Positions 1 to 64,000 of a stretch of DNA of 64,000 nucleotides are shown here, in pieces. Both the position numbers and the translations under genes were made by a program. The DNA comes from Diplonema papillatum (taxonomy: Eukaryota; Euglenozoa; Diplonemea; Diplonemida; Diplonemidae). The DNA lies in the NCBI GenBank assembly GCA_030068145.1, contig JAPJBO010000317.1, positions 1 through 64,000 on the forward strand, given 5' to 3'. The notes below the pieces were generated by a model. It was given only the letters and a program-made list of their open reading frames with translations, was not told the origin of the DNA and did no database searches. Every line of letters starts with the position of its first letter. The first letter of the stretch is position 1.

Positions 1-765
1 GTTTTCTGCTGCTAGCCTTCACAACAACGGTGTCTCGAGAGAAGCGTGGCTTTGGCTCGCTTCTTTTTTTGCGCCACATTGTCAGGAGACTTGTTGTGTC
101 CGCCCGCTCTCGCCCAGCCGGCAGCCTTTTGCGTGCTTCCCGCGTCACTTTCTCGCTGCTGTCATGTCGTTAGTTTACCCTTCTGCTCCTCATTCTTCCC
201 GTCGAAGTGACGGCCAGTTCTCGTTGCGCGAGAAGGCCGCTGTTGCTGACGGTGATTCCCCGATGATCCTGCTTTCGCCACCGCGATCGCAGCGCCGTAA
301 CCCTTTGAAGTGCCAAAGAAGATCATCGTCTTGTTCGTGGTCCGCCACCTCAGACGAGGCGATCACCGCCTGATCCGCTACTCCTTCATGCCCCCTTCTC
401 TCTCCGTCCCACCTCTCAGTTCAACGAATCGTACCAGCTTTGACCTTTCTCCACATTCTAAAGAAGTCTATGCGTGTGTGCTGGCGAGCGGGTATTGAGA
501 CGTGGCAAGAAAACGCAAAGGAGACTGTTTGGTCGAATTATCCCACGCTGAGTATGGTCCACTACAGTGGTTTCCACACCGACTGGTATTGTCAGAGCTC
601 AAAGTTACGAAGCGTCAAAGGAAGGATCTGGTGCGGTCCTGACTGGATACAGAAAGAACGCTTGCTGCGCCACGGTTTGCGCTGCCAGGCGTGGCACATG
701 GGGTGCAAAGGATTTCGTCAGGTAATATTTACAAACACAAAAGAACTCTCACGAACGTGACAACT
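1..765 (+). other. Left partial array spacer / 5' flank of first gene
   Basis: This is the right-hand part of an array spacer and contains no gene I can support. A pyrimidine-rich stretch at about 375-417 ends in ctctcag (AG at 418-419), which resembles a splice acceptor. A second weaker one ends at 463. Several upstream ATGs (for example near 470, 553 and 697) lie before the chosen start at 766, so the real mRNA 5' end may be closer to the gene. Short open frames here have no recognisable product. Confidence 0.6.
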
Positions 766-1758
766 ATGTTCTCTCGCGCTATGTTGCTGGCTGCATGCTT
801 CGCCGTTGCGGCGGGGACGAGTTACAACCTGCAGTGCACCCCTGCCAGTGCGACGTGCGGCGGCAAGTGCTGCGCTGTTTCATGGAAGCTGGAGGGCACC
901 GACGGATCGTTCTCGTGCTCTCAGGCGGGGCACAACACGTGCGGGCTGTGCGGACAGAGCAGTCTGCCAGCGTGCGACTTCACCGTGAAGAACAGCGGAG
1001 TGCCTGTGGCGACGCTCGTTGACAGTAAGGGAGTCCCTGTCGCCGCCGAAGAGTCTGTCGGCGGAGCTGCTGGTGGCCCCCTTCTGCCAACGAGTCCTTC
1101 GAGCGGAGTGACGCTGACGCTGGGTACTTACAACGGCATGAAGGGGTGGCTCGACATCCCGGCGGCGTCGTTCTCCGGGTTCACTGAGTTCCTTCTGGGG
1201 TTGACTGCGACGGTGCCGTCGTTCTACACGGAGACGGGGTTCACTGTTCAGTACTCGTGCGAGAAGACGGCGATCTTCGGAGCCCCCGACGGCTTCAAGG
1301 GCTGCGACATCTTCTTCTTCGTGTACAAGTGCCCGCCGTGCCAAAGACTGGACGGTGGCATCCACTCGCAGCTGATGGCAATGGACGAGCCGCAGTGGTA
1401 CGCTGGCCAGTGCGGACCGACGTTCAAGCTGAACACGGACTTGGGAGTTGACCACGAGTTCGCTGTGTGGCAGGCGGAGATGAAGGACGGTACTGAAGTG
1501 GCTCTGAAGATGACGAGCCCGATTGAGTTCATCTTCTGGGCGATGGTTGGTAAGAGCGTTGTGTGCGCTGCGAGGCTGACGGAGGACACTTGCAATGCAG
1601 CGTCTGACAACTGCGTGTGGCTCGACGAAGGTGTGTGCCGCCCGAGAGGCTGCGCGAAGCCGTCGCCGTACCAGGGAGCGGCTGTGCCGAGATGCCAAGT
1701 TTGCGTTGACGACGAGGACGAGTTCATCCCGGAGGTTGTCATGAAGACCACCCTGTAG
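766..1758 (+). CDS. Secreted cysteine-rich protein, array copy 1
   Basis: I do not recognise the family. The frame opens at 691, but the ATG at 766 is preferred because it begins a classical signal peptide (MFSRAMLLAACFAVAAG, predicted cleavage near residue 17). The 330-residue product then has 20 cysteines: eight in the first part (including GGKCC and CGLC), a central cluster (YKCPPC) and a C-terminal group (CNAASDNCVW, GVCRPRGC, RCQVC). The even number suggests disulfide bonding outside the cytosol. A weakly hydrophobic stretch (IEFIFWAMVG) is too short for a confident membrane segment, and there is no C-terminal GPI-type tail. The gene ends in TAG. This copy carries Glu where copies 2-5 have Lys (codon 1048-1050) and has two synonymous changes near 1195-1198. 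A surface or matrix protein needed in high dose is an inference from secretion plus amplification. Confidence 0.85.
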   Translation: MFSRAMLLAACFAVAAGTSYNLQCTPASATCGGKCCAVSWKLEGTDGSFSCSQAGHNTCGLCGQSSLPACDFTVKNSGVPVATLVDSKGVPVAAEESVGGAAGGPLLPTSPSSGVTLTLGTYNGMKGWLDIPAASFSGFTEFLLGLTATVPSFYTETGFTVQYSCEKTAIFGAPDGFKGCDIFFFVYKCPPCQRLDGGIHSQLMAMDEPQWYAGQCGPTFKLNTDLGVDHEFAVWQAEMKDGTEVALKMTSPIEFIFWAMVGKSVVCAARLTEDTCNAASDNCVWLDEGVCRPRGCAKPSPYQGAAVPRCQVCVDDEDEFIPEVVMKTTL

Positions 1759-2758
1759 TCTAAAAAAAAGAAAGCGGATCAAAATCCAACTGTGTTAAGA
1801 AACAAACACAAACCTCTGTCGGTGCAGCATTTTCAGCAGCAGCAGATTGGTGCTGTTTACTGCCCGACGTTTCCACGAAAAAGAAAAGTAATATCAAACA
1901 AAAGAGACCGACGTTTTCAGCTCTGAATTTGTGAGTGGGAGGCTCGTATCGCTGTCAAAGGGGGGTGCGACGAGGTTCGAGTGGGCACGTCTCGTTTTCT
2001 GCTGCTAGCCTTCACAACAACGGTGTCTCGAGAGAAGCGTGGCTTTGGCTCGCTTCTTTTTTTGCGCCACATTGTCAGGAGACTTGTTGTGTCCGCCCGC
2101 TCTCGCCCAGCCGGCAGCCTTTTGCGTGCTTCCCGCGTCACTTTCTCGCTGCTGTCATGTCGTTAGTTTACCCTTCTGCTCCTCATTCTTCCCGTCGAAG
2201 TGACGGCCAGTTCTCGTTGCGCGAGAAGGCCGCTGTTGCTGACGGTGATTCCCCGATGATCCTGCTTTCGCCACCGCGATCGCAGCGCCGTAACCCTTTG
2301 AAGTGCCAAAGAAGATCATCGTCTTGTTCGTGGTCCGCCACCTCAGACGAGGCGATCACCGCCTGATCCGCTACTCCTTCATGCCCCCTTCTCTCTCCGT
2401 CCCACCTCTCAGTTCAACGAATCGTACCAGCTTTGACCTTTCTCCACATTCTAAAGAAGTCTATGCGTGTGTGCTGGCGAGCGGGTATTGAGACGTGGCA
2501 AGAAAACGCAAAGGAGACTGTTTGGTCGAATTATCCCACGCTGAGTATGGTCCACTACAGTGGTTTCCACACCGACTGGTATTGTCAGAGCTCAAAGTTA
2601 CGAAGCGTCAAAGGAAGGATCTGGTGCGGTCCTGACTGGATACAGAAAGAACGCTTGCTGCGCCACGGTTTGCGCTGCCAGGCGTGGCACATGGGGTGCA
2701 AAGGATTTCGTCAGGTAATATTTACAAACACAAAAGAACTCTCACGAACGTGACAACT
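1759..2758 (+). other. Array spacer (representative; also 3752-4753, 5747-6748, 7742-8743)
   Basis: About 1 kb lies between stop and next start. It begins with an A-rich run (taaaaaaaagaaa) just after the TAG. Further on are A-rich patches near 1878-1900 and a pyrimidine tract ending in ctctcag with AG at 2411-2412. I see no canonical AATAAA. Open frames of up to 143 codons (1935-2366, GTG start) have serine/arginine-rich low-complexity products and no family resemblance, so I do not call them genes. This DNA must carry the promoter or processing signals of each copy, but I cannot point to them. Confidence 0.6.
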
Positions 2759-3751
2759 ATGTTCTCTCGCGCTATGTTGCTGGCTGCATGCTTCGCCGTT
2801 GCGGCGGGGACGAGTTACAACCTGCAGTGCACCCCTGCCAGTGCGACGTGCGGCGGCAAGTGCTGCGCTGTTTCATGGAAGCTGGAGGGCACCGACGGAT
2901 CGTTCTCGTGCTCTCAGGCGGGGCACAACACGTGCGGGCTGTGCGGACAGAGCAGTCTGCCAGCGTGCGACTTCACCGTGAAGAACAGCGGAGTGCCTGT
3001 GGCGACGCTCGTTGACAGTAAGGGAGTCCCTGTCGCCGCCAAAGAGTCTGTCGGCGGAGCTGCTGGTGGCCCCCTTCTGCCAACGAGTCCTTCGAGCGGA
3101 GTGACGCTGACGCTGGGTACTTACAACGGCATGAAGGGGTGGCTCGACATCCCGGCGGCGTCGTTCTCCGGGTTCACTGAGTTCCTGCTAGGGTTGACTG
3201 CGACGGTGCCGTCGTTCTACACGGAGACGGGGTTCACTGTTCAGTACTCGTGCGAGAAGACGGCGATCTTCGGAGCCCCCGACGGCTTCAAGGGCTGCGA
3301 CATCTTCTTCTTCGTGTACAAGTGCCCGCCGTGCCAAAGACTGGACGGTGGCATCCACTCGCAGCTGATGGCAATGGACGAGCCGCAGTGGTACGCTGGC
3401 CAGTGCGGACCGACGTTCAAGCTGAACACGGACTTGGGAGTTGACCACGAGTTCGCTGTGTGGCAGGCGGAGATGAAGGACGGTACTGAAGTGGCTCTGA
3501 AGATGACGAGCCCGATTGAGTTCATCTTCTGGGCGATGGTTGGTAAGAGCGTTGTGTGCGCTGCGAGGCTGACGGAGGACACTTGCAATGCAGCGTCTGA
3601 CAACTGCGTGTGGCTCGACGAAGGTGTGTGCCGCCCGAGAGGCTGCGCGAAGCCGTCGCCGTACCAGGGAGCGGCTGTGCCGAGATGCCAAGTTTGCGTT
3701 GACGACGAGGACGAGTTCATCCCGGAGGTTGTCATGAAGACCACCCTGTAG
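2759..3751 (+). CDS. Secreted cysteine-rich protein, array copy 2
   Basis: The product is 330 residues with the same signal peptide and cysteine pattern as copy 1. It differs from copy 1 by Lys for Glu in the PVAA[E/K]ESV segment. It also uses CTG CTA for CTT CTG in the FLLGL segment (near 3188). It lies 1000 bp downstream of the stop of copy 1 in the same orientation. Confidence 0.85.
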   Translation: MFSRAMLLAACFAVAAGTSYNLQCTPASATCGGKCCAVSWKLEGTDGSFSCSQAGHNTCGLCGQSSLPACDFTVKNSGVPVATLVDSKGVPVAAKESVGGAAGGPLLPTSPSSGVTLTLGTYNGMKGWLDIPAASFSGFTEFLLGLTATVPSFYTETGFTVQYSCEKTAIFGAPDGFKGCDIFFFVYKCPPCQRLDGGIHSQLMAMDEPQWYAGQCGPTFKLNTDLGVDHEFAVWQAEMKDGTEVALKMTSPIEFIFWAMVGKSVVCAARLTEDTCNAASDNCVWLDEGVCRPRGCAKPSPYQGAAVPRCQVCVDDEDEFIPEVVMKTTL

Positions 3752-4753
3752 TCTAAAAAAAAGAAAAAGCGGATCAAAATCCAACTGTGTTAAGAAACAA
3801 ACACAAACCTCTGTCGGTGCAGCATTTTCAGCAGCAGCAGATTGGTGCTGTTTACTGCCCGACGTTTCCACGAAAAAGAAAAGTAATATCAAACAAAAGA
3901 GACCGACGTTTTCAGCTCTGAATTTGTGAGTGGGAGGCTCGTATCGCTGTCAAAGGGGGGTGCGACGAGGTTCGAGTGGGCACGTCTCGTTTTCTGCTGC
4001 TAGCCTTCACAACAACGGTGTCTCGAGAGAAGCGTGGCTTTGGCTCGCTTCTTTTTTTGCGCCACATTGTCAGGAGACTTGTTGTGTCCGCCCGCTCTCG
4101 CCCAGCCGGCAGCCTTTTGCGTGCTTCCCGCGTCACTTTCTCGCTGCTGTCATGTCGTTAGTTTACCCTTCTGCTCCTCATTCTTCCCGTCGAAGTGACG
4201 GCCAGTTCTCGTTGCGCGAGAAGGCCGCTGTTGCTGACGGTGATTCCCCGATGATCCTGCTTTCGCCACCGCGATCGCAGCGCCGTAACCCTTTGAAGTG
4301 CCAAAGAAGATCATCGTCTTGTTCGTGGTCCGCCACCTCAGACGAGGCGATCACCGCCTGATCCGCTACTCCTTCATGCCCCCTTCTCTCTCCGTCCCAC
4401 CTCTCAGTTCAACGAATCGTACCAGCTTTGACCTTTCTCCACATTCTAAAGAAGTCTATGCGTGTGTGCTGGCGAGCGGGTATTGAGACGTGGCAAGAAA
4501 ACGCAAAGGAGACTGTTTGGTCGAATTATCCCACGCTGAGTATGGTCCACTACAGTGGTTTCCACACCGACTGGTATTGTCAGAGCTCAAAGTTACGAAG
4601 CGTCAAAGGAAGGATCTGGTGCGGTCCTGACTGGATACAGAAAGAACGCTTGCTGCGCCACGGTTTGCGCTGCCAGGCGTGGCACATGGGGTGCAAAGGA
4701 TTTCGTCAGGTAATATTTACAAACACAAAAGAACTCTCACGAACGTGACAACT

Positions 4754-5746
4754 ATGTTCTCTCGCGCTATGTTGCTGGCTGCATGCTTCGCCGTTGCGGC
4801 GGGGACGAGTTACAACCTGCAGTGCACCCCTGCCAGTGCGACGTGCGGCGGCAAGTGCTGCGCTGTTTCATGGAAGCTGGAGGGCACCGACGGATCGTTC
4901 TCGTGCTCTCAGGCGGGGCACAACACGTGCGGGCTGTGCGGACAGAGCAGTCTGCCAGCGTGCGACTTCACCGTGAAGAACAGCGGAGTGCCTGTGGCGA
5001 CGCTCGTTGACAGTAAGGGAGTCCCTGTCGCCGCCAAAGAGTCTGTCGGCGGAGCTGCTGGTGGCCCCCTTCTGCCAACGAGTCCTTCGAGCGGAGTGAC
5101 GCTGACGCTGGGTACTTACAACGGCATGAAGGGGTGGCTCGACATCCCGGCGGCGTCGTTCTCCGGGTTCACTGAGTTCCTGCTAGGGTTGACTGCGACG
5201 GTGCCGTCGTTCTACACGGAGACGGGGTTCACTGTTCAGTACTCGTGCGAGAAGACGGCGATCTTCGGAGCCCCCGACGGCTTCAAGGGCTGCGACATCT
5301 TCTTCTTCGTGTACAAGTGCCCGCCGTGCCAAAGACTGGACGGTGGCATCCACTCGCAGCTGATGGCAATGGACGAGCCGCAGTGGTACGCTGGCCAGTG
5401 CGGACCGACGTTCAAGCTGAACACGGACTTGGGAGTTGACCACGAGTTCGCTGTGTGGCAGGCGGAGATGAAGGACGGTACTGAAGTGGCTCTGAAGATG
5501 ACGAGCCCGATTGAGTTCATCTTCTGGGCGATGGTTGGTAAGAGCGTTGTGTGCGCTGCGAGGCTGACGGAGGACACTTGCAATGCAGCGTCTGACAACT
5601 GCGTGTGGCTCGACGAAGGTGTGTGCCGCCCGAGAGGCTGCGCGAAGCCGTCGCCGTACCAGGGAGCGGCTGTGCCGAGATGCCAAGTTTGCGTTGACGA
5701 CGAGGACGAGTTCATCCCGGAGGTTGTCATGAAGACCACCCTGTAG
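4754..5746 (+). CDS. Secreted cysteine-rich protein, array copy 3
   Basis: The protein is identical to copy 2 by translation, and the surrounding 1995-bp unit matches as well. The start choice follows the signal peptide as for copy 1. Confidence 0.85.
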   Translation: MFSRAMLLAACFAVAAGTSYNLQCTPASATCGGKCCAVSWKLEGTDGSFSCSQAGHNTCGLCGQSSLPACDFTVKNSGVPVATLVDSKGVPVAAKESVGGAAGGPLLPTSPSSGVTLTLGTYNGMKGWLDIPAASFSGFTEFLLGLTATVPSFYTETGFTVQYSCEKTAIFGAPDGFKGCDIFFFVYKCPPCQRLDGGIHSQLMAMDEPQWYAGQCGPTFKLNTDLGVDHEFAVWQAEMKDGTEVALKMTSPIEFIFWAMVGKSVVCAARLTEDTCNAASDNCVWLDEGVCRPRGCAKPSPYQGAAVPRCQVCVDDEDEFIPEVVMKTTL

Positions 5747-6748
5747 TCTAAAAAAAAGAAAAAGCGGATCAAAATCCAACTGTGTTAAGAAACAAACACA
5801 AACCTCTGTCGGTGCAGCATTTTCAGCAGCAGCAGATTGGTGCTGTTTACTGCCCGACGTTTCCACGAAAAAGAAAAGTAATATCAAACAAAAGAGACCG
5901 ACGTTTTCAGCTCTGAATTTGTGAGTGGGAGGCTCGTATCGCTGTCAAAGGGGGGTGCGACGAGGTTCGAGTGGGCACGTCTCGTTTTCTGCTGCTAGCC
6001 TTCACAACAACGGTGTCTCGAGAGAAGCGTGGCTTTGGCTCGCTTCTTTTTTTGCGCCACATTGTCAGGAGACTTGTTGTGTCCGCCCGCTCTCGCCCAG
6101 CCGGCAGCCTTTTGCGTGCTTCCCGCGTCACTTTCTCGCTGCTGTCATGTCGTTAGTTTACCCTTCTGCTCCTCATTCTTCCCGTCGAAGTGACGGCCAG
6201 TTCTCGTTGCGCGAGAAGGCCGCTGTTGCTGACGGTGATTCCCCGATGATCCTGCTTTCGCCACCGCGATCGCAGCGCCGTAACCCTTTGAAGTGCCAAA
6301 GAAGATCATCGTCTTGTTCGTGGTCCGCCACCTCAGACGAGGCGATCACCGCCTGATCCGCTACTCCTTCATGCCCCCTTCTCTCTCCGTCCCACCTCTC
6401 AGTTCAACGAATCGTACCAGCTTTGACCTTTCTCCACATTCTAAAGAAGTCTATGCGTGTGTGCTGGCGAGCGGGTATTGAGACGTGGCAAGAAAACGCA
6501 AAGGAGACTGTTTGGTCGAATTATCCCACGCTGAGTATGGTCCACTACAGTGGTTTCCACACCGACTGGTATTGTCAGAGCTCAAAGTTACGAAGCGTCA
6601 AAGGAAGGATCTGGTGCGGTCCTGACTGGATACAGAAAGAACGCTTGCTGCGCCACGGTTTGCGCTGCCAGGCGTGGCACATGGGGTGCAAAGGATTTCG
6701 TCAGGTAATATTTACAAACACAAAAGAACTCTCACGAACGTGACAACT

Positions 6749-7741
6749 ATGTTCTCTCGCGCTATGTTGCTGGCTGCATGCTTCGCCGTTGCGGCGGGGA
6801 CGAGTTACAACCTGCAGTGCACCCCTGCCAGTGCGACGTGCGGCGGCAAGTGCTGCGCTGTTTCATGGAAGCTGGAGGGCACCGACGGATCGTTCTCGTG
6901 CTCTCAGGCGGGGCACAACACGTGCGGGCTGTGCGGACAGAGCAGTCTGCCAGCGTGCGACTTCACCGTGAAGAACAGCGGAGTGCCTGTGGCGACGCTC
7001 GTTGACAGTAAGGGAGTCCCTGTCGCCGCCAAAGAGTCTGTCGGCGGAGCTGCTGGTGGCCCCCTTCTGCCAACGAGTCCTTCGAGCGGAGTGACGCTGA
7101 CGCTGGGTACTTACAACGGCATGAAGGGGTGGCTCGACATCCCGGCGGCGTCGTTCTCCGGGTTCACTGAGTTCCTGCTAGGGTTGACTGCGACGGTGCC
7201 GTCGTTCTACACGGAGACGGGGTTCACTGTTCAGTACTCGTGCGAGAAGACGGCGATCTTCGGAGCCCCCGACGGCTTCAAGGGCTGCGACATCTTCTTC
7301 TTCGTGTACAAGTGCCCGCCGTGCCAAAGACTGGACGGTGGCATCCACTCGCAGCTGATGGCAATGGACGAGCCGCAGTGGTACGCTGGCCAGTGCGGAC
7401 CGACGTTCAAGCTGAACACGGACTTGGGAGTTGACCACGAGTTCGCTGTGTGGCAGGCGGAGATGAAGGACGGTACTGAAGTGGCTCTGAAGATGACGAG
7501 CCCGATTGAGTTCATCTTCTGGGCGATGGTTGGTAAGAGCGTTGTGTGCGCTGCGAGGCTGACGGAGGACACTTGCAATGCAGCGTCTGACAACTGCGTG
7601 TGGCTCGACGAAGGTGTGTGCCGCCCGAGAGGCTGCGCGAAGCCGTCGCCGTACCAGGGAGCGGCTGTGCCGAGATGCCAAGTTTGCGTTGACGACGAGG
7701 ACGAGTTCATCCCGGAGGTTGTCATGAAGACCACCCTGTAG
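6749..7741 (+). CDS. Secreted cysteine-rich protein, array copy 4
   Basis: The translation is identical to copies 2, 3 and 5. No disabling change was seen. Confidence 0.85.
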   Translation: MFSRAMLLAACFAVAAGTSYNLQCTPASATCGGKCCAVSWKLEGTDGSFSCSQAGHNTCGLCGQSSLPACDFTVKNSGVPVATLVDSKGVPVAAKESVGGAAGGPLLPTSPSSGVTLTLGTYNGMKGWLDIPAASFSGFTEFLLGLTATVPSFYTETGFTVQYSCEKTAIFGAPDGFKGCDIFFFVYKCPPCQRLDGGIHSQLMAMDEPQWYAGQCGPTFKLNTDLGVDHEFAVWQAEMKDGTEVALKMTSPIEFIFWAMVGKSVVCAARLTEDTCNAASDNCVWLDEGVCRPRGCAKPSPYQGAAVPRCQVCVDDEDEFIPEVVMKTTL

Positions 7742-8743
7742 TCTAAAAAAAAGAAAAAGCGGATCAAAATCCAACTGTGTTAAGAAACAAACACAAACCT
7801 CTGTCGGTGCAGCATTTTCAGCAGCAGCAGATTGGTGCTGTTTACTGCCCGACGTTTCCACGAAAAAGAAAAGTAATATCAAACAAAAGAGACCGACGTT
7901 TTCAGCTCTGAATTTGTGAGTGGGAGGCTCGTATCGCTGTCAAAGGGGGGTGCGACGAGGTTCGAGTGGGCACGTCTCGTTTTCTGCTGCTAGCCTTCAC
8001 AACAACGGTGTCTCGAGAGAAGCGTGGCTTTGGCTCGCTTCTTTTTTTGCGCCACATTGTCAGGAGACTTGTTGTGTCCGCCCGCTCTCGCCCAGCCGGC
8101 AGCCTTTTGCGTGCTTCCCGCGTCACTTTCTCGCTGCTGTCATGTCGTTAGTTTACCCTTCTGCTCCTCATTCTTCCCGTCGAAGTGACGGCCAGTTCTC
8201 GTTGCGCGAGAAGGCCGCTGTTGCTGACGGTGATTCCCCGATGATCCTGCTTTCGCCACCGCGATCGCAGCGCCGTAACCCTTTGAAGTGCCAAAGAAGA
8301 TCATCGTCTTGTTCGTGGTCCGCCACCTCAGACGAGGCGATCACCGCCTGATCCGCTACTCCTTCATGCCCCCTTCTCTCTCCGTCCCACCTCTCAGTTC
8401 AACGAATCGTACCAGCTTTGACCTTTCTCCACATTCTAAAGAAGTCTATGCGTGTGTGCTGGCGAGCGGGTATTGAGACGTGGCAAGAAAACGCAAAGGA
8501 GACTGTTTGGTCGAATTATCCCACGCTGAGTATGGTCCACTACAGTGGTTTCCACACCGACTGGTATTGTCAGAGCTCAAAGTTACGAAGCGTCAAAGGA
8601 AGGATCTGGTGCGGTCCTGACTGGATACAGAAAGAACGCTTGCTGCGCCACGGTTTGCGCTGCCAGGCGTGGCACATGGGGTGCAAAGGATTTCGTCAGG
8701 TAATATTTACAAACACAAAAGAACTCTCACGAACGTGACAACT

Positions 8744-9736
8744 ATGTTCTCTCGCGCTATGTTGCTGGCTGCATGCTTCGCCGTTGCGGCGGGGACGAGT
8801 TACAACCTGCAGTGCACCCCTGCCAGTGCGACGTGCGGCGGCAAGTGCTGCGCTGTTTCATGGAAGCTGGAGGGCACCGACGGATCGTTCTCGTGCTCTC
8901 AGGCGGGGCACAACACGTGCGGGCTGTGCGGACAGAGCAGTCTGCCAGCGTGCGACTTCACCGTGAAGAACAGCGGAGTGCCTGTGGCGACGCTCGTTGA
9001 CAGTAAGGGAGTCCCTGTCGCCGCCAAAGAGTCTGTCGGCGGAGCTGCTGGTGGCCCCCTTCTGCCAACGAGTCCTTCGAGCGGAGTGACGCTGACGCTG
9101 GGTACTTACAACGGCATGAAGGGGTGGCTCGACATCCCGGCGGCGTCGTTCTCCGGGTTCACTGAGTTCCTGCTAGGGTTGACTGCGACGGTGCCGTCGT
9201 TCTACACGGAGACGGGGTTCACTGTTCAGTACTCGTGCGAGAAGACGGCGATCTTCGGAGCCCCCGACGGCTTCAAGGGCTGCGACATCTTCTTCTTCGT
9301 GTACAAGTGCCCGCCGTGCCAAAGACTGGACGGTGGCATCCACTCGCAGCTGATGGCAATGGACGAGCCGCAGTGGTACGCTGGCCAGTGCGGACCGACG
9401 TTCAAGCTGAACACGGACTTGGGAGTTGACCACGAGTTCGCTGTGTGGCAGGCGGAGATGAAGGACGGTACTGAAGTGGCTCTGAAGATGACGAGCCCGA
9501 TTGAGTTCATCTTCTGGGCGATGGTTGGTAAGAGCGTTGTGTGCGCTGCGAGGCTGACGGAGGACACTTGCAATGCAGCGTCTGACAACTGCGTGTGGCT
9601 CGACGAAGGTGTGTGCCGCCCGAGAGGCTGCGCGAAGCCGTCGCCGTACCAGGGAGCGGCTGTGCCGAGATGCCAAGTTTGCGTTGACGACGAGGACGAG
9701 TTCATCCCGGAGGTTGTCATGAAGACCACCCTGTAG
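8744..9736 (+). CDS. Secreted cysteine-rich protein, array copy 5 (last intact)
   Basis: This is the last complete copy, identical in translation to copies 2-4. The spacer after it is still array-like up to 10402, after which the next copy is degenerate. Confidence 0.85.
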   Translation: MFSRAMLLAACFAVAAGTSYNLQCTPASATCGGKCCAVSWKLEGTDGSFSCSQAGHNTCGLCGQSSLPACDFTVKNSGVPVATLVDSKGVPVAAKESVGGAAGGPLLPTSPSSGVTLTLGTYNGMKGWLDIPAASFSGFTEFLLGLTATVPSFYTETGFTVQYSCEKTAIFGAPDGFKGCDIFFFVYKCPPCQRLDGGIHSQLMAMDEPQWYAGQCGPTFKLNTDLGVDHEFAVWQAEMKDGTEVALKMTSPIEFIFWAMVGKSVVCAARLTEDTCNAASDNCVWLDEGVCRPRGCAKPSPYQGAAVPRCQVCVDDEDEFIPEVVMKTTL

Positions 9737-10402
9737 TCTAAAAAAAAGAAAAAGCGGATCAAAATCCAACTGTGTTAAGAAACAAACACAAACCTCTGTC
9801 GGTGCAGCATTTTCAGCAGCAGCAGATTGGTGCTGTTTACTGCCCGACGTTTCCACGAAAAAGAAAAGTAATATCAAACAAAAGAGACCGACGTTTTCAG
9901 CTCTGAATTTGTGAGTGGGAGGCTCGTATCGCTGTCAAAGGGGGGTGCGACGAGGTTCGAGTGGGCACGTCTCGTTTTCTGCTGCTAGCCTTCACAACAA
10001 CGGTGTCTCGAGAGAAGCGTGGCTTTGGCTCGCTTCTTTTTTTGCGCCACATTGTCAGGAGACTTGTTGTGTCCGCCCGCTCTCGCCCAGCCGGCAGCCT
10101 TTTGCGTGCTTCCCGCGTCACTTTCTCGCTGCTGTCATGTCGTTAGTTTACCCTTCTGCTCCTCATTCTTCCCGTCGAAGTGACGGCCAGTTCTCGTTGC
10201 GCGAGAAGGCCGCTGTTGCTGACGGTGATTCCCCGATGATCCTGCTTTCGCCACCGCGATCGCAGCGCCGTAACCCTTTGAAGTGCCAAAGAAGATCATC
10301 GTCTTGTTCGTGGTCCGCCACCTCAGACGAGGCGATCACCGCCTGATCCGCTACTCCTTCATGCCCCCTTCTCTCTCCGTCCCACCTCTCAGTTCAACGA
10401 AT
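9737..10402 (+). other. Last intact array spacer segment
   Basis: This segment matches the other spacers through the ctctcag pyrimidine/AG element (AG at 10391-10392) and the following ttcaacgaat, then diverges abruptly. It holds no supported gene. Confidence 0.7.
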
Positions 10403-11030
10403 GTTACCAGCAGTGTGTTTTTCCCATCTTTTTGAGAGGTCTGGTGGTTGATGGCGAGCGGGTGTTGAGGCGTTGGTTGAAGGTGGAACTGTTACTGTTT
10501 GCTCGGTACCAAACACTATGCAGATGAGAAGTTTCAGGGGTGTCGCCTGAAAACTACGAAGGACTTTTCGAGATGCAGAAGTCGAACAGCAGGAAAACGG
10601 TGAAATTGCCGTTCTAGGTTTCAGGAAATTTTTGCATGACTCCCATCTGTCTGCGCAATTTTGGCAGAGGTGTGCGAGAGAGAAGACGAAATCAACCCTA
10701 TGCGAAGAACATCGACTGCATCGATCCACGCAAAGGCTGGGTCGGGTTGTAGACATCCCGCAACAGGACCTTAACGTCAAGTTTGTGACGAAGGGTGGAA
10801 GTCTGTAAGAGCTGGTATGAGTGTCGCTTTTCCCGAACGGTGCCTTTGGGTAGGCGACCAGAATACGGGGCGCGGTAGTAGCATTTTACTATCAAAAACG
10901 ATGCTTTTCGAACGTAACATCAGTATTCTTTTGCGCACTGTTGCTAGCTGCATGGTTCGCCGTCGGCGGCGGGGACCAGTTTCAACCTGCAGTGCGCTGT
11001 TTGCTATGAACTTCGGAACAACAACAGATG
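10403..11030 (+). pseudogene. Decayed sixth array copy
   Basis: After the sharp loss of identity at 10402 the sequence keeps patchy, collinear similarity to the array unit. The segment near 10453 (tggcgagcgggtgttgag) matches the array's tggcgagcgggtattgag. The block at about 10909-11000 aligns with the gene start, including the signal-peptide region and caacctgcagtgc. In this alignment the initiating ATG has become GTA. About 33 bp after the cagtgc are deleted, and similarity fades soon after the gctgttt segment. No frame spans the original coding region. The relic shows the array once extended further right, and that homogenisation has not reached it. Confidence 0.75.
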
Positions 11031-11532
11031 GGAGCGCCTTTCTGGCGCCTCGGAAGCTATCTCGGCCGTGCAATTGTAACTTTTAGTAGTACGGGACAGT
11101 TAAGAGACAAAGTTCGGACACACAGGACGAATTAACATTCTGGAGAAGAACCGAAATAATTATACTTCTCTCATCTGTGCGTAGACAAAGAAGCTACCTG
11201 GATACAACGCATTGGAAAGCAGTCCAGTCGGGCCCCATGACCGACTAAGCGCTGCTTGAGACGTGGATACGGCCGAACAATCACCGGAGGGTCGACAGGC
11301 GCGGGACAGAAGTGGGTGGATCAAAAGTCATCCATCCCCCGCATCGCATTTCATCTTGGATTTCTGATTTTATCGACCTCTTCGGGGTCCTCGTTTCAGC
11401 GTAAGAAACAGGCGCGGAGAGGCGGTCAGGGCGTAGTCGCGTTGTTATCCCAACGCGGCAGGTTGGCCCCCCCTTCGTCGTGAGTGTGTCTTTCCGGCAC
11501 CACTCCTGGAAACGTTCCGCGCATCGGGCTGG
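11031..11532. other. Intergenic region before the giant gene
   Basis: No gene, RNA or repeat is recognisable. The stretch is less GC-rich than its neighbours up to about 11220. An open frame at 11256-11483 has a featureless product. It probably contains the promoter or 5' end of the giant gene, but no motif stands out. Confidence 0.4.
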
Positions 11533-11612
11533 TTTCTTTTCGTTTTATTTTCTGTTTTTTTTGCCCGTCTTTTTGTTGGCATTCTTCTTTCTCCGGGCAC
11601 CAAGCTGCCCAG
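11533..11612 (+). promoter_or_regulatory. Polypyrimidine tract with AG: candidate splice acceptor upstream of exon 1
   Basis: A strongly T-rich tract (about 11533-11595) is followed by AG at 11603-11604 and again at 11611-11612 (ctgcccag). This is the layout of a 3' splice site, cis or trans, about 120 bp before the chosen start codon at 11733. If used, it would exclude the ATG at 11484 from the mature mRNA, which supports 11733 as the start. Confidence 0.5.
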
Positions 11613-11732
11613 GAAGAGAAAGTCTGCGGGGGTCGTGGTTCGGCTTGGTGGGCGCGAAAACCGTTGAGTTGCGACGACCAGCCGTTCGGGAGGTCCTGCA
11701 GAGGGCCCAACGCGGGTAGCATCGCCCGGAAC

Positions 11733-14700
11733 ATGGAAGTCATCAACTGGCTGCATTCGGTGGCCACCACGCACCCCGTCGCAACCGTCCGCTCGGCGCT
11801 CGCCGCATGCGAAGGCGACGCCCGCCGGGCGCACGTCGCGCGGTTTTTTGCGGCGGTCGCGCCGGCCGCCGCCGACACATCGGTAGCCGCGCGGCTCTTC
11901 TCCGAGCAGAAGCGCCGGTTCGTCGCGCTCGAGGCCGAAAACGCCACGCTGCACGTGCAGGTCGACGCACTGCAAGAACGCCTCGTGGACGCGGTCGCCA
12001 GCTGCTGCGCGCTGGAAGACCGGCTGGCCGAGGCGGCCGACGACCGGCGGCTACTGGAGGAGAAGTGCAAGGCCATCGAAGCGCAGCTCTCCCAATTCGC
12101 GAAGCCAGACACTTCGTCGCACGTGCCCGCGCGTGATAGCCAGGCGGGGCGCGATGCTCCTGCCGTGTCTTGGTTCGGGAGCCTCGCGGAGATGCTGCGG
12201 CAGGTCTCCAGCGAGCGGAAAGCCATCAAGTCCTCGTTAGTCGCCGCGCAGAGGCAAGCGACCGAGCGCAACGCGGCGGCCCCAGGCGGCGCCGGCGAGG
12301 AGCAAACGTTCGAGCGGCTGTACCACCACGCGGCGGAGCACCTTTCCGCGCTCGAGCGGGAAGCCGCGCTGCTCCGCTTCGAGAACGCCGCTCTCAGGGA
12401 CCAGGCTCCCTTCGAATCCGCACTGCATGGACGGCAACCAGACGGGCCTGGACCTTCCACGGCAGTTGACGGAGATGCGAACGCCAGGCCCTCGGAATCA
12501 GGGCGAAACGGGGGTTCGAAAGGGTTGGAAGCAGACACATTGCACGCTCGCGTTCGAAGCAGGGGATCGCACCGGGACTACTTGGACGGGTTCAGCAGGC
12601 GGAATATCGACGCGGAGGTCGGAAGCGGCAGCCCGCAAGATGGGGGCGACCCGGCGCTGCGAGCCGTCGTCGACGTGCAGACGGCGGCTCTGTGCGAGGC
12701 GGAACACGCGAAGGAGCGGCTGGCGATGGAGGTCGACACCTTGCAGCAGCAGCTCATCGACGCGACGGCGTACGTCGAAACCGTGGAAGACGAGCACGAG
12801 CGCGAGATCACCGAGCTCAAGCTCTCGGCCGCCCGCGAAATGGCTGCGCACAAACAGAGGATCGCAGCCCTCCAGCACCAACTCGCCGTCCACGTAGGCG
12901 GACCCCTCCCGGCGCGGCCCGAATCCGTCACGGAGAACCGTCCCGCGGCAAGTCCGCCGACCCGCAAAGGACCGGCGCCGTGTCGCCCATCCCTCGGCGA
13001 GCCCGGAAACCCGCCTGCGGCGTCGAACGCGTCGTCCGCCTCTTCGTCTTCCCGCAGCGGGGAAGACCTGCGTAACGACGCATGGTCGCCGCCGGCGAGC
13101 ACGCCCCGCAAACCGCCGCGCCGCGGCTCTGAAAGCGTGTCCGCCGGCGGCGGCGGAAGGCCGCCGCCCGCCGCGCGCACCGACGCGTCATCCTCGTCAG
13201 AAGAAGGCGGCGGCCCCGCCGCCGCCGGCCCCCGCTCCGCGGAGGCCGAGGGGGGCTGGTGGGCCCCGAGGACGCCCGGCACCGCGCAAAAAATGGGGGT
13301 CCCCCGCAACCGCGGTGGACAACAAGCTGGGGGGCAACACCCCCCCGCCCGAAGCGCCCCCCCGGTGCTGAAGGCGTCGCGGCGGCTGGCCCACGACGGG
13401 GCGTGGCTGCGGACGCTGGCGCTGGCGCTCGGCCCCGAAGATCCGGCGCGCCGCGGGTTCGACGAAGCGGCGCTCGTCGCGTTCGAGGAGAAGGTGCGGG
13501 CGTACGCGCGGCCGGCGAAGCGGAGGAGCCCGCCGGCCGCCGCCGCGCTGTCGTCGGCTTCCTCCTCGTCGTCTTCAGCGCGCGAAAATGTCGAGCGCCA
13601 GCGCAAGCAACTGTCCGCCCAGGCCGACATGCTGCAGGAGCAGGTGCTCGGCGCCACGGAGCGCCTGGTTGCCGCGGAGGAGGACCGCGGCGCGCTGCGC
13701 GGCGAACGGGACCAGGCAGCAATCCTCGCCGAGAACCCCCCCCGGTCCGAGGCGGCACGATCTACCAGACCAGCGGAGGCCACCGCGAAAACATTTCTGA
13801 CCTTTTCCCCATCCCTCGAAACCAGCACCAACAACAACGACCCCCGGTCCGAGGAGGAGCGGCAGGGCGGCGCGGCGCAGCAAGCCGCCTTGGCGTATCT
13901 GGTCGACGACATGCAGCAGCAGCTGATCGACGCGACCGAAAAGCTGTCTTCGATGGAGGAAGAGTGCGACGACCGCCGCGACGAAGCTGAACGGGCGCTG
14001 CGGCGGGAGAAGGGCAAGGTCGGCGACCTGAGGCGGATTTTAGCCGAAAAAGAGGCGCTCCTCCTCCTCCGCGCGGGTCCGGGTTCGGAGGACGCGAAGG
14101 AATCGGACCAAGCCGCGCTCGCGTACCTCGTCGAAGACATGCAGCAGCAGCTGATCGACGCGACCGAGAGGCTCGCCTCGATGGAGGAGGAGAGCGACGC
14201 CCGCCGCGAGTCAGGCGAGCGGGCGCTGCACGCGGAGAAGGAAAAAGTCGAGAACCTGCGGCGGGACCTGGCGAGGGAAAAGGCCCTGCGCCCCCCCGCG
14301 GCCGGAAAACAGCCCGACGCACCCGACGCCGCGGCGATGGCGTATCTGGTCGAAGACATGCAGCAGCAGCTGATCGACGCCACAGCGCTGATCGACACTC
14401 TCCAGGAATCATCAGACGAAGGCGAGGCCGACAGCCGCAGCCCCCCCCGTGCAACTGTACCCCGCGGTAGCAAACCCGAGTCAGACGCCGCTGAGCTCGT
14501 CGCGGCGCTTTTGTCGAAGCTTCAAGAAGCCCACGACGAATGCGCCGTCCTCAAAAGCGAGCGAGCCGCAGCCCTTGCGTCCCGAGCACTCAAAGAAGAC
14601 GGTTCAAGCGCCGAAGCACTGCGAGAGGAGCTCGTCGCCGCGCGGGCGCAGCTCGCCCAACAGCAGGGCCGCCTCCGCTGGACGGAGCTCGCGCTGACCC

Positions 14701-14873
14701 GGAAGCTGGTGGCGCCGGCCATCGCCGCGGTGCGCCCCGCTTCCGACGCGCCGACGCCGTCGTTCGTCGGGCTGCTGCGCAAGGTGGAGGCCCTCGAAAA
14801 CGAGAGACTCACGCTGCGCATGGAGGTCGACACCCTCCAGCAGCGGCTGATCGACTCCGTGGCCCACAGCACG
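11733..14873 (+). CDS. Giant coiled-coil protein, exon 1
   Basis: This exon has 1047 codons from ATG 11733. The frame is open from 11484, but the upstream part is T-rich and hydrophobic and looks non-coding. After an N-terminal segment beginning MEVINWLHSV, heptad-rich sequence dominates. A recurring motif of the form LQxxL[IV]DA occurs near residues 75, 332, 722, 798, 871 and 1030. Residues about 390-640 are rich in Pro, Gly, Ser and Arg and likely disordered. Copies at 722, 798 and 871 start Y-L-V-[DE]-D-M-Q-Q-Q and are spaced about 75 residues apart. The exon ends after an ACG codon, followed by GTATTT (donor), in phase 0 with exon 2. Without splicing the frame would stop at TAA 14901-14903. 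Function is unknown. Coiled-coil scaffolding is inferred from heptads only. Confidence 0.75.
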
Positions 14874-14879
14874 GTATTT
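14874..14879 (+). promoter_or_regulatory. Candidate 5' splice site (phase 0)
   Basis: GTATTT directly follows the last coiled-coil codon. Beyond it the frame becomes T-rich and stops within ten codons, which fits an exon-intron border. Confidence 0.55.
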
Positions 14880-15029
14880 TCCTTTTTTTATTGTCAGTAC
14901 TAAAGTACTTTTGGGAATATTGACACGAAGCGTGGCTCCTCGCTGGAAGGCTTGTGCAGGTGAACTGATGGGGAAAACACTGTGACAACAGCCTCCAGGC
15001 GTCCTCCCCATTCACCCCCACCTGCGGAA

Positions 15030-15035
15030 AATAAA
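15030..15035 (+). terminator. Possible intronic polyadenylation signal (another at 15468-15473)
   Basis: AATAAA lies 127 bp after the TAA that ends the unspliced exon 1 frame. A second AATAAA is at 15468-15473. They could produce a short isoform of about 1,056 residues. Both are simple hexamers and may be chance. Confidence 0.3.
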
Positions 15036-15386
15036 AAGCACACACTCGCCTAGTGTTGGATTCTCTGTCAAGTTTTACTTCTTCTCCGGTTTCTTTTCTC
15101 CAACGCCAACAGCCAGTCCAACAGCCAGCCAGTCACCAAGCGGGAAACCGGACACGAAGAAGACACGGTCCGACCAGGATGTTGATAAGACATCTCAAGG
15201 TAACGCTCAGCCACTGGAATGTTCCCACTGTGGGGCAACCGAAAAACTGAGCGGCGGATCTTTCGCCAACGCACGGGGTGTCGAAATCCACGAGCGCACC
15301 TGTGCAAAAAACCCCGCATGCCACCAAAGTACCTAGCCCAGTCCTATCTGGAGCGCTGGCCCGGCGAGCTACGAGGGCACAAACCG

Positions 15387-15433
15387 TTTCCCCCTTTTTT
15401 TTCCCCCGTCTCCTTTCCATTCTTGCATTTCAG
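15387..15433 (+). promoter_or_regulatory. Strong polypyrimidine-CAG acceptor-like site inside the intron
   Basis: About 40 nearly uninterrupted pyrimidines end in gcatttcag (AG at 15432-15433). This is the best-looking 3' splice site in the region. Joined to exon 1 in phase 0 it would add only about a dozen codons (ending QSKRK) before TAA at 15470-15472, next to AATAAA at 15468. It may be an alternative terminal exon, or a splice acceptor for a transcript leading into the element. Confidence 0.45.
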
Positions 15434-15530
15434 GCCTGCATGCCCCATCAAAAGCAATCGAAAAGAAAATAAACGAGCGTTCTACCACCTCGCGCGGTGT
15501 CACGGGATGTTTGGCAGCCGCTGCTAAACA

Positions 15531-15565
15531 TGGTTCATGTACTTAAAAGAACTCAATGCTAAACA
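15531..15565 (+). repeat. 35-bp direct repeat, left copy (probable target-site duplication)
   Basis: The sequence runs from tggttcatg to tgctaaaca and is identical to 21853-21887. It brackets the retrotransposon. It contains the ATG at 15556 that opens the small ORF1. The 9-mer tgctaaaca also occurs just before it at 15522-15530. Confidence 0.8.
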
Positions 15566-15795
15566 CGGCAGCGCAGAAGAAGAGGAAGACGCCGGAGCCG
15601 GCAGGGGACGGGCCGGCTCCCGCGGGAAGCGACGCCCGGATGGACGGTGCAGAGCACGTCCACGCCTTCGGGACCCCCACGAAGGCCGCAGCTGGCTACA
15701 CCTGCGGCGTGTGTAGGAAGAAGAAGGCGAAGGGTCAGCTTCGCTTGGAATGCGAGGGCTGCGACGTCAGCGCGTGCAAGACTTGCACGAGCTGA
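15556..15795 (+). CDS. Retrotransposon ORF1: small zinc-finger protein
   Basis: The product is 79 residues from ATG 15556 to TGA 15793-15795. A basic KKRK near the start could be a nuclear signal. The C-terminal half has C-x2-C-x12-C-x2-C-x4-C-x2-C with an HVH pair upstream, a spacing like ZZ or DC1-type treble-clef fingers. I cannot decide which. Such a module could bind nucleic acid or protein. The first ATG lies within the flanking direct repeat. The next in-frame ATG, 15640, keeps the whole zinc motif and may be the element's own start. The following frame continues without another stop into the AlkB domain, so this may be the N-terminal part of a readthrough polyprotein. Confidence 0.65.
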   Translation: MLNTAAQKKRKTPEPAGDGPAPAGSDARMDGAEHVHAFGTPTKAAAGYTCGVCRKKKAKGQLRLECEGCDVSACKTCTS

Positions 15796-15798
15796 CTA
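15793..15798 (+). promoter_or_regulatory. Candidate stop-codon readthrough site TGA-CTA
   Basis: TGA ends ORF1 and is followed directly by CTA. UGA-CUA is an established leaky context in alphaviruses and some animal mRNAs. The same frame is open from 15796 to 21816. No ATG occurs in it until 16456, which lies past the catalytic HxD of the AlkB domain. TGA is not used as a sense codon in the 13,885-codon host exon, so a reassigned code is unlikely. Confidence 0.6.
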
Positions 15799-18700
15799 CC
15801 TCCACAGCCCGCACCCGGCGCCAGTGGCCCCGCCAGCCCAGTACGGGTTGCCCTGCGCGCGAGGCCCTCGTTCGGGCTGCCGAGTCCTAGCACCCCTGCT
15901 AGGCAGTTTGATCACGCAGAGACGGAAAAAGAGAATTCCTGCTCCTCCTCTTTTCCCCTCCCTCTCTCTCACGGCGCGCCTGGCCTCAATCGCCCGGGAG
16001 TGATACCCCGAGGGCCCGGTTTTGCGCACAAACAATCCCCCTACAATAGCCAGTGTGCCCGGCCAACTTGCAACGAGGGCCCCCCCGCCAGGGTGGAGGG
16101 ACCCATCCCGGGGCTTAGTTTCCAGGCGATCCCTCGGGATCTTCTGGATAGACTGAGCCGAGCACCCGAGCTCAACCCGGAAGCCCCATGGGGAAGGCTG
16201 GGGGGTGGACACAGCAGGGAAACCCAGCAGTGGGGGCACGCCTATCGACTAGGTGAACCCCCGATCAGACTGGAACGGGGTATCCCCGAGGGGCCCCTGA
16301 AAGAAGCGGCGGATCTCATACGTGACCGCCTTGGGTGGGAACCGGACCAGTTGCTGGCCAACTGGTACCGGAGGGGAGTGGGGATCAACCCCCACAGAGA
16401 CCAGAGAGAACTGGGTCCGAGGGTAGCGACCATATCGCTCTTGAGCGACACGGTCATGGAATGGGAGAGGGGGAGCCGGAGACTGAGAACCCCTCTGCCG
16501 GTCGGCACACTGTGCCACATGGAAGGCGAGGCCAGGAACCTGTGGACGCACGGGATTCGTCCCGATGATGTCGCACGCGACCGGGTCTCGCTGACCTACA
16601 GGGCCGTGCGCGAGGCCGCCTCCCAAAGTTTGCAAGGCCGGGACACCCCGCAAGAAGCTCCCATACCCCCCCCGCCCAGCCCTCAGGCATCCACTGCACC
16701 CCCCCAACATCAGTCCAGCCCCGCGCCACGGACACTTTTGCTTCATCACCAAAGAACTCTACAATCAATCAAAGAATCAGCAAGACAGCGGCTGATAACC
16801 GCGGGGGACGTCGAACAAAACCCTGGTCCCGGCCGCGCGGAGATGAGGTTCGCGACGTTAAACGTAACCAACCTACTACAGTATCTCCCAGCGGCCGACG
16901 CGGTGGAAGCGGATCTTCTCTGCTGCCAGGAGGTGACACTCCTTCCGTGCAAACGGGTGCAGGCAGAGGAATACCTGCGGAAATGGTGCTGCCACTGGGG
17001 TCTGCCACCACCCGGAAGACTCTGTAGGAACTCCGGTAGTCGCTCGACGATGAACGCCGCGAACGGAGGGCTCTCCACTCTAGTACTGAGACCGATACCG
17101 GCGTACGATACGATGACGGCGCTCGCGCACGCAGCAGTACGGTCCCCGGACCGAGTGAGCCATACGGTAGTAGCAACAGGGGCCGGCAACACGTTCGTGC
17201 ACGTGTTCAATGTCTACTGCCCTTCCGGAAACGGGAGGGCGGAGAGCGAGGAGCGTGAGGACATGCTGGAGAAGATCCTCTTCGCAGCGGCGGATAGCCT
17301 CGGTGACGTCCCCATAATGGTGATGGGTGACCTGAACACGGAAGAAGACCGGTCCCCTGTACTGCGGAAGGCACTAAGGAATGGATGGTCCGACGCAGCG
17401 GAACTGCACCATGCGCGTACCGGTGACACACCACCACCACCGACCTTTACCAACGCCCGGACATCGGGCACGAGGATCGACCGCATACTCCTCAACCGAA
17501 TAACGACGGGAGCTTTCCGCCAATGCGTCACCACCGCGGTGAACGTGCCGGGACACCGGCTCGTGACAATGACCCTGGACATTGCGGCGCTGCGCCAAAT
17601 CGTGTGGCGATTTAAAGTACCGCGGGAAATCTCTACGGAGGGGGGACCCAAGTGGGGCCTCTCGGACACAGAAGCTTACAGGGAAGCCGTACAGAGACTG
17701 GCCAACTCCGATTTCGCAGAACGGCTGGCAGCACAGCGAGTGGAAGAGGCCTGGCTCGAGTGGTCACGAGTCAGTGAGCAGTACTTGCAGGATGCCTTCG
17801 GAATCCCTGCGGAAGAAAGGGGAAGAAGTACCGGCCGGGGGATAAAGACGTCACCTAAAAGAGTCTGCATCACGGCAAGCACTGCGAGCGACGGGTCGGG
17901 GGCGGCGAACAGCAGACAGCTACGGCTCCGGAAGGCCATCCACAGGATGGAACGCATCTGCAGCTACCTTGCGCAACGGCGCGGGCCGGAGGCAGTTCCG
18001 CATGAGGTATCCCGTTGCTGGCAGAACAGCAGGCGGCTGGCACAGGCGTGCATGAAAGATGGCCAAGGGACAGAAGGATTCCCGGATCATGAGGAGGCGA
18101 AGCAGCTTCTCACGGCATTGCGGGAAGAGACGAGCAGGCTCGGAAAGGAAGGATCGGCGGCCAGGTTTACGAAATACCGAGACAAGCTGAACGAGAGGGC
18201 CGATGCGAGCAGACGATGTCTGACAACCATCTGCGCCGGACGCGCTGAGCCGTCGGGGGTGTTGCGAAAGGGGGCGGGAGTGACTGCAAATATTGACGAG
18301 ATGGACGAGGTGCTGAACACTGCGTGGGACCCTATCCTGCGTAAGTACAAGGACGGGCCAGAGCCGGAGTACGAGCCGTTTCGGGATCGGTTCCGGGATC
18401 ACATCGGCCCACATATGATGGAAGCCGGAACAATCACGGGGGAGGAGCTGCGAATTCTGCTGAGGAAGAAGCCGAAGAAAAGCGCGTCAGGGGTGGATGG
18501 CTGGCGTATGGCTGAACTGCGGGAGTTGCCGCTCCCCCTGCTGAATGCACTTGCAGACGTCATGAACCTGGTCGAAGCAACTGGAGACTGGCCGGCAAGC
18601 ATGACAACTGCGCTGGTGTCGATGGTGCCGAAGGATGAGAGTCAAGACCCGCTGCACACAAGACCGATAACCGTCACATCCGCCGTGTACCGCTTATGGG

Positions 18701-21700
18701 CCTGCCGCAGGCTGGCGGACATAGTTCTGTGGCAAGAGGAATGGATCGAAGAAGGACAGAAAGGCTTTCGACCGGGTCACCGGATCGAGGACGTCTTGAT
18801 GGAAATTGGGCTCGAGATGGAGGACGCCTTGTTAGACGGGGAGCCGCTCTACGGTGTGGCGCTGGACTTCCGGAAATGCTTCGACATGGTCCCGCGAGAG
18901 ATAGTACTGCGCTTAGCCGAGGACTTAGGATTGCACAATCGGGTTCTCAAGCCGCTGAGGGCTATCTACAGACTGCTCGCGAGACGCTTCAAGCTACCAT
19001 TAGGGGTGGGCAGGGAGTTCAGTGTGACCAACGGTATCCTTCAAGGGTGCCCTGTATCCGTCATACTCATCAATGCCCTGCTGTCGGTAGTGATGAAAGC
19101 GGTCAAGAAAGAAGCGGAGGGTGTGAGTCCAAAGTCATACGCGGACGACGCCACACTGCTGTCCAGGCTGTCGGAGGCCGCCCTGCAAAAGGGAGTGGAC
19201 GTAGTAGACGAGTTCTGCACACTCACCGGGATGGAGCTAAACCTCCAGAAGACGGTCGCGTTCTCGACGAGACGTAGGCATCAGTCGACTCTCAAACTCC
19301 GCAGCGTGGATGCGCTGCTGCGGTTTAGCAAATCCGTCAAGTGCCTCGGGGTCCTAGTCTCGACGGCGAAGAATAGGACGGAAAGGTCCGACTCGGAGAG
19401 GGTGGAGAAGGCGGCTGCCCTGGCGGAAGGCCTCCGCCATGCGCCGTTCCGGTACGAAAAGCGGGTCCGGATTGTGCAGTCGAATGTGCTACCGGCGGCG
19501 CTGTCAGGCTGCTCTTTCGCGCCGGTATCGAAGGTGGCGATGAAACGGCTGACGACGTCGGTGATGGGACTGATCTGGGGTGGATCCAACCCGAAGCGCG
19601 CGAGGGAGATGGTCCTAAACTTTCAGGAGAAGGGCCACCTGACGGATCCCGGTACATGCCTAGCATATAGGGTGACGACAGCGTTTTACGCGGCGTGCGA
19701 GAGGTTGCCACGACTGCTGCCTCTGATGGAGAGCATCCGGGGAAGATACGCCGAGGGGGACCTACCCCTGGGGCCAGTTGGACTGGCGATGAGGAGCATG
19801 GAGGAGTGTGGACACGTATGGGGACCCGGGCCCCTGTCTCGCACGCTGAGGAATGGAGCAACGTATGACCCGTTAACCTCGGCACCTTCGAAGAGGGGAC
19901 ATGAAGTTAGGGCGGACTTGAGGGCGAAGACGTGGTCCCGACTGGTGGCGAGGCGGCCGGGATTTGAGGGCATACAGAGAGCCGACCTGGAGCGGACGAA
20001 CTCCTTCTGGAGGATGCGTGAATGTCCCGCGCACACCGCGAGGCTTATACGTGTAGCGTTGGCGGGGGGGGTGAACACGGCTGAGTACACGTCGCGGATG
20101 AGGCAGGCCGGAGCTGAGCCGCAGGCGCCCAGCTGCAAGCACTGTGGAAGCGGCGACACCGAGGACGAGAAACACGTATTCTGGGACTGCGGAGCGTACT
20201 CGCACGTACGGCGACGAGAGGCACATGCCGAGCTGATGGCAGCCAACCGGGCCGACTGGCCCAGATGCACGCTGGAACACGGTGTGGTAGTACCCGAGAA
20301 TGCCCAATTCTCGAGGCGGCTCCAGGAGATGATGGCTGAAATCCTTGCGGAACGGGCTGGGCTCGAAGCACGTGCCTGGGTGGCCAGGAACCCCACGACC
20401 CCCTGGTCGAGAGCGAATGCGATGCCTGCCGAGAAATTTGACCACCCCTTCGCGCGGATTGCCCCGGCATGGACGTGGGAGCGGAACAAGACCTGGGGAC
20501 TACCGACGTTTTATGCGTTGGTAGCGTGGCTGTCGGACATGCAATGGACCGAGAACGGGCAGGCGTCAATGCTGGAGCTTGCGATCGACTTTGAGCTCTT
20601 CTCGGGCCTCAGCATGCCGCTGCACGGGAATGCGCCGAAGGGGGTGAGAGAACGGGGAAACGTCCTGCGCTGCATGATGAGCGCGTTGGACAAGCTGGCG
20701 GCACAGCAAGGGCTGGGAAGCTGCATGAGAGGAGAGAGGGTGTGCCCGACGACGTCGCTGTCGTTCATGGGCATCACGGGGATATCGGGTATACGGCCCA
20801 GGCCACGCTTTCGCGAGGCACACACGGGGACGATACTTGAGGAACAAGTGAAAGGAAGCGATGTAGGGACGCAGTGCCCGACGTACCCTGACTGGACGAT
20901 CGGGAGAGCGGCGAGGTGGGCCCTGCCTGCCCCACCACAACTGCACCCAGACCCCGTGCATATGCCGGGTGTCGGTATAGAGAAGGCACTCGTCACGTGC
21001 GCGACCCATCACAAAGGGAAGTGTGAGGCGTGCAGAGCACTCGTCCGAAGGGACGTTCCCACGGTAGAGATGTGCTGCCGGCACCATCACCACGCGAACG
21101 ATGGGCAGCCGATCGCGGTGTGCACAGAGCACAGCACGACGAAGTGCGGCGAGTGCAAGACGGCGGCGGCGTGTTGCCGCAGCGGGCATCATGCCTGCCG
21201 CACGCATGGCAGAGGAACCTGCCAAGAGTGCAAAAGGCTCCCTACGCTGACGCAGAGGCGACCGGCGGCATGTTGCAGCCGCGGCCACCACCAGTCCAAC
21301 AAGCCGAACGTCGAGTCAACCCCCGGACGCAACAAGAAGAAGAGGCCCTCCTCACCCACCCAGGTGGGTGTACAGCGGGAAACGCCAGTAGGAAAGCGAG
21401 CGGCGCGAGCGGCGCGAGCGCCGCTCGCGGCAACTAAAAAGGAGACGGCGACGACCGGACGGGCGACCAAGAGGCCGCCACCAACGCCAGGAACCAGCGA
21501 ACGACCAGCGCTGAAGAAGAGGGTGCTCGGCACCCCGAAGGAAGGCCTGATCGCCGGCCGCAAGCGGAAGAAGACGAAGGCGACCACCCCCGACTCAGGG
21601 GTGCATCGAAGGAAGAAGAAGGTACCGAGGGCAAGCAGCTCTCAGAAACGACCGGGGACCACGGGCACACCAATGCCCTCGAAAGTGAAAAACGGACACA

Positions 21701-21819
21701 CGTGCCCGCCCTCGTACTCGCCGACTCAGTCTCTGGAATCGCAAGAAAGCCAAACCCCGCTAGCTCCACAAATGCTCGACCTTGACGACGCAATGGCAGG
21801 TGACGACGTCATCCGATAA
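15796..21819 (+). CDS. Retrotransposon polyprotein: AlkB-2A-APE endonuclease-RT
   Basis: The frame has 2,007 sense codons from the TGA to TAA at 21817-21819. Residues below are numbered from the GTG at 16000. In order it has an AlkB-like 2OG/Fe(II) dioxygenase (about 33-205), a proline-rich linker, a 2A peptide ending NPG/P (276/277) and an APE endonuclease (282-530). An undefined linker follows, then an RT (about 815-1120, YADD 1047-1050), a CCHC knuckle (1379-1397), triple Cys/His modules (1667-1764) and a Lys/Arg-rich tail. The 2A would release AlkB from the enzyme moiety during translation. No in-frame ATG precedes residue 153, so expression of AlkB needs readthrough from ORF1 or initiation at a non-AUG codon such as the GTG at 16000. 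All catalytic signatures seen are intact, so the copy may be active. It presumably nicks target DNA and primes reverse transcription there. Confidence 0.88.
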   Translation, partial: LPPQPAPGASGPASPVRVALRARPSFGLPSPSTPARQFDHAETEKENSCSSSFPLPLSHGAPGLNRPGVIPRGPGFAHKQSPYNSQCARPTCNEGPPARVEGPIPGLSFQAIPRDLLDRLSRAPELNPEAPWGRLGGGHSRETQQWGHAYRLGEPPIRLERGIPEGPLKEAADLIRDRLGWEPDQLLANWYRRGVGINPHRDQRELGPRVATISLLSDTVMEWERGSRRLRTPLPVGTLCHMEGEARNLWTHGIRPDDVARDRVSLTYRAVREAASQSLQGRDTPQEAPIPPPPSPQASTAPPQHQSSPAPRTLLLHHQRTLQSIKESARQRLITAGDVEQNPGPGRAEMRFATLNVTNLLQYLPAADAVEADLLCCQEVTLLPCKRVQAEEYLRKWCCHWGLPPPGRLCRNSGSRSTMNAANGGLSTLVLRPIPAYDTMTALAHAAVRSPDRVSHTVVATGAGNTFVHVFNVYCPSGNGRAESEEREDMLEKILFAAADSLGDVPIMVMGDLNTEEDRSPVLRKALRNGWSDAAELHHARTGDTPPPPTFTNARTSGTRIDRILLNRITTGAFRQCVTTAVNVPGHRLVTMTLDIAALRQIVWRFKVPREISTEGGPKWGLSDTEAYREAVQRLANSDFAERLAAQRVEEAWLEWSRVSEQYLQDAFGIPAEERGRSTGRGIKTSPKRVCITASTASDGSGAANSRQLRLRKAIHRMERICSYLAQRRGPEAVPHEVSRCWQNSRRLAQACMKDGQGTEGFPDHEEAKQLLTALREETSRLGKEGSAARFTKYRDKLNERADASRRCLTTICAGRAEPSGVLRKGAGVTANIDEMDEVLNTAWDPILRKYKDGPEPEYEPFRDRFRDHIGPHMMEAGTITGEELRILLRKKPKKSASGVDGWRMAELRELPLPLLNALADVMNLVEATGDWPASMTTALVSMVPKDESQDPLHTRPITVTSAVYRLWACRRLADIVLWQEEWIEEGQKGFRPGHRIEDVLMEIGLEMEDALLDGEPLYGVALDFRKCFDMVPREIVLRLAEDLGLHNRVLKPLRAIYRLLARRFKLPLGVGREFSVTNGILQGCPVSVILINALLSVVMKAVKKEAEGVSPKSYADDATLLSRLSEAALQKGVDVVDEFCTLTGMELNLQKTVAFSTRRRHQSTLKLRSVDALLRFSKSVKCLGVLVSTAKNRTERSDSERVEKAAALAEGLRHAPFRYEKRVRIVQSNVLPAALSGCSFAPVSKVAMKRLTTSVMGLIWGGSNPKRAREMVLNFQEKGHLTDPGTCLAYRVTTAFYAACERLPRLLPLMESIRGRYAEGDLPLGPVGLAMRSMEECGHVWGPGPLSRTLRNGATYDPLTSAPSKRGHEVRADLRAKTWSRLVARRPGFEGIQRADLERTNSFWRMRECPAHTARLIRVALAGGVNTAEYTSRMRQAGAEPQAPSCKHCGSGDTEDEKHVFWDCGAYSHVRRREAHAELMAANRADWPRCTLEHGVVVPENAQFSRRLQEMMAEILAERAGLEARAWVARNPTTPWSRANAMPAEKFDHPFARIAPAWTWERNKTWGLPTFYALVAWLSDMQWTENGQASMLELAIDFELFSGLSMPLHGNAPKGVRERGNVLRCMMSALDKLAAQQGLGSCMRGERVCPTTSLSFMGITGISGIRPRPRFREAHTGTILEEQVKGSDVGTQCPTYPDWTIGRAARWALPAPPQLHPDPVHMPGVGIEKALVTCATHHKGKCEACRALVRRDVPTVEMCCRHHHHANDGQPIAVCTEHSTTKCGECKTAAACCRSGHHACRTHGRGTCQECKRLPTLTQRRPAACCSRGHHQSNKPNVESTPGRNKKKRPSSPTQVGVQRETPVGKRAARAARAPLAATKKETATTGRATKRPPPTPGTSERPALKKRVLGTPKEGLIAGRKRKKTKATTPDSGVHRRKKKVPRASSSQKRPGTTGTPMPSKVKNGHTCPPSYSPTQSLESQESQTPLAPQMLDLDDAMAGDDVIR
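16096..16614 (+). other. AlkB-like 2OG/Fe(II) dioxygenase domain
   Basis: The iron triad is H132-x-D134 (GINPHRD) with H184 (NLWTHGI). The 2OG-binding arginine pair R195 and R201 sits in RVSLTYR, with the six-residue spacing of AlkB. NWYRRGVGI before the HxD and PVGTLCHMEGEARNLWTH before the distal His match AlkB family landmarks. AlkB enzymes remove alkyl groups from nucleic-acid bases by oxidation, and similar domains occur in some plant RNA viruses. A role in repairing or demethylating the element RNA or cDNA is inference. Confidence 0.85.
16798..16830 (+). other. 2A ribosome-skipping peptide
   Basis: TAGDVEQNPGP contains the full D-[VI]-E-x-N-P-G-P consensus. Skipping between G276 and P277 would separate the ORF1/AlkB part from the endonuclease-RT part. 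2A at this place is known in trypanosome L1Tc. Confidence 0.93.
16843..17589 (+). other. APE-type endonuclease domain
   Basis: Signature positions are the Asn in ATLNVTNL, catalytic E311 in CCQEV, GDLN at 443-446, RIDRILLN with D494, and GHR with H519 near the end. These match the apurinic-like endonucleases of non-LTR elements that nick the target strand. Confidence 0.9.
18442..19359 (+). other. Reverse transcriptase domain
   Basis: Motifs in order are SASGVDGWR, VSMVPKDESQ, RPITVTSAVYRL, GFRPGHRIEDV, ALDFRKCFDMVP with D956, NGILQGCPVS, SYADDATLL with D1049/D1050, and KCLGVLV. This is the standard non-LTR RT order, and all catalytic aspartates are present. Confidence 0.95.
20134..20190 (+). 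other. CCHC zinc knuckle after the RT
   Basis: C1379-x2-C1382-x9-H1392-x4-C1397 is a typical C-terminal knuckle of APE-class non-LTR elements, likely for nucleic-acid binding. Confidence 0.85.
20998..21291 (+). other. Three tandem Cys/His modules, unfamiliar zinc-binding repeat
   Basis: Three copies follow the pattern C-x2-H-x4-C-x2-C, a spacer of 5-15 residues, CC, then HH two or three residues later. Copies start at residues 1667, about 1709 and about 1734. The spacing is too regular to be chance. I do not recognise a named domain. Metal binding is inferred from Cys/His content. Confidence 0.75.
21292..21819 (+). other. Basic low-complexity tail of the polyprotein
   Basis: Lys, Arg, Pro, Ser and Thr dominate, with clusters such as NKKKRP, GRKRKKTK and HRRKKK that could act as nuclear signals or bind nucleic acid. 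The last residues are acidic (DLDDAMAGDD). Confidence 0.6.
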
Positions 21820-21852
21820 CCTGACTTTCAAGGCAGTGCATGCTAATCCATG

Positions 21853-21887
21853 TGGTTCATGTACTTAAAAGAACTCAATGCTAAACA
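21853..21887 (+). repeat. 35-bp direct repeat, right copy
   Basis: This is an exact match to 15531-15565. It is preceded by tgctaatccatg, which partly resembles the tgctaaaca before the left copy, so microhomology may have guided insertion. Confidence 0.8.
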
Positions 21888-21904
21888 AACATAACGTGGG
21901 CGGC

Positions 21905-21959
21905 GCCGAAGCTTTACCAGCTTCGGCTGACACCATTTGCGCACTTAACCATGGTTAAG
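21905..21959. repeat. Hairpin and perfect palindrome next to the insertion
   Basis: A perfect 9-bp stem with a 5-nt loop is at 21905-21927 (gccgaagct/agcttcggc). A 16-bp perfect palindrome, cttaaccatggttaag, is at 21944-21959. Their role is unknown. Confidence 0.6.
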
Positions 21960-22337
21960 AAGACAACTGAAAGCATAGACACAAAGATAGCCCAAAGCAT
22001 CTGCAGAATAACACGAAAAGCCTCTAGGCAAAAACCCGTTTTCACATCTCTTCCAGCGAGCACCCGTGGATACGATATTCCCTCACAATCCTTCTCCAAA
22101 TTTACCTGTTTACAAATGAAATTGCTTGCAAATTTCTTTCTCGGCCAAAACCGAACCATTCTCCTTTCACGCATCGGAAAGCTCAAGTCTGAAACGCGAC
22201 TCGCATGGAACCGTCTACAGATGCACACCTTTTCCTATGCGGTTGTATTTCCATGAGAGAACACTTTCGACGAGGGTCTCTCGGAGACCTTAAAACGTCG
22301 GATTTTTCAAAAGCGAAGTTCCTGAGGAGAAACACAC

Positions 22338-22343
22338 AAACAG
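22338..22343 (+). promoter_or_regulatory. Candidate 3' splice site of the giant gene
   Basis: aaacag precedes the in-frame codon GAG at 22344. The same frame has TGA at 22323, so coding must start after that. The pyrimidine tract is weak (only ttttt near 22301), so this choice rests mainly on the frame and on motif continuity. Confidence 0.5.
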
Positions 22344-25300
22344 GAGCTGCAAGCCGACCTGGAAGACGAAGCGCAGGCGCGCTTGCTCGAGGATGCAGAG
22401 CGGGACGCCACCGCAACCCGCAAAAGCGCGAGGCCGACGCCCGCGCCGCTGCCGGCGGCCGCGGGGCTGGCGATCGCGAGAGCCACGGCCCCGCTCCCGG
22501 GGGAGCAGCGCGCGCAGAAGGCGAGCGACCCCGCCCGGGAACGGGAGGTCATGCAGGTCCAGATCGACGACCTCCAAGAGCAGCTAGTGGACGCCCAGGC
22601 GCGCGGCGACGAGCTGGCCGGCGAGCTCGAGGAAGCCCTGGCGGATGCCCCGCGCCTCGCGCGATCGCCGCCGGCCCAGCCGGCCGCCGCAGCCCTGGGG
22701 CAAGATGGCGGCTCCGCCGCGGAGGAGTTCTTCCGCGCGGAGCGTGAAGCGATGAAGCGGCGCATCGAGGTGCTTGAAAGCCGGCTCGCCGGGGTCCCGG
22801 CGATGGAGATGCAGATCGATCATCTGCAGGAGCAGCTGATCGACGCGCGGGCCGACCGTGACGACACGCCGACCGAACACATGGGGGAGCCACCCGCCGA
22901 CAGATCCTTCGCGCCCGGAGAGGTTGCCCAGCTCCTGGCTGACCGCGAGGCGATGGAGGTGCAGATCGAGCACCTCCAGGAGCAGCTGATCGACGCGCGA
23001 GCCGACCGTGACGAGACGCTTAACCCGGGCAAGGCTCGGCGGCAGCCCAGCTCCAACGGCTCCATCGCGGCGGAGATCCCGCGCGCACCGTACCTGGCCC
23101 AGTGCACTCCGCCGGAGCATACGCTGCTGCACGACGACGACGCCGGGTTCGAACCGGCGGAGCCCGCGTCGGGTATGAAGCGCTCGCTCCGGTATGCCGC
23201 CCCCCGGGAGCCCCGCGACAGCGTGACGCCCGTCGCGTGTGCGTACCCGCAGGATCCCGGGCGGGAGCCGCGGTACGCCGGGGAGCCCGGCGGCGGGCAT
23301 CTGCCGCTGACCGAGGTGACCATCCTCCGGCTCGATCTCGCCAACGCGCTGACGCAGCGCGACGCCCTCCAGCGGCAGGTCGACGGCCTCACGCAGGAGC
23401 TCTCCGTCACGACCACCCGCAAGCACGACCTAGCCGCCAAGCGGGCGAGAACCGAGGGCGCCGACGACGCCGACGGCGAGCGGCAGCGCCTCCGAGCGGA
23501 CCTCCAACGGCTCAGTTCCGAGCACGAGGACATCCTCGCTGTGCACGACACCTTCGCGGGGCAGGTGAAGGCACTCCGGTGTGAGGTTGCCGCCGTGCAA
23601 GCAGAGCGGGACGCGTTGCTTCGCAACATCGACGAGCTGCAATCCAGCATCGACGCTGGGAAGGCGGACGCTGAGGATCGCTTGGAGGCTCAGCGAGTCG
23701 CGAACATGGCGCGCATCGAAGAGCTCTTGTCCGACTCCGCCGCTGCGTACGAGCAGGAGATCGCCTCCTTGCGCGCTGCGTCCGACGCCAAAGCGCTCGC
23801 CATCGAAACCCAGTTCGCGGCCCTGCTCGCCGAGCGGAGCGAAGGGCTGCAGGAGAGGTTGCAGCGCCTGCGGCCCGGCGCCGGCGGCCCCGCCGCCGCC
23901 GACGACTGGGCGCTCGCCGTGCGGGAGGAGCGCGAGGAGCGCGAGGCCGACCGGTGGAGGCTCAAGAACGCGACGGCGGTCGCGGCGGCGCGCCAGAAAG
24001 CGGCAGAGGAGGCGGAGGCCCGCTGCGCCGCGCTCGCCGCCGATGCCGCCCGGCTGCAGGCCCGCCTGGCGGCCTCGGACGCCGCGGCGGCTTCCCTCGC
24101 CAGCCAGAACAAGAAACTCCTCCTCCAAGGCAACGTGAAGCAGCCCCGGAAACCCGCCTCGTCCGACCAAGCCACACAGCATTCACCTGCCCTCCAAACG
24201 CAAGCCGCAACCCCCGACTCTCCCCACCCGCCAACACAATCTGGCGAACGCAGTCCGACAACGCCCGAAAACGCGATGCTCCGGGCGAAGGTCGCGCCGT
24301 TGGAGGCGGCGTTGGCCGCGAAACCCGTCTTTTCCGATCAAGCCACGCAGCACTCACCGCCGCAGGCGGAACCTGCCCTCCAAACGCAAGACGCAACCCC
24401 CAATTCTCCCCCCCCGCCAACGCAATCCGGAGACCGCAGTCCGGCCACGCCCGAAAAAGCGATGCTCCGGGCGAAGGTCGCGTCGTTGGAGGCGGCGTTG
24501 GCCGCGAACCCCGCCCGAGCCCAAAACGCTGCCCCCGCCCTTTTCGACCCACTGCCGCACGGCGCCCTGCACGCCACCGGCGAAGATGTGGCGCTGCGCG
24601 CAAAGATCGCGGCGTTGGAAGCGGCCCTGGCGGCCGAAACAGCCGCGGTCGCTTCTCTGCGAGCGCAGCTGGACACCACCGTCGGCCGATACCACTCTGC
24701 GGCGGCCGAAATTGCGGAGCTGCAAGAGAAGGTCACGGCGTTGGAGTCCGCACTGGCCAAACCACCTGGAGTCTCTCCTCTCCAAGCGCACAGCGCAAGT
24801 CAAGCAAGAGGGCAATTCCCGGCTTCGAACGAAGCGAGAACAGAAGCATTGGAGGCAGGGTCCGCGCTTCAAGAGAAGCCGAGTATATCGATTGCTGAAT
24901 ACGCAGCAATGGTTGCAGCGTTGGAAGCCGAGTCCGCACGCAAGTCTGAAGCGTTGACAGCACTGCAAGAGAAGCTAAGTGCGCAAGACCCCCGTATTTC
25001 GAATGCTGCACAGGACGTAGGAATTGCAGCGTTGGAAGCCGAGTCCGCACGCAAGTCTGAAGCGTTGACAGCACTGCAAGAGAAGCTAAGTGCGCAAGAC
25101 CCCCGTATTTCGAATGCTGCACAGGACGTAGGAATTGCAGCGTTGGAAGCCGAGTCCGCACGCAAGTCTGAAGCGTTGACAGCACTGCAAGAGAAGCTAA
25201 GTTCGCAAGACCCCCGTATTTCGAATGCTGCACAGGACGTAAGAATTGCAGCCTTGGAAGCCGAGTCCGCACGCAAGTCTGAAGCGTTGACAGCACTTCA

Positions 25301-28300
25301 AGAGCAGCTGAAGCAGCGCATCCGACACGACTCTTCCGTTTCACCTACACCGCACGAAGCGAGGTTGGAGGCTGAGTCCGAGCGGAAGTCCGCTTCCATG
25401 ACAGTGCTCGAAGAGAAGTCGAAGGACCATAGTCCTCATAGGTCTGAGTACGAAGCGAGGATAGCAGCGCTAGAAGCCGAATCTTTGGCCAAGTCGGAAG
25501 CTATTGCGGTGCTCAACGAGAAGCTGAACGAACGCGTCTCGGGCGCCGAGTACGAATCCCGGATCGCCGCCTTGGAATCCGAATCCGCAGCAAAGTCGCA
25601 CGGCATGCGCCAGCTGACCCAAGACCGCTCCGCCGCTCTGCAGCAGCTGGCGCGCGAAGTCGAAGGCGGCGCCGAGTTCGCCCGCATTGCCCGCACCGCC
25701 GGCGAGCGGCGCCTGCGCGCAGAGCTGCACGCCTTGCAGCAGCGCCTGGCCGAAGCCACCGCCCCTGTTGCAGCTGCAGGGCCGATGTCCGGTCACAAGG
25801 CAAAAGTCGCTTCTTCGGAGGTGGTCTTGGCCGGAGCCACCGCCCCTGGAGCGGCCTCCGACACGTCCCCGGCAGCGAAAGTCACGGCTCTGGAGGCGGA
25901 GCTGCGCGTCATGCAGCAGCGCCTAGCCGAAGCCACCGCCCCCATTGCAGCCGCAGGGCCGCCGCCCGGCTACGAGGCGAAGGTCGCGGCTCTGAAGGCG
26001 GAGCTGGCGGCCAGGGCGGAACCCCTGGCCGGCAACCGCGCGAAGCCGCACCCGCGGGAGCCCGAGGCGGCGGCTGAGGAGACAGAGCGGCTGCGGCGGG
26101 AGCTGAAACGGGTCAAGAACGGGAGGGTGCAGGACGGCGTCGAGTTCGAGATGCGGCTCGCTGCGACGGACCAGACCCGCGCTGCGCTGCAAACCCGCGT
26201 GCAGGAGCTGGAGGCTGCGGCGTCGGAAGCAGCCGTGGAGGGCCCCAGGACAGACCAGCTATCCGACGCGCAGGCGGCGCTTGCTTCGGAAAAGGAAAAG
26301 AACCGCCGGCTCTCCGTTCACCTCGCCTCCCTGCGCGCCAGCGCCACACCCAAACAGCAGCAGCAGCAGCAGCAGCAGCCTGTCCAACGGCGGGCGTCCG
26401 GGCTCTCCGGCTGGCTGTTTCCTTCCGCGTACTCCAAGCCGGAAGAGCCGGCGCCCGAACCGATTCCGCCGGCCTTCGCGGCCGACCTCTTCGACGTCGA
26501 GCTGCGGCACGCCGAGGCGGCGGCGGGCGTCGCGCGCGACGAGCTGGCCGAGCGGCGCGCCGCGGTGTCTGCGGCGGCCGCGGCGGTGCTGCCCCGTCTG
26601 TCGCGGGTTCGGGCGGCGGAAGGCAGGCAACCCAGCGAGGCGGACACGCAGGCGTCAGGCAAGCCCGATGGAGGCGCTGCAGAACTCGACGGCTTGCGCA
26701 AAGAGTTGGCCGAAGCGAAGGCGGCAACTGCGAGGCTGGAAGAGAATGCTGCGTTGCTGGCAGTGCACCAGCAAGCGGCGGGCGGCACCGCTCGGCAGCT
26801 GCAGGAAGGCAAGGCGTCAGACCCAGCCCCGCAGCTGGCGATCGAACGCGTTTCTGCGCAACTAGCGCGAGTAATCGGCGGCAGGCGGCAGCTGGAAGAC
26901 AAAGCCTCCGAAACGGACCCATCGCCGGGGGAATCCGCCGACGAGTCGCGCCTGGCGATTGAACGCGTTTCTGCGCAACTAGCGCGAGCAACCGGCGGCA
27001 GGCGGCAGCTGGAAGACAAAGCATCCGAAACGGACCCGTCGCCGCGGGAAGCCGCCGACGAGACGCGCGTGGCGGTTGAACGCGGGTCGGCGACCGACCG
27101 CGTGAGGCAGCTCGAAGCGGAGAAGGAGCAGCTTTCCGCGCAGCTGCGACTGGCCCTCGCCCGGCTCGACGCCGAAGCGGCCGAGCGCGACCAGCTGCTC
27201 CGGTCGGAAGACGCCGTCAAGCGGCTGGACGGCGAGCTGGCCCAGCTTGCCGCCCAACTCGGCCTGCGCGACGCGCGCATCCGCGACCTCGAAGCCTGCG
27301 AGCGCGACCGAGCCGCCGAGGCGGCGCAGCTCTCGGCGGAACTCCTCCAGTCGGAAGACGCCGCGGAGCGCTGGCGGGCCGAGTGCGACGACCTCTCCCT
27401 GCAGCTGCGCCGCGCGGGCGACACAATCGGCGGCTTCGAAGCCCGCGAGAGCGGCAGGGCCGCAGAGGTCGAACAGCAACATATCCCGGCTTCGCCGGCG
27501 GTGCAGTCAACCCCCGTCGGGACCCTGGGAAGCAGCGACCGGTCCCAGCTTGCCTCGCAGGCAGGGATCAACGTTGGGAGACATGAAGCCCGCGAGAGCA
27601 GCAGGGCCGCGGAGGTCGAACAACTCCCGGCTTCGCCAGCGCAGTCTGAAACCGCCGTCGAGACCCTGGGCAGCAGTGGCCGACCCCAGCTTGCCTCTCG
27701 GCCAGGAATCCATGTTGACAGACCTGAAGCCCGCGAGAGCGGCAGGGCAGCCGCGCTCCAGGCTTCGCCGGAGCAGTCCGAAACCCCCGTCGAGACCCTG
27801 GGTGGCTGGCCGGTCCCCGCGGAGAGAGAGCACCTGCTGTCGAAGCTGAGCATCGCCGAGGCAGAGGTAGCGGAGCTGCGGGCGGGTCTGCGCGAAAGGA
27901 GGGCGCTGGACGCGGCGCACGCTTCGGAAGTCGCCGAGTTGCGCACCGAGCTCGAGCACCTGCAAACCGGCCAAGCGGGCGAGAACGACGGACCCACCCC
28001 CCAACTCAACACCTCGAAACCTGCCGCAGGGAAGGCTTCGCAACCCCCGCCTGAGCCCCCCGCGATGAAGAACGTAGAAGCCCCTGTCGGCGCGCCGGCC
28101 GCGGCGTCGCCGCTGCGGCGGCGGAGCGGCGCCGCCGTCGGCGGCGCGATGCTTGAAGAGGCGCTCGGCGAGGCGCGCGCCGAAATCGGGGCGCTGCGCG
28201 CCGAAGTCGCGGCCGGCCGTGCCGAGGTGTCGGTGTACCGCGCGGCGGCCGCCGACGGCGGCGAGGGCGGCGCCGCCGACGCACTGCGGCTGCGGGCGGA

Positions 28301-31300
28301 GGTGGGTTCCTTGAAAGCCGAGTTGGCCGCTTGGAAGCAAGCTGCGAGCCTTGCACGCCAGACGGACAAGCCCGCCCCGAAGAATGTAGAAGACCTGCGG
28401 AAAGAGCAAGCTGTGAGACCAACGGACAAGCCCGAGCAGATCCGCACCCCGAAGAATGTAGAAGACCGGCGTACATGCCCGAGAGGTGACGAAGACGACG
28501 CTGCCTCCGCGCTGCGGCTGCGGGCGGAGGTGGGTTCCTTGAAAGCCGAGTTGGCCGCTTGGCAAGCCGCGAGCCTCGCCCTCCCAACGGACAAGCCCGC
28601 GCCAATCTGCACACCGAAGAATGTAGAAACCCCGCGGCAAGCCCTGCTCGCCGGCGCAGAGGGTGCGGCGGCGCCGGACCAAGGCGACAACAGGGCGGCT
28701 TCGTTCGCAAGTGAATCGGGCGGCGCCCTCCAGAAAGAGTTGGACGAAGCGAAAGACCGGGCGCGGTGGCTCAGCGAGCGGTGGGATCTAAGCGCGCGGG
28801 ACGACGCCGAGAAGGAAGCGCTGCTAGCCGAAATGCTGGAAAATCAGACGAAGGAGGCGGCCGAACGGCAAGCCCTGCAGAAAGAACTCGACGAAGTCAA
28901 GGAAAGGCTTGGTGAGAATCTGAAGGTCAGCGCGGCGAATCTTGCGGAGAAGGAAGCGCTGCTCGCCGGAATGCAGGAAAATAAGGCGAAGGAAGCCGAA
29001 CGCCGAGACCTGCAGAAAGAACTCGACGAAGTCAGGGAAAGGCTGGGCGAGAATCTGAAGGTAAGCGCGGCGAATCTTGCGGAGAAGGAAGCGCTGCTAG
29101 CCGGAATGCATGAAAATAAGGCGAAGGAAGCCGCCAAACGGCGAGACCTGCAGAAAGAACTCGACGAGATCAAGGAAGGGCTCGGCGAGAAGCTGAAGCT
29201 GAGTGAGAAGAACCTTGCGGAAAAAGAAGCGCTGCTAACGGAACTGCTGGAGAAACAGTCACGAGACGCAGCCGAACGGCAGGCCCTGCAGCGGGAGCTG
29301 GACGAGGTCCATGAAAGAGCGACGTGGCTCAGCGAACGGTGGGAACTCAGTGCGCGTGATGCCGCGGAGAAGGAGGCAGAGTTGGAGGCCCTGCACGAAA
29401 GGTTAGGTGCGGCCAAAACCGAAGCCAGAGCGGGAGCTGAGCCGTCAGGCAAGTCAAAAGCCACCGCAGCCATCGAAGAGATGCTCGAGGAACGAAACGC
29501 CCGTGATTCGAACGCTGAGGATAATCCAAGGATAGCAGCACTACAGGCCGAGTCTGCAGCCAAGTCCGAAGCACTGGCAGAGCTTGAAGAGAAACTGCAG
29601 AAACAAAACGCCCGTGATTCGAACGCTGAGGATAATCCAAGGATAGCAGCACTACAGGCCGAGTCTGCAGCCAAGTCCGAAGCACTGGCAAAGCTTGAAG
29701 AGAAACTGCAGGAACGAAACGCGCGTGATTCAAACGCTAAGGACAAAGCGAGGATAGCAGCGCTAGAGGCGGAATTCGACGCACTGGCAGTACTTGAAGA
29801 GAGGCTGCAGGAATCAAGCGCTGAGGACAAGGCAAGGGTAGCGGCGCTAGAGGCCGAGTCTTCAGCCAAATCCGAAACCATGGCAGCGCTCGACGAGAAA
29901 CTGAAGGAACGCGTCTCCACCACCGAACCCGAGCGCGAACGAGATGCCAACGAACTGGCAGCACTCCGCAAAGCCCTCGCCGAAGCCACTGCGGAGAAAG
30001 AACGGCTTGCTGCGAAGTTGGAATGCGACGCGCAAGAGAGAGAAGCCCTGGTTGAAAAGAGCGGCCTCGACGCTCGACTACAGCTCGACGCCCTGCGCGA
30101 GGAGCTGAACAAGTCGAAGGCAGAAGCGGAAAGTAGCGCGGCGACAGCCGCCGAAGAACGCTTGGCGCTGCGCAAAGAGTTGGCCGGAGCCGAGGCAGAA
30201 GCAAGTCAGCTCGCGACGAAGTTCGAACGCAGCGCAAGCGACGCACGCGAGAAGGAAGCATTGCTGGCGGGCAGCGCCGCACAGCTCGAAGCGCTCCGCA
30301 AGGAGCTGGACGACACCAACGCGGAAGCGGCGCGCCAGCGCCCGCTGCACGCCGCGGAACTGGCTGCCCTTCACAACGAGCTTGCAGAGGCAAAATCAGA
30401 CGCAAACCGGCGTGCTCAAGAGACCTCGAAAGCAGCAGAAGAGAAGGACGCGTCGCTCACAGCGACCGTCCGACACTCTGCGCACATCGAAGCGATGCAT
30501 GAGGGGTTAGATGAAGCCAAGGCGGAATCCGAGCGTGCATCTCCTGATTCAAAAACGCGAACTGAAGTCCAATCAGAAGCAGGACAGCAGCTCGATGCTC
30601 TTCGGAAGGAGTTGATTCAAACCAAGGCAGAAGCCGAGCGTGCGTCCGCTGATGTTCAAAAACTACGCGACGAGCTCGCGGAAGCCAAATCAGAAGCAAA
30701 GCGGCTTGCTGCTCTGTCGGAAGAGAGCGAGCGAGACGCAACAGAAAAGAAGACCCTGCTGGACAAGGGCATTCGCGACTCTGCGCAGCTCGAAGTGCTC
30801 CGCACAGAGTTGAATGAAGCCAAAGCAGCAGTTGAAAGGCTTACCGCAGGGCATGAAGTGGAAGTGCTGCTGAGCAAAAGCGCGCGCGATGCTGCGGAAC
30901 TCGAAACGCTGCACAGGGAGCTGGATGATTCCGAGGAAAAGGCAAAGTGGCTTACCGAGAGGTGGGACCTGAGCGTCCGAGACATTGCGGAACAGGAGGC
31001 GCGACTGGAAGAGAGCGCGCGAGACGCGACAGAACTGGAAATCCTCCGCGAAGAGTTGTCCGCAGCGAAGGCAGAAGCTGGCCAGCTCAACACGAGACTC
31101 GAGCAAAGTCTGCAAGGCGCAGAGAAGGAGGATCTCCTCCTTAAAAGCGCGCGAAGCGGCAATGAATTGGAAGCCCTTCACGAAGAGCTATTCGAAGCAA
31201 GAGCAGAAGCAGAGCGGCTGAACCAAATGCTGGAACGAAGTCGTCAAGACGCAGAGCGAAAGGAAGATCTGCAACAACGAAGCGTAACAGACGCCGCACA

Positions 31301-34300
31301 ACCGAGCACAGAATTGAGCGCAGCCCAGGCAGACACAAAGCGGTTTGCCGAGACGTCCAACAAACCCGATGAAGGTACTGCAGAACTCGGCCGCCTGCGC
31401 GAAGAATTGGCCGAAGCTAAAGCAGCTTGTGTAAAGTCGGATAAGCACGCAGCAGAAGAGAAAGAGACATTGCTGAAGACTAGTGTCCGTCACGCTGACG
31501 AGCTCGACAGACTGCGCAAGGAGCTGAACGAAGCGAAGGCTGCTACTGAAGAGAAAGAGGCGTTGCTGGAAAAGAGCATCCGGGATGCCGATGAACTCGA
31601 CGACCTGCGCAAACAACTCGCCGAAGCTGAAGCAGCTACGGCGAGGTTCGAAAAGCACGCAACAGAAGAGAAAGAGGCGTTGCTGGAGACTAGTGTCCGC
31701 GATGCCGATGAACTCGACAACTTGCGCAAAGACTTGAGCGCAGCCAAGGCAGACGCACAGCGGTTTGCCGAGACGGCAACTAAACCCGACGAAGGTGCTG
31801 CAGAACTCGACCGCCTACGCAAAGAATTAGCCGAAGCGAAATCGGCTACTGCGAGGCTGGAAGTACATGCAACAGAAGAGAAAGAGGCGTTGCTGGAAAA
31901 GAGCAACCGGGATGCCAATGAACTTGACAACCTGCGCAAAGAATTGAGTGCAGCCAAGGCTGACGCACAGCGGTTTGCCGAGACGGCAACTAAACTCGAC
32001 GAAGGCGCTGCAGAACTCGACCGCCTACGCAAAGAATTAGCCGAAGCGAAATCGGCTACTGCGAGGCTGGAAGTACATGCAACAGAAGACAAAGAGGCGT
32101 TGCTGGAAAAGAGCAACCGGGATGCCAATGAACTTGACAACCTGCGCAAAGAATTGAGTGCAGCCAAGGCTGACGCACAGCGGTTTGCCGAGACGGCAAC
32201 TAAACTCGACGAAGGCGCTGCAGAACTCGACCGCCTACGCAAAGAATTAGCCGAAGCGAAATCGGCTACTGCGAGGCTGGAAGTACATGCAACAGAAGAC
32301 AAAGAGGCGTTGCTGGAAAAGAGCAACCGGGATGCCAATGAACTTGACAACCTGCGCAAAGAATTGAGTGCAGCCAAGGCTGACGCACAGCGGTTTGCCG
32401 AGACGGCAACTAAACTCGACGAAGGCGCTGCAGAACTCGACCGCCTACGCAAAGAATTAGCCGAAGCGAAATCGGCTACTGCGAGGCTGGAAGTACATGC
32501 AACAGAAGAGAAAGAGGCGTTGCTGAAGACTAGTGTCCGCGATTCCGATGAACACGACAGACTGCGCAGGGAGCTGAACGAAGCAAAGGCGGCTGAAGAG
32601 AAAGAGACGACGTTGCTGGAAAAGAGCATCCGGGATGCCGATGAACTCGACGACCTGCGCAAAGAACTCGCCGAAGCTAAAGCAGCTACGGCGAGGTTCG
32701 AAAAGCACGCAACGGAAGAGAAAGAGGCGTTGCTGGAGACTAGTGTCCACGATGCCGATGAACTCAACAACCTGCGCAAAGACCTGAGCGCAGCCAAGGC
32801 TGACGCACAGCGGTTTGCCGAGACGGCAACTAAACCCGACGAAGGTGCTGCAGAACTCGACCGCCTACGCAAAGAATTAGCCGAAGCGAAATCGGCTACT
32901 GCGAGGCTGGAAGTACATGCAACAGAAGAAAAAGAGGCGTTGCTGGAAAAGAGCATCCGGGATGCCAATGAACTTGACAACCTGCGCAAAGAATTGAGTG
33001 CAGCCAGGGCTGACGCACAGCGGTTTGCCGAGACGGCAATTAAACTCGACGAAGGCGCTGCAGAACTCGACCGCCTACGCAAAGAATTAGCCGAGGCTAA
33101 AGCGGCTACTGCGAGGCTGGAAGTACATACAACAGAAGAGAAAGAGGCGTTGCTGGAGACTAGTGTCCGCGATTCCGATGAACTCGACAGACTGCGCAGG
33201 GAGCTGAACGAAGCAAAGGCGGCTACTGAAGAGAAAGAGGCGTTGCTGGAAAAGAGCATCCGGGATGCCGATGAACTCGACGACCTGCGCAAAGACCTGA
33301 GCGCAGCCAAGGCTGACGCACAGCGGTTTGCCGAGACGGCAACTAAACCCGACGAAGGCCCTGCAGAACTCGACCGCCTACGCAAAGAATTAGCCGAAGC
33401 TAAATCGGCTACTGCGAGGCTGGAAGAGTATGCAACAGAAGAGAAAGCTGCGTTGCTGGAGACAAGTGTCCGCAATGCCGATGAACTCGACAGACTGCAC
33501 AAAGAACTGAGCGCAGCCAAGGCAGACGCACAGCGGTTTGCCGAGACGTCAAAGAAAGCCGAAGACGATGCTGCAGAACTCGACCGCCTCCGTAGAGAAT
33601 TAGCCGAAGCAAAGGTGGTGAAGGCACCTCAGCAGCTGGAACTCTCGAGTGCGCTCATTGAGCAGTCTCTGTCATCGGAACGTCCAATCCAGACTGACAC
33701 TTCGGTTTGTGCCCAACCCGAAGATGACGTCCACCGACAGCTAGCCATCGCATACCGCAAGGTCGAAGAAGAGGAAGCGAAGTGCAAGCACCTGGAACAC
33801 GAGATTTCGCGCCTTCAGACGGCCGCGAGCTCTGCCGAATCAGACGCAGCGCGCTGGGAAACTGAGGCGGCGGCTCTTCAGCGCAAGCTCAACGAGGAAG
33901 AAGTCAAAAGACTGGACCTAGAACGGGAGGTAGCTACAGCGATAGGCTCCGCCGCCGCAGAGGCGAAAAGCAGTGCAGAAGAAGCGTCCGCCCTCCGTCG
34001 AGAAACGAGCGACCTTCAGCGCAAGCTGAACGAGGAAGAAGCCAAGCGACAGGACCTGGAACGGGAGGTGGCAGGCCTCCAGACGGCAGCGGACTCCAGC
34101 GAGGCAAGCGCAAAGCGTGGTGCGGAGGAAGCGTCGGCCCTCCGCCGAGAAGCGAGCGACCTGCGCCGCAAGCTTGGTGAGGGGGAGGCGACGGCCAGGC
34201 GCGGGGAAGCGTCCGCCGCCGCCGCCGCCGCACGCAGCGAAGGCGCGGCGGCCGCCCTCCGGCGTGAAGCCGACGACCTGAAGCGGCAGCTCGCCGCCGA

Positions 34301-37300
34301 GCGCCAGGAGCGGCTGGACGAGGCGGCGGCGCGGCTCGAGAACAGAGCGCCGCCGCCCTTCTCGGCGGAAGGAGCCGCGGAGGCAGCAACCGACGACGCC
34401 GCAGCGCAGCTCTTCGCCGCGAAGCAGCAGCTGCGGCAGCTGAAAGACGCCGCGAAAGACGCGGAGGAGGCCCTCCGCCGCGAAAAAGCGAGCGCCGCCG
34501 TCAAGCGCGAGCAGCTGGCCCGCGAAACGGCGCACCACCGCCAGCGCGACGCCGACGAAGCCGAGCTGCGCCGGGCAGTCGCCGCCGCCGAAGCCGACGT
34601 GCGCAGCGAGAAGGCCGCCCTGCAAGACGCGAGGGCGGAGAACGCGAAGATCGGCGCGCGGCTAAACGCCGCCGAACGGCAGCTGGAGGCCGCGCGGAAG
34701 GCGGCCGACGACGTCAGGGCCAGCGCGCGGAAGGGGCGCGAGCAGGCGGCGGCGACCACGAAGCAGCTGCGGGCGGAGGTCGCTCTTTTGGGTGGCAGGC
34801 TCGAGGCTTCCGAGCGAACCGAGCTCGCGGCGGTGCAGCAAGCCGCGGTTAAGTCCCAGCGGGTAGAAGACCTCGAACACTCGGCCGCGCAAACGGCTGC
34901 GGAACACGCCGCCGAGCTCGAAGCTCTGCGTATCCGCCTCACCGACGAACACGACGCTGAACAGACCCGCCTGCTGGGCCGGGTTGCCAGCCTCGAATCC
35001 ACCCTCCAGCGGCGGAAGTTTGAAACAGCGTCGTCCCTTCACGCAGACCGGAGCGCCCTCGCGCAGGAAAACCAACGCCTCCGCACGCAGCAGGCCGATC
35101 GCCTGCCCGCCGCCGCGGCCCTCCAGCACGCCGAGGAGGCCCTGGCGGCGAAAGCCAGCGCCGTCGACGAGCTGACCGCGGAGCTGGCGGCCACTAAATC
35201 CGCGATCGCCCGCGCGGAGACCGAAAAGCGGGCGTCGGCGGCGGCGGCGCGCGCGGAAGAAGGCCCGCAGCAGCGTGTCGCCGAAATTGCGAGGGACCTG
35301 GCCACGACGAAAACGGAGAACGGCCGCCTGGCGGTGGAGGCGGCGGAGCTGAAGGCTGCGCTCGAAAAGTCGCGGAAGCTGGCGGCATCGCACGCCGAAA
35401 ACGCAAGCGAGCTGCGGCGAATTCTGAGCGAGAGGCAGTCTGAGGCAGACCGCCTGTCGGCAGAAGTGTCCGAGTTGCAAGCTGTTCTCCTCCAGTCGCA
35501 AGCAGAGGCGCAGAAACGGTTGTCGCTGAGCGGGAACGAAGCGAAGGCAAGTGCCGAGAACGCAAGCGAGCTACAGCAAGATCTAAGCAAGACAACTGAA
35601 ATGGATTGTCAGACGGCAGAAGTGTCCGAGTTGCAAGCTGCTCTCACCCAGTCGCAAGCAGAGGTGCAGAAACTGTTGTTGCTGCGCGAAAAAGAGGTGC
35701 AAGCAAGAGCCGAGAACGCAAGCGAGCAACAGCAAAATCTGGACAAGGAGTCAACTGACGTTGATCGTCAGACGGCAGAAGTGTCCGAGTTGCAAGCTGC
35801 TCTCCACCAGTCGCGAGCAGAGGCGCAGAAACTGTTGTCGCTGCGCGAAAACGAAGCGAAGGCAAGTGCCGAGAACGTAAGCGAGCTACAGCAGAATCTG
35901 AGCAAGAAGCAGAACGAGGTCGACCGTCTGTCGGCAGAGGTGTCCGAGTTGCACAGTGCTCTTACCCAGTCGCAAGCGGAGGCGCAGAAACTGTTGTCGC
36001 TGCGTGAGAACGAAGCGAAGGTAAGTGCCGAGAACGCTAGCGAGCTACAGCGAGACCTGAGCAAGAAGCAGACTGAGGTTGACTGTCTGTCGGCAGAGGT
36101 GTCCGAGTTGCAAGTTGCTCTTTCCCAGTCGCAAGCAGAGGCGCAAAGACTATCGTCGCTGCGCGAAAAAGAAGCGAAGGTAAGTGCTGAGAACGCAAGC
36201 GAGCTACAGCAAGATCTGAGCAAGAAGCAGACTGAGGTCGATCATGTCTCGGCAGAAGTGTCGGAATTGCGAACGTCCTTCAAAGAGTCGCAAGCAGATG
36301 CGCAGGAGCTGTCATCCCTACGCGAGAAGGAAAGTACGCACGCAAGCCAGTTGCAGCAAGATTTGAACAAGAAGCAGAATGAAGTCGATCGTCTATCGGC
36401 AGAAGTAACCGAGTTGCGAACCCACTTCCAGCAGACGCAAGCAGAAGCACAGCAGCAGTCATTGTCGCGCGAGAAAGAAGCGGCTTCCAATGCTGGAGTC
36501 ACAAGCAAACGCCTGGAAAAGCGCGATGCCGAAACCGAGACAACAACGTCGGAGAGGGACGTGCAGAAGACTGAAGTCGGCCGTTTGTCCGCAGAGGTGA
36601 CGGTGTTGAAAGCTGCGCTTGTCAATTCGCAGGCAGAGGCGCAGAAGATTTCGGCACTGCGCGAAAAAGATGCAAAGACCAGTGCCGAAAACGTAAACGA
36701 GCTGAACAAGAAGCAGAACGAGGTCGATCGTCTTTCGGCAAAGGTAACAGAGTTGCAAACCAACTTCCAGCAGTATCAAGCAGAAGCGCAGCAGCTGTCA
36801 TTGTCGCGTGAGAAAGGAGCGGAATCTAGTGGAGACACACACAAGCACTCGAAGCAGCGGGATGCCGAAACCGAGACGATATCGTCGGAGACAGACATGC
36901 ATAAAACGGAAGCTGGTCGTTTGTCCTCAGAAGTGACAGAGTTGAAAGCTCGGCTTGAAGATTCGCAAGCAGAGGCGCAGAGGCTGTCAGCACTGCGTGA
37001 GAAAGACGCCAAAGCGAATGCTGAAAGCGCAAGCGAGCTGCAGCAAGATCTGCACAAGAAGAGCCACGAGGTCGATCATCTGTCGGCAGAAGTGGCGCGA
37101 TTGCAAACCGCCTTCGAGCAGTTGCCAGCGTTGCGCGAAAAGAAAGCGGAATCAAGCGCTGGAGAAACAAGCAAACACCCGCAATACTCCGATGCCGAAA
37201 CTGAGACAATGTCGGCACCGCACGACTTGGACAAGAAAGAGACTCAGGTTGAACCTGTGTCAACACAGGAAACGGAGCAGTCGCAATCACGGAGTGACAT

Positions 37301-40300
37301 TCAGGTTCGGCACACCTGCGGAGATGCCGCCGGCGCGGACCAAAAGACAACGGAGGACAACGACCAGCAGCTGCTGCTGGCGCTGCGCATCGCGACCGAA
37401 GCAGCCGCCGGGGCCGAGCGGGAGCTGCTCGAGGAACGGGCGCGCGGCGAAAAGCTTCGGCTGGAGATGCAGCGGCCGGCCTGGCCGGCGCCGGTGCCGC
37501 CGCCCGCAGCCGCCGCCACGCCGCCGCAGGCCGCTGCGGCCGACGAGGAGCCGGCAACCAGCGTGTCGTCTGCGCTGCTGGAGCGGTTGCGAGACGCGGA
37601 ACGGGCGTGCTTCCACGAGAAGATCGCGCGCGAGCGACTGCAGCTGGAAGTCGACCTGCTCAAGTCCTCGCAGCCCCGGGCGGACGCCCGGTTAGGGGCT
37701 GACAAACGGGTGGCGGAGCTCTCGCAGCAGGTGCGCGCGCTGCAGACCAGGTTTGCGTCGGCCACCGATGAGCTCGAACGGCTGTACAGCACGCAGGCCG
37801 ACTACCACGACACCGCCTACGACGAAGTGTCCCGGGCGCGGGCGGAGCTTGACGAGCAGAAGCGGCGGGGTTTGATCACGGAACAAGTCCTCAAGGCCGA
37901 GATCGCAGCGTCTCTCAGCGCGCGCCAGTCGCTGGAGGAGGGCCTGCGGCTCGCACGCGAAGGGCGCGTGGCGCAAGCGGGCCGAACGGAGGCAGCGTCG
38001 CAAACGGACGCAGCCGCTGAGTTTAATTCATTGGAGGACGAATTCGCGCAGCAGGTTGCGACACTAACGGCGCTTCTGTCTGCCGCCGAAATGCGGGCGG
38101 ACGACGGTGAGCAGCGATGCGAAGCGCTTTCACGAGAGCTGGCACAAACGAGAGATCAAGGCGGACCCTTCGGCACAGATCTCTCTGAGCAGCAGCAGCA
38201 GCAGCAGCAGGAGGGTCTTGTCGCGCAAGCAGGGGTATCGTCGCAAACGGACGCTGCCGCCGGCGCGGCCCGAACAGAGGAAGCTGAAGCGCAAGACCGA
38301 CTGCTTGACGCCGCTCTCTCTGAGCTGCAAGGCCTGGCACCCGCCGAAGAGGAGACCGCGGTTCGTGTCGTGCCAGCGGAGGTGTCATCGCAAACGGACC
38401 TTGTCGCCGACTTGAGCCAAGCGGAGGACGAATTGGCGCGGCAGGTCGCAACGTTGACCGCACATCTCTCAAAAGCCGAAGAGCGGGCGAACGACGGGGA
38501 GCGGCAAGTGAAAGCGCAAGCCCAGCTCGTTGAACGCCTGCAGTGCGATCTCGACGCAGCCATCTCCAAGAAGCTTGGCCCGCCCCTCGGCATCGAGACG
38601 CTGCAGGGCGCCCAGACCACACCAGCTCGTGTCGCGCGGGCTGAGGTGTCGTCGCAGACGGACTCTACCGCCGGATTCACCCAAATTGAGCAAACGAACG
38701 CACAAGACCAACTCGTTGGCGCGGCTCTCTCTGTGCAGCATGACCTGCCTCTCACCAACGAGAGGCTGCAGGGTGGCCAGATCACTCCAACTCGTGTCGC
38801 ATGGGCTGAGGTGTCGTCGCAGACGGAATCTGCCGCCGAATCCACCCAAATTGAGCAAACGAATGCGCAAGACCAACTCGTTGGCGCGGCTCTCTCTGTG
38901 CAGCAGGACCTGCCAGAGAGGCTGTATGGTGACCAGATCACTCCAACTCGTGTCGCATGGGCTGAGGTGTCGTCGCAGACGGTATCTGCCGCCGAATCTA
39001 CCCAAATTGGGCAAACGAACGCGCAAGACCAACTCGTTGGCGCGGCTTTCTCTGTGCAGCAGGACCTGCCAGAGAGGCTGCATGGTGACCAGATCACTCC
39101 AATTCGTGTCGCATGGGCTGAGGTGTCGTCGCAGACGGAATCTGCCGCCGAATCCACCCAAATTGAGCAAACGAACGCGCAAGATCAACTCGTTGGCGCG
39201 GCTTTCTCTGTGCAGCAGGACCTGCCACTCACCAACGAGAGGCTGCATGGTGACCAGATCACTCCAACTCGTGTCGCATGGGCTGAGGTGTCGTCGCAGA
39301 CGGAATCTGTCGCCGAATCTACCCAAATTGGGCAAACGAACGCGCAAGAACAACTCGTTGGCGCGGCTCTCACTGTGCAGCATGACCTGCCCCTCGCCGA
39401 GGAGATGCTGCCAGCCCAGGCCGCGGCTGTCGCACGGGCTGATGGGTCGTCATCACCAACGGACTCCGCTACCAACAACGCCAAAATGGAAGAGTTCGCG
39501 CAGCAGGTCGCAACGCTGACGGCACTCCTCTCCGACGCCGAAGGACGCGTGGCCGACGGGGACCTGCGCTGCGAGGCCCTCTCGCACGAGTTGCGGCAAG
39601 TGAACGCGCAAGCCCGGGCCAGCTTCACCGAAATGGAGGAGGAGTTCGCACAGCAAGTCGCAACCTTGACCGCTCTCCTGTCAACAGCCGACATGCGGGC
39701 GGAGGATGGCGAGCAGCGGTGCGAAACCATGGCGCGAGAGCTCGAGGAAGCGAAGGAAACCTCCGACCAGCAGGAGGCGCAACTTCATGAGCTGAAGAGT
39801 GCCTTGGACAGTGAGCTGGCGGCCCACAAGTCACAGCAAGCTTCCCTGGCCGTTGCGAGCCGGAACCCTCAACCAGAAGATGTCAGAAGCCTGCCGACCC
39901 TAGTCTCAGAATCGACCACTAAATCGCAGATCAGGGATGGCAATGCGCAGGAGCTGGTGCAAGCAACGGCTCTTTCAATCCAGGCCGCTCTTGCTGTTGA
40001 CAGGAAGCCAGAACAGCCGTTGCACACTGCTGAGCACTCCCTGCCGCAGCTAGTTGCGGAACTAGAGGCGAAGCTTTCCGCGGCAGAGTCGCGTGCCAGC
40101 CACAGCGAACAGCGTTGTGAAAACCTTGTGCAGGAGCTGGCGCGAGCACAGACCCTTTCAGACCTTCCTCGTGCGGTGGACGACGAAGCTGCTGCCGACA
40201 GCTCGCCACAGCAAGCCTCGAGTTTGACTGCGAAGCTTTCTTTGGCAGAGTCACGGATCAGAGACAGCGAGCAGCGGTGTGACGACCTTGTGCTAGAGCT

Positions 40301-43300
40301 GGCGCTATCACAGGCCCTTCACCAACCTGCAGCGAAAGATGCTGCGCCCCTTGGTCAGAGACCAGAGCACCAAACCGATGTGTCGGAATTGGCCGCAAAG
40401 CTTTCCTTGGCAGAGTCACGAATCAGAGCCAGCGAGCAGAGGTGTGACGACCTTGTGCAAGAGCTGGCGCTATCACAGGCCCTTTTTAAGCAACCTGCAG
40501 CGAAGGATGCTGCTCCCCGTGGTCAGAAACCAGAGCAACTGTCTCAACCGGACGAAAACACCTTGCCGCAGCAAGTTTCGTATTCTGCTGTGAAGCTTTC
40601 CGTTACAGAAGCGAAGGCGCAGCCGTCTGTTGACGACTCTGGCAAGCAAGAGGTGACCCCTCCAGTGAAGGCGCTCTCGGGCCATTTCAGCGCGCCAGAG
40701 CAGTCGTCTCAAACTGACCTTCCCGTCAGTGACGAGGCAAAGCCGGCGTCGGAGCTAGAAGAAACACTCGCCCAGCTCGCTTCAGTATCCGCAGCGCACT
40801 CCGACAAGGTGCAGCAATGCGAGGAGCTAGTGCAGGAGCTGACGCAGATTAGGTCGCTCTCAAGCAACGATGCTGACAAGCCGGAACAGTCGTCGCAAAC
40901 GGACGTCTCTGTGCGCAACAAGTCTTCACAAGAGGAAGGAATCTACACACCGCATGTGTCGTCAACAACGGCCCTCGTTGACAAGGCGCAGCAGTGTGAG
41001 GGACTTGATGATGCAACAGATGAGCTTCGGACGCTCGTGTCAGCCCTACACGCGCAGCTCTCAGCAGCACAATCCGACAAGGAGTCAGCGCTGCGCGCAG
41101 CCGAAGCGTCGGCAGTCTCTGTCGCAGTCCTGCAGTGCGACTTGGAGCGGGCAAAGCTGGACATAGAAGACGGCCGCGATCTCAAGGAGAGGCTCTCTTT
41201 GGCGGAGGCATCCTCTGCCGCTTTGACGCAACTGCAAACCGAGTGCAATGAGGCCCTTTCGAGGGAAGCTGGCTTGCAGCTCGAGATCGATATGCTCCGC
41301 AGTGAGGGCCTTTCTCCCACGAAGCCGGAGGATGAGGACATTGATGCGGAGACCAATGCAGTCCCAACAGAGGTGGCAGGGTTGCTACAAGAGCGTCGCG
41401 AGTCTACCGTTGTCGGCTTACAGGCCGAGAATGAGCAAGCACAACGCGAGACAGGCTCTGTCGGCCTGCAGGCAGAGGTTGAAATGGTAGCCGCATCGTT
41501 GCAAGGACACAGTGAAACGATTGTTGCTGGCTTGTACTCCGAAGTTGAAGTTCCAGCAGCAGTGCAGGACCAACGAGAAACATGCACTGTCGGCTTGCAA
41601 GCAGATCCTGAAGTACTTGCTACGTTGCACGAATACAGCGAGACGATTCTTGCTGGCTTGTACTCCGAAGTTGAAGTGCCAACAGCAGCAGCGCAGGAAC
41701 ACCGAGAGACAAAGACTGTTGGCTTGCAATCAGATGTTGAAGCGCTATCAGCTTTGTTACAAGAATCCAGCGAGACGATTGTTGTTGCCTCGCAAGCCGA
41801 AGTTGAAGTCTCAACAGCATTGCAGGAACAAAGTGTCACAAGTAATGCCGCCTTGCAATCGGACGTGGAAGTGCTGGCAGCATCGTTGCAAGAACACAGC
41901 GAGACGTTTGTTGTTGGCTTACAGGACTACGTTGAAGTGCCAAGAACGGCACTACGAGAGACAGCCACTGTCGGCATGCAGGCAGACCCTGCGGTACTAG
42001 CTGCGTTGTTGCAAGAGTGCAGCCAGACGGTTGTTATTGCCTCGCAGCCCGACGTCGAAGTGCCAACAGCAACCCTGCAGGAACACCGCGTGATAAGCAA
42101 TTCCGCCTTCCATCCAGACGTTGTATTCCTTCAAGAACACAGCGAGACGTTTGTTGCTGGCTTGTACTCCAAAGTAGAAGAGCCAACAGCAGCAGTGCGG
42201 AAACATCGAGAGACCAGCACTGTCGGGTTGCAGGCAGACTTTGAAGTGCTAGCGGCATTGCTGCATGAATGCAGCGAGACGATTGTTCTTGCCTCGCAGG
42301 CCGACGTCGAAGTACCAACAGCAGCTCTGCAGGAGCACATCATGACAGGCAGTGCCGCCTTGCAATCAGACCTTGAACTGCAACCAGCAAATTTGCAAGA
42401 AAGTAGCAAGACGATGGTTACTGGCTTGCAGGCCGAAGCCGAAGTGCCGACAGCAACGTTGCAGGTACTACGAGAGACAAATACGGTTGGCGTGCAATCA
42501 GACGTTGAGGCGTTTTTGCAAGAATACGGCGAGAAGATTGTTGTTGTTTCCTCGCTGGCCGACGTCGAAGTACCAACCTCAACAACGGAGGAGCAAAGCG
42601 TGACAAGCACTGCCGCCTTGCAATCGGACGTTGGAGTGCTGTCAGCGTTGTTGCAAGAACATATCGAAACCATTGTTGTTGGCTTGTACTCCGAAGTTGA
42701 AGTGTCAGCAGCAACAGTGCAGGAACAACGAGAGACAAATACGCTTGGTTTGCAGTCAGCTGTCGAAGCGCAACCAGCTTTGTTGCAAGAACATAGCGAG
42801 ACGATTGATGTTGCCTCCCAAGCCGAAGTTGAAGTGCCCATAGAAACACTGCAGGAACACCGCGTGACAAGCATGGCCGCCTTACAATCGGACGTTGAAG
42901 TGCTAACGGCATTGTTGCAAGAACATAGCGAGACGATTGTTGTTGCCTCCCAAGCCGAAGTTGAATTGCCCATAGAAACACTGCAGGAACACCGCGTGAC
43001 AAGCATTGCCGCCTTACAATCGGACGTTGAAGTGCTAACGGCATTGTTGCAAGAACATAGCGAGACGATTGTTGTTGCCTCCCAAGCCGAAGTTGAAGTG
43101 CCCATAGAAACACTGCAGGAACACCGCGTGACAAGCATTGCCGCCTTACAATCGGACGTTGAAGTGCTAACGGCATTGTTGCAAGAGCACAGCGAGACGA
43201 TTGTTGTTGGTTTGCAGCCCGATATAGAAGTTCCAACAGCCACACCGCATGGGCAAAGTGCGACAAGCACTGCCGCCTTGCAGTCAGACCTTGAAGTGCT

Positions 43301-46300
43301 AGCAGCAATGTTGCAAGAACACAGCGAGACGCTTGTTATTGGATTGCAGGGCGACGTTGAACTCCCAACAGCAGCAGTGCAAGTACAACAAGAAACATGT
43401 ACTGTAGGGTTGCAAGCAGACTTTGAAGTGCTAGCAGCACAGTTGCAAGATCACAGTGAGGCGATTGTTATTGCCTCGCAATCCGAAGTCGAAGCACCAA
43501 CGGCAACACTGCAGGAACAAAGCGTGAGCAAAGCTGCCTTAAATTCAGACATTGAAGTGCTTGCAGCAATGTTGCAAGAACACAGCGAGACGATTGTTGT
43601 TGGATTGCAGGGCGACGTTGTACTCCCAACAGCAGCAGTGCAAGTACAACAAGAAACATGTACTGTAGGGTTGCAAACAGACTTTGAAGTGCTAGCAGCA
43701 CAGTTGCAAGATCACAGTGAGACGATGGTTATTGGCTCGTATTCCGAAGTTGAAGCACCCACAGCATTGTTACAAACATACAACGAGACGATTGTTGTTG
43801 CCTCGCAATCCGAAGTCGAAGTACCAACGGCAACACTGCAGGCACAAAGCGTGAGCAAAGCTGCCTTACAATCAGACATTGAAGTGCTAGCATCATTGGT
43901 GCAAGAACACAGCGAGACGATTGTTGTTGGCTTGCAGGCCGAAGTCGAAATTCCAGCAACACTGCAGGAACACAGCGTAACAACCATTGCCGCCTTGCAA
44001 TCGGACGTTGAAGTGCTCACGGCATTGTTACAAGAATGCAGCGAGACGATTGTTGTTGGACTGCAGGGCGACACTGAAGTGCCAGTAACAGTGCGGGACC
44101 AAAGAGAAATCAGCACTGTAAGCTTGCAAACAGACTTTGAAGTGCAAACATCATCGTTGCGGGAGTACAACGAGACGATTGTTGTTGCTTCGCAAGCCGA
44201 CGTCGAAGTGACACTAGCAACACTGCAGGAACACAGCGTGACAAGCATTGCCGCCTTGCAATCGGACGTTGAAGTGCTAACGGCGCTGTTGCAAGAACGC
44301 AGCGAGACGATTGTTGTCGCCTCGCAGACCCAAGTCGAAGTGCCGACAACAACCCCGCAGGAACAAAGTGCAACAGGCACTGCCGCCTTGCAATCGGGGG
44401 CTGAATTGCTACCAGCATTGCTGCAAGAACGCAGCGAGACGATTGTTGCTGGCTTGTACTCCGAAGTACAAGCGTCAACAGCAGCAGTGCAGGAACAACG
44501 AGAGACAAATACTGTTGGCTTGCAATCAGATGTTGAAGTGCAAGCAGCATTGTTGCAAGAACACAGCGAGACAATTGGTGTCGCCTCGCAGGCCGAACTC
44601 GAATTGCCGATGACAACACTGCAACAACAAAGCGTGATAAGCAATGCCGCCTCGCAATCTGACGTTGAAGTGCCAACAGCAGCAGTGCAGGATGGCCAGG
44701 AGGCAAACCCTGCCGCCTCGCAATCAGACGGTGAAGCGCCAACAGCTTTGTTGCAAGAACTCAGCAAAACAATTGTTCTTGGATTGCAGGCCGACGTTGA
44801 AGTTCCGGGAGCAGCACTGCAGGATCACCGAGAGACAAGCACTGTCGGATTGTCGTCAGATGTTGAAGCTCCTTCAGCAGCGTTGCAAGAATACCGTGAG
44901 ACGGTTGTTGTTGCCTTGCACGCGGAAGCCGAAGTGCCAACAGCAGCAGTGCGGGAACAACGAGAGACAAACACATCAGATGCTGGAGTGCCCTCAGCGT
45001 TGTTAGAATACCGTGAGACGGTTGTTGTTGCCTTGCACGCGGAAGCCGAAGTGCCAACAGCAGCAGTGCGGGAACAACGAGAGACAAACACATCAGATGC
45101 TGGAGTGCCCTCAGCGTTGTTAGAATACCGTGAGACGGTTGTTGTTGCCTTGCACGCGGAAGCCGAAGTGCCAACAGCAGCAGTGCGGGAACAACGAGAG
45201 ACAAACACATCAGATGCTGGAGTGCCCTCAGCGTTGTTAGAATACCGTGAGACGGTTGTTGTTGCCTCGCACGCGGAAGCAGCAGTGCCAACAGCAGCAG
45301 CGCGGGAACAACGAGAGACAAAGACTGTTGGCTTGCCATCAGATGTTGAAATGCCGTCACCTTCGTTGCAAGAATACCGTGAGACGGTTGTTGTTGCCTC
45401 GCACGCGGAAGCAGTATTGCGGGAACAACGAGAGACAAACACGGTCGGCGTGCAATCAGATGTTGAAGTGCAACGACCAATGTCGACCGCCGCTGTTGCC
45501 GTGCAGCCCGACTTCGAAGCGACGTTGGGAGACACAGCCCACGACGCGGACCCGCGCGACGACGAAGAGGACCCGAGCGAAGCCAACGACCAGCTGCAGA
45601 GAATTGTGGCCGAGCTGCTGGTGGAGAGCGTCCACGCCAAATCGAACGCAAACCCGGGACGGCGGGAAGTCGCACCCGCAGCACAACCTTTGCTGGAAGC
45701 CCAGCACGACCATCAGTCGCGGCATACGAGTTTGCCACGCGAAGCAGACAGAGGACAGCCCAGTAGTGGGAAGCCAGACGAAACACAGGACCACACAGAA
45801 CCAGCAGATGACGCGCATCCCAGTGCAGGATTGCCAGGCGAAGCAGACGGCAGGGCGGAGCCAGCCGCTGACTCGCTGTTGCCTGAGCAGTCGGACTTCG
45901 CGATGTCATGGAGGGCGACCACCGCGATATTCGCGGCTGCTGCCGACACTGCGGAACGGCAGGCGGCGCCCCCTGAAACCGTGCAGGCGCTGCGGTCCGA
46001 GCTGCGGTCGCTGGGCGAGAAGCTGCGTATAGCGAACGAAGAGCTCGCGCGCGCGTACACGGCGAAGGCAGACCAAATAGACGAGATGGACGAAACCATC
46101 GCAAACCTGCAGTCACTCCGCCTGAGCGACGCCGCAGGCTGGCAGCTGGCTTCTGAATCTGTGCAACGAATCCTCGAAGCCCGGTCCGACGAGCGTGGCG
46201 AGCTGCTGGATGTCATTCAGCGGGTGTTCCTCCGGCCTGCGATCGAACACGCGAAGGAAGGCAGTCAACCCGTCTCCAGCGCCAGAGAACCCGCACCTGT

Positions 46301-49300
46301 GCCGCAAGCAAACGAGTCCGTTCTATCCGAGACACGAGACACCACCCTACTTCAACGTGTACACGAGACACACGCAGAGAACCCCGCTTCTGTTCCAACA
46401 GCAGACGAGGCCATTGCAAGCCAAGGGCAAGACAGCCTCGAACTCGAAAAAGGCAGTCTCCCTGCTTTAAGCTCTCACGACGCCCCACACGACCACGCAA
46501 AGCTTGACGACCCCGAGCAGGAGGGTCAACAACAGCAGCAAAGAGCGGACAACCTTGGTGATGACGTTGTTCCTGCTGAAAACGAGAGACTGCTGGCGCA
46601 GAACACAAACGTGCCCGCGGATCTCCAAGAGCATGGCAGGAAAGCAATCGAGCAAGAGCTTGTACAAACAGACTACGCCGCTCTTGTCGCTGAGAATAAG
46701 AGGCTGAAGGCGAAGCTTGACGAGTTCGAACAGGAATCTCAACAACAAGAGCAGCCGGTTGCCGGGACCCAGGGGGGCCGCGCCGAATCATCGTCGGCGG
46801 TGATCGACCCATTTTCGCTGAGCAGCTCGGACACCCTCCGCGAAGAGTACGCGCGCCTGCAGCAGACTCTCGCGAAGAGGGAGCGGGCGCTGCACGAGCA
46901 GGGCCAGCACGTCGCGGCGCTGCGGCGGGCGGCGGCCCGCGCAGAGTCGTCGCGAGATGCGGCCGAGGAGGCGGCGAAGGAGGGCAGCGCTGCCGCCGAA
47001 GCCCGGCGGGCGCGGCTCGCAGCCGAGAGCGACGCGTCCGCCGCCTGCTCGGAGCAGCGCATCGAGGCGCTGGCGGGGCTGCTGCAGCGCGGGGGGAGCG
47101 CGCGGGCAGAGCCGGCCGCCCTCGCCGATTTGCTGCTCGAAAGGGAGGCCGAAGTCGTCTACTTGCGGGCCGAGTTGCAGCGCATGCGGAGCTTGGCGCA
47201 CTACGATCCAGCAGCACCAGCTGTACCCGCAGAGCCTGCAGCCGTCCACTTACGGTCCGAGTTGCAGTACGATCCAGCAGTACAAACACTCCCCACCGAG
47301 CCTGCGGCCGTCCATCTACAGTCCGAGTTGCAACGCACGCAAAGCCTGGCGCACTACGATCCAGCAGCCCCAGCACTCCCCGCAGAGCCAGCGGCGCCTC
47401 TGGTAAGGGACGAGGCCCTGCCGGAACACCCCGAGAAGCAAGGAGCGGCGCGCGAAGCAGCGGAGCTTCTCCCGACGCGGGAAGCCGACTTGCAAGCCAA
47501 AGAGGCCGAGCTGGAACTCGCTAAAAAAGGGTCGCAAGCCGCGCGAGGATCCAAGTCGCACGAGGACGGCGACGAAGAGGCAGCCAGGGCCGCAAGCGGA
47601 GAGGTGATCGCGGCGCTGAGCGCAGAACTGGAGCGCGCACGAGACGAGACGGACAAGTTGCGAGCTCTGCTATCACAGGCTGAAGGCCGCGAGCAGACAG
47701 TCAACATTCACGAACCGACAGCCATCGCGCCAGTCCACACGCTTTCTCACCAGGAACACGAGCCTGTAGCCGTGCACACGGAAGCTCTACAGTCGAGAAC
47801 AACTGACCGAAAGCAACTGTCAGACTCAGGAGACGGAACGTCAGCGTCAGGCAGAATCGCTGAGTCGGATGCAGACATAGGACACACGAGAAGTGGAGTA
47901 GATAGCTTGCGCCTTTTGGCGGAAAAATCGAAGGAGCATGGATCGGAGATGGTGGAACTGAAGGCGGAGCTGGAGCGCGCGAGGGAAGAAGCGAAAAGCC
48001 TGCGCGCCTTGCTGCAAGATCCCGGGGGCGAAGCGCTGTTGCGGGAGAAGGAACTCGAGTGCCGCGAGTTCAAGGAGGATGCAAGTCGGGCGAGAGAGGA
48101 AGCGCAGAGCCTGCTCGCGCTGCTGTCCGATGCGGAGCAACGCGGCTTCGAAGAGGGGGTGCTGAAGGCGCACGCAGACCAGCGAGAGAGCAGAGCGGAG
48201 GGTTTCGTGGCGGATGCGCAAGTGCCCCGGCAACGTGTTGCAGAGCTTCCGGAGGCTTCCAACATCGCACTGCAAGAGTGCAGTGAGGCCATCATTGTTA
48301 GCTTGCACACAGCATCTGCAGCTCCATCGGCGCCCCTGCAAGGACGAAGCGAGACAAGCGTTGTCGGCTTGCAGTCTGACCTCGAAGTGCTATCAGCACT
48401 GTTGCAAGAACACAGCGAGACGACCGTTGTTGGCTTGCAGACGGAAATTGGCGTGCGTCTAACGCTAACACTCCACGAACAAAGCGAGACCAGCACTGTC
48501 GACTTGCAGCCAGGAGCAACCCTCCAAGAACACAGCGAGATGACCGTTGTTGGCTTGCAGACCGAAGTCGGAGCGTGCGCAACGTTACCACTCCACGAAC
48601 AAAGCGAGACAAGCACTGCCGACTTGCAACTAGGAGCCATCTTGCAAGACCACAGCGAGATGACCGTTGTTGGCTTGCAGAACGACGTTGAAGTGCATCC
48701 AGCTGTGCCACTCCACGAACAAAGCGAGACATTCACTGTCGACTTGCTGCCAGGAGCAATCCTGCAAGGATACGGGGAGACGACCGTTTTTGGCTTGCAG
48801 ACCGAAGTCGGAGCGTGCGCAACGTTACCACTCCACGAACAAAGCGAGACAAGCACTGCCGACTTGCAACTAGGAGCCATCTTGCAAGAACACAGCGAGA
48901 TGACCGTTGTTGGCTTGCAGACCGAAGTCGGAGCGTGCGCAACGTTACCACTCCACGAACAAAGCGAGACAAGCACTGCCGACTTGCAACTAGGAGCCAT
49001 CTTGCAAGACCACAGCGAGATGACCGTTGTTGGCTTGCAGAACGACGTTGAAGTGCATCCAGCTGTGCCACTCCACGAACAAAGCGAGACATTCACTGTC
49101 GACTTGCTGCCAGGAGCAATCCTGCAAGGATACGGGGAGACGACCGTTTTTGGCTTGCAGACCGAAGTTGAAGTGCGCGCAACGTTACCACTCCACGAAC
49201 AAAGGGATAGAAGCACTGTCGACTTGCAGCCAGGAACACTCCTCCGAGAACACAGCGAGACGACCGTTGCTGGCTTGCACACCGACGTTGAAGTGCGTCC

Positions 49301-52300
49301 AGCTGGGACACACCACGAACAAAGCGAGACATTCACTGACTTGCTGCCAGGAGCAATCCTGCAAGGACACGGGGAGACGACCGTTGTTGGCTTGCAGACC
49401 GAAGTTGAAGTGCGCGCAACGTCACCACTCCACGAACAAAGGGAGACAAGCGCTGTCGACTTGCAACCAGGAACCATGCTGCAAGACCACAGCGAAACGA
49501 TCGGTGGCGGCTTGCAGACCGATGTTGAAGTACATCCAGCAATACCACTCCACGAACAAAGCGAGACAAGCGCTGTCGACTTGCAGCCAGGAGCAACCCT
49601 CCGAGAACACAGCGAGATGACCGTTGTTGGCTTGCAGGCCGATGTTGAAGTGCGCGCAACGTTACCACTCCATGAACAAAGCGAGACGAGCACTGTCGAC
49701 TTGCAGCCAGGAGCAGTCCTGCAAGGATGCGAGACGACCTCTGTGGGATTGCAGACCGAAGTTGAGGTTGTAGAAGGTACGCTGCAGACACAGACCGAGA
49801 CGAGCACCGCAGGTGTGCAGTCCGGTGTCGAACTTGCTTCGCAGGGCGTGCAGACCCAAGTCAGAGCGCCAACGCTGTGGGGACAAAGCAAGACAACCTG
49901 TGTCGGCTTGCAGCCCGAAGCAGAAGCGACAACAGCAATGCAGGGACAAACCGATGCGGCTATCGTCGGCTTGCGATCTGTTCAGGTTGAATCGGCAAAT
50001 GCGATGCCGCAAGACCACAGTCACCAGGACACGCATTCCGAATTTAACCAACCAGAGCCAAGGGAAATGCAGGGACGACAGGACTTGAACCCGGCTGCCG
50101 TACTTGAATTGCCGGAAGCAATCCAGCAAGAGTACAGTGCGCCGAGCAGTGCCGGATTGCAGGCTGAGGGTGAACCGACACGTGCAGTGCTAAAGGGCCA
50201 AAGCGAAACGAACGCCGTGGCCGTGCCCTCTGAGGTTGCAGCGCCATCGGCCGTGCTGCAAGTACTCAATGAGACTGTGGGAGAAGATGAAGCAGAGAGC
50301 TGGCTTGACGACCGAGGAGTAGCCAGAGAGGACGAGGCGATGGACGAGCGCAACAGGGAAATGGCCGATTTGCGGGCCGCACTAGAACACGTGACGGTGC
50401 CGCCGCACGCGGCAGGACACCCGCAGGTGGTCGTCGACAGAGTGGAAGCAGACGTTTCGAGCCCCCGCGACACCTGCAGCTTCGAAGCGAAATCCGAGTT
50501 CGAAGCCAGCAGCAGCCCGGAGGCAGCGCGGTCTCCCCCGCGCGGGCAGCGCAAGCGCGAAGAACCCGAACGACTCTGCATGTCGTGGAGGGCCACCACC
50601 GCAGTTTTCGACCCTCACAGCAGCCAAAATCGTTCGATCGGCAGAAGCCACGCGGCCAAGCCCAACGAGCCAGTGGCACCCTTCGACCCTGTTTCCCTCC
50701 AGCTGGAGAGAGATTCACTGCAAAAGCGGCTAGCCGTCGCCCTCGACGAGCTCAGCCGTGTGTACAATGAGCGAGCCACGCGGATTGATTTCCTGGAAGA
50801 GTCGAAGGCCGAGCTGAAGGCGGAGCTCGAGCAGACCGAAATGCGACTCGACGCATCCGTGCGCGCCGGCACCGAGCAGCAGTCGCTGCTGAGTCTGACC
50901 GCCGCCCAGTCGTTGCAGAGGGACGAGCAGATAGCACGCCTCCAGCGCTTGCTGGACGAAGCCCTCGCTGGCACGACCGCGAATCCCACGGCTTTCCCAC
51001 GCGACATTCCGTCTTCCGCAACCGCTTCTACCCTGCATGCACACGGGAGCGACGGGCCTAGTGAACTCGCCTCTGAGTCCGCCGTGCACAAGTCTCAACA
51101 ACAACAGGCGGCTTCGGTACAAACCGGACAACGGAGTCTTGAATGTGTGGAAGAAAAGGGGGAACCCGAAGGCCTGCAGATCTTGCCGGTAGAGGAGAAC
51201 CCCACCTGTTCTCTGCATGAAGGTGCTTCGGTACCAGTACGTCTACCGGATCTCAGACCTGTCGAGGCGGATCAGGTTTCGCCACAAAACGCCGGGCTCG
51301 GGATGGCAGACGACTCCACTCCATCACTCCACGACGAGGATCGCCAACGAGCGTGCCTTCTTGTACCTGCCGAAGAAACGGCAGCGCGCTCTTCCCTCGA
51401 AGCCGCCCAGTTGCCGGCATCCACGATGCGTGCGGACGATGCAGACGATGTCCAGAGACTCATCGCATCACTGCGTCACCGGGAAAGTGACTTAGTCGAG
51501 AGTACCCGACTTCAACACGAGCTGGAAACCCGCATGGAGGCCGAAAGGGGTCGGATGTCCTCTGAGAACGAAGCACTCAGTGTAAAGGTGCAGGAACTCA
51601 CGTCTTCCCTTGACATGCAACAGGCAGACATGATTCGCCTGAAGGAAGAGCTGGAGTCACAGCACGGCCGTGCTGAGGTTGAAGCCCAACGACAACAGTC
51701 GACCACTGAGTTAGCCCTGCAGGCAGTTGCAGAAGAGCGAGACTCGTTGGCACAGTCGTTGCGAGAAGTCAAAGCGACGCTTGAACAGACTATGGCTCCT
51801 GTGGAAGACGAGTTGGAAAGTCAAGCAAAGGCTGAGGTTTCTCATCTGGAGGCCGAAAGGGTTCGGATATCCTCTGAGAACGAAGCACTCACTCTCAAAG
51901 TGCAGGAGCTCACGTCTTCGCTTGACATGCAACAAGCGGACATGACTCGCCTGAAGCAAGAGCTGGAAGCGCAGCGCAACCGTATCGAAGTCGAAGCTCA
52001 ACGAAAGCAGTCGGAATCCGAGTTAGCTCTTCACGCAGTCGAAGAAGAACGAGACTCGTTGACACAGTCATTGCGAGAAGCAAGAACGACGCTGGAACAG
52101 ACCCTAGCTCCTGTGGACGACGACTCCGAACGTAAAATGAGAGCTGAAGTATCTCGCCTGGAGGCAGAAAATATTCAAATATCCTCTGAGAACGAAGCAC
52201 TCGCTCTCAAAGTGCAGGAACAAGCGGACATGACTCGCCTGAAGGTGGAGGCAGAGCACAGCCGTGCTGAGGTTGAAACCCAACGACAACAGTCGGTCAC

Positions 52301-55300
52301 TGAGTTCGCCCTGCAGGCAGTTGCAGAAGAGCGAGACTCGTTGACACAGTCGTTGCAAGAAGTCAAAGCGACGCTTGAACAGACCTTGGCTCCTGTGGAA
52401 GACGAGTTGGAAAGTCAAACAAAGGCTGAGGTTTCTCATCTGGAGGCCGAAAGGTTTCGGATGTCCTCTGGGAACGAAGCTCTCACTCTCAAAGTGCAGG
52501 AGCTCACGTCTTCGCTTGACGCGCAACAAGCACACATGACTCGCCTGAAGCAAGAGCTGGAGGTGCAGTGCAACCGAGTCGAAGTCGAAGCCCAACGGAA
52601 GCAGTCGCAGTCCGAGTTAGCTCTTCACGCAGTCGAAGAAGAACGGGACTCGTTGACACAGTCGCTACGAGAAGTCAAAGCGACGCTGGAACAGACCCTG
52701 GCTCCTGTGGAAGACGAGTCCGAACGACGAGGTGAGGTGTCTCGTTTAGAGGCCGAAAGGGTGCGGATATCCTCTGAGAACAAAGCACTCACTCTTAAAG
52801 TGCAGGAACTTACATCTTCGCTTGATTCGCAACAAGCCGAAGTATCCACCGCAGAGGGCGAGCGAGCGCTTCTCTCGTCACAGAACGAGAGCCTCAGACA
52901 CCGCGCGCAATCATCCGAAGCAGCGTTACGCTCTGCGGAAGAGGAGCGTGACTCACTCGCGCTTGCGTTGCAAGAGGCCAAGGCGACTATCGCTCAAACC
53001 GTTGTCCCTGTGGACGATGAGTCTGAACTGCAAGCACAAACTGAGATAGCTCGCCTCGAATCCAAGAGGGAGCGGTTATCTTCAGAAAATGAAGCGCTGG
53101 CTCTCAAGGTGCAGGACCTGACTTCTTCGCTACAAACCTCGCGTGAAGGTAACTACAAGTCATCAGATGAAATTCGCTCACTTTCCGAGACACTTGCAGA
53201 AAAGGACGAAGCGACGACGGACATGATCAAGCAGAAGCTAGAGTTGGAAACGCAGCACCGAGAGGTTCAAGACAAGCTTGCGTCAACTGAAGCAGAGCGT
53301 GAGTCACTCGCGCTTGCGTTGCAAGAAGCCAAGGCGACTATCGCCCAAAGCATTGTCCCTGTGGACGACGAGTCGGAACTGCAAGCACAAGCTGAGATAG
53401 CTCGCCTTGAATCCGAGAGGCGCCGGTTATCTTCAGAAAATGAAGCACTGGCCGTCAAGGTGCACGACCTGGCTTCTTCTCTACAAGCTTCACACGAAGA
53501 CAACTACAAGTCATCAGGAGAATTGCGCTCACTTTCCGAGACACTTGCAGAAAAGGGTACCGCGGTGACGGATGCGATCAAGCAGAAGCCAGTGTTTGAA
53601 GCGCAGCACCAAGAGGTTCAAGACAAGCTTGCGTCGTCTGAAGCAGCCTTACGCTCTGCGGAAGAGGAACGTGACTCACTCGCGCTTGCGTTGCAAGAAG
53701 CCAAGGCGACTATCGCTCAAAGCATTGTCCCTGTGGACGATGAGTCTGAACTGCAAGCAAAGGCTGAGATAGCTCGCCTTGAATCCGAGAGGCATCGGTT
53801 ATCTTCAGAAAACGAAGAACTGGCTCTCAAGGTACAGAACCTGACTTCTTCGCTGCAAGCCTTGCACAAAGACAACTACAAGTCATCAGATGAAATGCGC
53901 TCACTTTCTGAGACACTTGCAGAAAAGGACACAGCGACGACGGACATGGAAACGCTGCACCGAGAGGTTCGAAACAAGCTTGCGTCAACTGAAGCAGCAT
54001 TACGCTCTGCGGAAGAGGAGCGTGAGTCACTCACGCTTGCGTTGCAAGAAGCCAAGGCGACTATCGCTCAAAGCATTGTCCCTGTGGACGACGAGTCGGA
54101 ACTGCAAGCAAAGGCTGAGATAGCTCGCCTTGAATCCGAGAGGCACCGGTTATCTTCAGAAAATGAAGCACTGGCCCTCAAGGCGCACGACCTGACTACA
54201 TCTCTACAAGCCTCACACCAAGACAACGAAAAGTCATCAGGAGAATTGCGCTCACTTTCCGAGACACTTGCAGAAAAGGACACAGCGACGACGGACACGA
54301 TCAAGCAGAAGCTAGAGTTGGAAACGCAGTACCGAGAGGTTCAAGACAAGCTTGCGTCTTCTGAAGCAGCATTACGCTCTGCGGAAGAGGAACGTGACTC
54401 ACTCGTGCTCTCGTTGCAAGAAGCCAAGGCGACCATCGCTCAAACCATTGTTCCTGTGGACGACGAGTCTGAGCCGCAAGCAAAAGCTGAGATAGCGAGA
54501 CTCGAATCCGAGAAGGTGCAGCTTTCATCAGAAAACGAAGCACTGGCTCTCAAGGTGCATGACGCGCACAAGGACATGGGCAAGTTATCCGATGAGTTGC
54601 GCTCACTTTTCGAGACGCTTGTTGAAAGGGACACTGCGATGGCGGACATGACTAAGCAGAAGCTCGAGTTGGGAACGCAGTACCGCGAGGTTCAAGCCAA
54701 GGTCGCGTCAACTGAAGCAGCCTTACGCTTTGCGGAAGAGGAGCGTAAATCGCTTACTCTTGCGTTGCAAGAAGCCAAAGCGATGCTTGATCAAAACCTG
54801 GCTCCCGTAGAAGACGAATCTGAACACGAGTTGCAGGCCCAGCTTTCGGGCTTGGCAGCCGAGAGAGTTCGTATGTCCTGTGAAATCGAAGCTCTCACTC
54901 TCAAAGTGCAGGAACTTACGTCGTCGCTTGACACGCAACAAACCGAGCTGACTTGCCTGAAGCAAGAGCTGGAAGCGCAGTGCAACCTTGCCAAAGTCGA
55001 AGCTCAAACACTGTCGAAGTCCAATTTTCCCATGCAGGCCGTAAAAGAAGAGCGAGACTCGTTGACAGAGTCGTTGCGAGAAGTCAAAGAGACGCTTGAA
55101 CAGACCTTGGCTCCTGTGGAAGACGAGTCCGAGCGTCGATTGAGAGCCGAGGTTTCTTGTTTGGAGGCCGAAAAGGCTCGGATATCCTCTGAGAACGAAG
55201 CACTCACTCTCAAAGTGCAAGAACTCACGTCTGCGCTTGAGATGCAACAATCGGACACGACTCGCTTGAAGGAACAGCTGGAGGCGCAGTGGAACCGTGC

Positions 55301-58300
55301 CGAAGTTGAAGCTCAACGACTGTCGAAATCCGTTTTAGCCTTGCAGGCAGCAGAAGAAGAACGAGACTCGTTGACAAAGTCGTTACGAGAAGTGAAAGAG
55401 ACGTTTGAACAGACCCTGACCCCTGTGGAAGACGAGGCCGAAGGTCAATTGAGAGCTGAAGTTTCTCGCCTGGAGGCCGAAAAGCTTCGGGTATCCTCGG
55501 AGAACGAAGCACTCGCTCTCAAAGTGCAAGAACTCACGTCTGCGCTTGACGCAAAACAAACGGACATGGTTCGGATTGAAAACGAGGCACTGAATGGCAC
55601 GGTGCAGGAACTCACCCTTACGCTACGTAGTGCCCAGGAAGCCGTGAACGCACAGGAGCGCCACTCAAGCGAGCTCTCAGCCGCATTGCAGAGCTCTGCT
55701 GCAGAAGTCAGTAGATTGCAGCAAGAGCTGGATACTAGCGTCCACAACGGCTTGGCTGACGTCCGAAAGGAGCTGGCAGCAAGTGCGGCCGCTCTCCGCG
55801 AGATGACAGCGGAGCGAGACGCGTTGAGCCTGGCTCTGATCGATGCCGAGAAGGCTAGTCTGCACCAGAATGTGCTACCGCTCGAAGACGAGTCCGAAAA
55901 GCAGCAGGCGGAAGCTGAGATTGCTCGGTTAGAGACCGCAACGGTGCGCGCGGCCGAAGAGAACGAAGCACTCACTCTCAAAGTACAGGAACTCACGTCT
56001 TCGCTTGACGCGCAACAGGCAGACATAGCACGCTTGAAGGAAGAGCTTGAATTACAGCACAGCCGTGCTGAGGTTGAGGCCCAACGACAACAGTCCTCCA
56101 CCGAGTTAGCCCTGCAGGTTGCAGAAGAAAGAGACTCGTTGACGCAGTCGTTGCGGGAGGTCAAAGAGACGCTGGAACAGACCCTGGCTCCTGTGGAAGA
56201 CGAGTCCGAACGTCAATTAAGAGCTGAAGTTTCTCACCTGGAGGCCGAAAGGGTTCGGATGTCCTCTGCGAACGAAGCACTCGCACTCAAAGTGCAGGAA
56301 CTCACGTCTTCGCTTGACGCGCAACAAGCAGACCTGAAGCGCTTGAAGGAAGAGCTTGAATCACAGCGCAGCCGTGCTGAGGTTGAGGCCCAACGACAAC
56401 AGTCCGCCGAGTTAGCCGTGCAGGCAGTTGCGGAGGAGCGAGACTCGTTGACGCAGTCGTTGCGGGAGGTCAAAGAGACGCTGGAACAGACCCTGGCTCC
56501 TGTGGAAGACGAGTCCGAACGTCAATTAAGAGCTGAAGTTTCTCACCTGGAGGCCGAAAGGGTTCGGATGTCCTCTGCGAACGAAGCACTCGCACTCAAA
56601 GTGCAGGAACTCACGTCTTCGCTTGACGCGCAACAAGCAGACCTGAAGCGCTTGAAGGAAGAGCTTGAATCACAGCGCAGCCGTGCTGAGGTTGAGGCCC
56701 AACGACAACAGTCCGCCGAGTTAGCCGTGCAGGCAGTTGCGGAGGAGCGAGACTCGTTGACACAGTCGTTGCAAGAAGTCAAAACGACGCTTGAACAGAC
56801 CCTGGCTCCTGTGGAAGATGAATCCGAACGTCAAACGAGAGCTGAGGTCTCTCACCTGGAGGCCGAAAGGTTTCGGATGTCCTCTGAGAACGAAGCACTC
56901 ACTCTCAAAGTGCAGGAACTCACGTCTTCGCTTGACGCGCACCAAGCGGACATGAAGCGCTTGAAGGAAGAGCTCGAATTACAGCACAGCCGTGCTGAGG
57001 TCGAAGCCCAACGACAACAGTCCGCCACCGAGTTAGCCCTGCAGGTTGCAGAAGAGCGAGACTCGTTGACGCAGTCGTTGCGGGAGGTCAAAGAGACGCT
57101 GGAACAGACCCTGGCTCCTGTGGAAGATGAATCCGAACGTCAATTAAGAGCTGAAGTTTCTCACCTGGAGGCCGAAAGGGTTCGGATGTTCTCTGCGAAC
57201 GAAGCACTCGCTCTCAAAGTGCAGGAACTCACGTCTTCGCTTGACGCGCAACAAGCAGACCTGAAGCGCTCGAAGGAAGAGCTTGAATCACAGCGCAGCC
57301 GTGCTGAGGTTGAGGCCCAACGACAACAGTCCGCCAAGTTAGCCCTGCAGGCAGTTGCGGAGGAGCGAGACTCGTTGACACAGTCGTTGCAAGAAGCCAA
57401 AACGACGCTTGAACAGACCCTGGCTCCTGTGGAAGATGAATCCGAACGTCAAACGAGAGCTGAGGTCTCTCACCTGGAGGCCGAAAGGGTTCGGATGTTC
57501 TCTGAAAACGAAGCACTCACTCTCAAAGTACAGGAACTCACGTCTTCGCTTGACGCGCACCAAGCGGACATGAAGCGCTTGAAGGAAGAGCTCGAATTAC
57601 AGCACAGCCGTGCTGAGGTCGAAGCCCAACGACAACAGTCCGCCACCGAGTTAGCCCTGCACGTTGCAGAAGAGCGAGACTCGTTGACGCAGTCGTTGCG
57701 GGAAGTCAAAGAGACGCTTGAACAGACCTTGGCTCCGGAAGATGAATCCGAACGTCAATTAAGAGCTGAAGTTTCTCACCTGGAGGCCGAAAGGGTTCGG
57801 ATGTCCTCTGCGAACGAAGCACTCACTCTCAAGGTGCAGGAACTCACGTCTTCGCTCGATGCGCAACGAACCGACACAACTCGCCTGCGGGAACAGCTGG
57901 CAGTGTACAAGGCTACCGATGTCGAGGCCCAAGTACGTGCATCGACCCTCGAGAAAACTCTGAGAGGAGTCGAGGAAGAGCGACACTCGTTGACACAGTC
58001 GTTGCGGGAAGCCAAAGCGACGCTGGAACAGACTCTGGCTCCTGTGGAAGACGAGTCTGAACGCCTTTCAAAGGCCGAGGTTTCACGGATGGAGGCCGAG
58101 AGGGTTCGGATATCTTCTGAGAACGAAGCACTTGCTCTCAAAGTACAGGAACTCACGTCTTCGCTTGACGCGCAACAGGCAGACATAGCACGCTTGAAGG
58201 AAGAGCTTGAATCACAGCGCAGCCGTGCTGAGGTTGAGGCCCAACGACAACAGTCCGCCACCGAGTTTGCCATGCAGGTTGCAGAAGAACGAGACTCGTT

Positions 58301-61300
58301 GACGCAGTCGTTGCGGGAGGTCACAGAGACGCTGGAACAGACCCTGGCTCCTGTGGAAGACGAGTCCGAACGTCAATTAAGAGCTGAGGTTTCTCACCTG
58401 GAGGCCGAAAGGGTTCGGATGTCCTCTGCGAACGAAGCACTCGCTCTCAAAGTGCAGGAACTCACGTCTTTGCTTGACGCGCAACAAGCAGACATGGCAC
58501 GCTTGAAGGAAGAGCTTGAATCACAGCGCAGCCGTGCTGAGGTTGAGGCCCAACGACAACAGTCCGCCGAGTTCGCCCTGCAGGCAGTTGCGGAGGAGCG
58601 AGACTCGTTGACACAGTCGTTGCAAGAAGTCAAAAAGACGCTTGAACAGACCCTGGCTCCTGTGGAAGATGAATCCGAACGTCAAACGAGAGCTGAGGTC
58701 TCTCACCTGGAGGCCGAAAGGGTTCGGATGTTCTCTGAAAACGAAGCACTCACTCTCAAAGTGCAGGAACTCACGTCTTCGCTTGACGCGCACCAAGCGG
58801 ACATGAAGCGCTTGAAGGAAGAGCTGGACTTAAAGCACAGTCGTGCTGAGGTCGAAGCCCAACGTCAACAGTCCTCCACTGAGTTAGCCCTGCAGGCAGT
58901 TGCAGGTGAGCGAGACTCGTTGACACAGTCGTTGCGGGAAGTCAAAGCGACGCTTGAACAGACCCTCGCACCTGTGGAAGACGAGTTCGACAGTCAAGCA
59001 AAGGCTGAGGTTTCTCATCTGGAGGCCGAACGGGTTCGGATGTCCTCTGGGAACGAAGCACTCACTCTCAAAGTGCAGGAACTCACGTCGTCACGTGACG
59101 CGCTACAAACGGACATGGCTCGCCTGAAGGAACAGCTGGAGGCGCAGTGCAACCGTGTCGAAGTCGAAGCCCAACGACAGGTGTCGCAGTCCGAGTTAGC
59201 TCTTCGCGCAGTCGAAGAAGAGCGGGACTCGTTGACACAGTCGCTACGGGAAGTCCAAGCGACGCTCGATCAGACACTCGTTCCTGTGGAAGACGAGTCC
59301 GGACGTCTCTCTCCACCAAGGGCAGAAGTTGCTCGTGTGGAGGCAGACAGTAGTCAAGTATCCTCTGCCACCGTGGAGGAGCAGCTCTCGCAAGCCGTCG
59401 CCAGCAAGGCAGGCCTCGAACGGGAGCGATCGGGCATGCTGCGCTCGATGCAAGCCGCGCGAGCCGACATCGAAAGGCTCCGCACGCGCGCAACTACGGC
59501 GGAGGCCGCCTTGCGCACAGCCGACGAAGCGTCGGCTTCGCTGCTGTCGTCCCTGCAGGCGGTGCTCCCCGGCGGCGACGCCCTCGAACCGGCATCCATC
59601 ATCCGCGCTGTGGCGTCCACGGCGAGCGAACTCCACCAGTCCGGAGCTTCGCTCGCCGACGCGCGGAGAGAGCTGGCCGAGAAGTCGGCTGCGTTTGCCG
59701 CCGAAGCAGCGGCCCTGCGAGAGCACCAGCAAGCGGCCGCGCTCCAAAGCGAGGTCGACCGGGCGCTGGCGGCTTCGCGGCTGGAGGCTGCGCAAGCCGA
59801 GGCTCGCGACCTGCGGAAGGACGTTGATCAGCGCGGCGGGTTGCACCGCGCCGGGGAGGCGGCCCTCCTGCAGCACCAGCGGGACAACACGAATTTGCAG
59901 GCGTTGCTCGCGGCAGAGAAGGCGGAGGCCGACAAGCTGAGAAAGGCCAGCGCCGAGCGCGACGAGGCGGATGGAGCCAGGGAGGCGTTCCTCTTGCAAC
60001 AGCAACACGACAACGCGAAGTTGCGGACGTTTCTGGCGAGAGAGAAAGCAGAGGTCGAACGACTGCAAAAAGCCGCCGCAGAGCGAGACGAGCTCGATCG
60101 GAGCGCCAGCGCAGAGCGACACGAGTCGGACCAAGCGAGGGAAGCTAGTCTCTTGCAGCGACAACACGAAGCCACAAATCTGCGAGCCATGCTGGCGAGA
60201 GAGAAGGCGGAGGTCGAAAAGCTGCAAAAAGCCACCGCAGACCGAGACGAGTCCGATCGGAACGCCAGCGCAGAGCGAGACAAGTTGGATCAAGCTACTC
60301 TCTTGCAGCAACAACACGAAAACGCAAATCTGCTGGCATTGCTGGCAAGCGAGAAAGGAGAGGTCGAGAGACTGCAAAAAGCCATTGCAGAACGAGACGA
60401 GTTGGATCAAGCGAGAGAAGCCACTCTCTTCCAACAACAACTACCACAACAACAACAACACCACGAAGCCACAATTCTGCGGGAAACACTGCCAGGAGAA
60501 GCAGCAGAGGCCGAAAGAAAGCGCGGGGCGCGGAATGCCGGAGCTCATCAGGAGGCCGTCGAAGCGGAAGGCCAGCCAATGGCGAAGGGCAACGCCGCAG
60601 ACCTGCAGCGCAGAGTGGACATCGCCCTCCGCGCCGCGGCAGCGATGGCGGAATCAACCCAGCCGATGACCACCCCACAAGCCGCCCGAGGAGCCCCCGG
60701 CAGCACCTGCTCCCCGCTGATCCCTGACGAGACGGGCCAGCCGCCAGCTCCGCAGCTCCCGCCCAGCGTCGACGAACGCGGCGCGGCGGCTTCGGACGAA
60801 GCTACTCCGCCGCAAAAGGCGCAGGTGGAAACCCCGCGCCAGCCAGGCCAGCAAAGCGTGTCTGCGAACTACGACAAACGCCACGCGGCGGCTCCGGACG
60901 AAGCTTTCGGACGAAAGGCGCCGCCGGAAACCCGGCGCGAATCCCCGTCTGCCTTCGACCGCGAGCCCAGCCAGCAAAGCCTGTCGACGGACTACTACAA
61001 GCGCAACGCTGCGGCGTCGGACGAAGCTCTGCAGAAGGCGCAGGCCGGCAACATCGAGGCGGCGCACCGGCTCGCCGAAACCGCCGCCAAGCTCCTCCGC
61101 GCCGAGGTAGCCGCGGCGAAGGCACGTGCGGACCTGCGGCGGGCGACCGCCGAGCAAGCCGGCCGCGCGAAAAGGGCGGCAGACCACGCTCAAGCCTTGG
61201 AAGACGAGCTAGCCACCGCGCGGGCGCGGCAGGACGAGGCCGAGCAGAAGGCAGCCCACGCCGCAGCGCGCGCCGACACCGCCGGCAGGAAGTTCAACGA

Positions 61301-64000
61301 GGCCAAAGAACGCGGGAAGGACGCGGAGGCGAAGCTAGCAGAAGCCCGCAAAGCCGTCGACCGGCTGCGGTTCGACCTTGAGGAGGAGAAAGCCGACCGG
61401 GCGTACGCCGCGAAGCAGCTGCTGCGCGCGGAGCAGCGGATCGAAGCGCTGAAAGAGATGGCGGAGACGGCGAGCACAGTCGCCTCCCAAGTGCAAGACC
61501 GCGCGATCAGCGCGGCGGAGGTGTCGTCGAAGCAGGTGGCCGAAGCCCGCGCCGCTGTCGACGGCCTCAAAGCGGAGCTTGGCGAGCGGAAGCGCGAGGC
61601 CGCTGCGCTGCAGCAACGCCGGCTGTCGCACGTCGAAGCGGACGCCGCCGCCGACCCCGCCACCCAGCAACCCCGCTCGTTCGCCCAGCTCAAAGCGGAG
61701 CTTGAGGAAGAGAAGCGGCGCAACGAGGCGCTCCGCCTGCAGCTGGCCGCGGCGGCATCCATCCCCGCCGCGTCCGCGTCTCCAGCAGCCGACGACCCGA
61801 GGTCGTCAGCAGGTGCAGAGACGGACGCTGCCCGTTCTGCGGCGGAGCTCGGCGAGCAAAAGCAGTACCGTCGGCTGTCGCACGTCGAAGCGGACGCCGC
61901 CGCCGACCCCACCACCCAGCAATCCAACCTGGTCGCCCAGCTCAAAGCAGAGCTTGAGGAAGAGAAGCGGCGGAACGAGGCGCTTCGCCTGCAGCTGGCC
62001 GCGCCTCCAGCAGTCAACGACCGGGGGTCGTCAGCAGCTGCAGCGGACGCTCCAGCGGCACACTTGCAACCGGAGACGGGCGCTGCCCGTTCTACGGCGG
62101 AGCCCAGCGTGGAAACAGCGGAAGCCGCGCGCCGGCAGCCGGGGCCAGGGGCAGAGCCCGCCTCCGGAGCTGCCGCTGGAGCGCCCGTTCCCGCGGCGCG
62201 GGAGGCCGGAGCCGACAACACGGCCCGCAGCCTGCAGACGGCGGAGGAAGCCCCGCAGCAGCCGGCCGCCGCCGTCAGCCGGCTGGATGCGGCGGCACCG
62301 CGTGGCGAGCGCTCTCTTGCCGCGGAGCAGGTGCAGGAAGAAGACGAGGACCTCGCAGCGCTTGTCGGCTCGCTCAGAGAGCAGCTGTCGACCCAAACGC
62401 GCAGGCTTGAATTGGTGGAGCAGGCCGCGGCGGCACCGCATGACGAGCACATTTCTCTCGCCGCGAAACAGCTGCGCGAAGAAAACAAGGATCTTGCAGC
62501 GCTTGTCGACACCCTCAAAGAGCAGCTGTCGACCCAAACTGAATCGGCGGAGCAGGCCGCGGCCGCACCGCATGACGAGCACATTTCTCTCGCTGCTAAA
62601 CAGCTGCGGGAAGAAAACAAGGATCTTGCAGCGCTTGTCGACACCCTCAAAGAGCAGCTGTCGACCCAAACTGAATCGGCGGAGCAGGCCGCGGCCGCAC
62701 CGCAAGACGAGCACTCTCTCGCCGCGAAACAACTGCGCGAAGAAACCCCGGACCTCGCAGCGCTTGCCGACACCCTCAAAGAGCAGCTCTCGACCCAAAC
62801 GCGCCGGCTCGAATCGGCGGAGCAGGCCGCGGCGGCCGCGCAACAGCTGCGGGAAGAAAACAAGGATCTCGCGGGGCGGATCGATTCCCTCAAAGAGCAG
62901 CTGTCAACCCAAACGCGCACGCTCGAAGCGGCCGAGCTACAATCGGCCCGCCTGGCCGGCGAGAAGGCCTCGCTCGCGCGGGAGTTCGACGACCTGCTCC
63001 ACGCGAAGGCCGACCTCAAAGCAGAGCTCACCGCCCAACTCGAGCGCTGGCACACCGCGAACCTGACAACAACCGAAGCCACCCGCGAGCTGGCCGCGCT
63101 GCAAGAAGCCCACCGGCAGCTGGCCTCCGACAGAGCCGCCGCCGACAAGGCGTACGCCAGCGTAAAGGCGCGGTCCGAGTCACTCCGAGAAGCCGCGGAA
63201 GCGAGCGAGCGCGACGAAGAAGCGCTTCTCGAAACGAGCCTGCGGCAAGCGAAAGAGCTGCGTGACCTTCAGGAAGAGCTGTCCGGCGCCAAAGCGGAAG
63301 CCGGGCGGCTCGAAGAGAGGTTGGAACAAAGCCTGCGGCGCGGAGAAGAGAAGGAGGACCAACTCGAAGCGCTGCGTTCCGCGTTGAAAGACGCGAACGA
63401 ACGACAAAAGACGAGCGAGCACAGCTCAACAGAAGACGGAATCGACCGCATCCGCAAAGAAGAAGAAGAAGAAGAACCGAGTGCGGGAGCCGCAACCAAA
63501 ACCCTGCGTGAGACGGACACGACGCCGTCCGTACCCAGCAGCACGGAAGCTGCGCTGCGTGCGCTCGAAGCGGACGTGCAGGCAGCCGAGGCGGACAAGG
63601 TTGTCCTCGCCCTGCAGCTCGACGCGGTTTCGGCGCAGTTCGAGGCGGCCTTGCAGGGGCAAGATGCCCTGCGCGCCGAAGCGGAGGCGCTGGCGCGAGA
63701 GAAGGAATCCGTCGTCCTGCTGCTCGACGCGGCGACGAGGGCCGCCGACGACTTCGAACGCCGCGACGCGGGTCTGAAGGAAACCGAGCGGCAGGGAGTG
63801 AGCAGAGCGCAGCGGATGCTCGTGGAACAGACGGCGGAAGCTGGCGAGCACGTAACCGAACTCAAACTGCAGCTGGCGACAGCGCAGTCGGAGGCCAAAG
63901 ACTTGCGCAGCGAGCTTGAACGCGTGGAGAAGAAGAGCCTCGAGCAAGAAAGAGAGCTTTCCGCGATCGAACAGCGCGACGCAGAACGGTCGGCGAAAGC
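22344..64000 (+). CDS. Giant coiled-coil repeat protein, exon 2 (runs off the window)
   Basis: One frame stays open from 22344 to the last base, 13,885 codons without a stop, and reads as heptad-rich sequence wherever sampled. If exon 2 were an independent gene, the first ATG would be 22551. The composition is Glu, Ala, Leu, Gln, Lys and Arg with few aromatic residues. No enzyme domain, signal peptide or membrane segment was seen. Order of parts: LID heptads (to about 24.1 kb), 37-residue repeats (24.9), coil (to 28.3), 76- and 45-residue repeats (28.3-29.3), 37-residue repeats again (29.5), 70-residue repeats (31.3-33.6), 53-residue repeats (35.4-37.1), SSQT[DE] repeats (38-39.4), 22-residue module array (41.4-45.5), MSWRATTA linker, second module array (48.2-49.9), second MSWRATTA, 103/117/124-residue repeats (51.5-59.3), then coils with 84- and 44-residue repeats. 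A filament, rootlet or scaffold role is inference. Confidence 0.85.
24915..25311 (+). repeat. 111-bp (37-residue) tandem repeats, first block
   Basis: Copies begin at 24915, 25026, 25137 and 25248, nearly identical. The consensus starts AALEAESARKSEALTALQEKL. Diverged copies continue to about 25620. Confidence 0.9.
26355..26378 (+). repeat. (CAG)8 polyglutamine tract
   Basis: Eight pure CAG units lie in frame and encode Gln. A second tract of seven CAG units is at 38190-38210. Confidence 0.95.
28284..28640 (+). repeat. 228-bp (76-residue) duplication
   Basis: The segment LRLRAEVGSLKAELAAW with a following TDKP...PKNVE part occurs at 28284 and again at 28512. Confidence 0.85.
28809..29357 (+). 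repeat. 135-138-bp (45-46-residue) tandem repeats
   Basis: Copies of AEKEALLAGMxENKAKEA...LQKELDE recur at 28809, 28947, 29082 and 29220. Confidence 0.85.
29495..29925 (+). repeat. 111-bp repeats, second block
   Basis: RDSNAED units start at 29502, 29613 and 29724. Their IAALxAESAxKSEAL core is the same family as the block at 24915. Confidence 0.85.
31300..33640 (+). repeat. 210-bp (70-residue) repeat region with a perfect core
   Basis: Units carry AAKADAQRFAETATK, ELDRLRKELAEAKSAT and EEKEALLEKS. Copies at 31921-32130 and 32131-32340 are identical base for base, and a third matches through 32508. Shortened and rearranged copies surround them. Confidence 0.95.
35460..37100 (+). repeat. 159-bp (53-residue) tandem repeats
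   Basis: The segment LSAEVSELQAAL recurs at 35460, 35616, 35775, 35934, 36093 and 36252, then less regularly to about 37.1 kb. The period is 156-159 bp. Confidence 0.9.
38630..39385 (+). repeat. 156/165-bp repeats with SSQT[DE] motifs
   Basis: The segment containing QLVGAALSVQ occurs at about 38711, 38876, 39032, 39188 and 39353. Each unit also carries AEVSSQT[DEV]. Confidence 0.9.
41400..45480 (+). repeat. 22/44-residue module array (LQEHSET repeats), first block
   Basis: The 132-bp period is clearest at 42901, 43033 and 43165. Each 44-residue unit is two related 22-residue halves, roughly LQSDVEVLTALLQEHSETIVV and a version with Pro after VEV. At its end, 117-bp copies (45001, 45118, 45235) are nearly perfect. 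By length about 60 half-units fit. Confidence 0.9.
48240..49960 (+). repeat. 120-bp module array, second block, with 360-bp higher-order repeat
   Basis: The units are exactly 120 bp long up to about 49320 and belong to the same LQEHSET family. The stretch starting at 48541 is repeated almost perfectly at 48901 for about 265 bp, which gives a 360-bp higher-order unit. Confidence 0.9.
51496..59330 (+). repeat. 309-bp (103-residue) coiled-coil repeat region
   Basis: The unit includes ERDSLTQSLREVKETLEQ, LAPVEDESER, LEAERVRMSS and LKVQELTSSLDAQQ. Exact 309-bp steps were counted at 56161, 56470, 56779, 57088, 57397 and 57706, with alternating subtypes. Older diverged units lie on either side. Confidence 0.92.
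53011..54760 (+). repeat. Variant repeats alternating 351 and 372 bp
   Basis: The VPVDDESE segment occurs at 53011, 53362, 53734, 54085 and 54457, with steps of 351, 372, 351 and 372 bp. This indicates a 723-bp two-unit duplication inside the larger repeat region. Confidence 0.85.
60000..60450 (+). repeat. 150-159-bp coil repeats
   Basis: The LQKA[ATI]A[ED]RDE segment recurs at about 60063, 60222 and 60372, with LLQQQH in each unit. Confidence 0.75.
61621..62124 (+). repeat. 252-bp (84-residue) duplication
   Basis: The segment RLSHVEADAAADP followed by AELEEEKRRNEALRLQLAA occurs at 61621 and 61873. Confidence 0.85.
62436..62935 (+). repeat. 132-bp (44-residue) tandem repeats near the right edge
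   Basis: Three to four copies contain AAKQLREENKDLAALVDTLKEQLSTQT. The first two are almost identical. This block is unrelated in sequence to the LQEHSET modules despite the same length. Confidence 0.85.

Follow-up and report, generated by a model that had tools for sequence, protein, structure and literature searches.

The window, that is, the whole 64,000-nucleotide stretch of Diplonema papillatum DNA analysed, contains an AlkB-type 2OG-Fe(II) dioxygenase domain within a non-LTR retrotransposon. An exact 35-bp target site duplication (TSD) surrounds AlkB, a 2A motif, an endonuclease (EN) and a reverse transcriptase (RT), which places AlkB inside the mobile element. The layout ORF1-UGA-CUN-(AlkB-2A-EN-RT) recurs in the sequences of several families, and a sister AlkB is found in Helitrons of the same genome. 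In the explanation that we regard as rather probable, AlkB would be a cis-acting, element-borne nucleic-acid demethylase delivered through an ORF1p-AlkB readthrough protein, with an equivalent in the sister AlkB of the Helitrons. The features of the element are summarized in Table 1.

Table 1. Features of the AlkB-bearing element and its surroundings (window positions; residues in ORF2 numbering)
Feature	Position	Strand	Remarks
Inferred intron of giant coiled-coil gene, hosting the element	14874..22343	+	7470 bp, GT...AG
Left and right TSD	15531-15565 = 21853-21887	+	35 bp direct repeat, exact
Non-LTR insertion, 5'-truncated copy	15566..21852	+	Between both TSD copies
ORF1 3' end, zinc-ribbon-like CxxC...CxxC...CxxC	15566..15792	+	Weak Pfam match: C1_2, E=0.0021, under cut-off
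In-frame TGA stop (15793-15795), then CTA; proposed readthrough site	15793..15798	+	
ORF2 frame AlkB-2A-EN-RT	15796..21819	+	2007 codons plus stop
AlkB-type 2OG-Fe(II) dioxygenase	16081..16635 (modelled); Pfam match 16327-16602	+	Pfam, phmmer, AlphaFold2, Foldseek
Stretch with catalytic H200, D202, H252, R263, R269	16393..16602	+	
2A motif DVEQNPGP, residues 338-345	16807..16830	+	
APE-type endonuclease, limits approximate	16840..17565	+	Pfam Exo_endo_phos, 2.1e-8
Reverse transcriptase (query stretch)	18463..19575	+	Pfam RVT_1, 1.8e-20

The identity of the AlkB domain was assessed by profile, sequence and structure comparisons, as the preliminary description had proposed. The Pfam profile 2OG-FeII_Oxy_2 (PF13532) matched ORF2 residues 178–269 with an E-value of 1.9e-11 and a score of 45.0 bits, over the cut-off of 31.2. 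A phmmer search of the PDB returned ALKBH8 (9e-7) and an AlkB-like protein of S. pombe (5yl6; 1.9e-5). The AlphaFold2 model of 185 residues, based on an alignment of 28 sequences, has a pLDDT of 88.9 and a pTM of 0.85, and its best Foldseek match in the PDB is ALKBH6 (3.7e-12, TM 0.75), followed by ALKBH5, ABH2 and ABH8. The predicted model and its PDB matches assign the domain to the AlkB fold, a double-stranded beta-helix. The signature previously read as H132, D134, H184 and R195/R201 has the same spacing as H200, D202, H252, R263 and R269, which form an HxD...H iron triad and an RxxxxxR arginine pair; these five columns are invariant in 8 aligned rows, and all LINE and Helitron copies inspected retain the catalytic residues. 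By sequence, the domain looks intact. A chance match was ruled out by the profile score, the phmmer matches, the predicted model with its PDB fold matches, and the occurrence of multiple copies. None of the outcomes named in the preliminary description as refuting it was seen: the profile matched, other copies exist, and the predicted fold resembles AlkB structures.

The remainder of ORF2 follows in the same frame, as the preliminary description had stated, with Exo_endo_phos at residues 359–568 and RVT_1 at residues 953–1186; the presence of EN and RT within one ORF is that of an APE-type non-LTR element. The nearest solved structure to EN-RT by sequence is LINE-1 ORF2p (PDB 8sxt and 8c8j; 3.4e-21), and an entry labelled R2 matched at 4.9e-14. 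Six EN motifs are present in all five copies inspected. The same five copies end the endonuclease in PGH instead of the canonical SDH, with the histidine kept and the aspartate replaced by glycine; the SDH end is a typical, not a defining, feature of APE endonucleases. The 2A motif D(V/I)EQNPGP, which conforms to the D(V/I)ExNPGP consensus, precedes EN in 8 of 8 aligned copies and should release AlkB, joined to ORF1p, from EN-RT. Passages of an earlier article describe this motif, also in non-LTR elements (PMC4981915). Since the 2A motif lies between them and a conserved UGA lies toward ORF1, AlkB probably forms no part of the EN-RT polypeptide. The earlier claim that AlkB is built into a non-LTR element is therefore upheld as regards its location within a TSD-bounded, APE-type element and needs revision as regards the polypeptide.

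The window copy is 5'-truncated and starts within ORF1; longer relatives have about 8 kb in common. Both its TSD and its 5' truncation are hallmarks of APE-type non-LTR insertion; no poly(A) tail was seen before its right TSD. The TSD, the in-frame TGA and the ORF1 remnant upstream of it are observations beyond those of the preliminary description. The element appears to sit within an intron of a huge coiled-coil gene, with GT at 14874, AG at 22342-22343, phase 0, and a coding frame that picks up again afterwards. A 27-bp target core, found at 4059 places in the genome (control, 0), lies directly 3' of the element end in 13 of the 14 LINE copies read (the window copy, L031–L042 and L049), the L034 stretch ending before the core would be reached. 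Directly 5' of the element the core is present in nine of these 14 (the window copy, L031, L036, L037, L038, L040, L041, L042 and L049), and it is absent from this position in L032–L035 and L039. Rfam gave no match on the 64-kb window or on positions 14880–22400, target core included, and a scan of viral contigs with the whole ORF gave none.

The genome searched for further copies comprises 271,365,524 bp in 2910 contigs. With PF13532, all 150 scored places (250 candidates) matched, many of them in frames of 1900–2050 residues. With the AlkB of the window as query, again 150 of 150 scored places matched (303 candidates), at 86–100% identity and on many contigs, giving at least 150 LINE-type AlkB places. 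None of the 150 scored LINE-type places has a stop inside the AlkB domain, and 93 have frames of 1800 residues or more. A search with RT yielded 3536 candidates, of which the 110 scored were all given as 100% identical; among the matches listed, AlkB lies upstream in at least 44 of the 110. The other 66 RT copies, without AlkB upstream among the matches listed, comprise 57 with frames shorter than 1800 residues, read as 5' truncations, and nine with longer frames, in which AlkB may be partial, missing or outside the matches listed.

Twenty stretches were retrieved, representing 13 LINE copies (L031–L042 and L049), five Helitrons (L043–L047) and two other AlkB genes (L048 and L050). The LINE copies are 97–99.9% identical within families over about 8 kb, which indicates recent movement, and the L031, L037 and L041 families are 86–93% identical to each other over about 6 kb. 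The window copy shares 98.6% identity with L037 over 6 kb; along most of this length the identity is 98–100%, falling to 60% in the 300 bases at its start, a part that is more similar to L041 (79%). Judged from these comparisons, the LINE copies are mosaic, and the lineage is a recently active, target-biased, APE-type non-LTR lineage.

Selection was analysed with the Nei-Gojobori method, using L031 against L037, L041 and the window copy as the most diverged families. The dN/dS ratios of the AlkB core are 0.14, 0.16 and 0.14, respectively (dS 0.39–0.47), and in the same comparisons those of EN are 0.15–0.16, RT 0.03–0.07, the linker 0.57–0.60 and the N-terminal stretch 0.48–0.80. Closer pairs give higher ratios for the AlkB core (L037-L041, 0.21; window-L041, 0.24), and the closest pairs, with few changes, give ratios near 1 (window-L037, 0.98, or 1.17 for the whole domain; L035-L031, 0.94, or 0.55). 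By these ratios, AlkB is under purifying selection between families, constrained like the endonuclease and flanked by relaxed linkers. The constraint between diverged families and the lack of stops in the scored places bear out the earlier view of a real AlkB domain.

All 12 relatives that hold the ORF1-ORF2 junction (L031–L042; L049 is truncated after the junction and is not counted among them) contain an upstream frame of 460–666 residues with a cysteine-rich, zinc-ribbon-like end, followed by TGA, CTN and ORF2, so that ORF1 and ORF2 share one frame with a lone stop between them. The stop is followed by CTA in the window copy, by CTG in L031–L036 and L041–L042, and by CTC in L037–L040; UGA-CUA is confined to the window family, the other families having UGA-CUG or UGA-CUC. 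L040 has extra bases ahead of the stop. With exact flanks, TGA is kept at 45 of 45, 63 of 63 (window family) and 6 of 6 places in three families, 114 of 114 in total; the counts were the same whether the search pattern specified TGA or left the stop unspecified, copies with changed flanks were left out, and copies that are almost identical do not testify independently to the stop codon. The protein around the stop has diverged: within the 40 residues before it, 8–12 of 32–37 aligned positions are identical (23–32%) in five of six family pairs, the sixth, window-L041, having 24 of 40 (60%), and ORF1 protein identity between families is only 27–38%. Coding sequence is found on either side of the conserved in-frame stop, as expected of readthrough, with ORF2 under constraint and ORF1 dN/dS ratios of 0.17 (L031-L035) and 0.37 (window-L041, 75 codons), dS being near saturation between families. 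The retention of UGA in 114 of 114 places despite the diverged flanking protein suggests that programmed UGA readthrough joins ORF1 to the AlkB frame. Passages of PMC12233894 give UGA CUA G as a motif with high readthrough; the stop context in the window is UGA CUA C.

A general reassignment of UGA was rejected, since each of three full-length elements checked has one TGA in 2600-odd codons and TGA also ends two other frames, L043 and L048. An intron across the stop was likewise rejected, and splicing or editing around it is unlikely, because the genomic copies come from processed, trans-spliced RNA. There is perhaps a small chance that UGA is not read through and that ORF2 begins by non-AUG or internal initiation. 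Other LINEs use reinitiation, and an ATG occurs at ORF2 codon 32 in L035 and L036. Against such initiation, the first ATG of ORF2 comes late, at codon 221 in the window, past the HxD motif, and at codons 207–263 in 10 of the 12 relatives, and all 12 relatives have ORF1 and ORF2 in one frame with a single stop between.

A sequence ending in AAAAGCTACAGTTTCTGTACTTTATTG is present at the 5' ends of L033, L034, L039, L041 and L042, in the last two immediately following the target core. L032, L037, L038 and L040 carry at least the final 12 bases of this sequence, and it was not displayed by the 5' ends of L031, L035 and L036. A 33-mer of this sequence occurs 569 times in the genome and the complete 39-mer 300 times; on contig C1335 the 39-mer forms a tandem array with a spacing of mostly 1240 bp, as expected of spliced-leader RNA genes. 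We take the 39-mer to be the diplonemid spliced leader. A 39-bp leader in tandem arrays is reported for D. papillatum in passages of PMC10161547. The complete 39-mer lies 2.3–2.6 kb upstream of AlkB, on the same strand, in 19 of 125 AlkB-LINE places, and the 33-mer lies 2.4–2.8 kb upstream in 13 of 56 such places on contigs C1–C296. The leader at the element 5' ends indicates that these copies were made from trans-spliced RNA, from which we infer that the template RNA is trans-spliced mRNA.

Four of the Helitron stretches (L043, L046, L045 and L047) combine Helitron_like_N (5e-38 to 8.5e-38) with an N-terminal AlkB (3.3e-14 to 6.4e-17). The frames of L045 and L047 are longer than those of L043 and L046 and hold AlkB, Rep (Helitron_like_N, 6.5e-38 and 5.4e-38) and PIF1 helicase (5.1e-42 and 5.3e-42) in one protein, as is characteristic of Helitrons; L044 was assigned by its 99.5–99.95% match to L043 and L045. 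Between two Helitron families, represented by L018, whose AlkB places it in the L043 family, and L008, which is the L046 AlkB, AlkB has a dN of 0.16, a dS of 1.13 and a ratio of 0.15. The Rep-helicase parts of these families are about 97% identical, so the AlkB end has either been exchanged or diverged independently. In a tree of 25 genome-internal rows, the AlkBs of the Helitrons, the LINEs and the multicopy L015–L016 group together (88/86), and the same group is recovered at 100/100 against 21 bacterial or viral relatives (of 38 found) and five host AlkBs, in a tree with long branches and unsettled bootstrap values. A single AlkB lineage thus appears to be common to a retrotransposon and a DNA transposon. 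The nearest host-like AlkB genes, L015–L017, are themselves multicopy.

In the proposed mechanism, most ribosomes would halt at UGA and yield ORF1p, and a minority would read through and produce ORF1p-AlkB, which 2A would free from EN-RT; the likely products are ORF1p, a minority ORF1p-AlkB-2A readthrough protein and free EN-RT. AlkB would be carried by ORF1p into the element's own RNP, where it would take N-methyl groups off the element RNA and possibly also off single-stranded cDNA, thereby clearing host marks or lesions that impede reverse transcription. The sister AlkB, fused to the Helitron Rep-helicase, would act equivalently on Helitron nucleic acid. Action in cis is favoured because AlkB shares a reading frame with ORF1p in the LINE or with Rep-helicase in the Helitron, the expected holders of the element's own nucleic acid. 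For the LINE, RNA demethylation is the leading option, ahead of DNA marks and lesion repair. The sister AlkB fits the role in demethylation, repair or counter-methylation suggested in the preliminary description and would widen it to a DNA element. A more specific version concerns the leader. Since some places have the entire 39-nt leader, reverse transcription apparently extended to the bases next to the cap; the corresponding bases are hypermethylated in kinetoplastids (cap-4, including m6,6A), which should hinder reverse transcription. It is conceivable, at a rather low probability, that AlkB on ORF1p demethylates the cap and leader to allow full-length copies, with a single AlkB module moving between retrotransposon and Helitron as a common counter-methylation device.

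Three other accounts of AlkB function were weighed against cis demethylation. AlkB could serve counter-silencing at the DNA level, erasing a host mark (6mA, or 3mC from DNA methyltransferases) on new or chromosomal copies; this has a modest probability and is consistent with the presence of the same AlkB clade on Helitrons, which have no RNA intermediate, and with the DNA methyltransferase homologues, base-J pathway and RNAi components of the Diplonema genome mentioned in passages of PMC10161547, but in the LINE, AlkB continues the ORF1p frame and is split by 2A from the DNA-cleaving EN-RT. Pure lesion repair, which overlaps with the preferred explanation, would have AlkB clear polymerase-blocking adducts of the Watson-Crick face (m1A, m3C and m1G) from the element's RNA or DNA while single-stranded, host defence playing no part. 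It is given a similarly modest probability: it accords with classical AlkB chemistry, single-stranded nucleic acid is one substrate class covering both LINE and Helitron, and many copies seem 5'-truncated, but well-known LINEs do without AlkB. Still less likely, AlkB might have a role other than demethylation, binding nucleic acid or modifying protein, or be a passenger. Sequence cannot reveal the substrate, certain AlkB homologues act on different targets, ALKBH8 for instance on a modified tRNA uridine, and the closest pairs are without constraint on AlkB; arguing for catalysis are the catalytic residues in every printed copy, the low ratios of the AlkB core amid relaxed flanks on both sides, and the occurrence of AlkB on Helitrons as well. 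That a host AlkB gene lies beside an ordinary LINE, or was joined to one by an assembly error, has a negligible probability, and a host gene fusion or adjacent host AlkB is refuted by the location within exact TSDs and by the copies, at 150 of 150 scored places over many contigs and near-identical within families along their common length.

The occurrence of AlkB in a LINE and a Helitron of one genome points to selection for erasing nucleic-acid modification, and suggests that elements of both classes use the enzyme to shield or unmask the genetic material they consist of. The idea that hosts methylate bases to defend themselves against transposons becomes directly testable in an understudied lineage. 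Passages of the D. papillatum paper list about a dozen AlkB-type homologues, interpreted there as pointing to dynamic gene regulation (PMC10161547); the LINE-type AlkB places, at least 150 in number, may alter this reading. The leader at the 5' ends of copies and the combination of UGA with 2A offer new angles on LINE ORF2 expression.

Searches of PMC by title and the start of the abstract, with subscription papers and Repbase lying outside their range, turned up neither an AlkB-bearing LINE or Helitron nor a LINE in which UGA is read through, and a word search of the main text of a StopGo survey (PMC12846837) found no mention of AlkB or Diplonema. The L1Tc-type APE non-LTR elements, compared by description, have the 2A motif and the APE-type endonuclease in common with the present element, and AlkB is not mentioned for them in the relevant passages (PMC4981915). 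LINE-1, whose ORF2p is the nearest solved EN-RT by sequence, differs from the present element, which has a recurring target core, a long TSD, AlkB and 2A, and an ORF2 in the ORF1 frame. The DNMT-bearing retrotransposons of Symbiodinium and charophytes have likewise captured a nucleic-acid methylation enzyme; according to PMC5890265, theirs is a writer, a cytosine methyltransferase, in other hosts, whereas AlkB is a putative eraser. The AlkB-bearing plant viruses of the Alphaflexiviridae, Betaflexiviridae and Closteroviridae are also parasitic replicons with their own AlkB, which demethylates RNA in vitro; they are RNA viruses, likened here by their description in PMC9289625. The same paper describes a Phalaenopsis Ty3/Gypsy element that, like the present one, is a mobile retroelement whose AlkB belongs to PF13532; this orchid protein binds RNA, removes m6A in vitro and is close to known RNA demethylases, and its ORF is expressed apart from Gag-Pol in a 25 kb LTR element (PMC9289625). 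In contrast, the Diplonema element is a non-LTR retrotransposon with AlkB between ORF1 and EN-RT, bounded by UGA and 2A, and Helitrons carry AlkB too. AlkB capture by an LTR retroelement and by RNA viruses is therefore already in print; the present case concerns a LINE and a rolling-circle DNA transposon that appear to share one AlkB clade, and adds the UGA-CUN between ORF1 and AlkB, the 2A layout, the leader at the 5' ends and the sister AlkB in Helitrons.

AlkB domains also occur on Helitrons in this genome. Five Helitron stretches (L043–L047), whose AlkB ends are the loci L019–L021, L008 and L009, carry the domain at the N-terminus in one frame. Two of the Helitron families are ~97% identical in Rep-helicase, yet their AlkB end has diverged. 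Three further loci (L011, L018 and L022) have the same AlkB as these Helitrons, although no Helitron context was seen around them. The AlkBs closest to those of the transposable elements belong to a multicopy gene (L015, L016 and L017; 93–96% identical), which may be a gene family of the host or may represent another, third mobile element. At another AlkB locus, L004 on contig C232, a ubiquitin-like domain lies N-terminal in the AlkB frame (ubiquitin, 3.5e-9).

The 27-bp core of the LINE target, taken from the target-site duplications, occurs 4059 times genome-wide (control, 0), and a single orientation predominates within a contig (87 of 99 tallied). Several LINE copies are arranged head-to-tail, each behind the 3' end of another copy. 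The ORF1–ORF2 junction of the window family was found in four copies on contig C1063 and five on contig C1128, where the copies are clustered.

Genomic copies of the LINE (L033, L034, L039, L041 and L042) have the spliced leader fixed at their 5' ends, and the sequence that follows it differs among these copies (different splice acceptors or variants). Between families (5' halves of L031, L037, L041 and the window copy), ORF1 looks exchanged or fast-evolving, because its protein identity is 27–38%, whereas the DNA identity of ORF2 is 86–93%.

The remaining features of the window are listed in the table. The tandem array had no match in Rfam. The short frame had no match in Pfam and is perhaps a remnant of another element.

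Coordinates of features in the window
Feature	Positions	Strand	Description
Tandem array	1–10473		Period 1995 bp, copies ~99% identical
Coiled-coil coding stretch	11484–64000	+	Gene-like, many tandem repeats
Short frame	14986–15333		Possible zinc finger (CSHCG...H...C), a short distance upstream of LINE insertion
Target-site duplications	15531–15565, 21853–21887		35 bp, flanking LINE copy
APE endonuclease end	17548–17559		Terminal PGH

The APE endonuclease of the LINE terminates in PGH in all five of the copies examined; the usual end of APE endonucleases is SDH.
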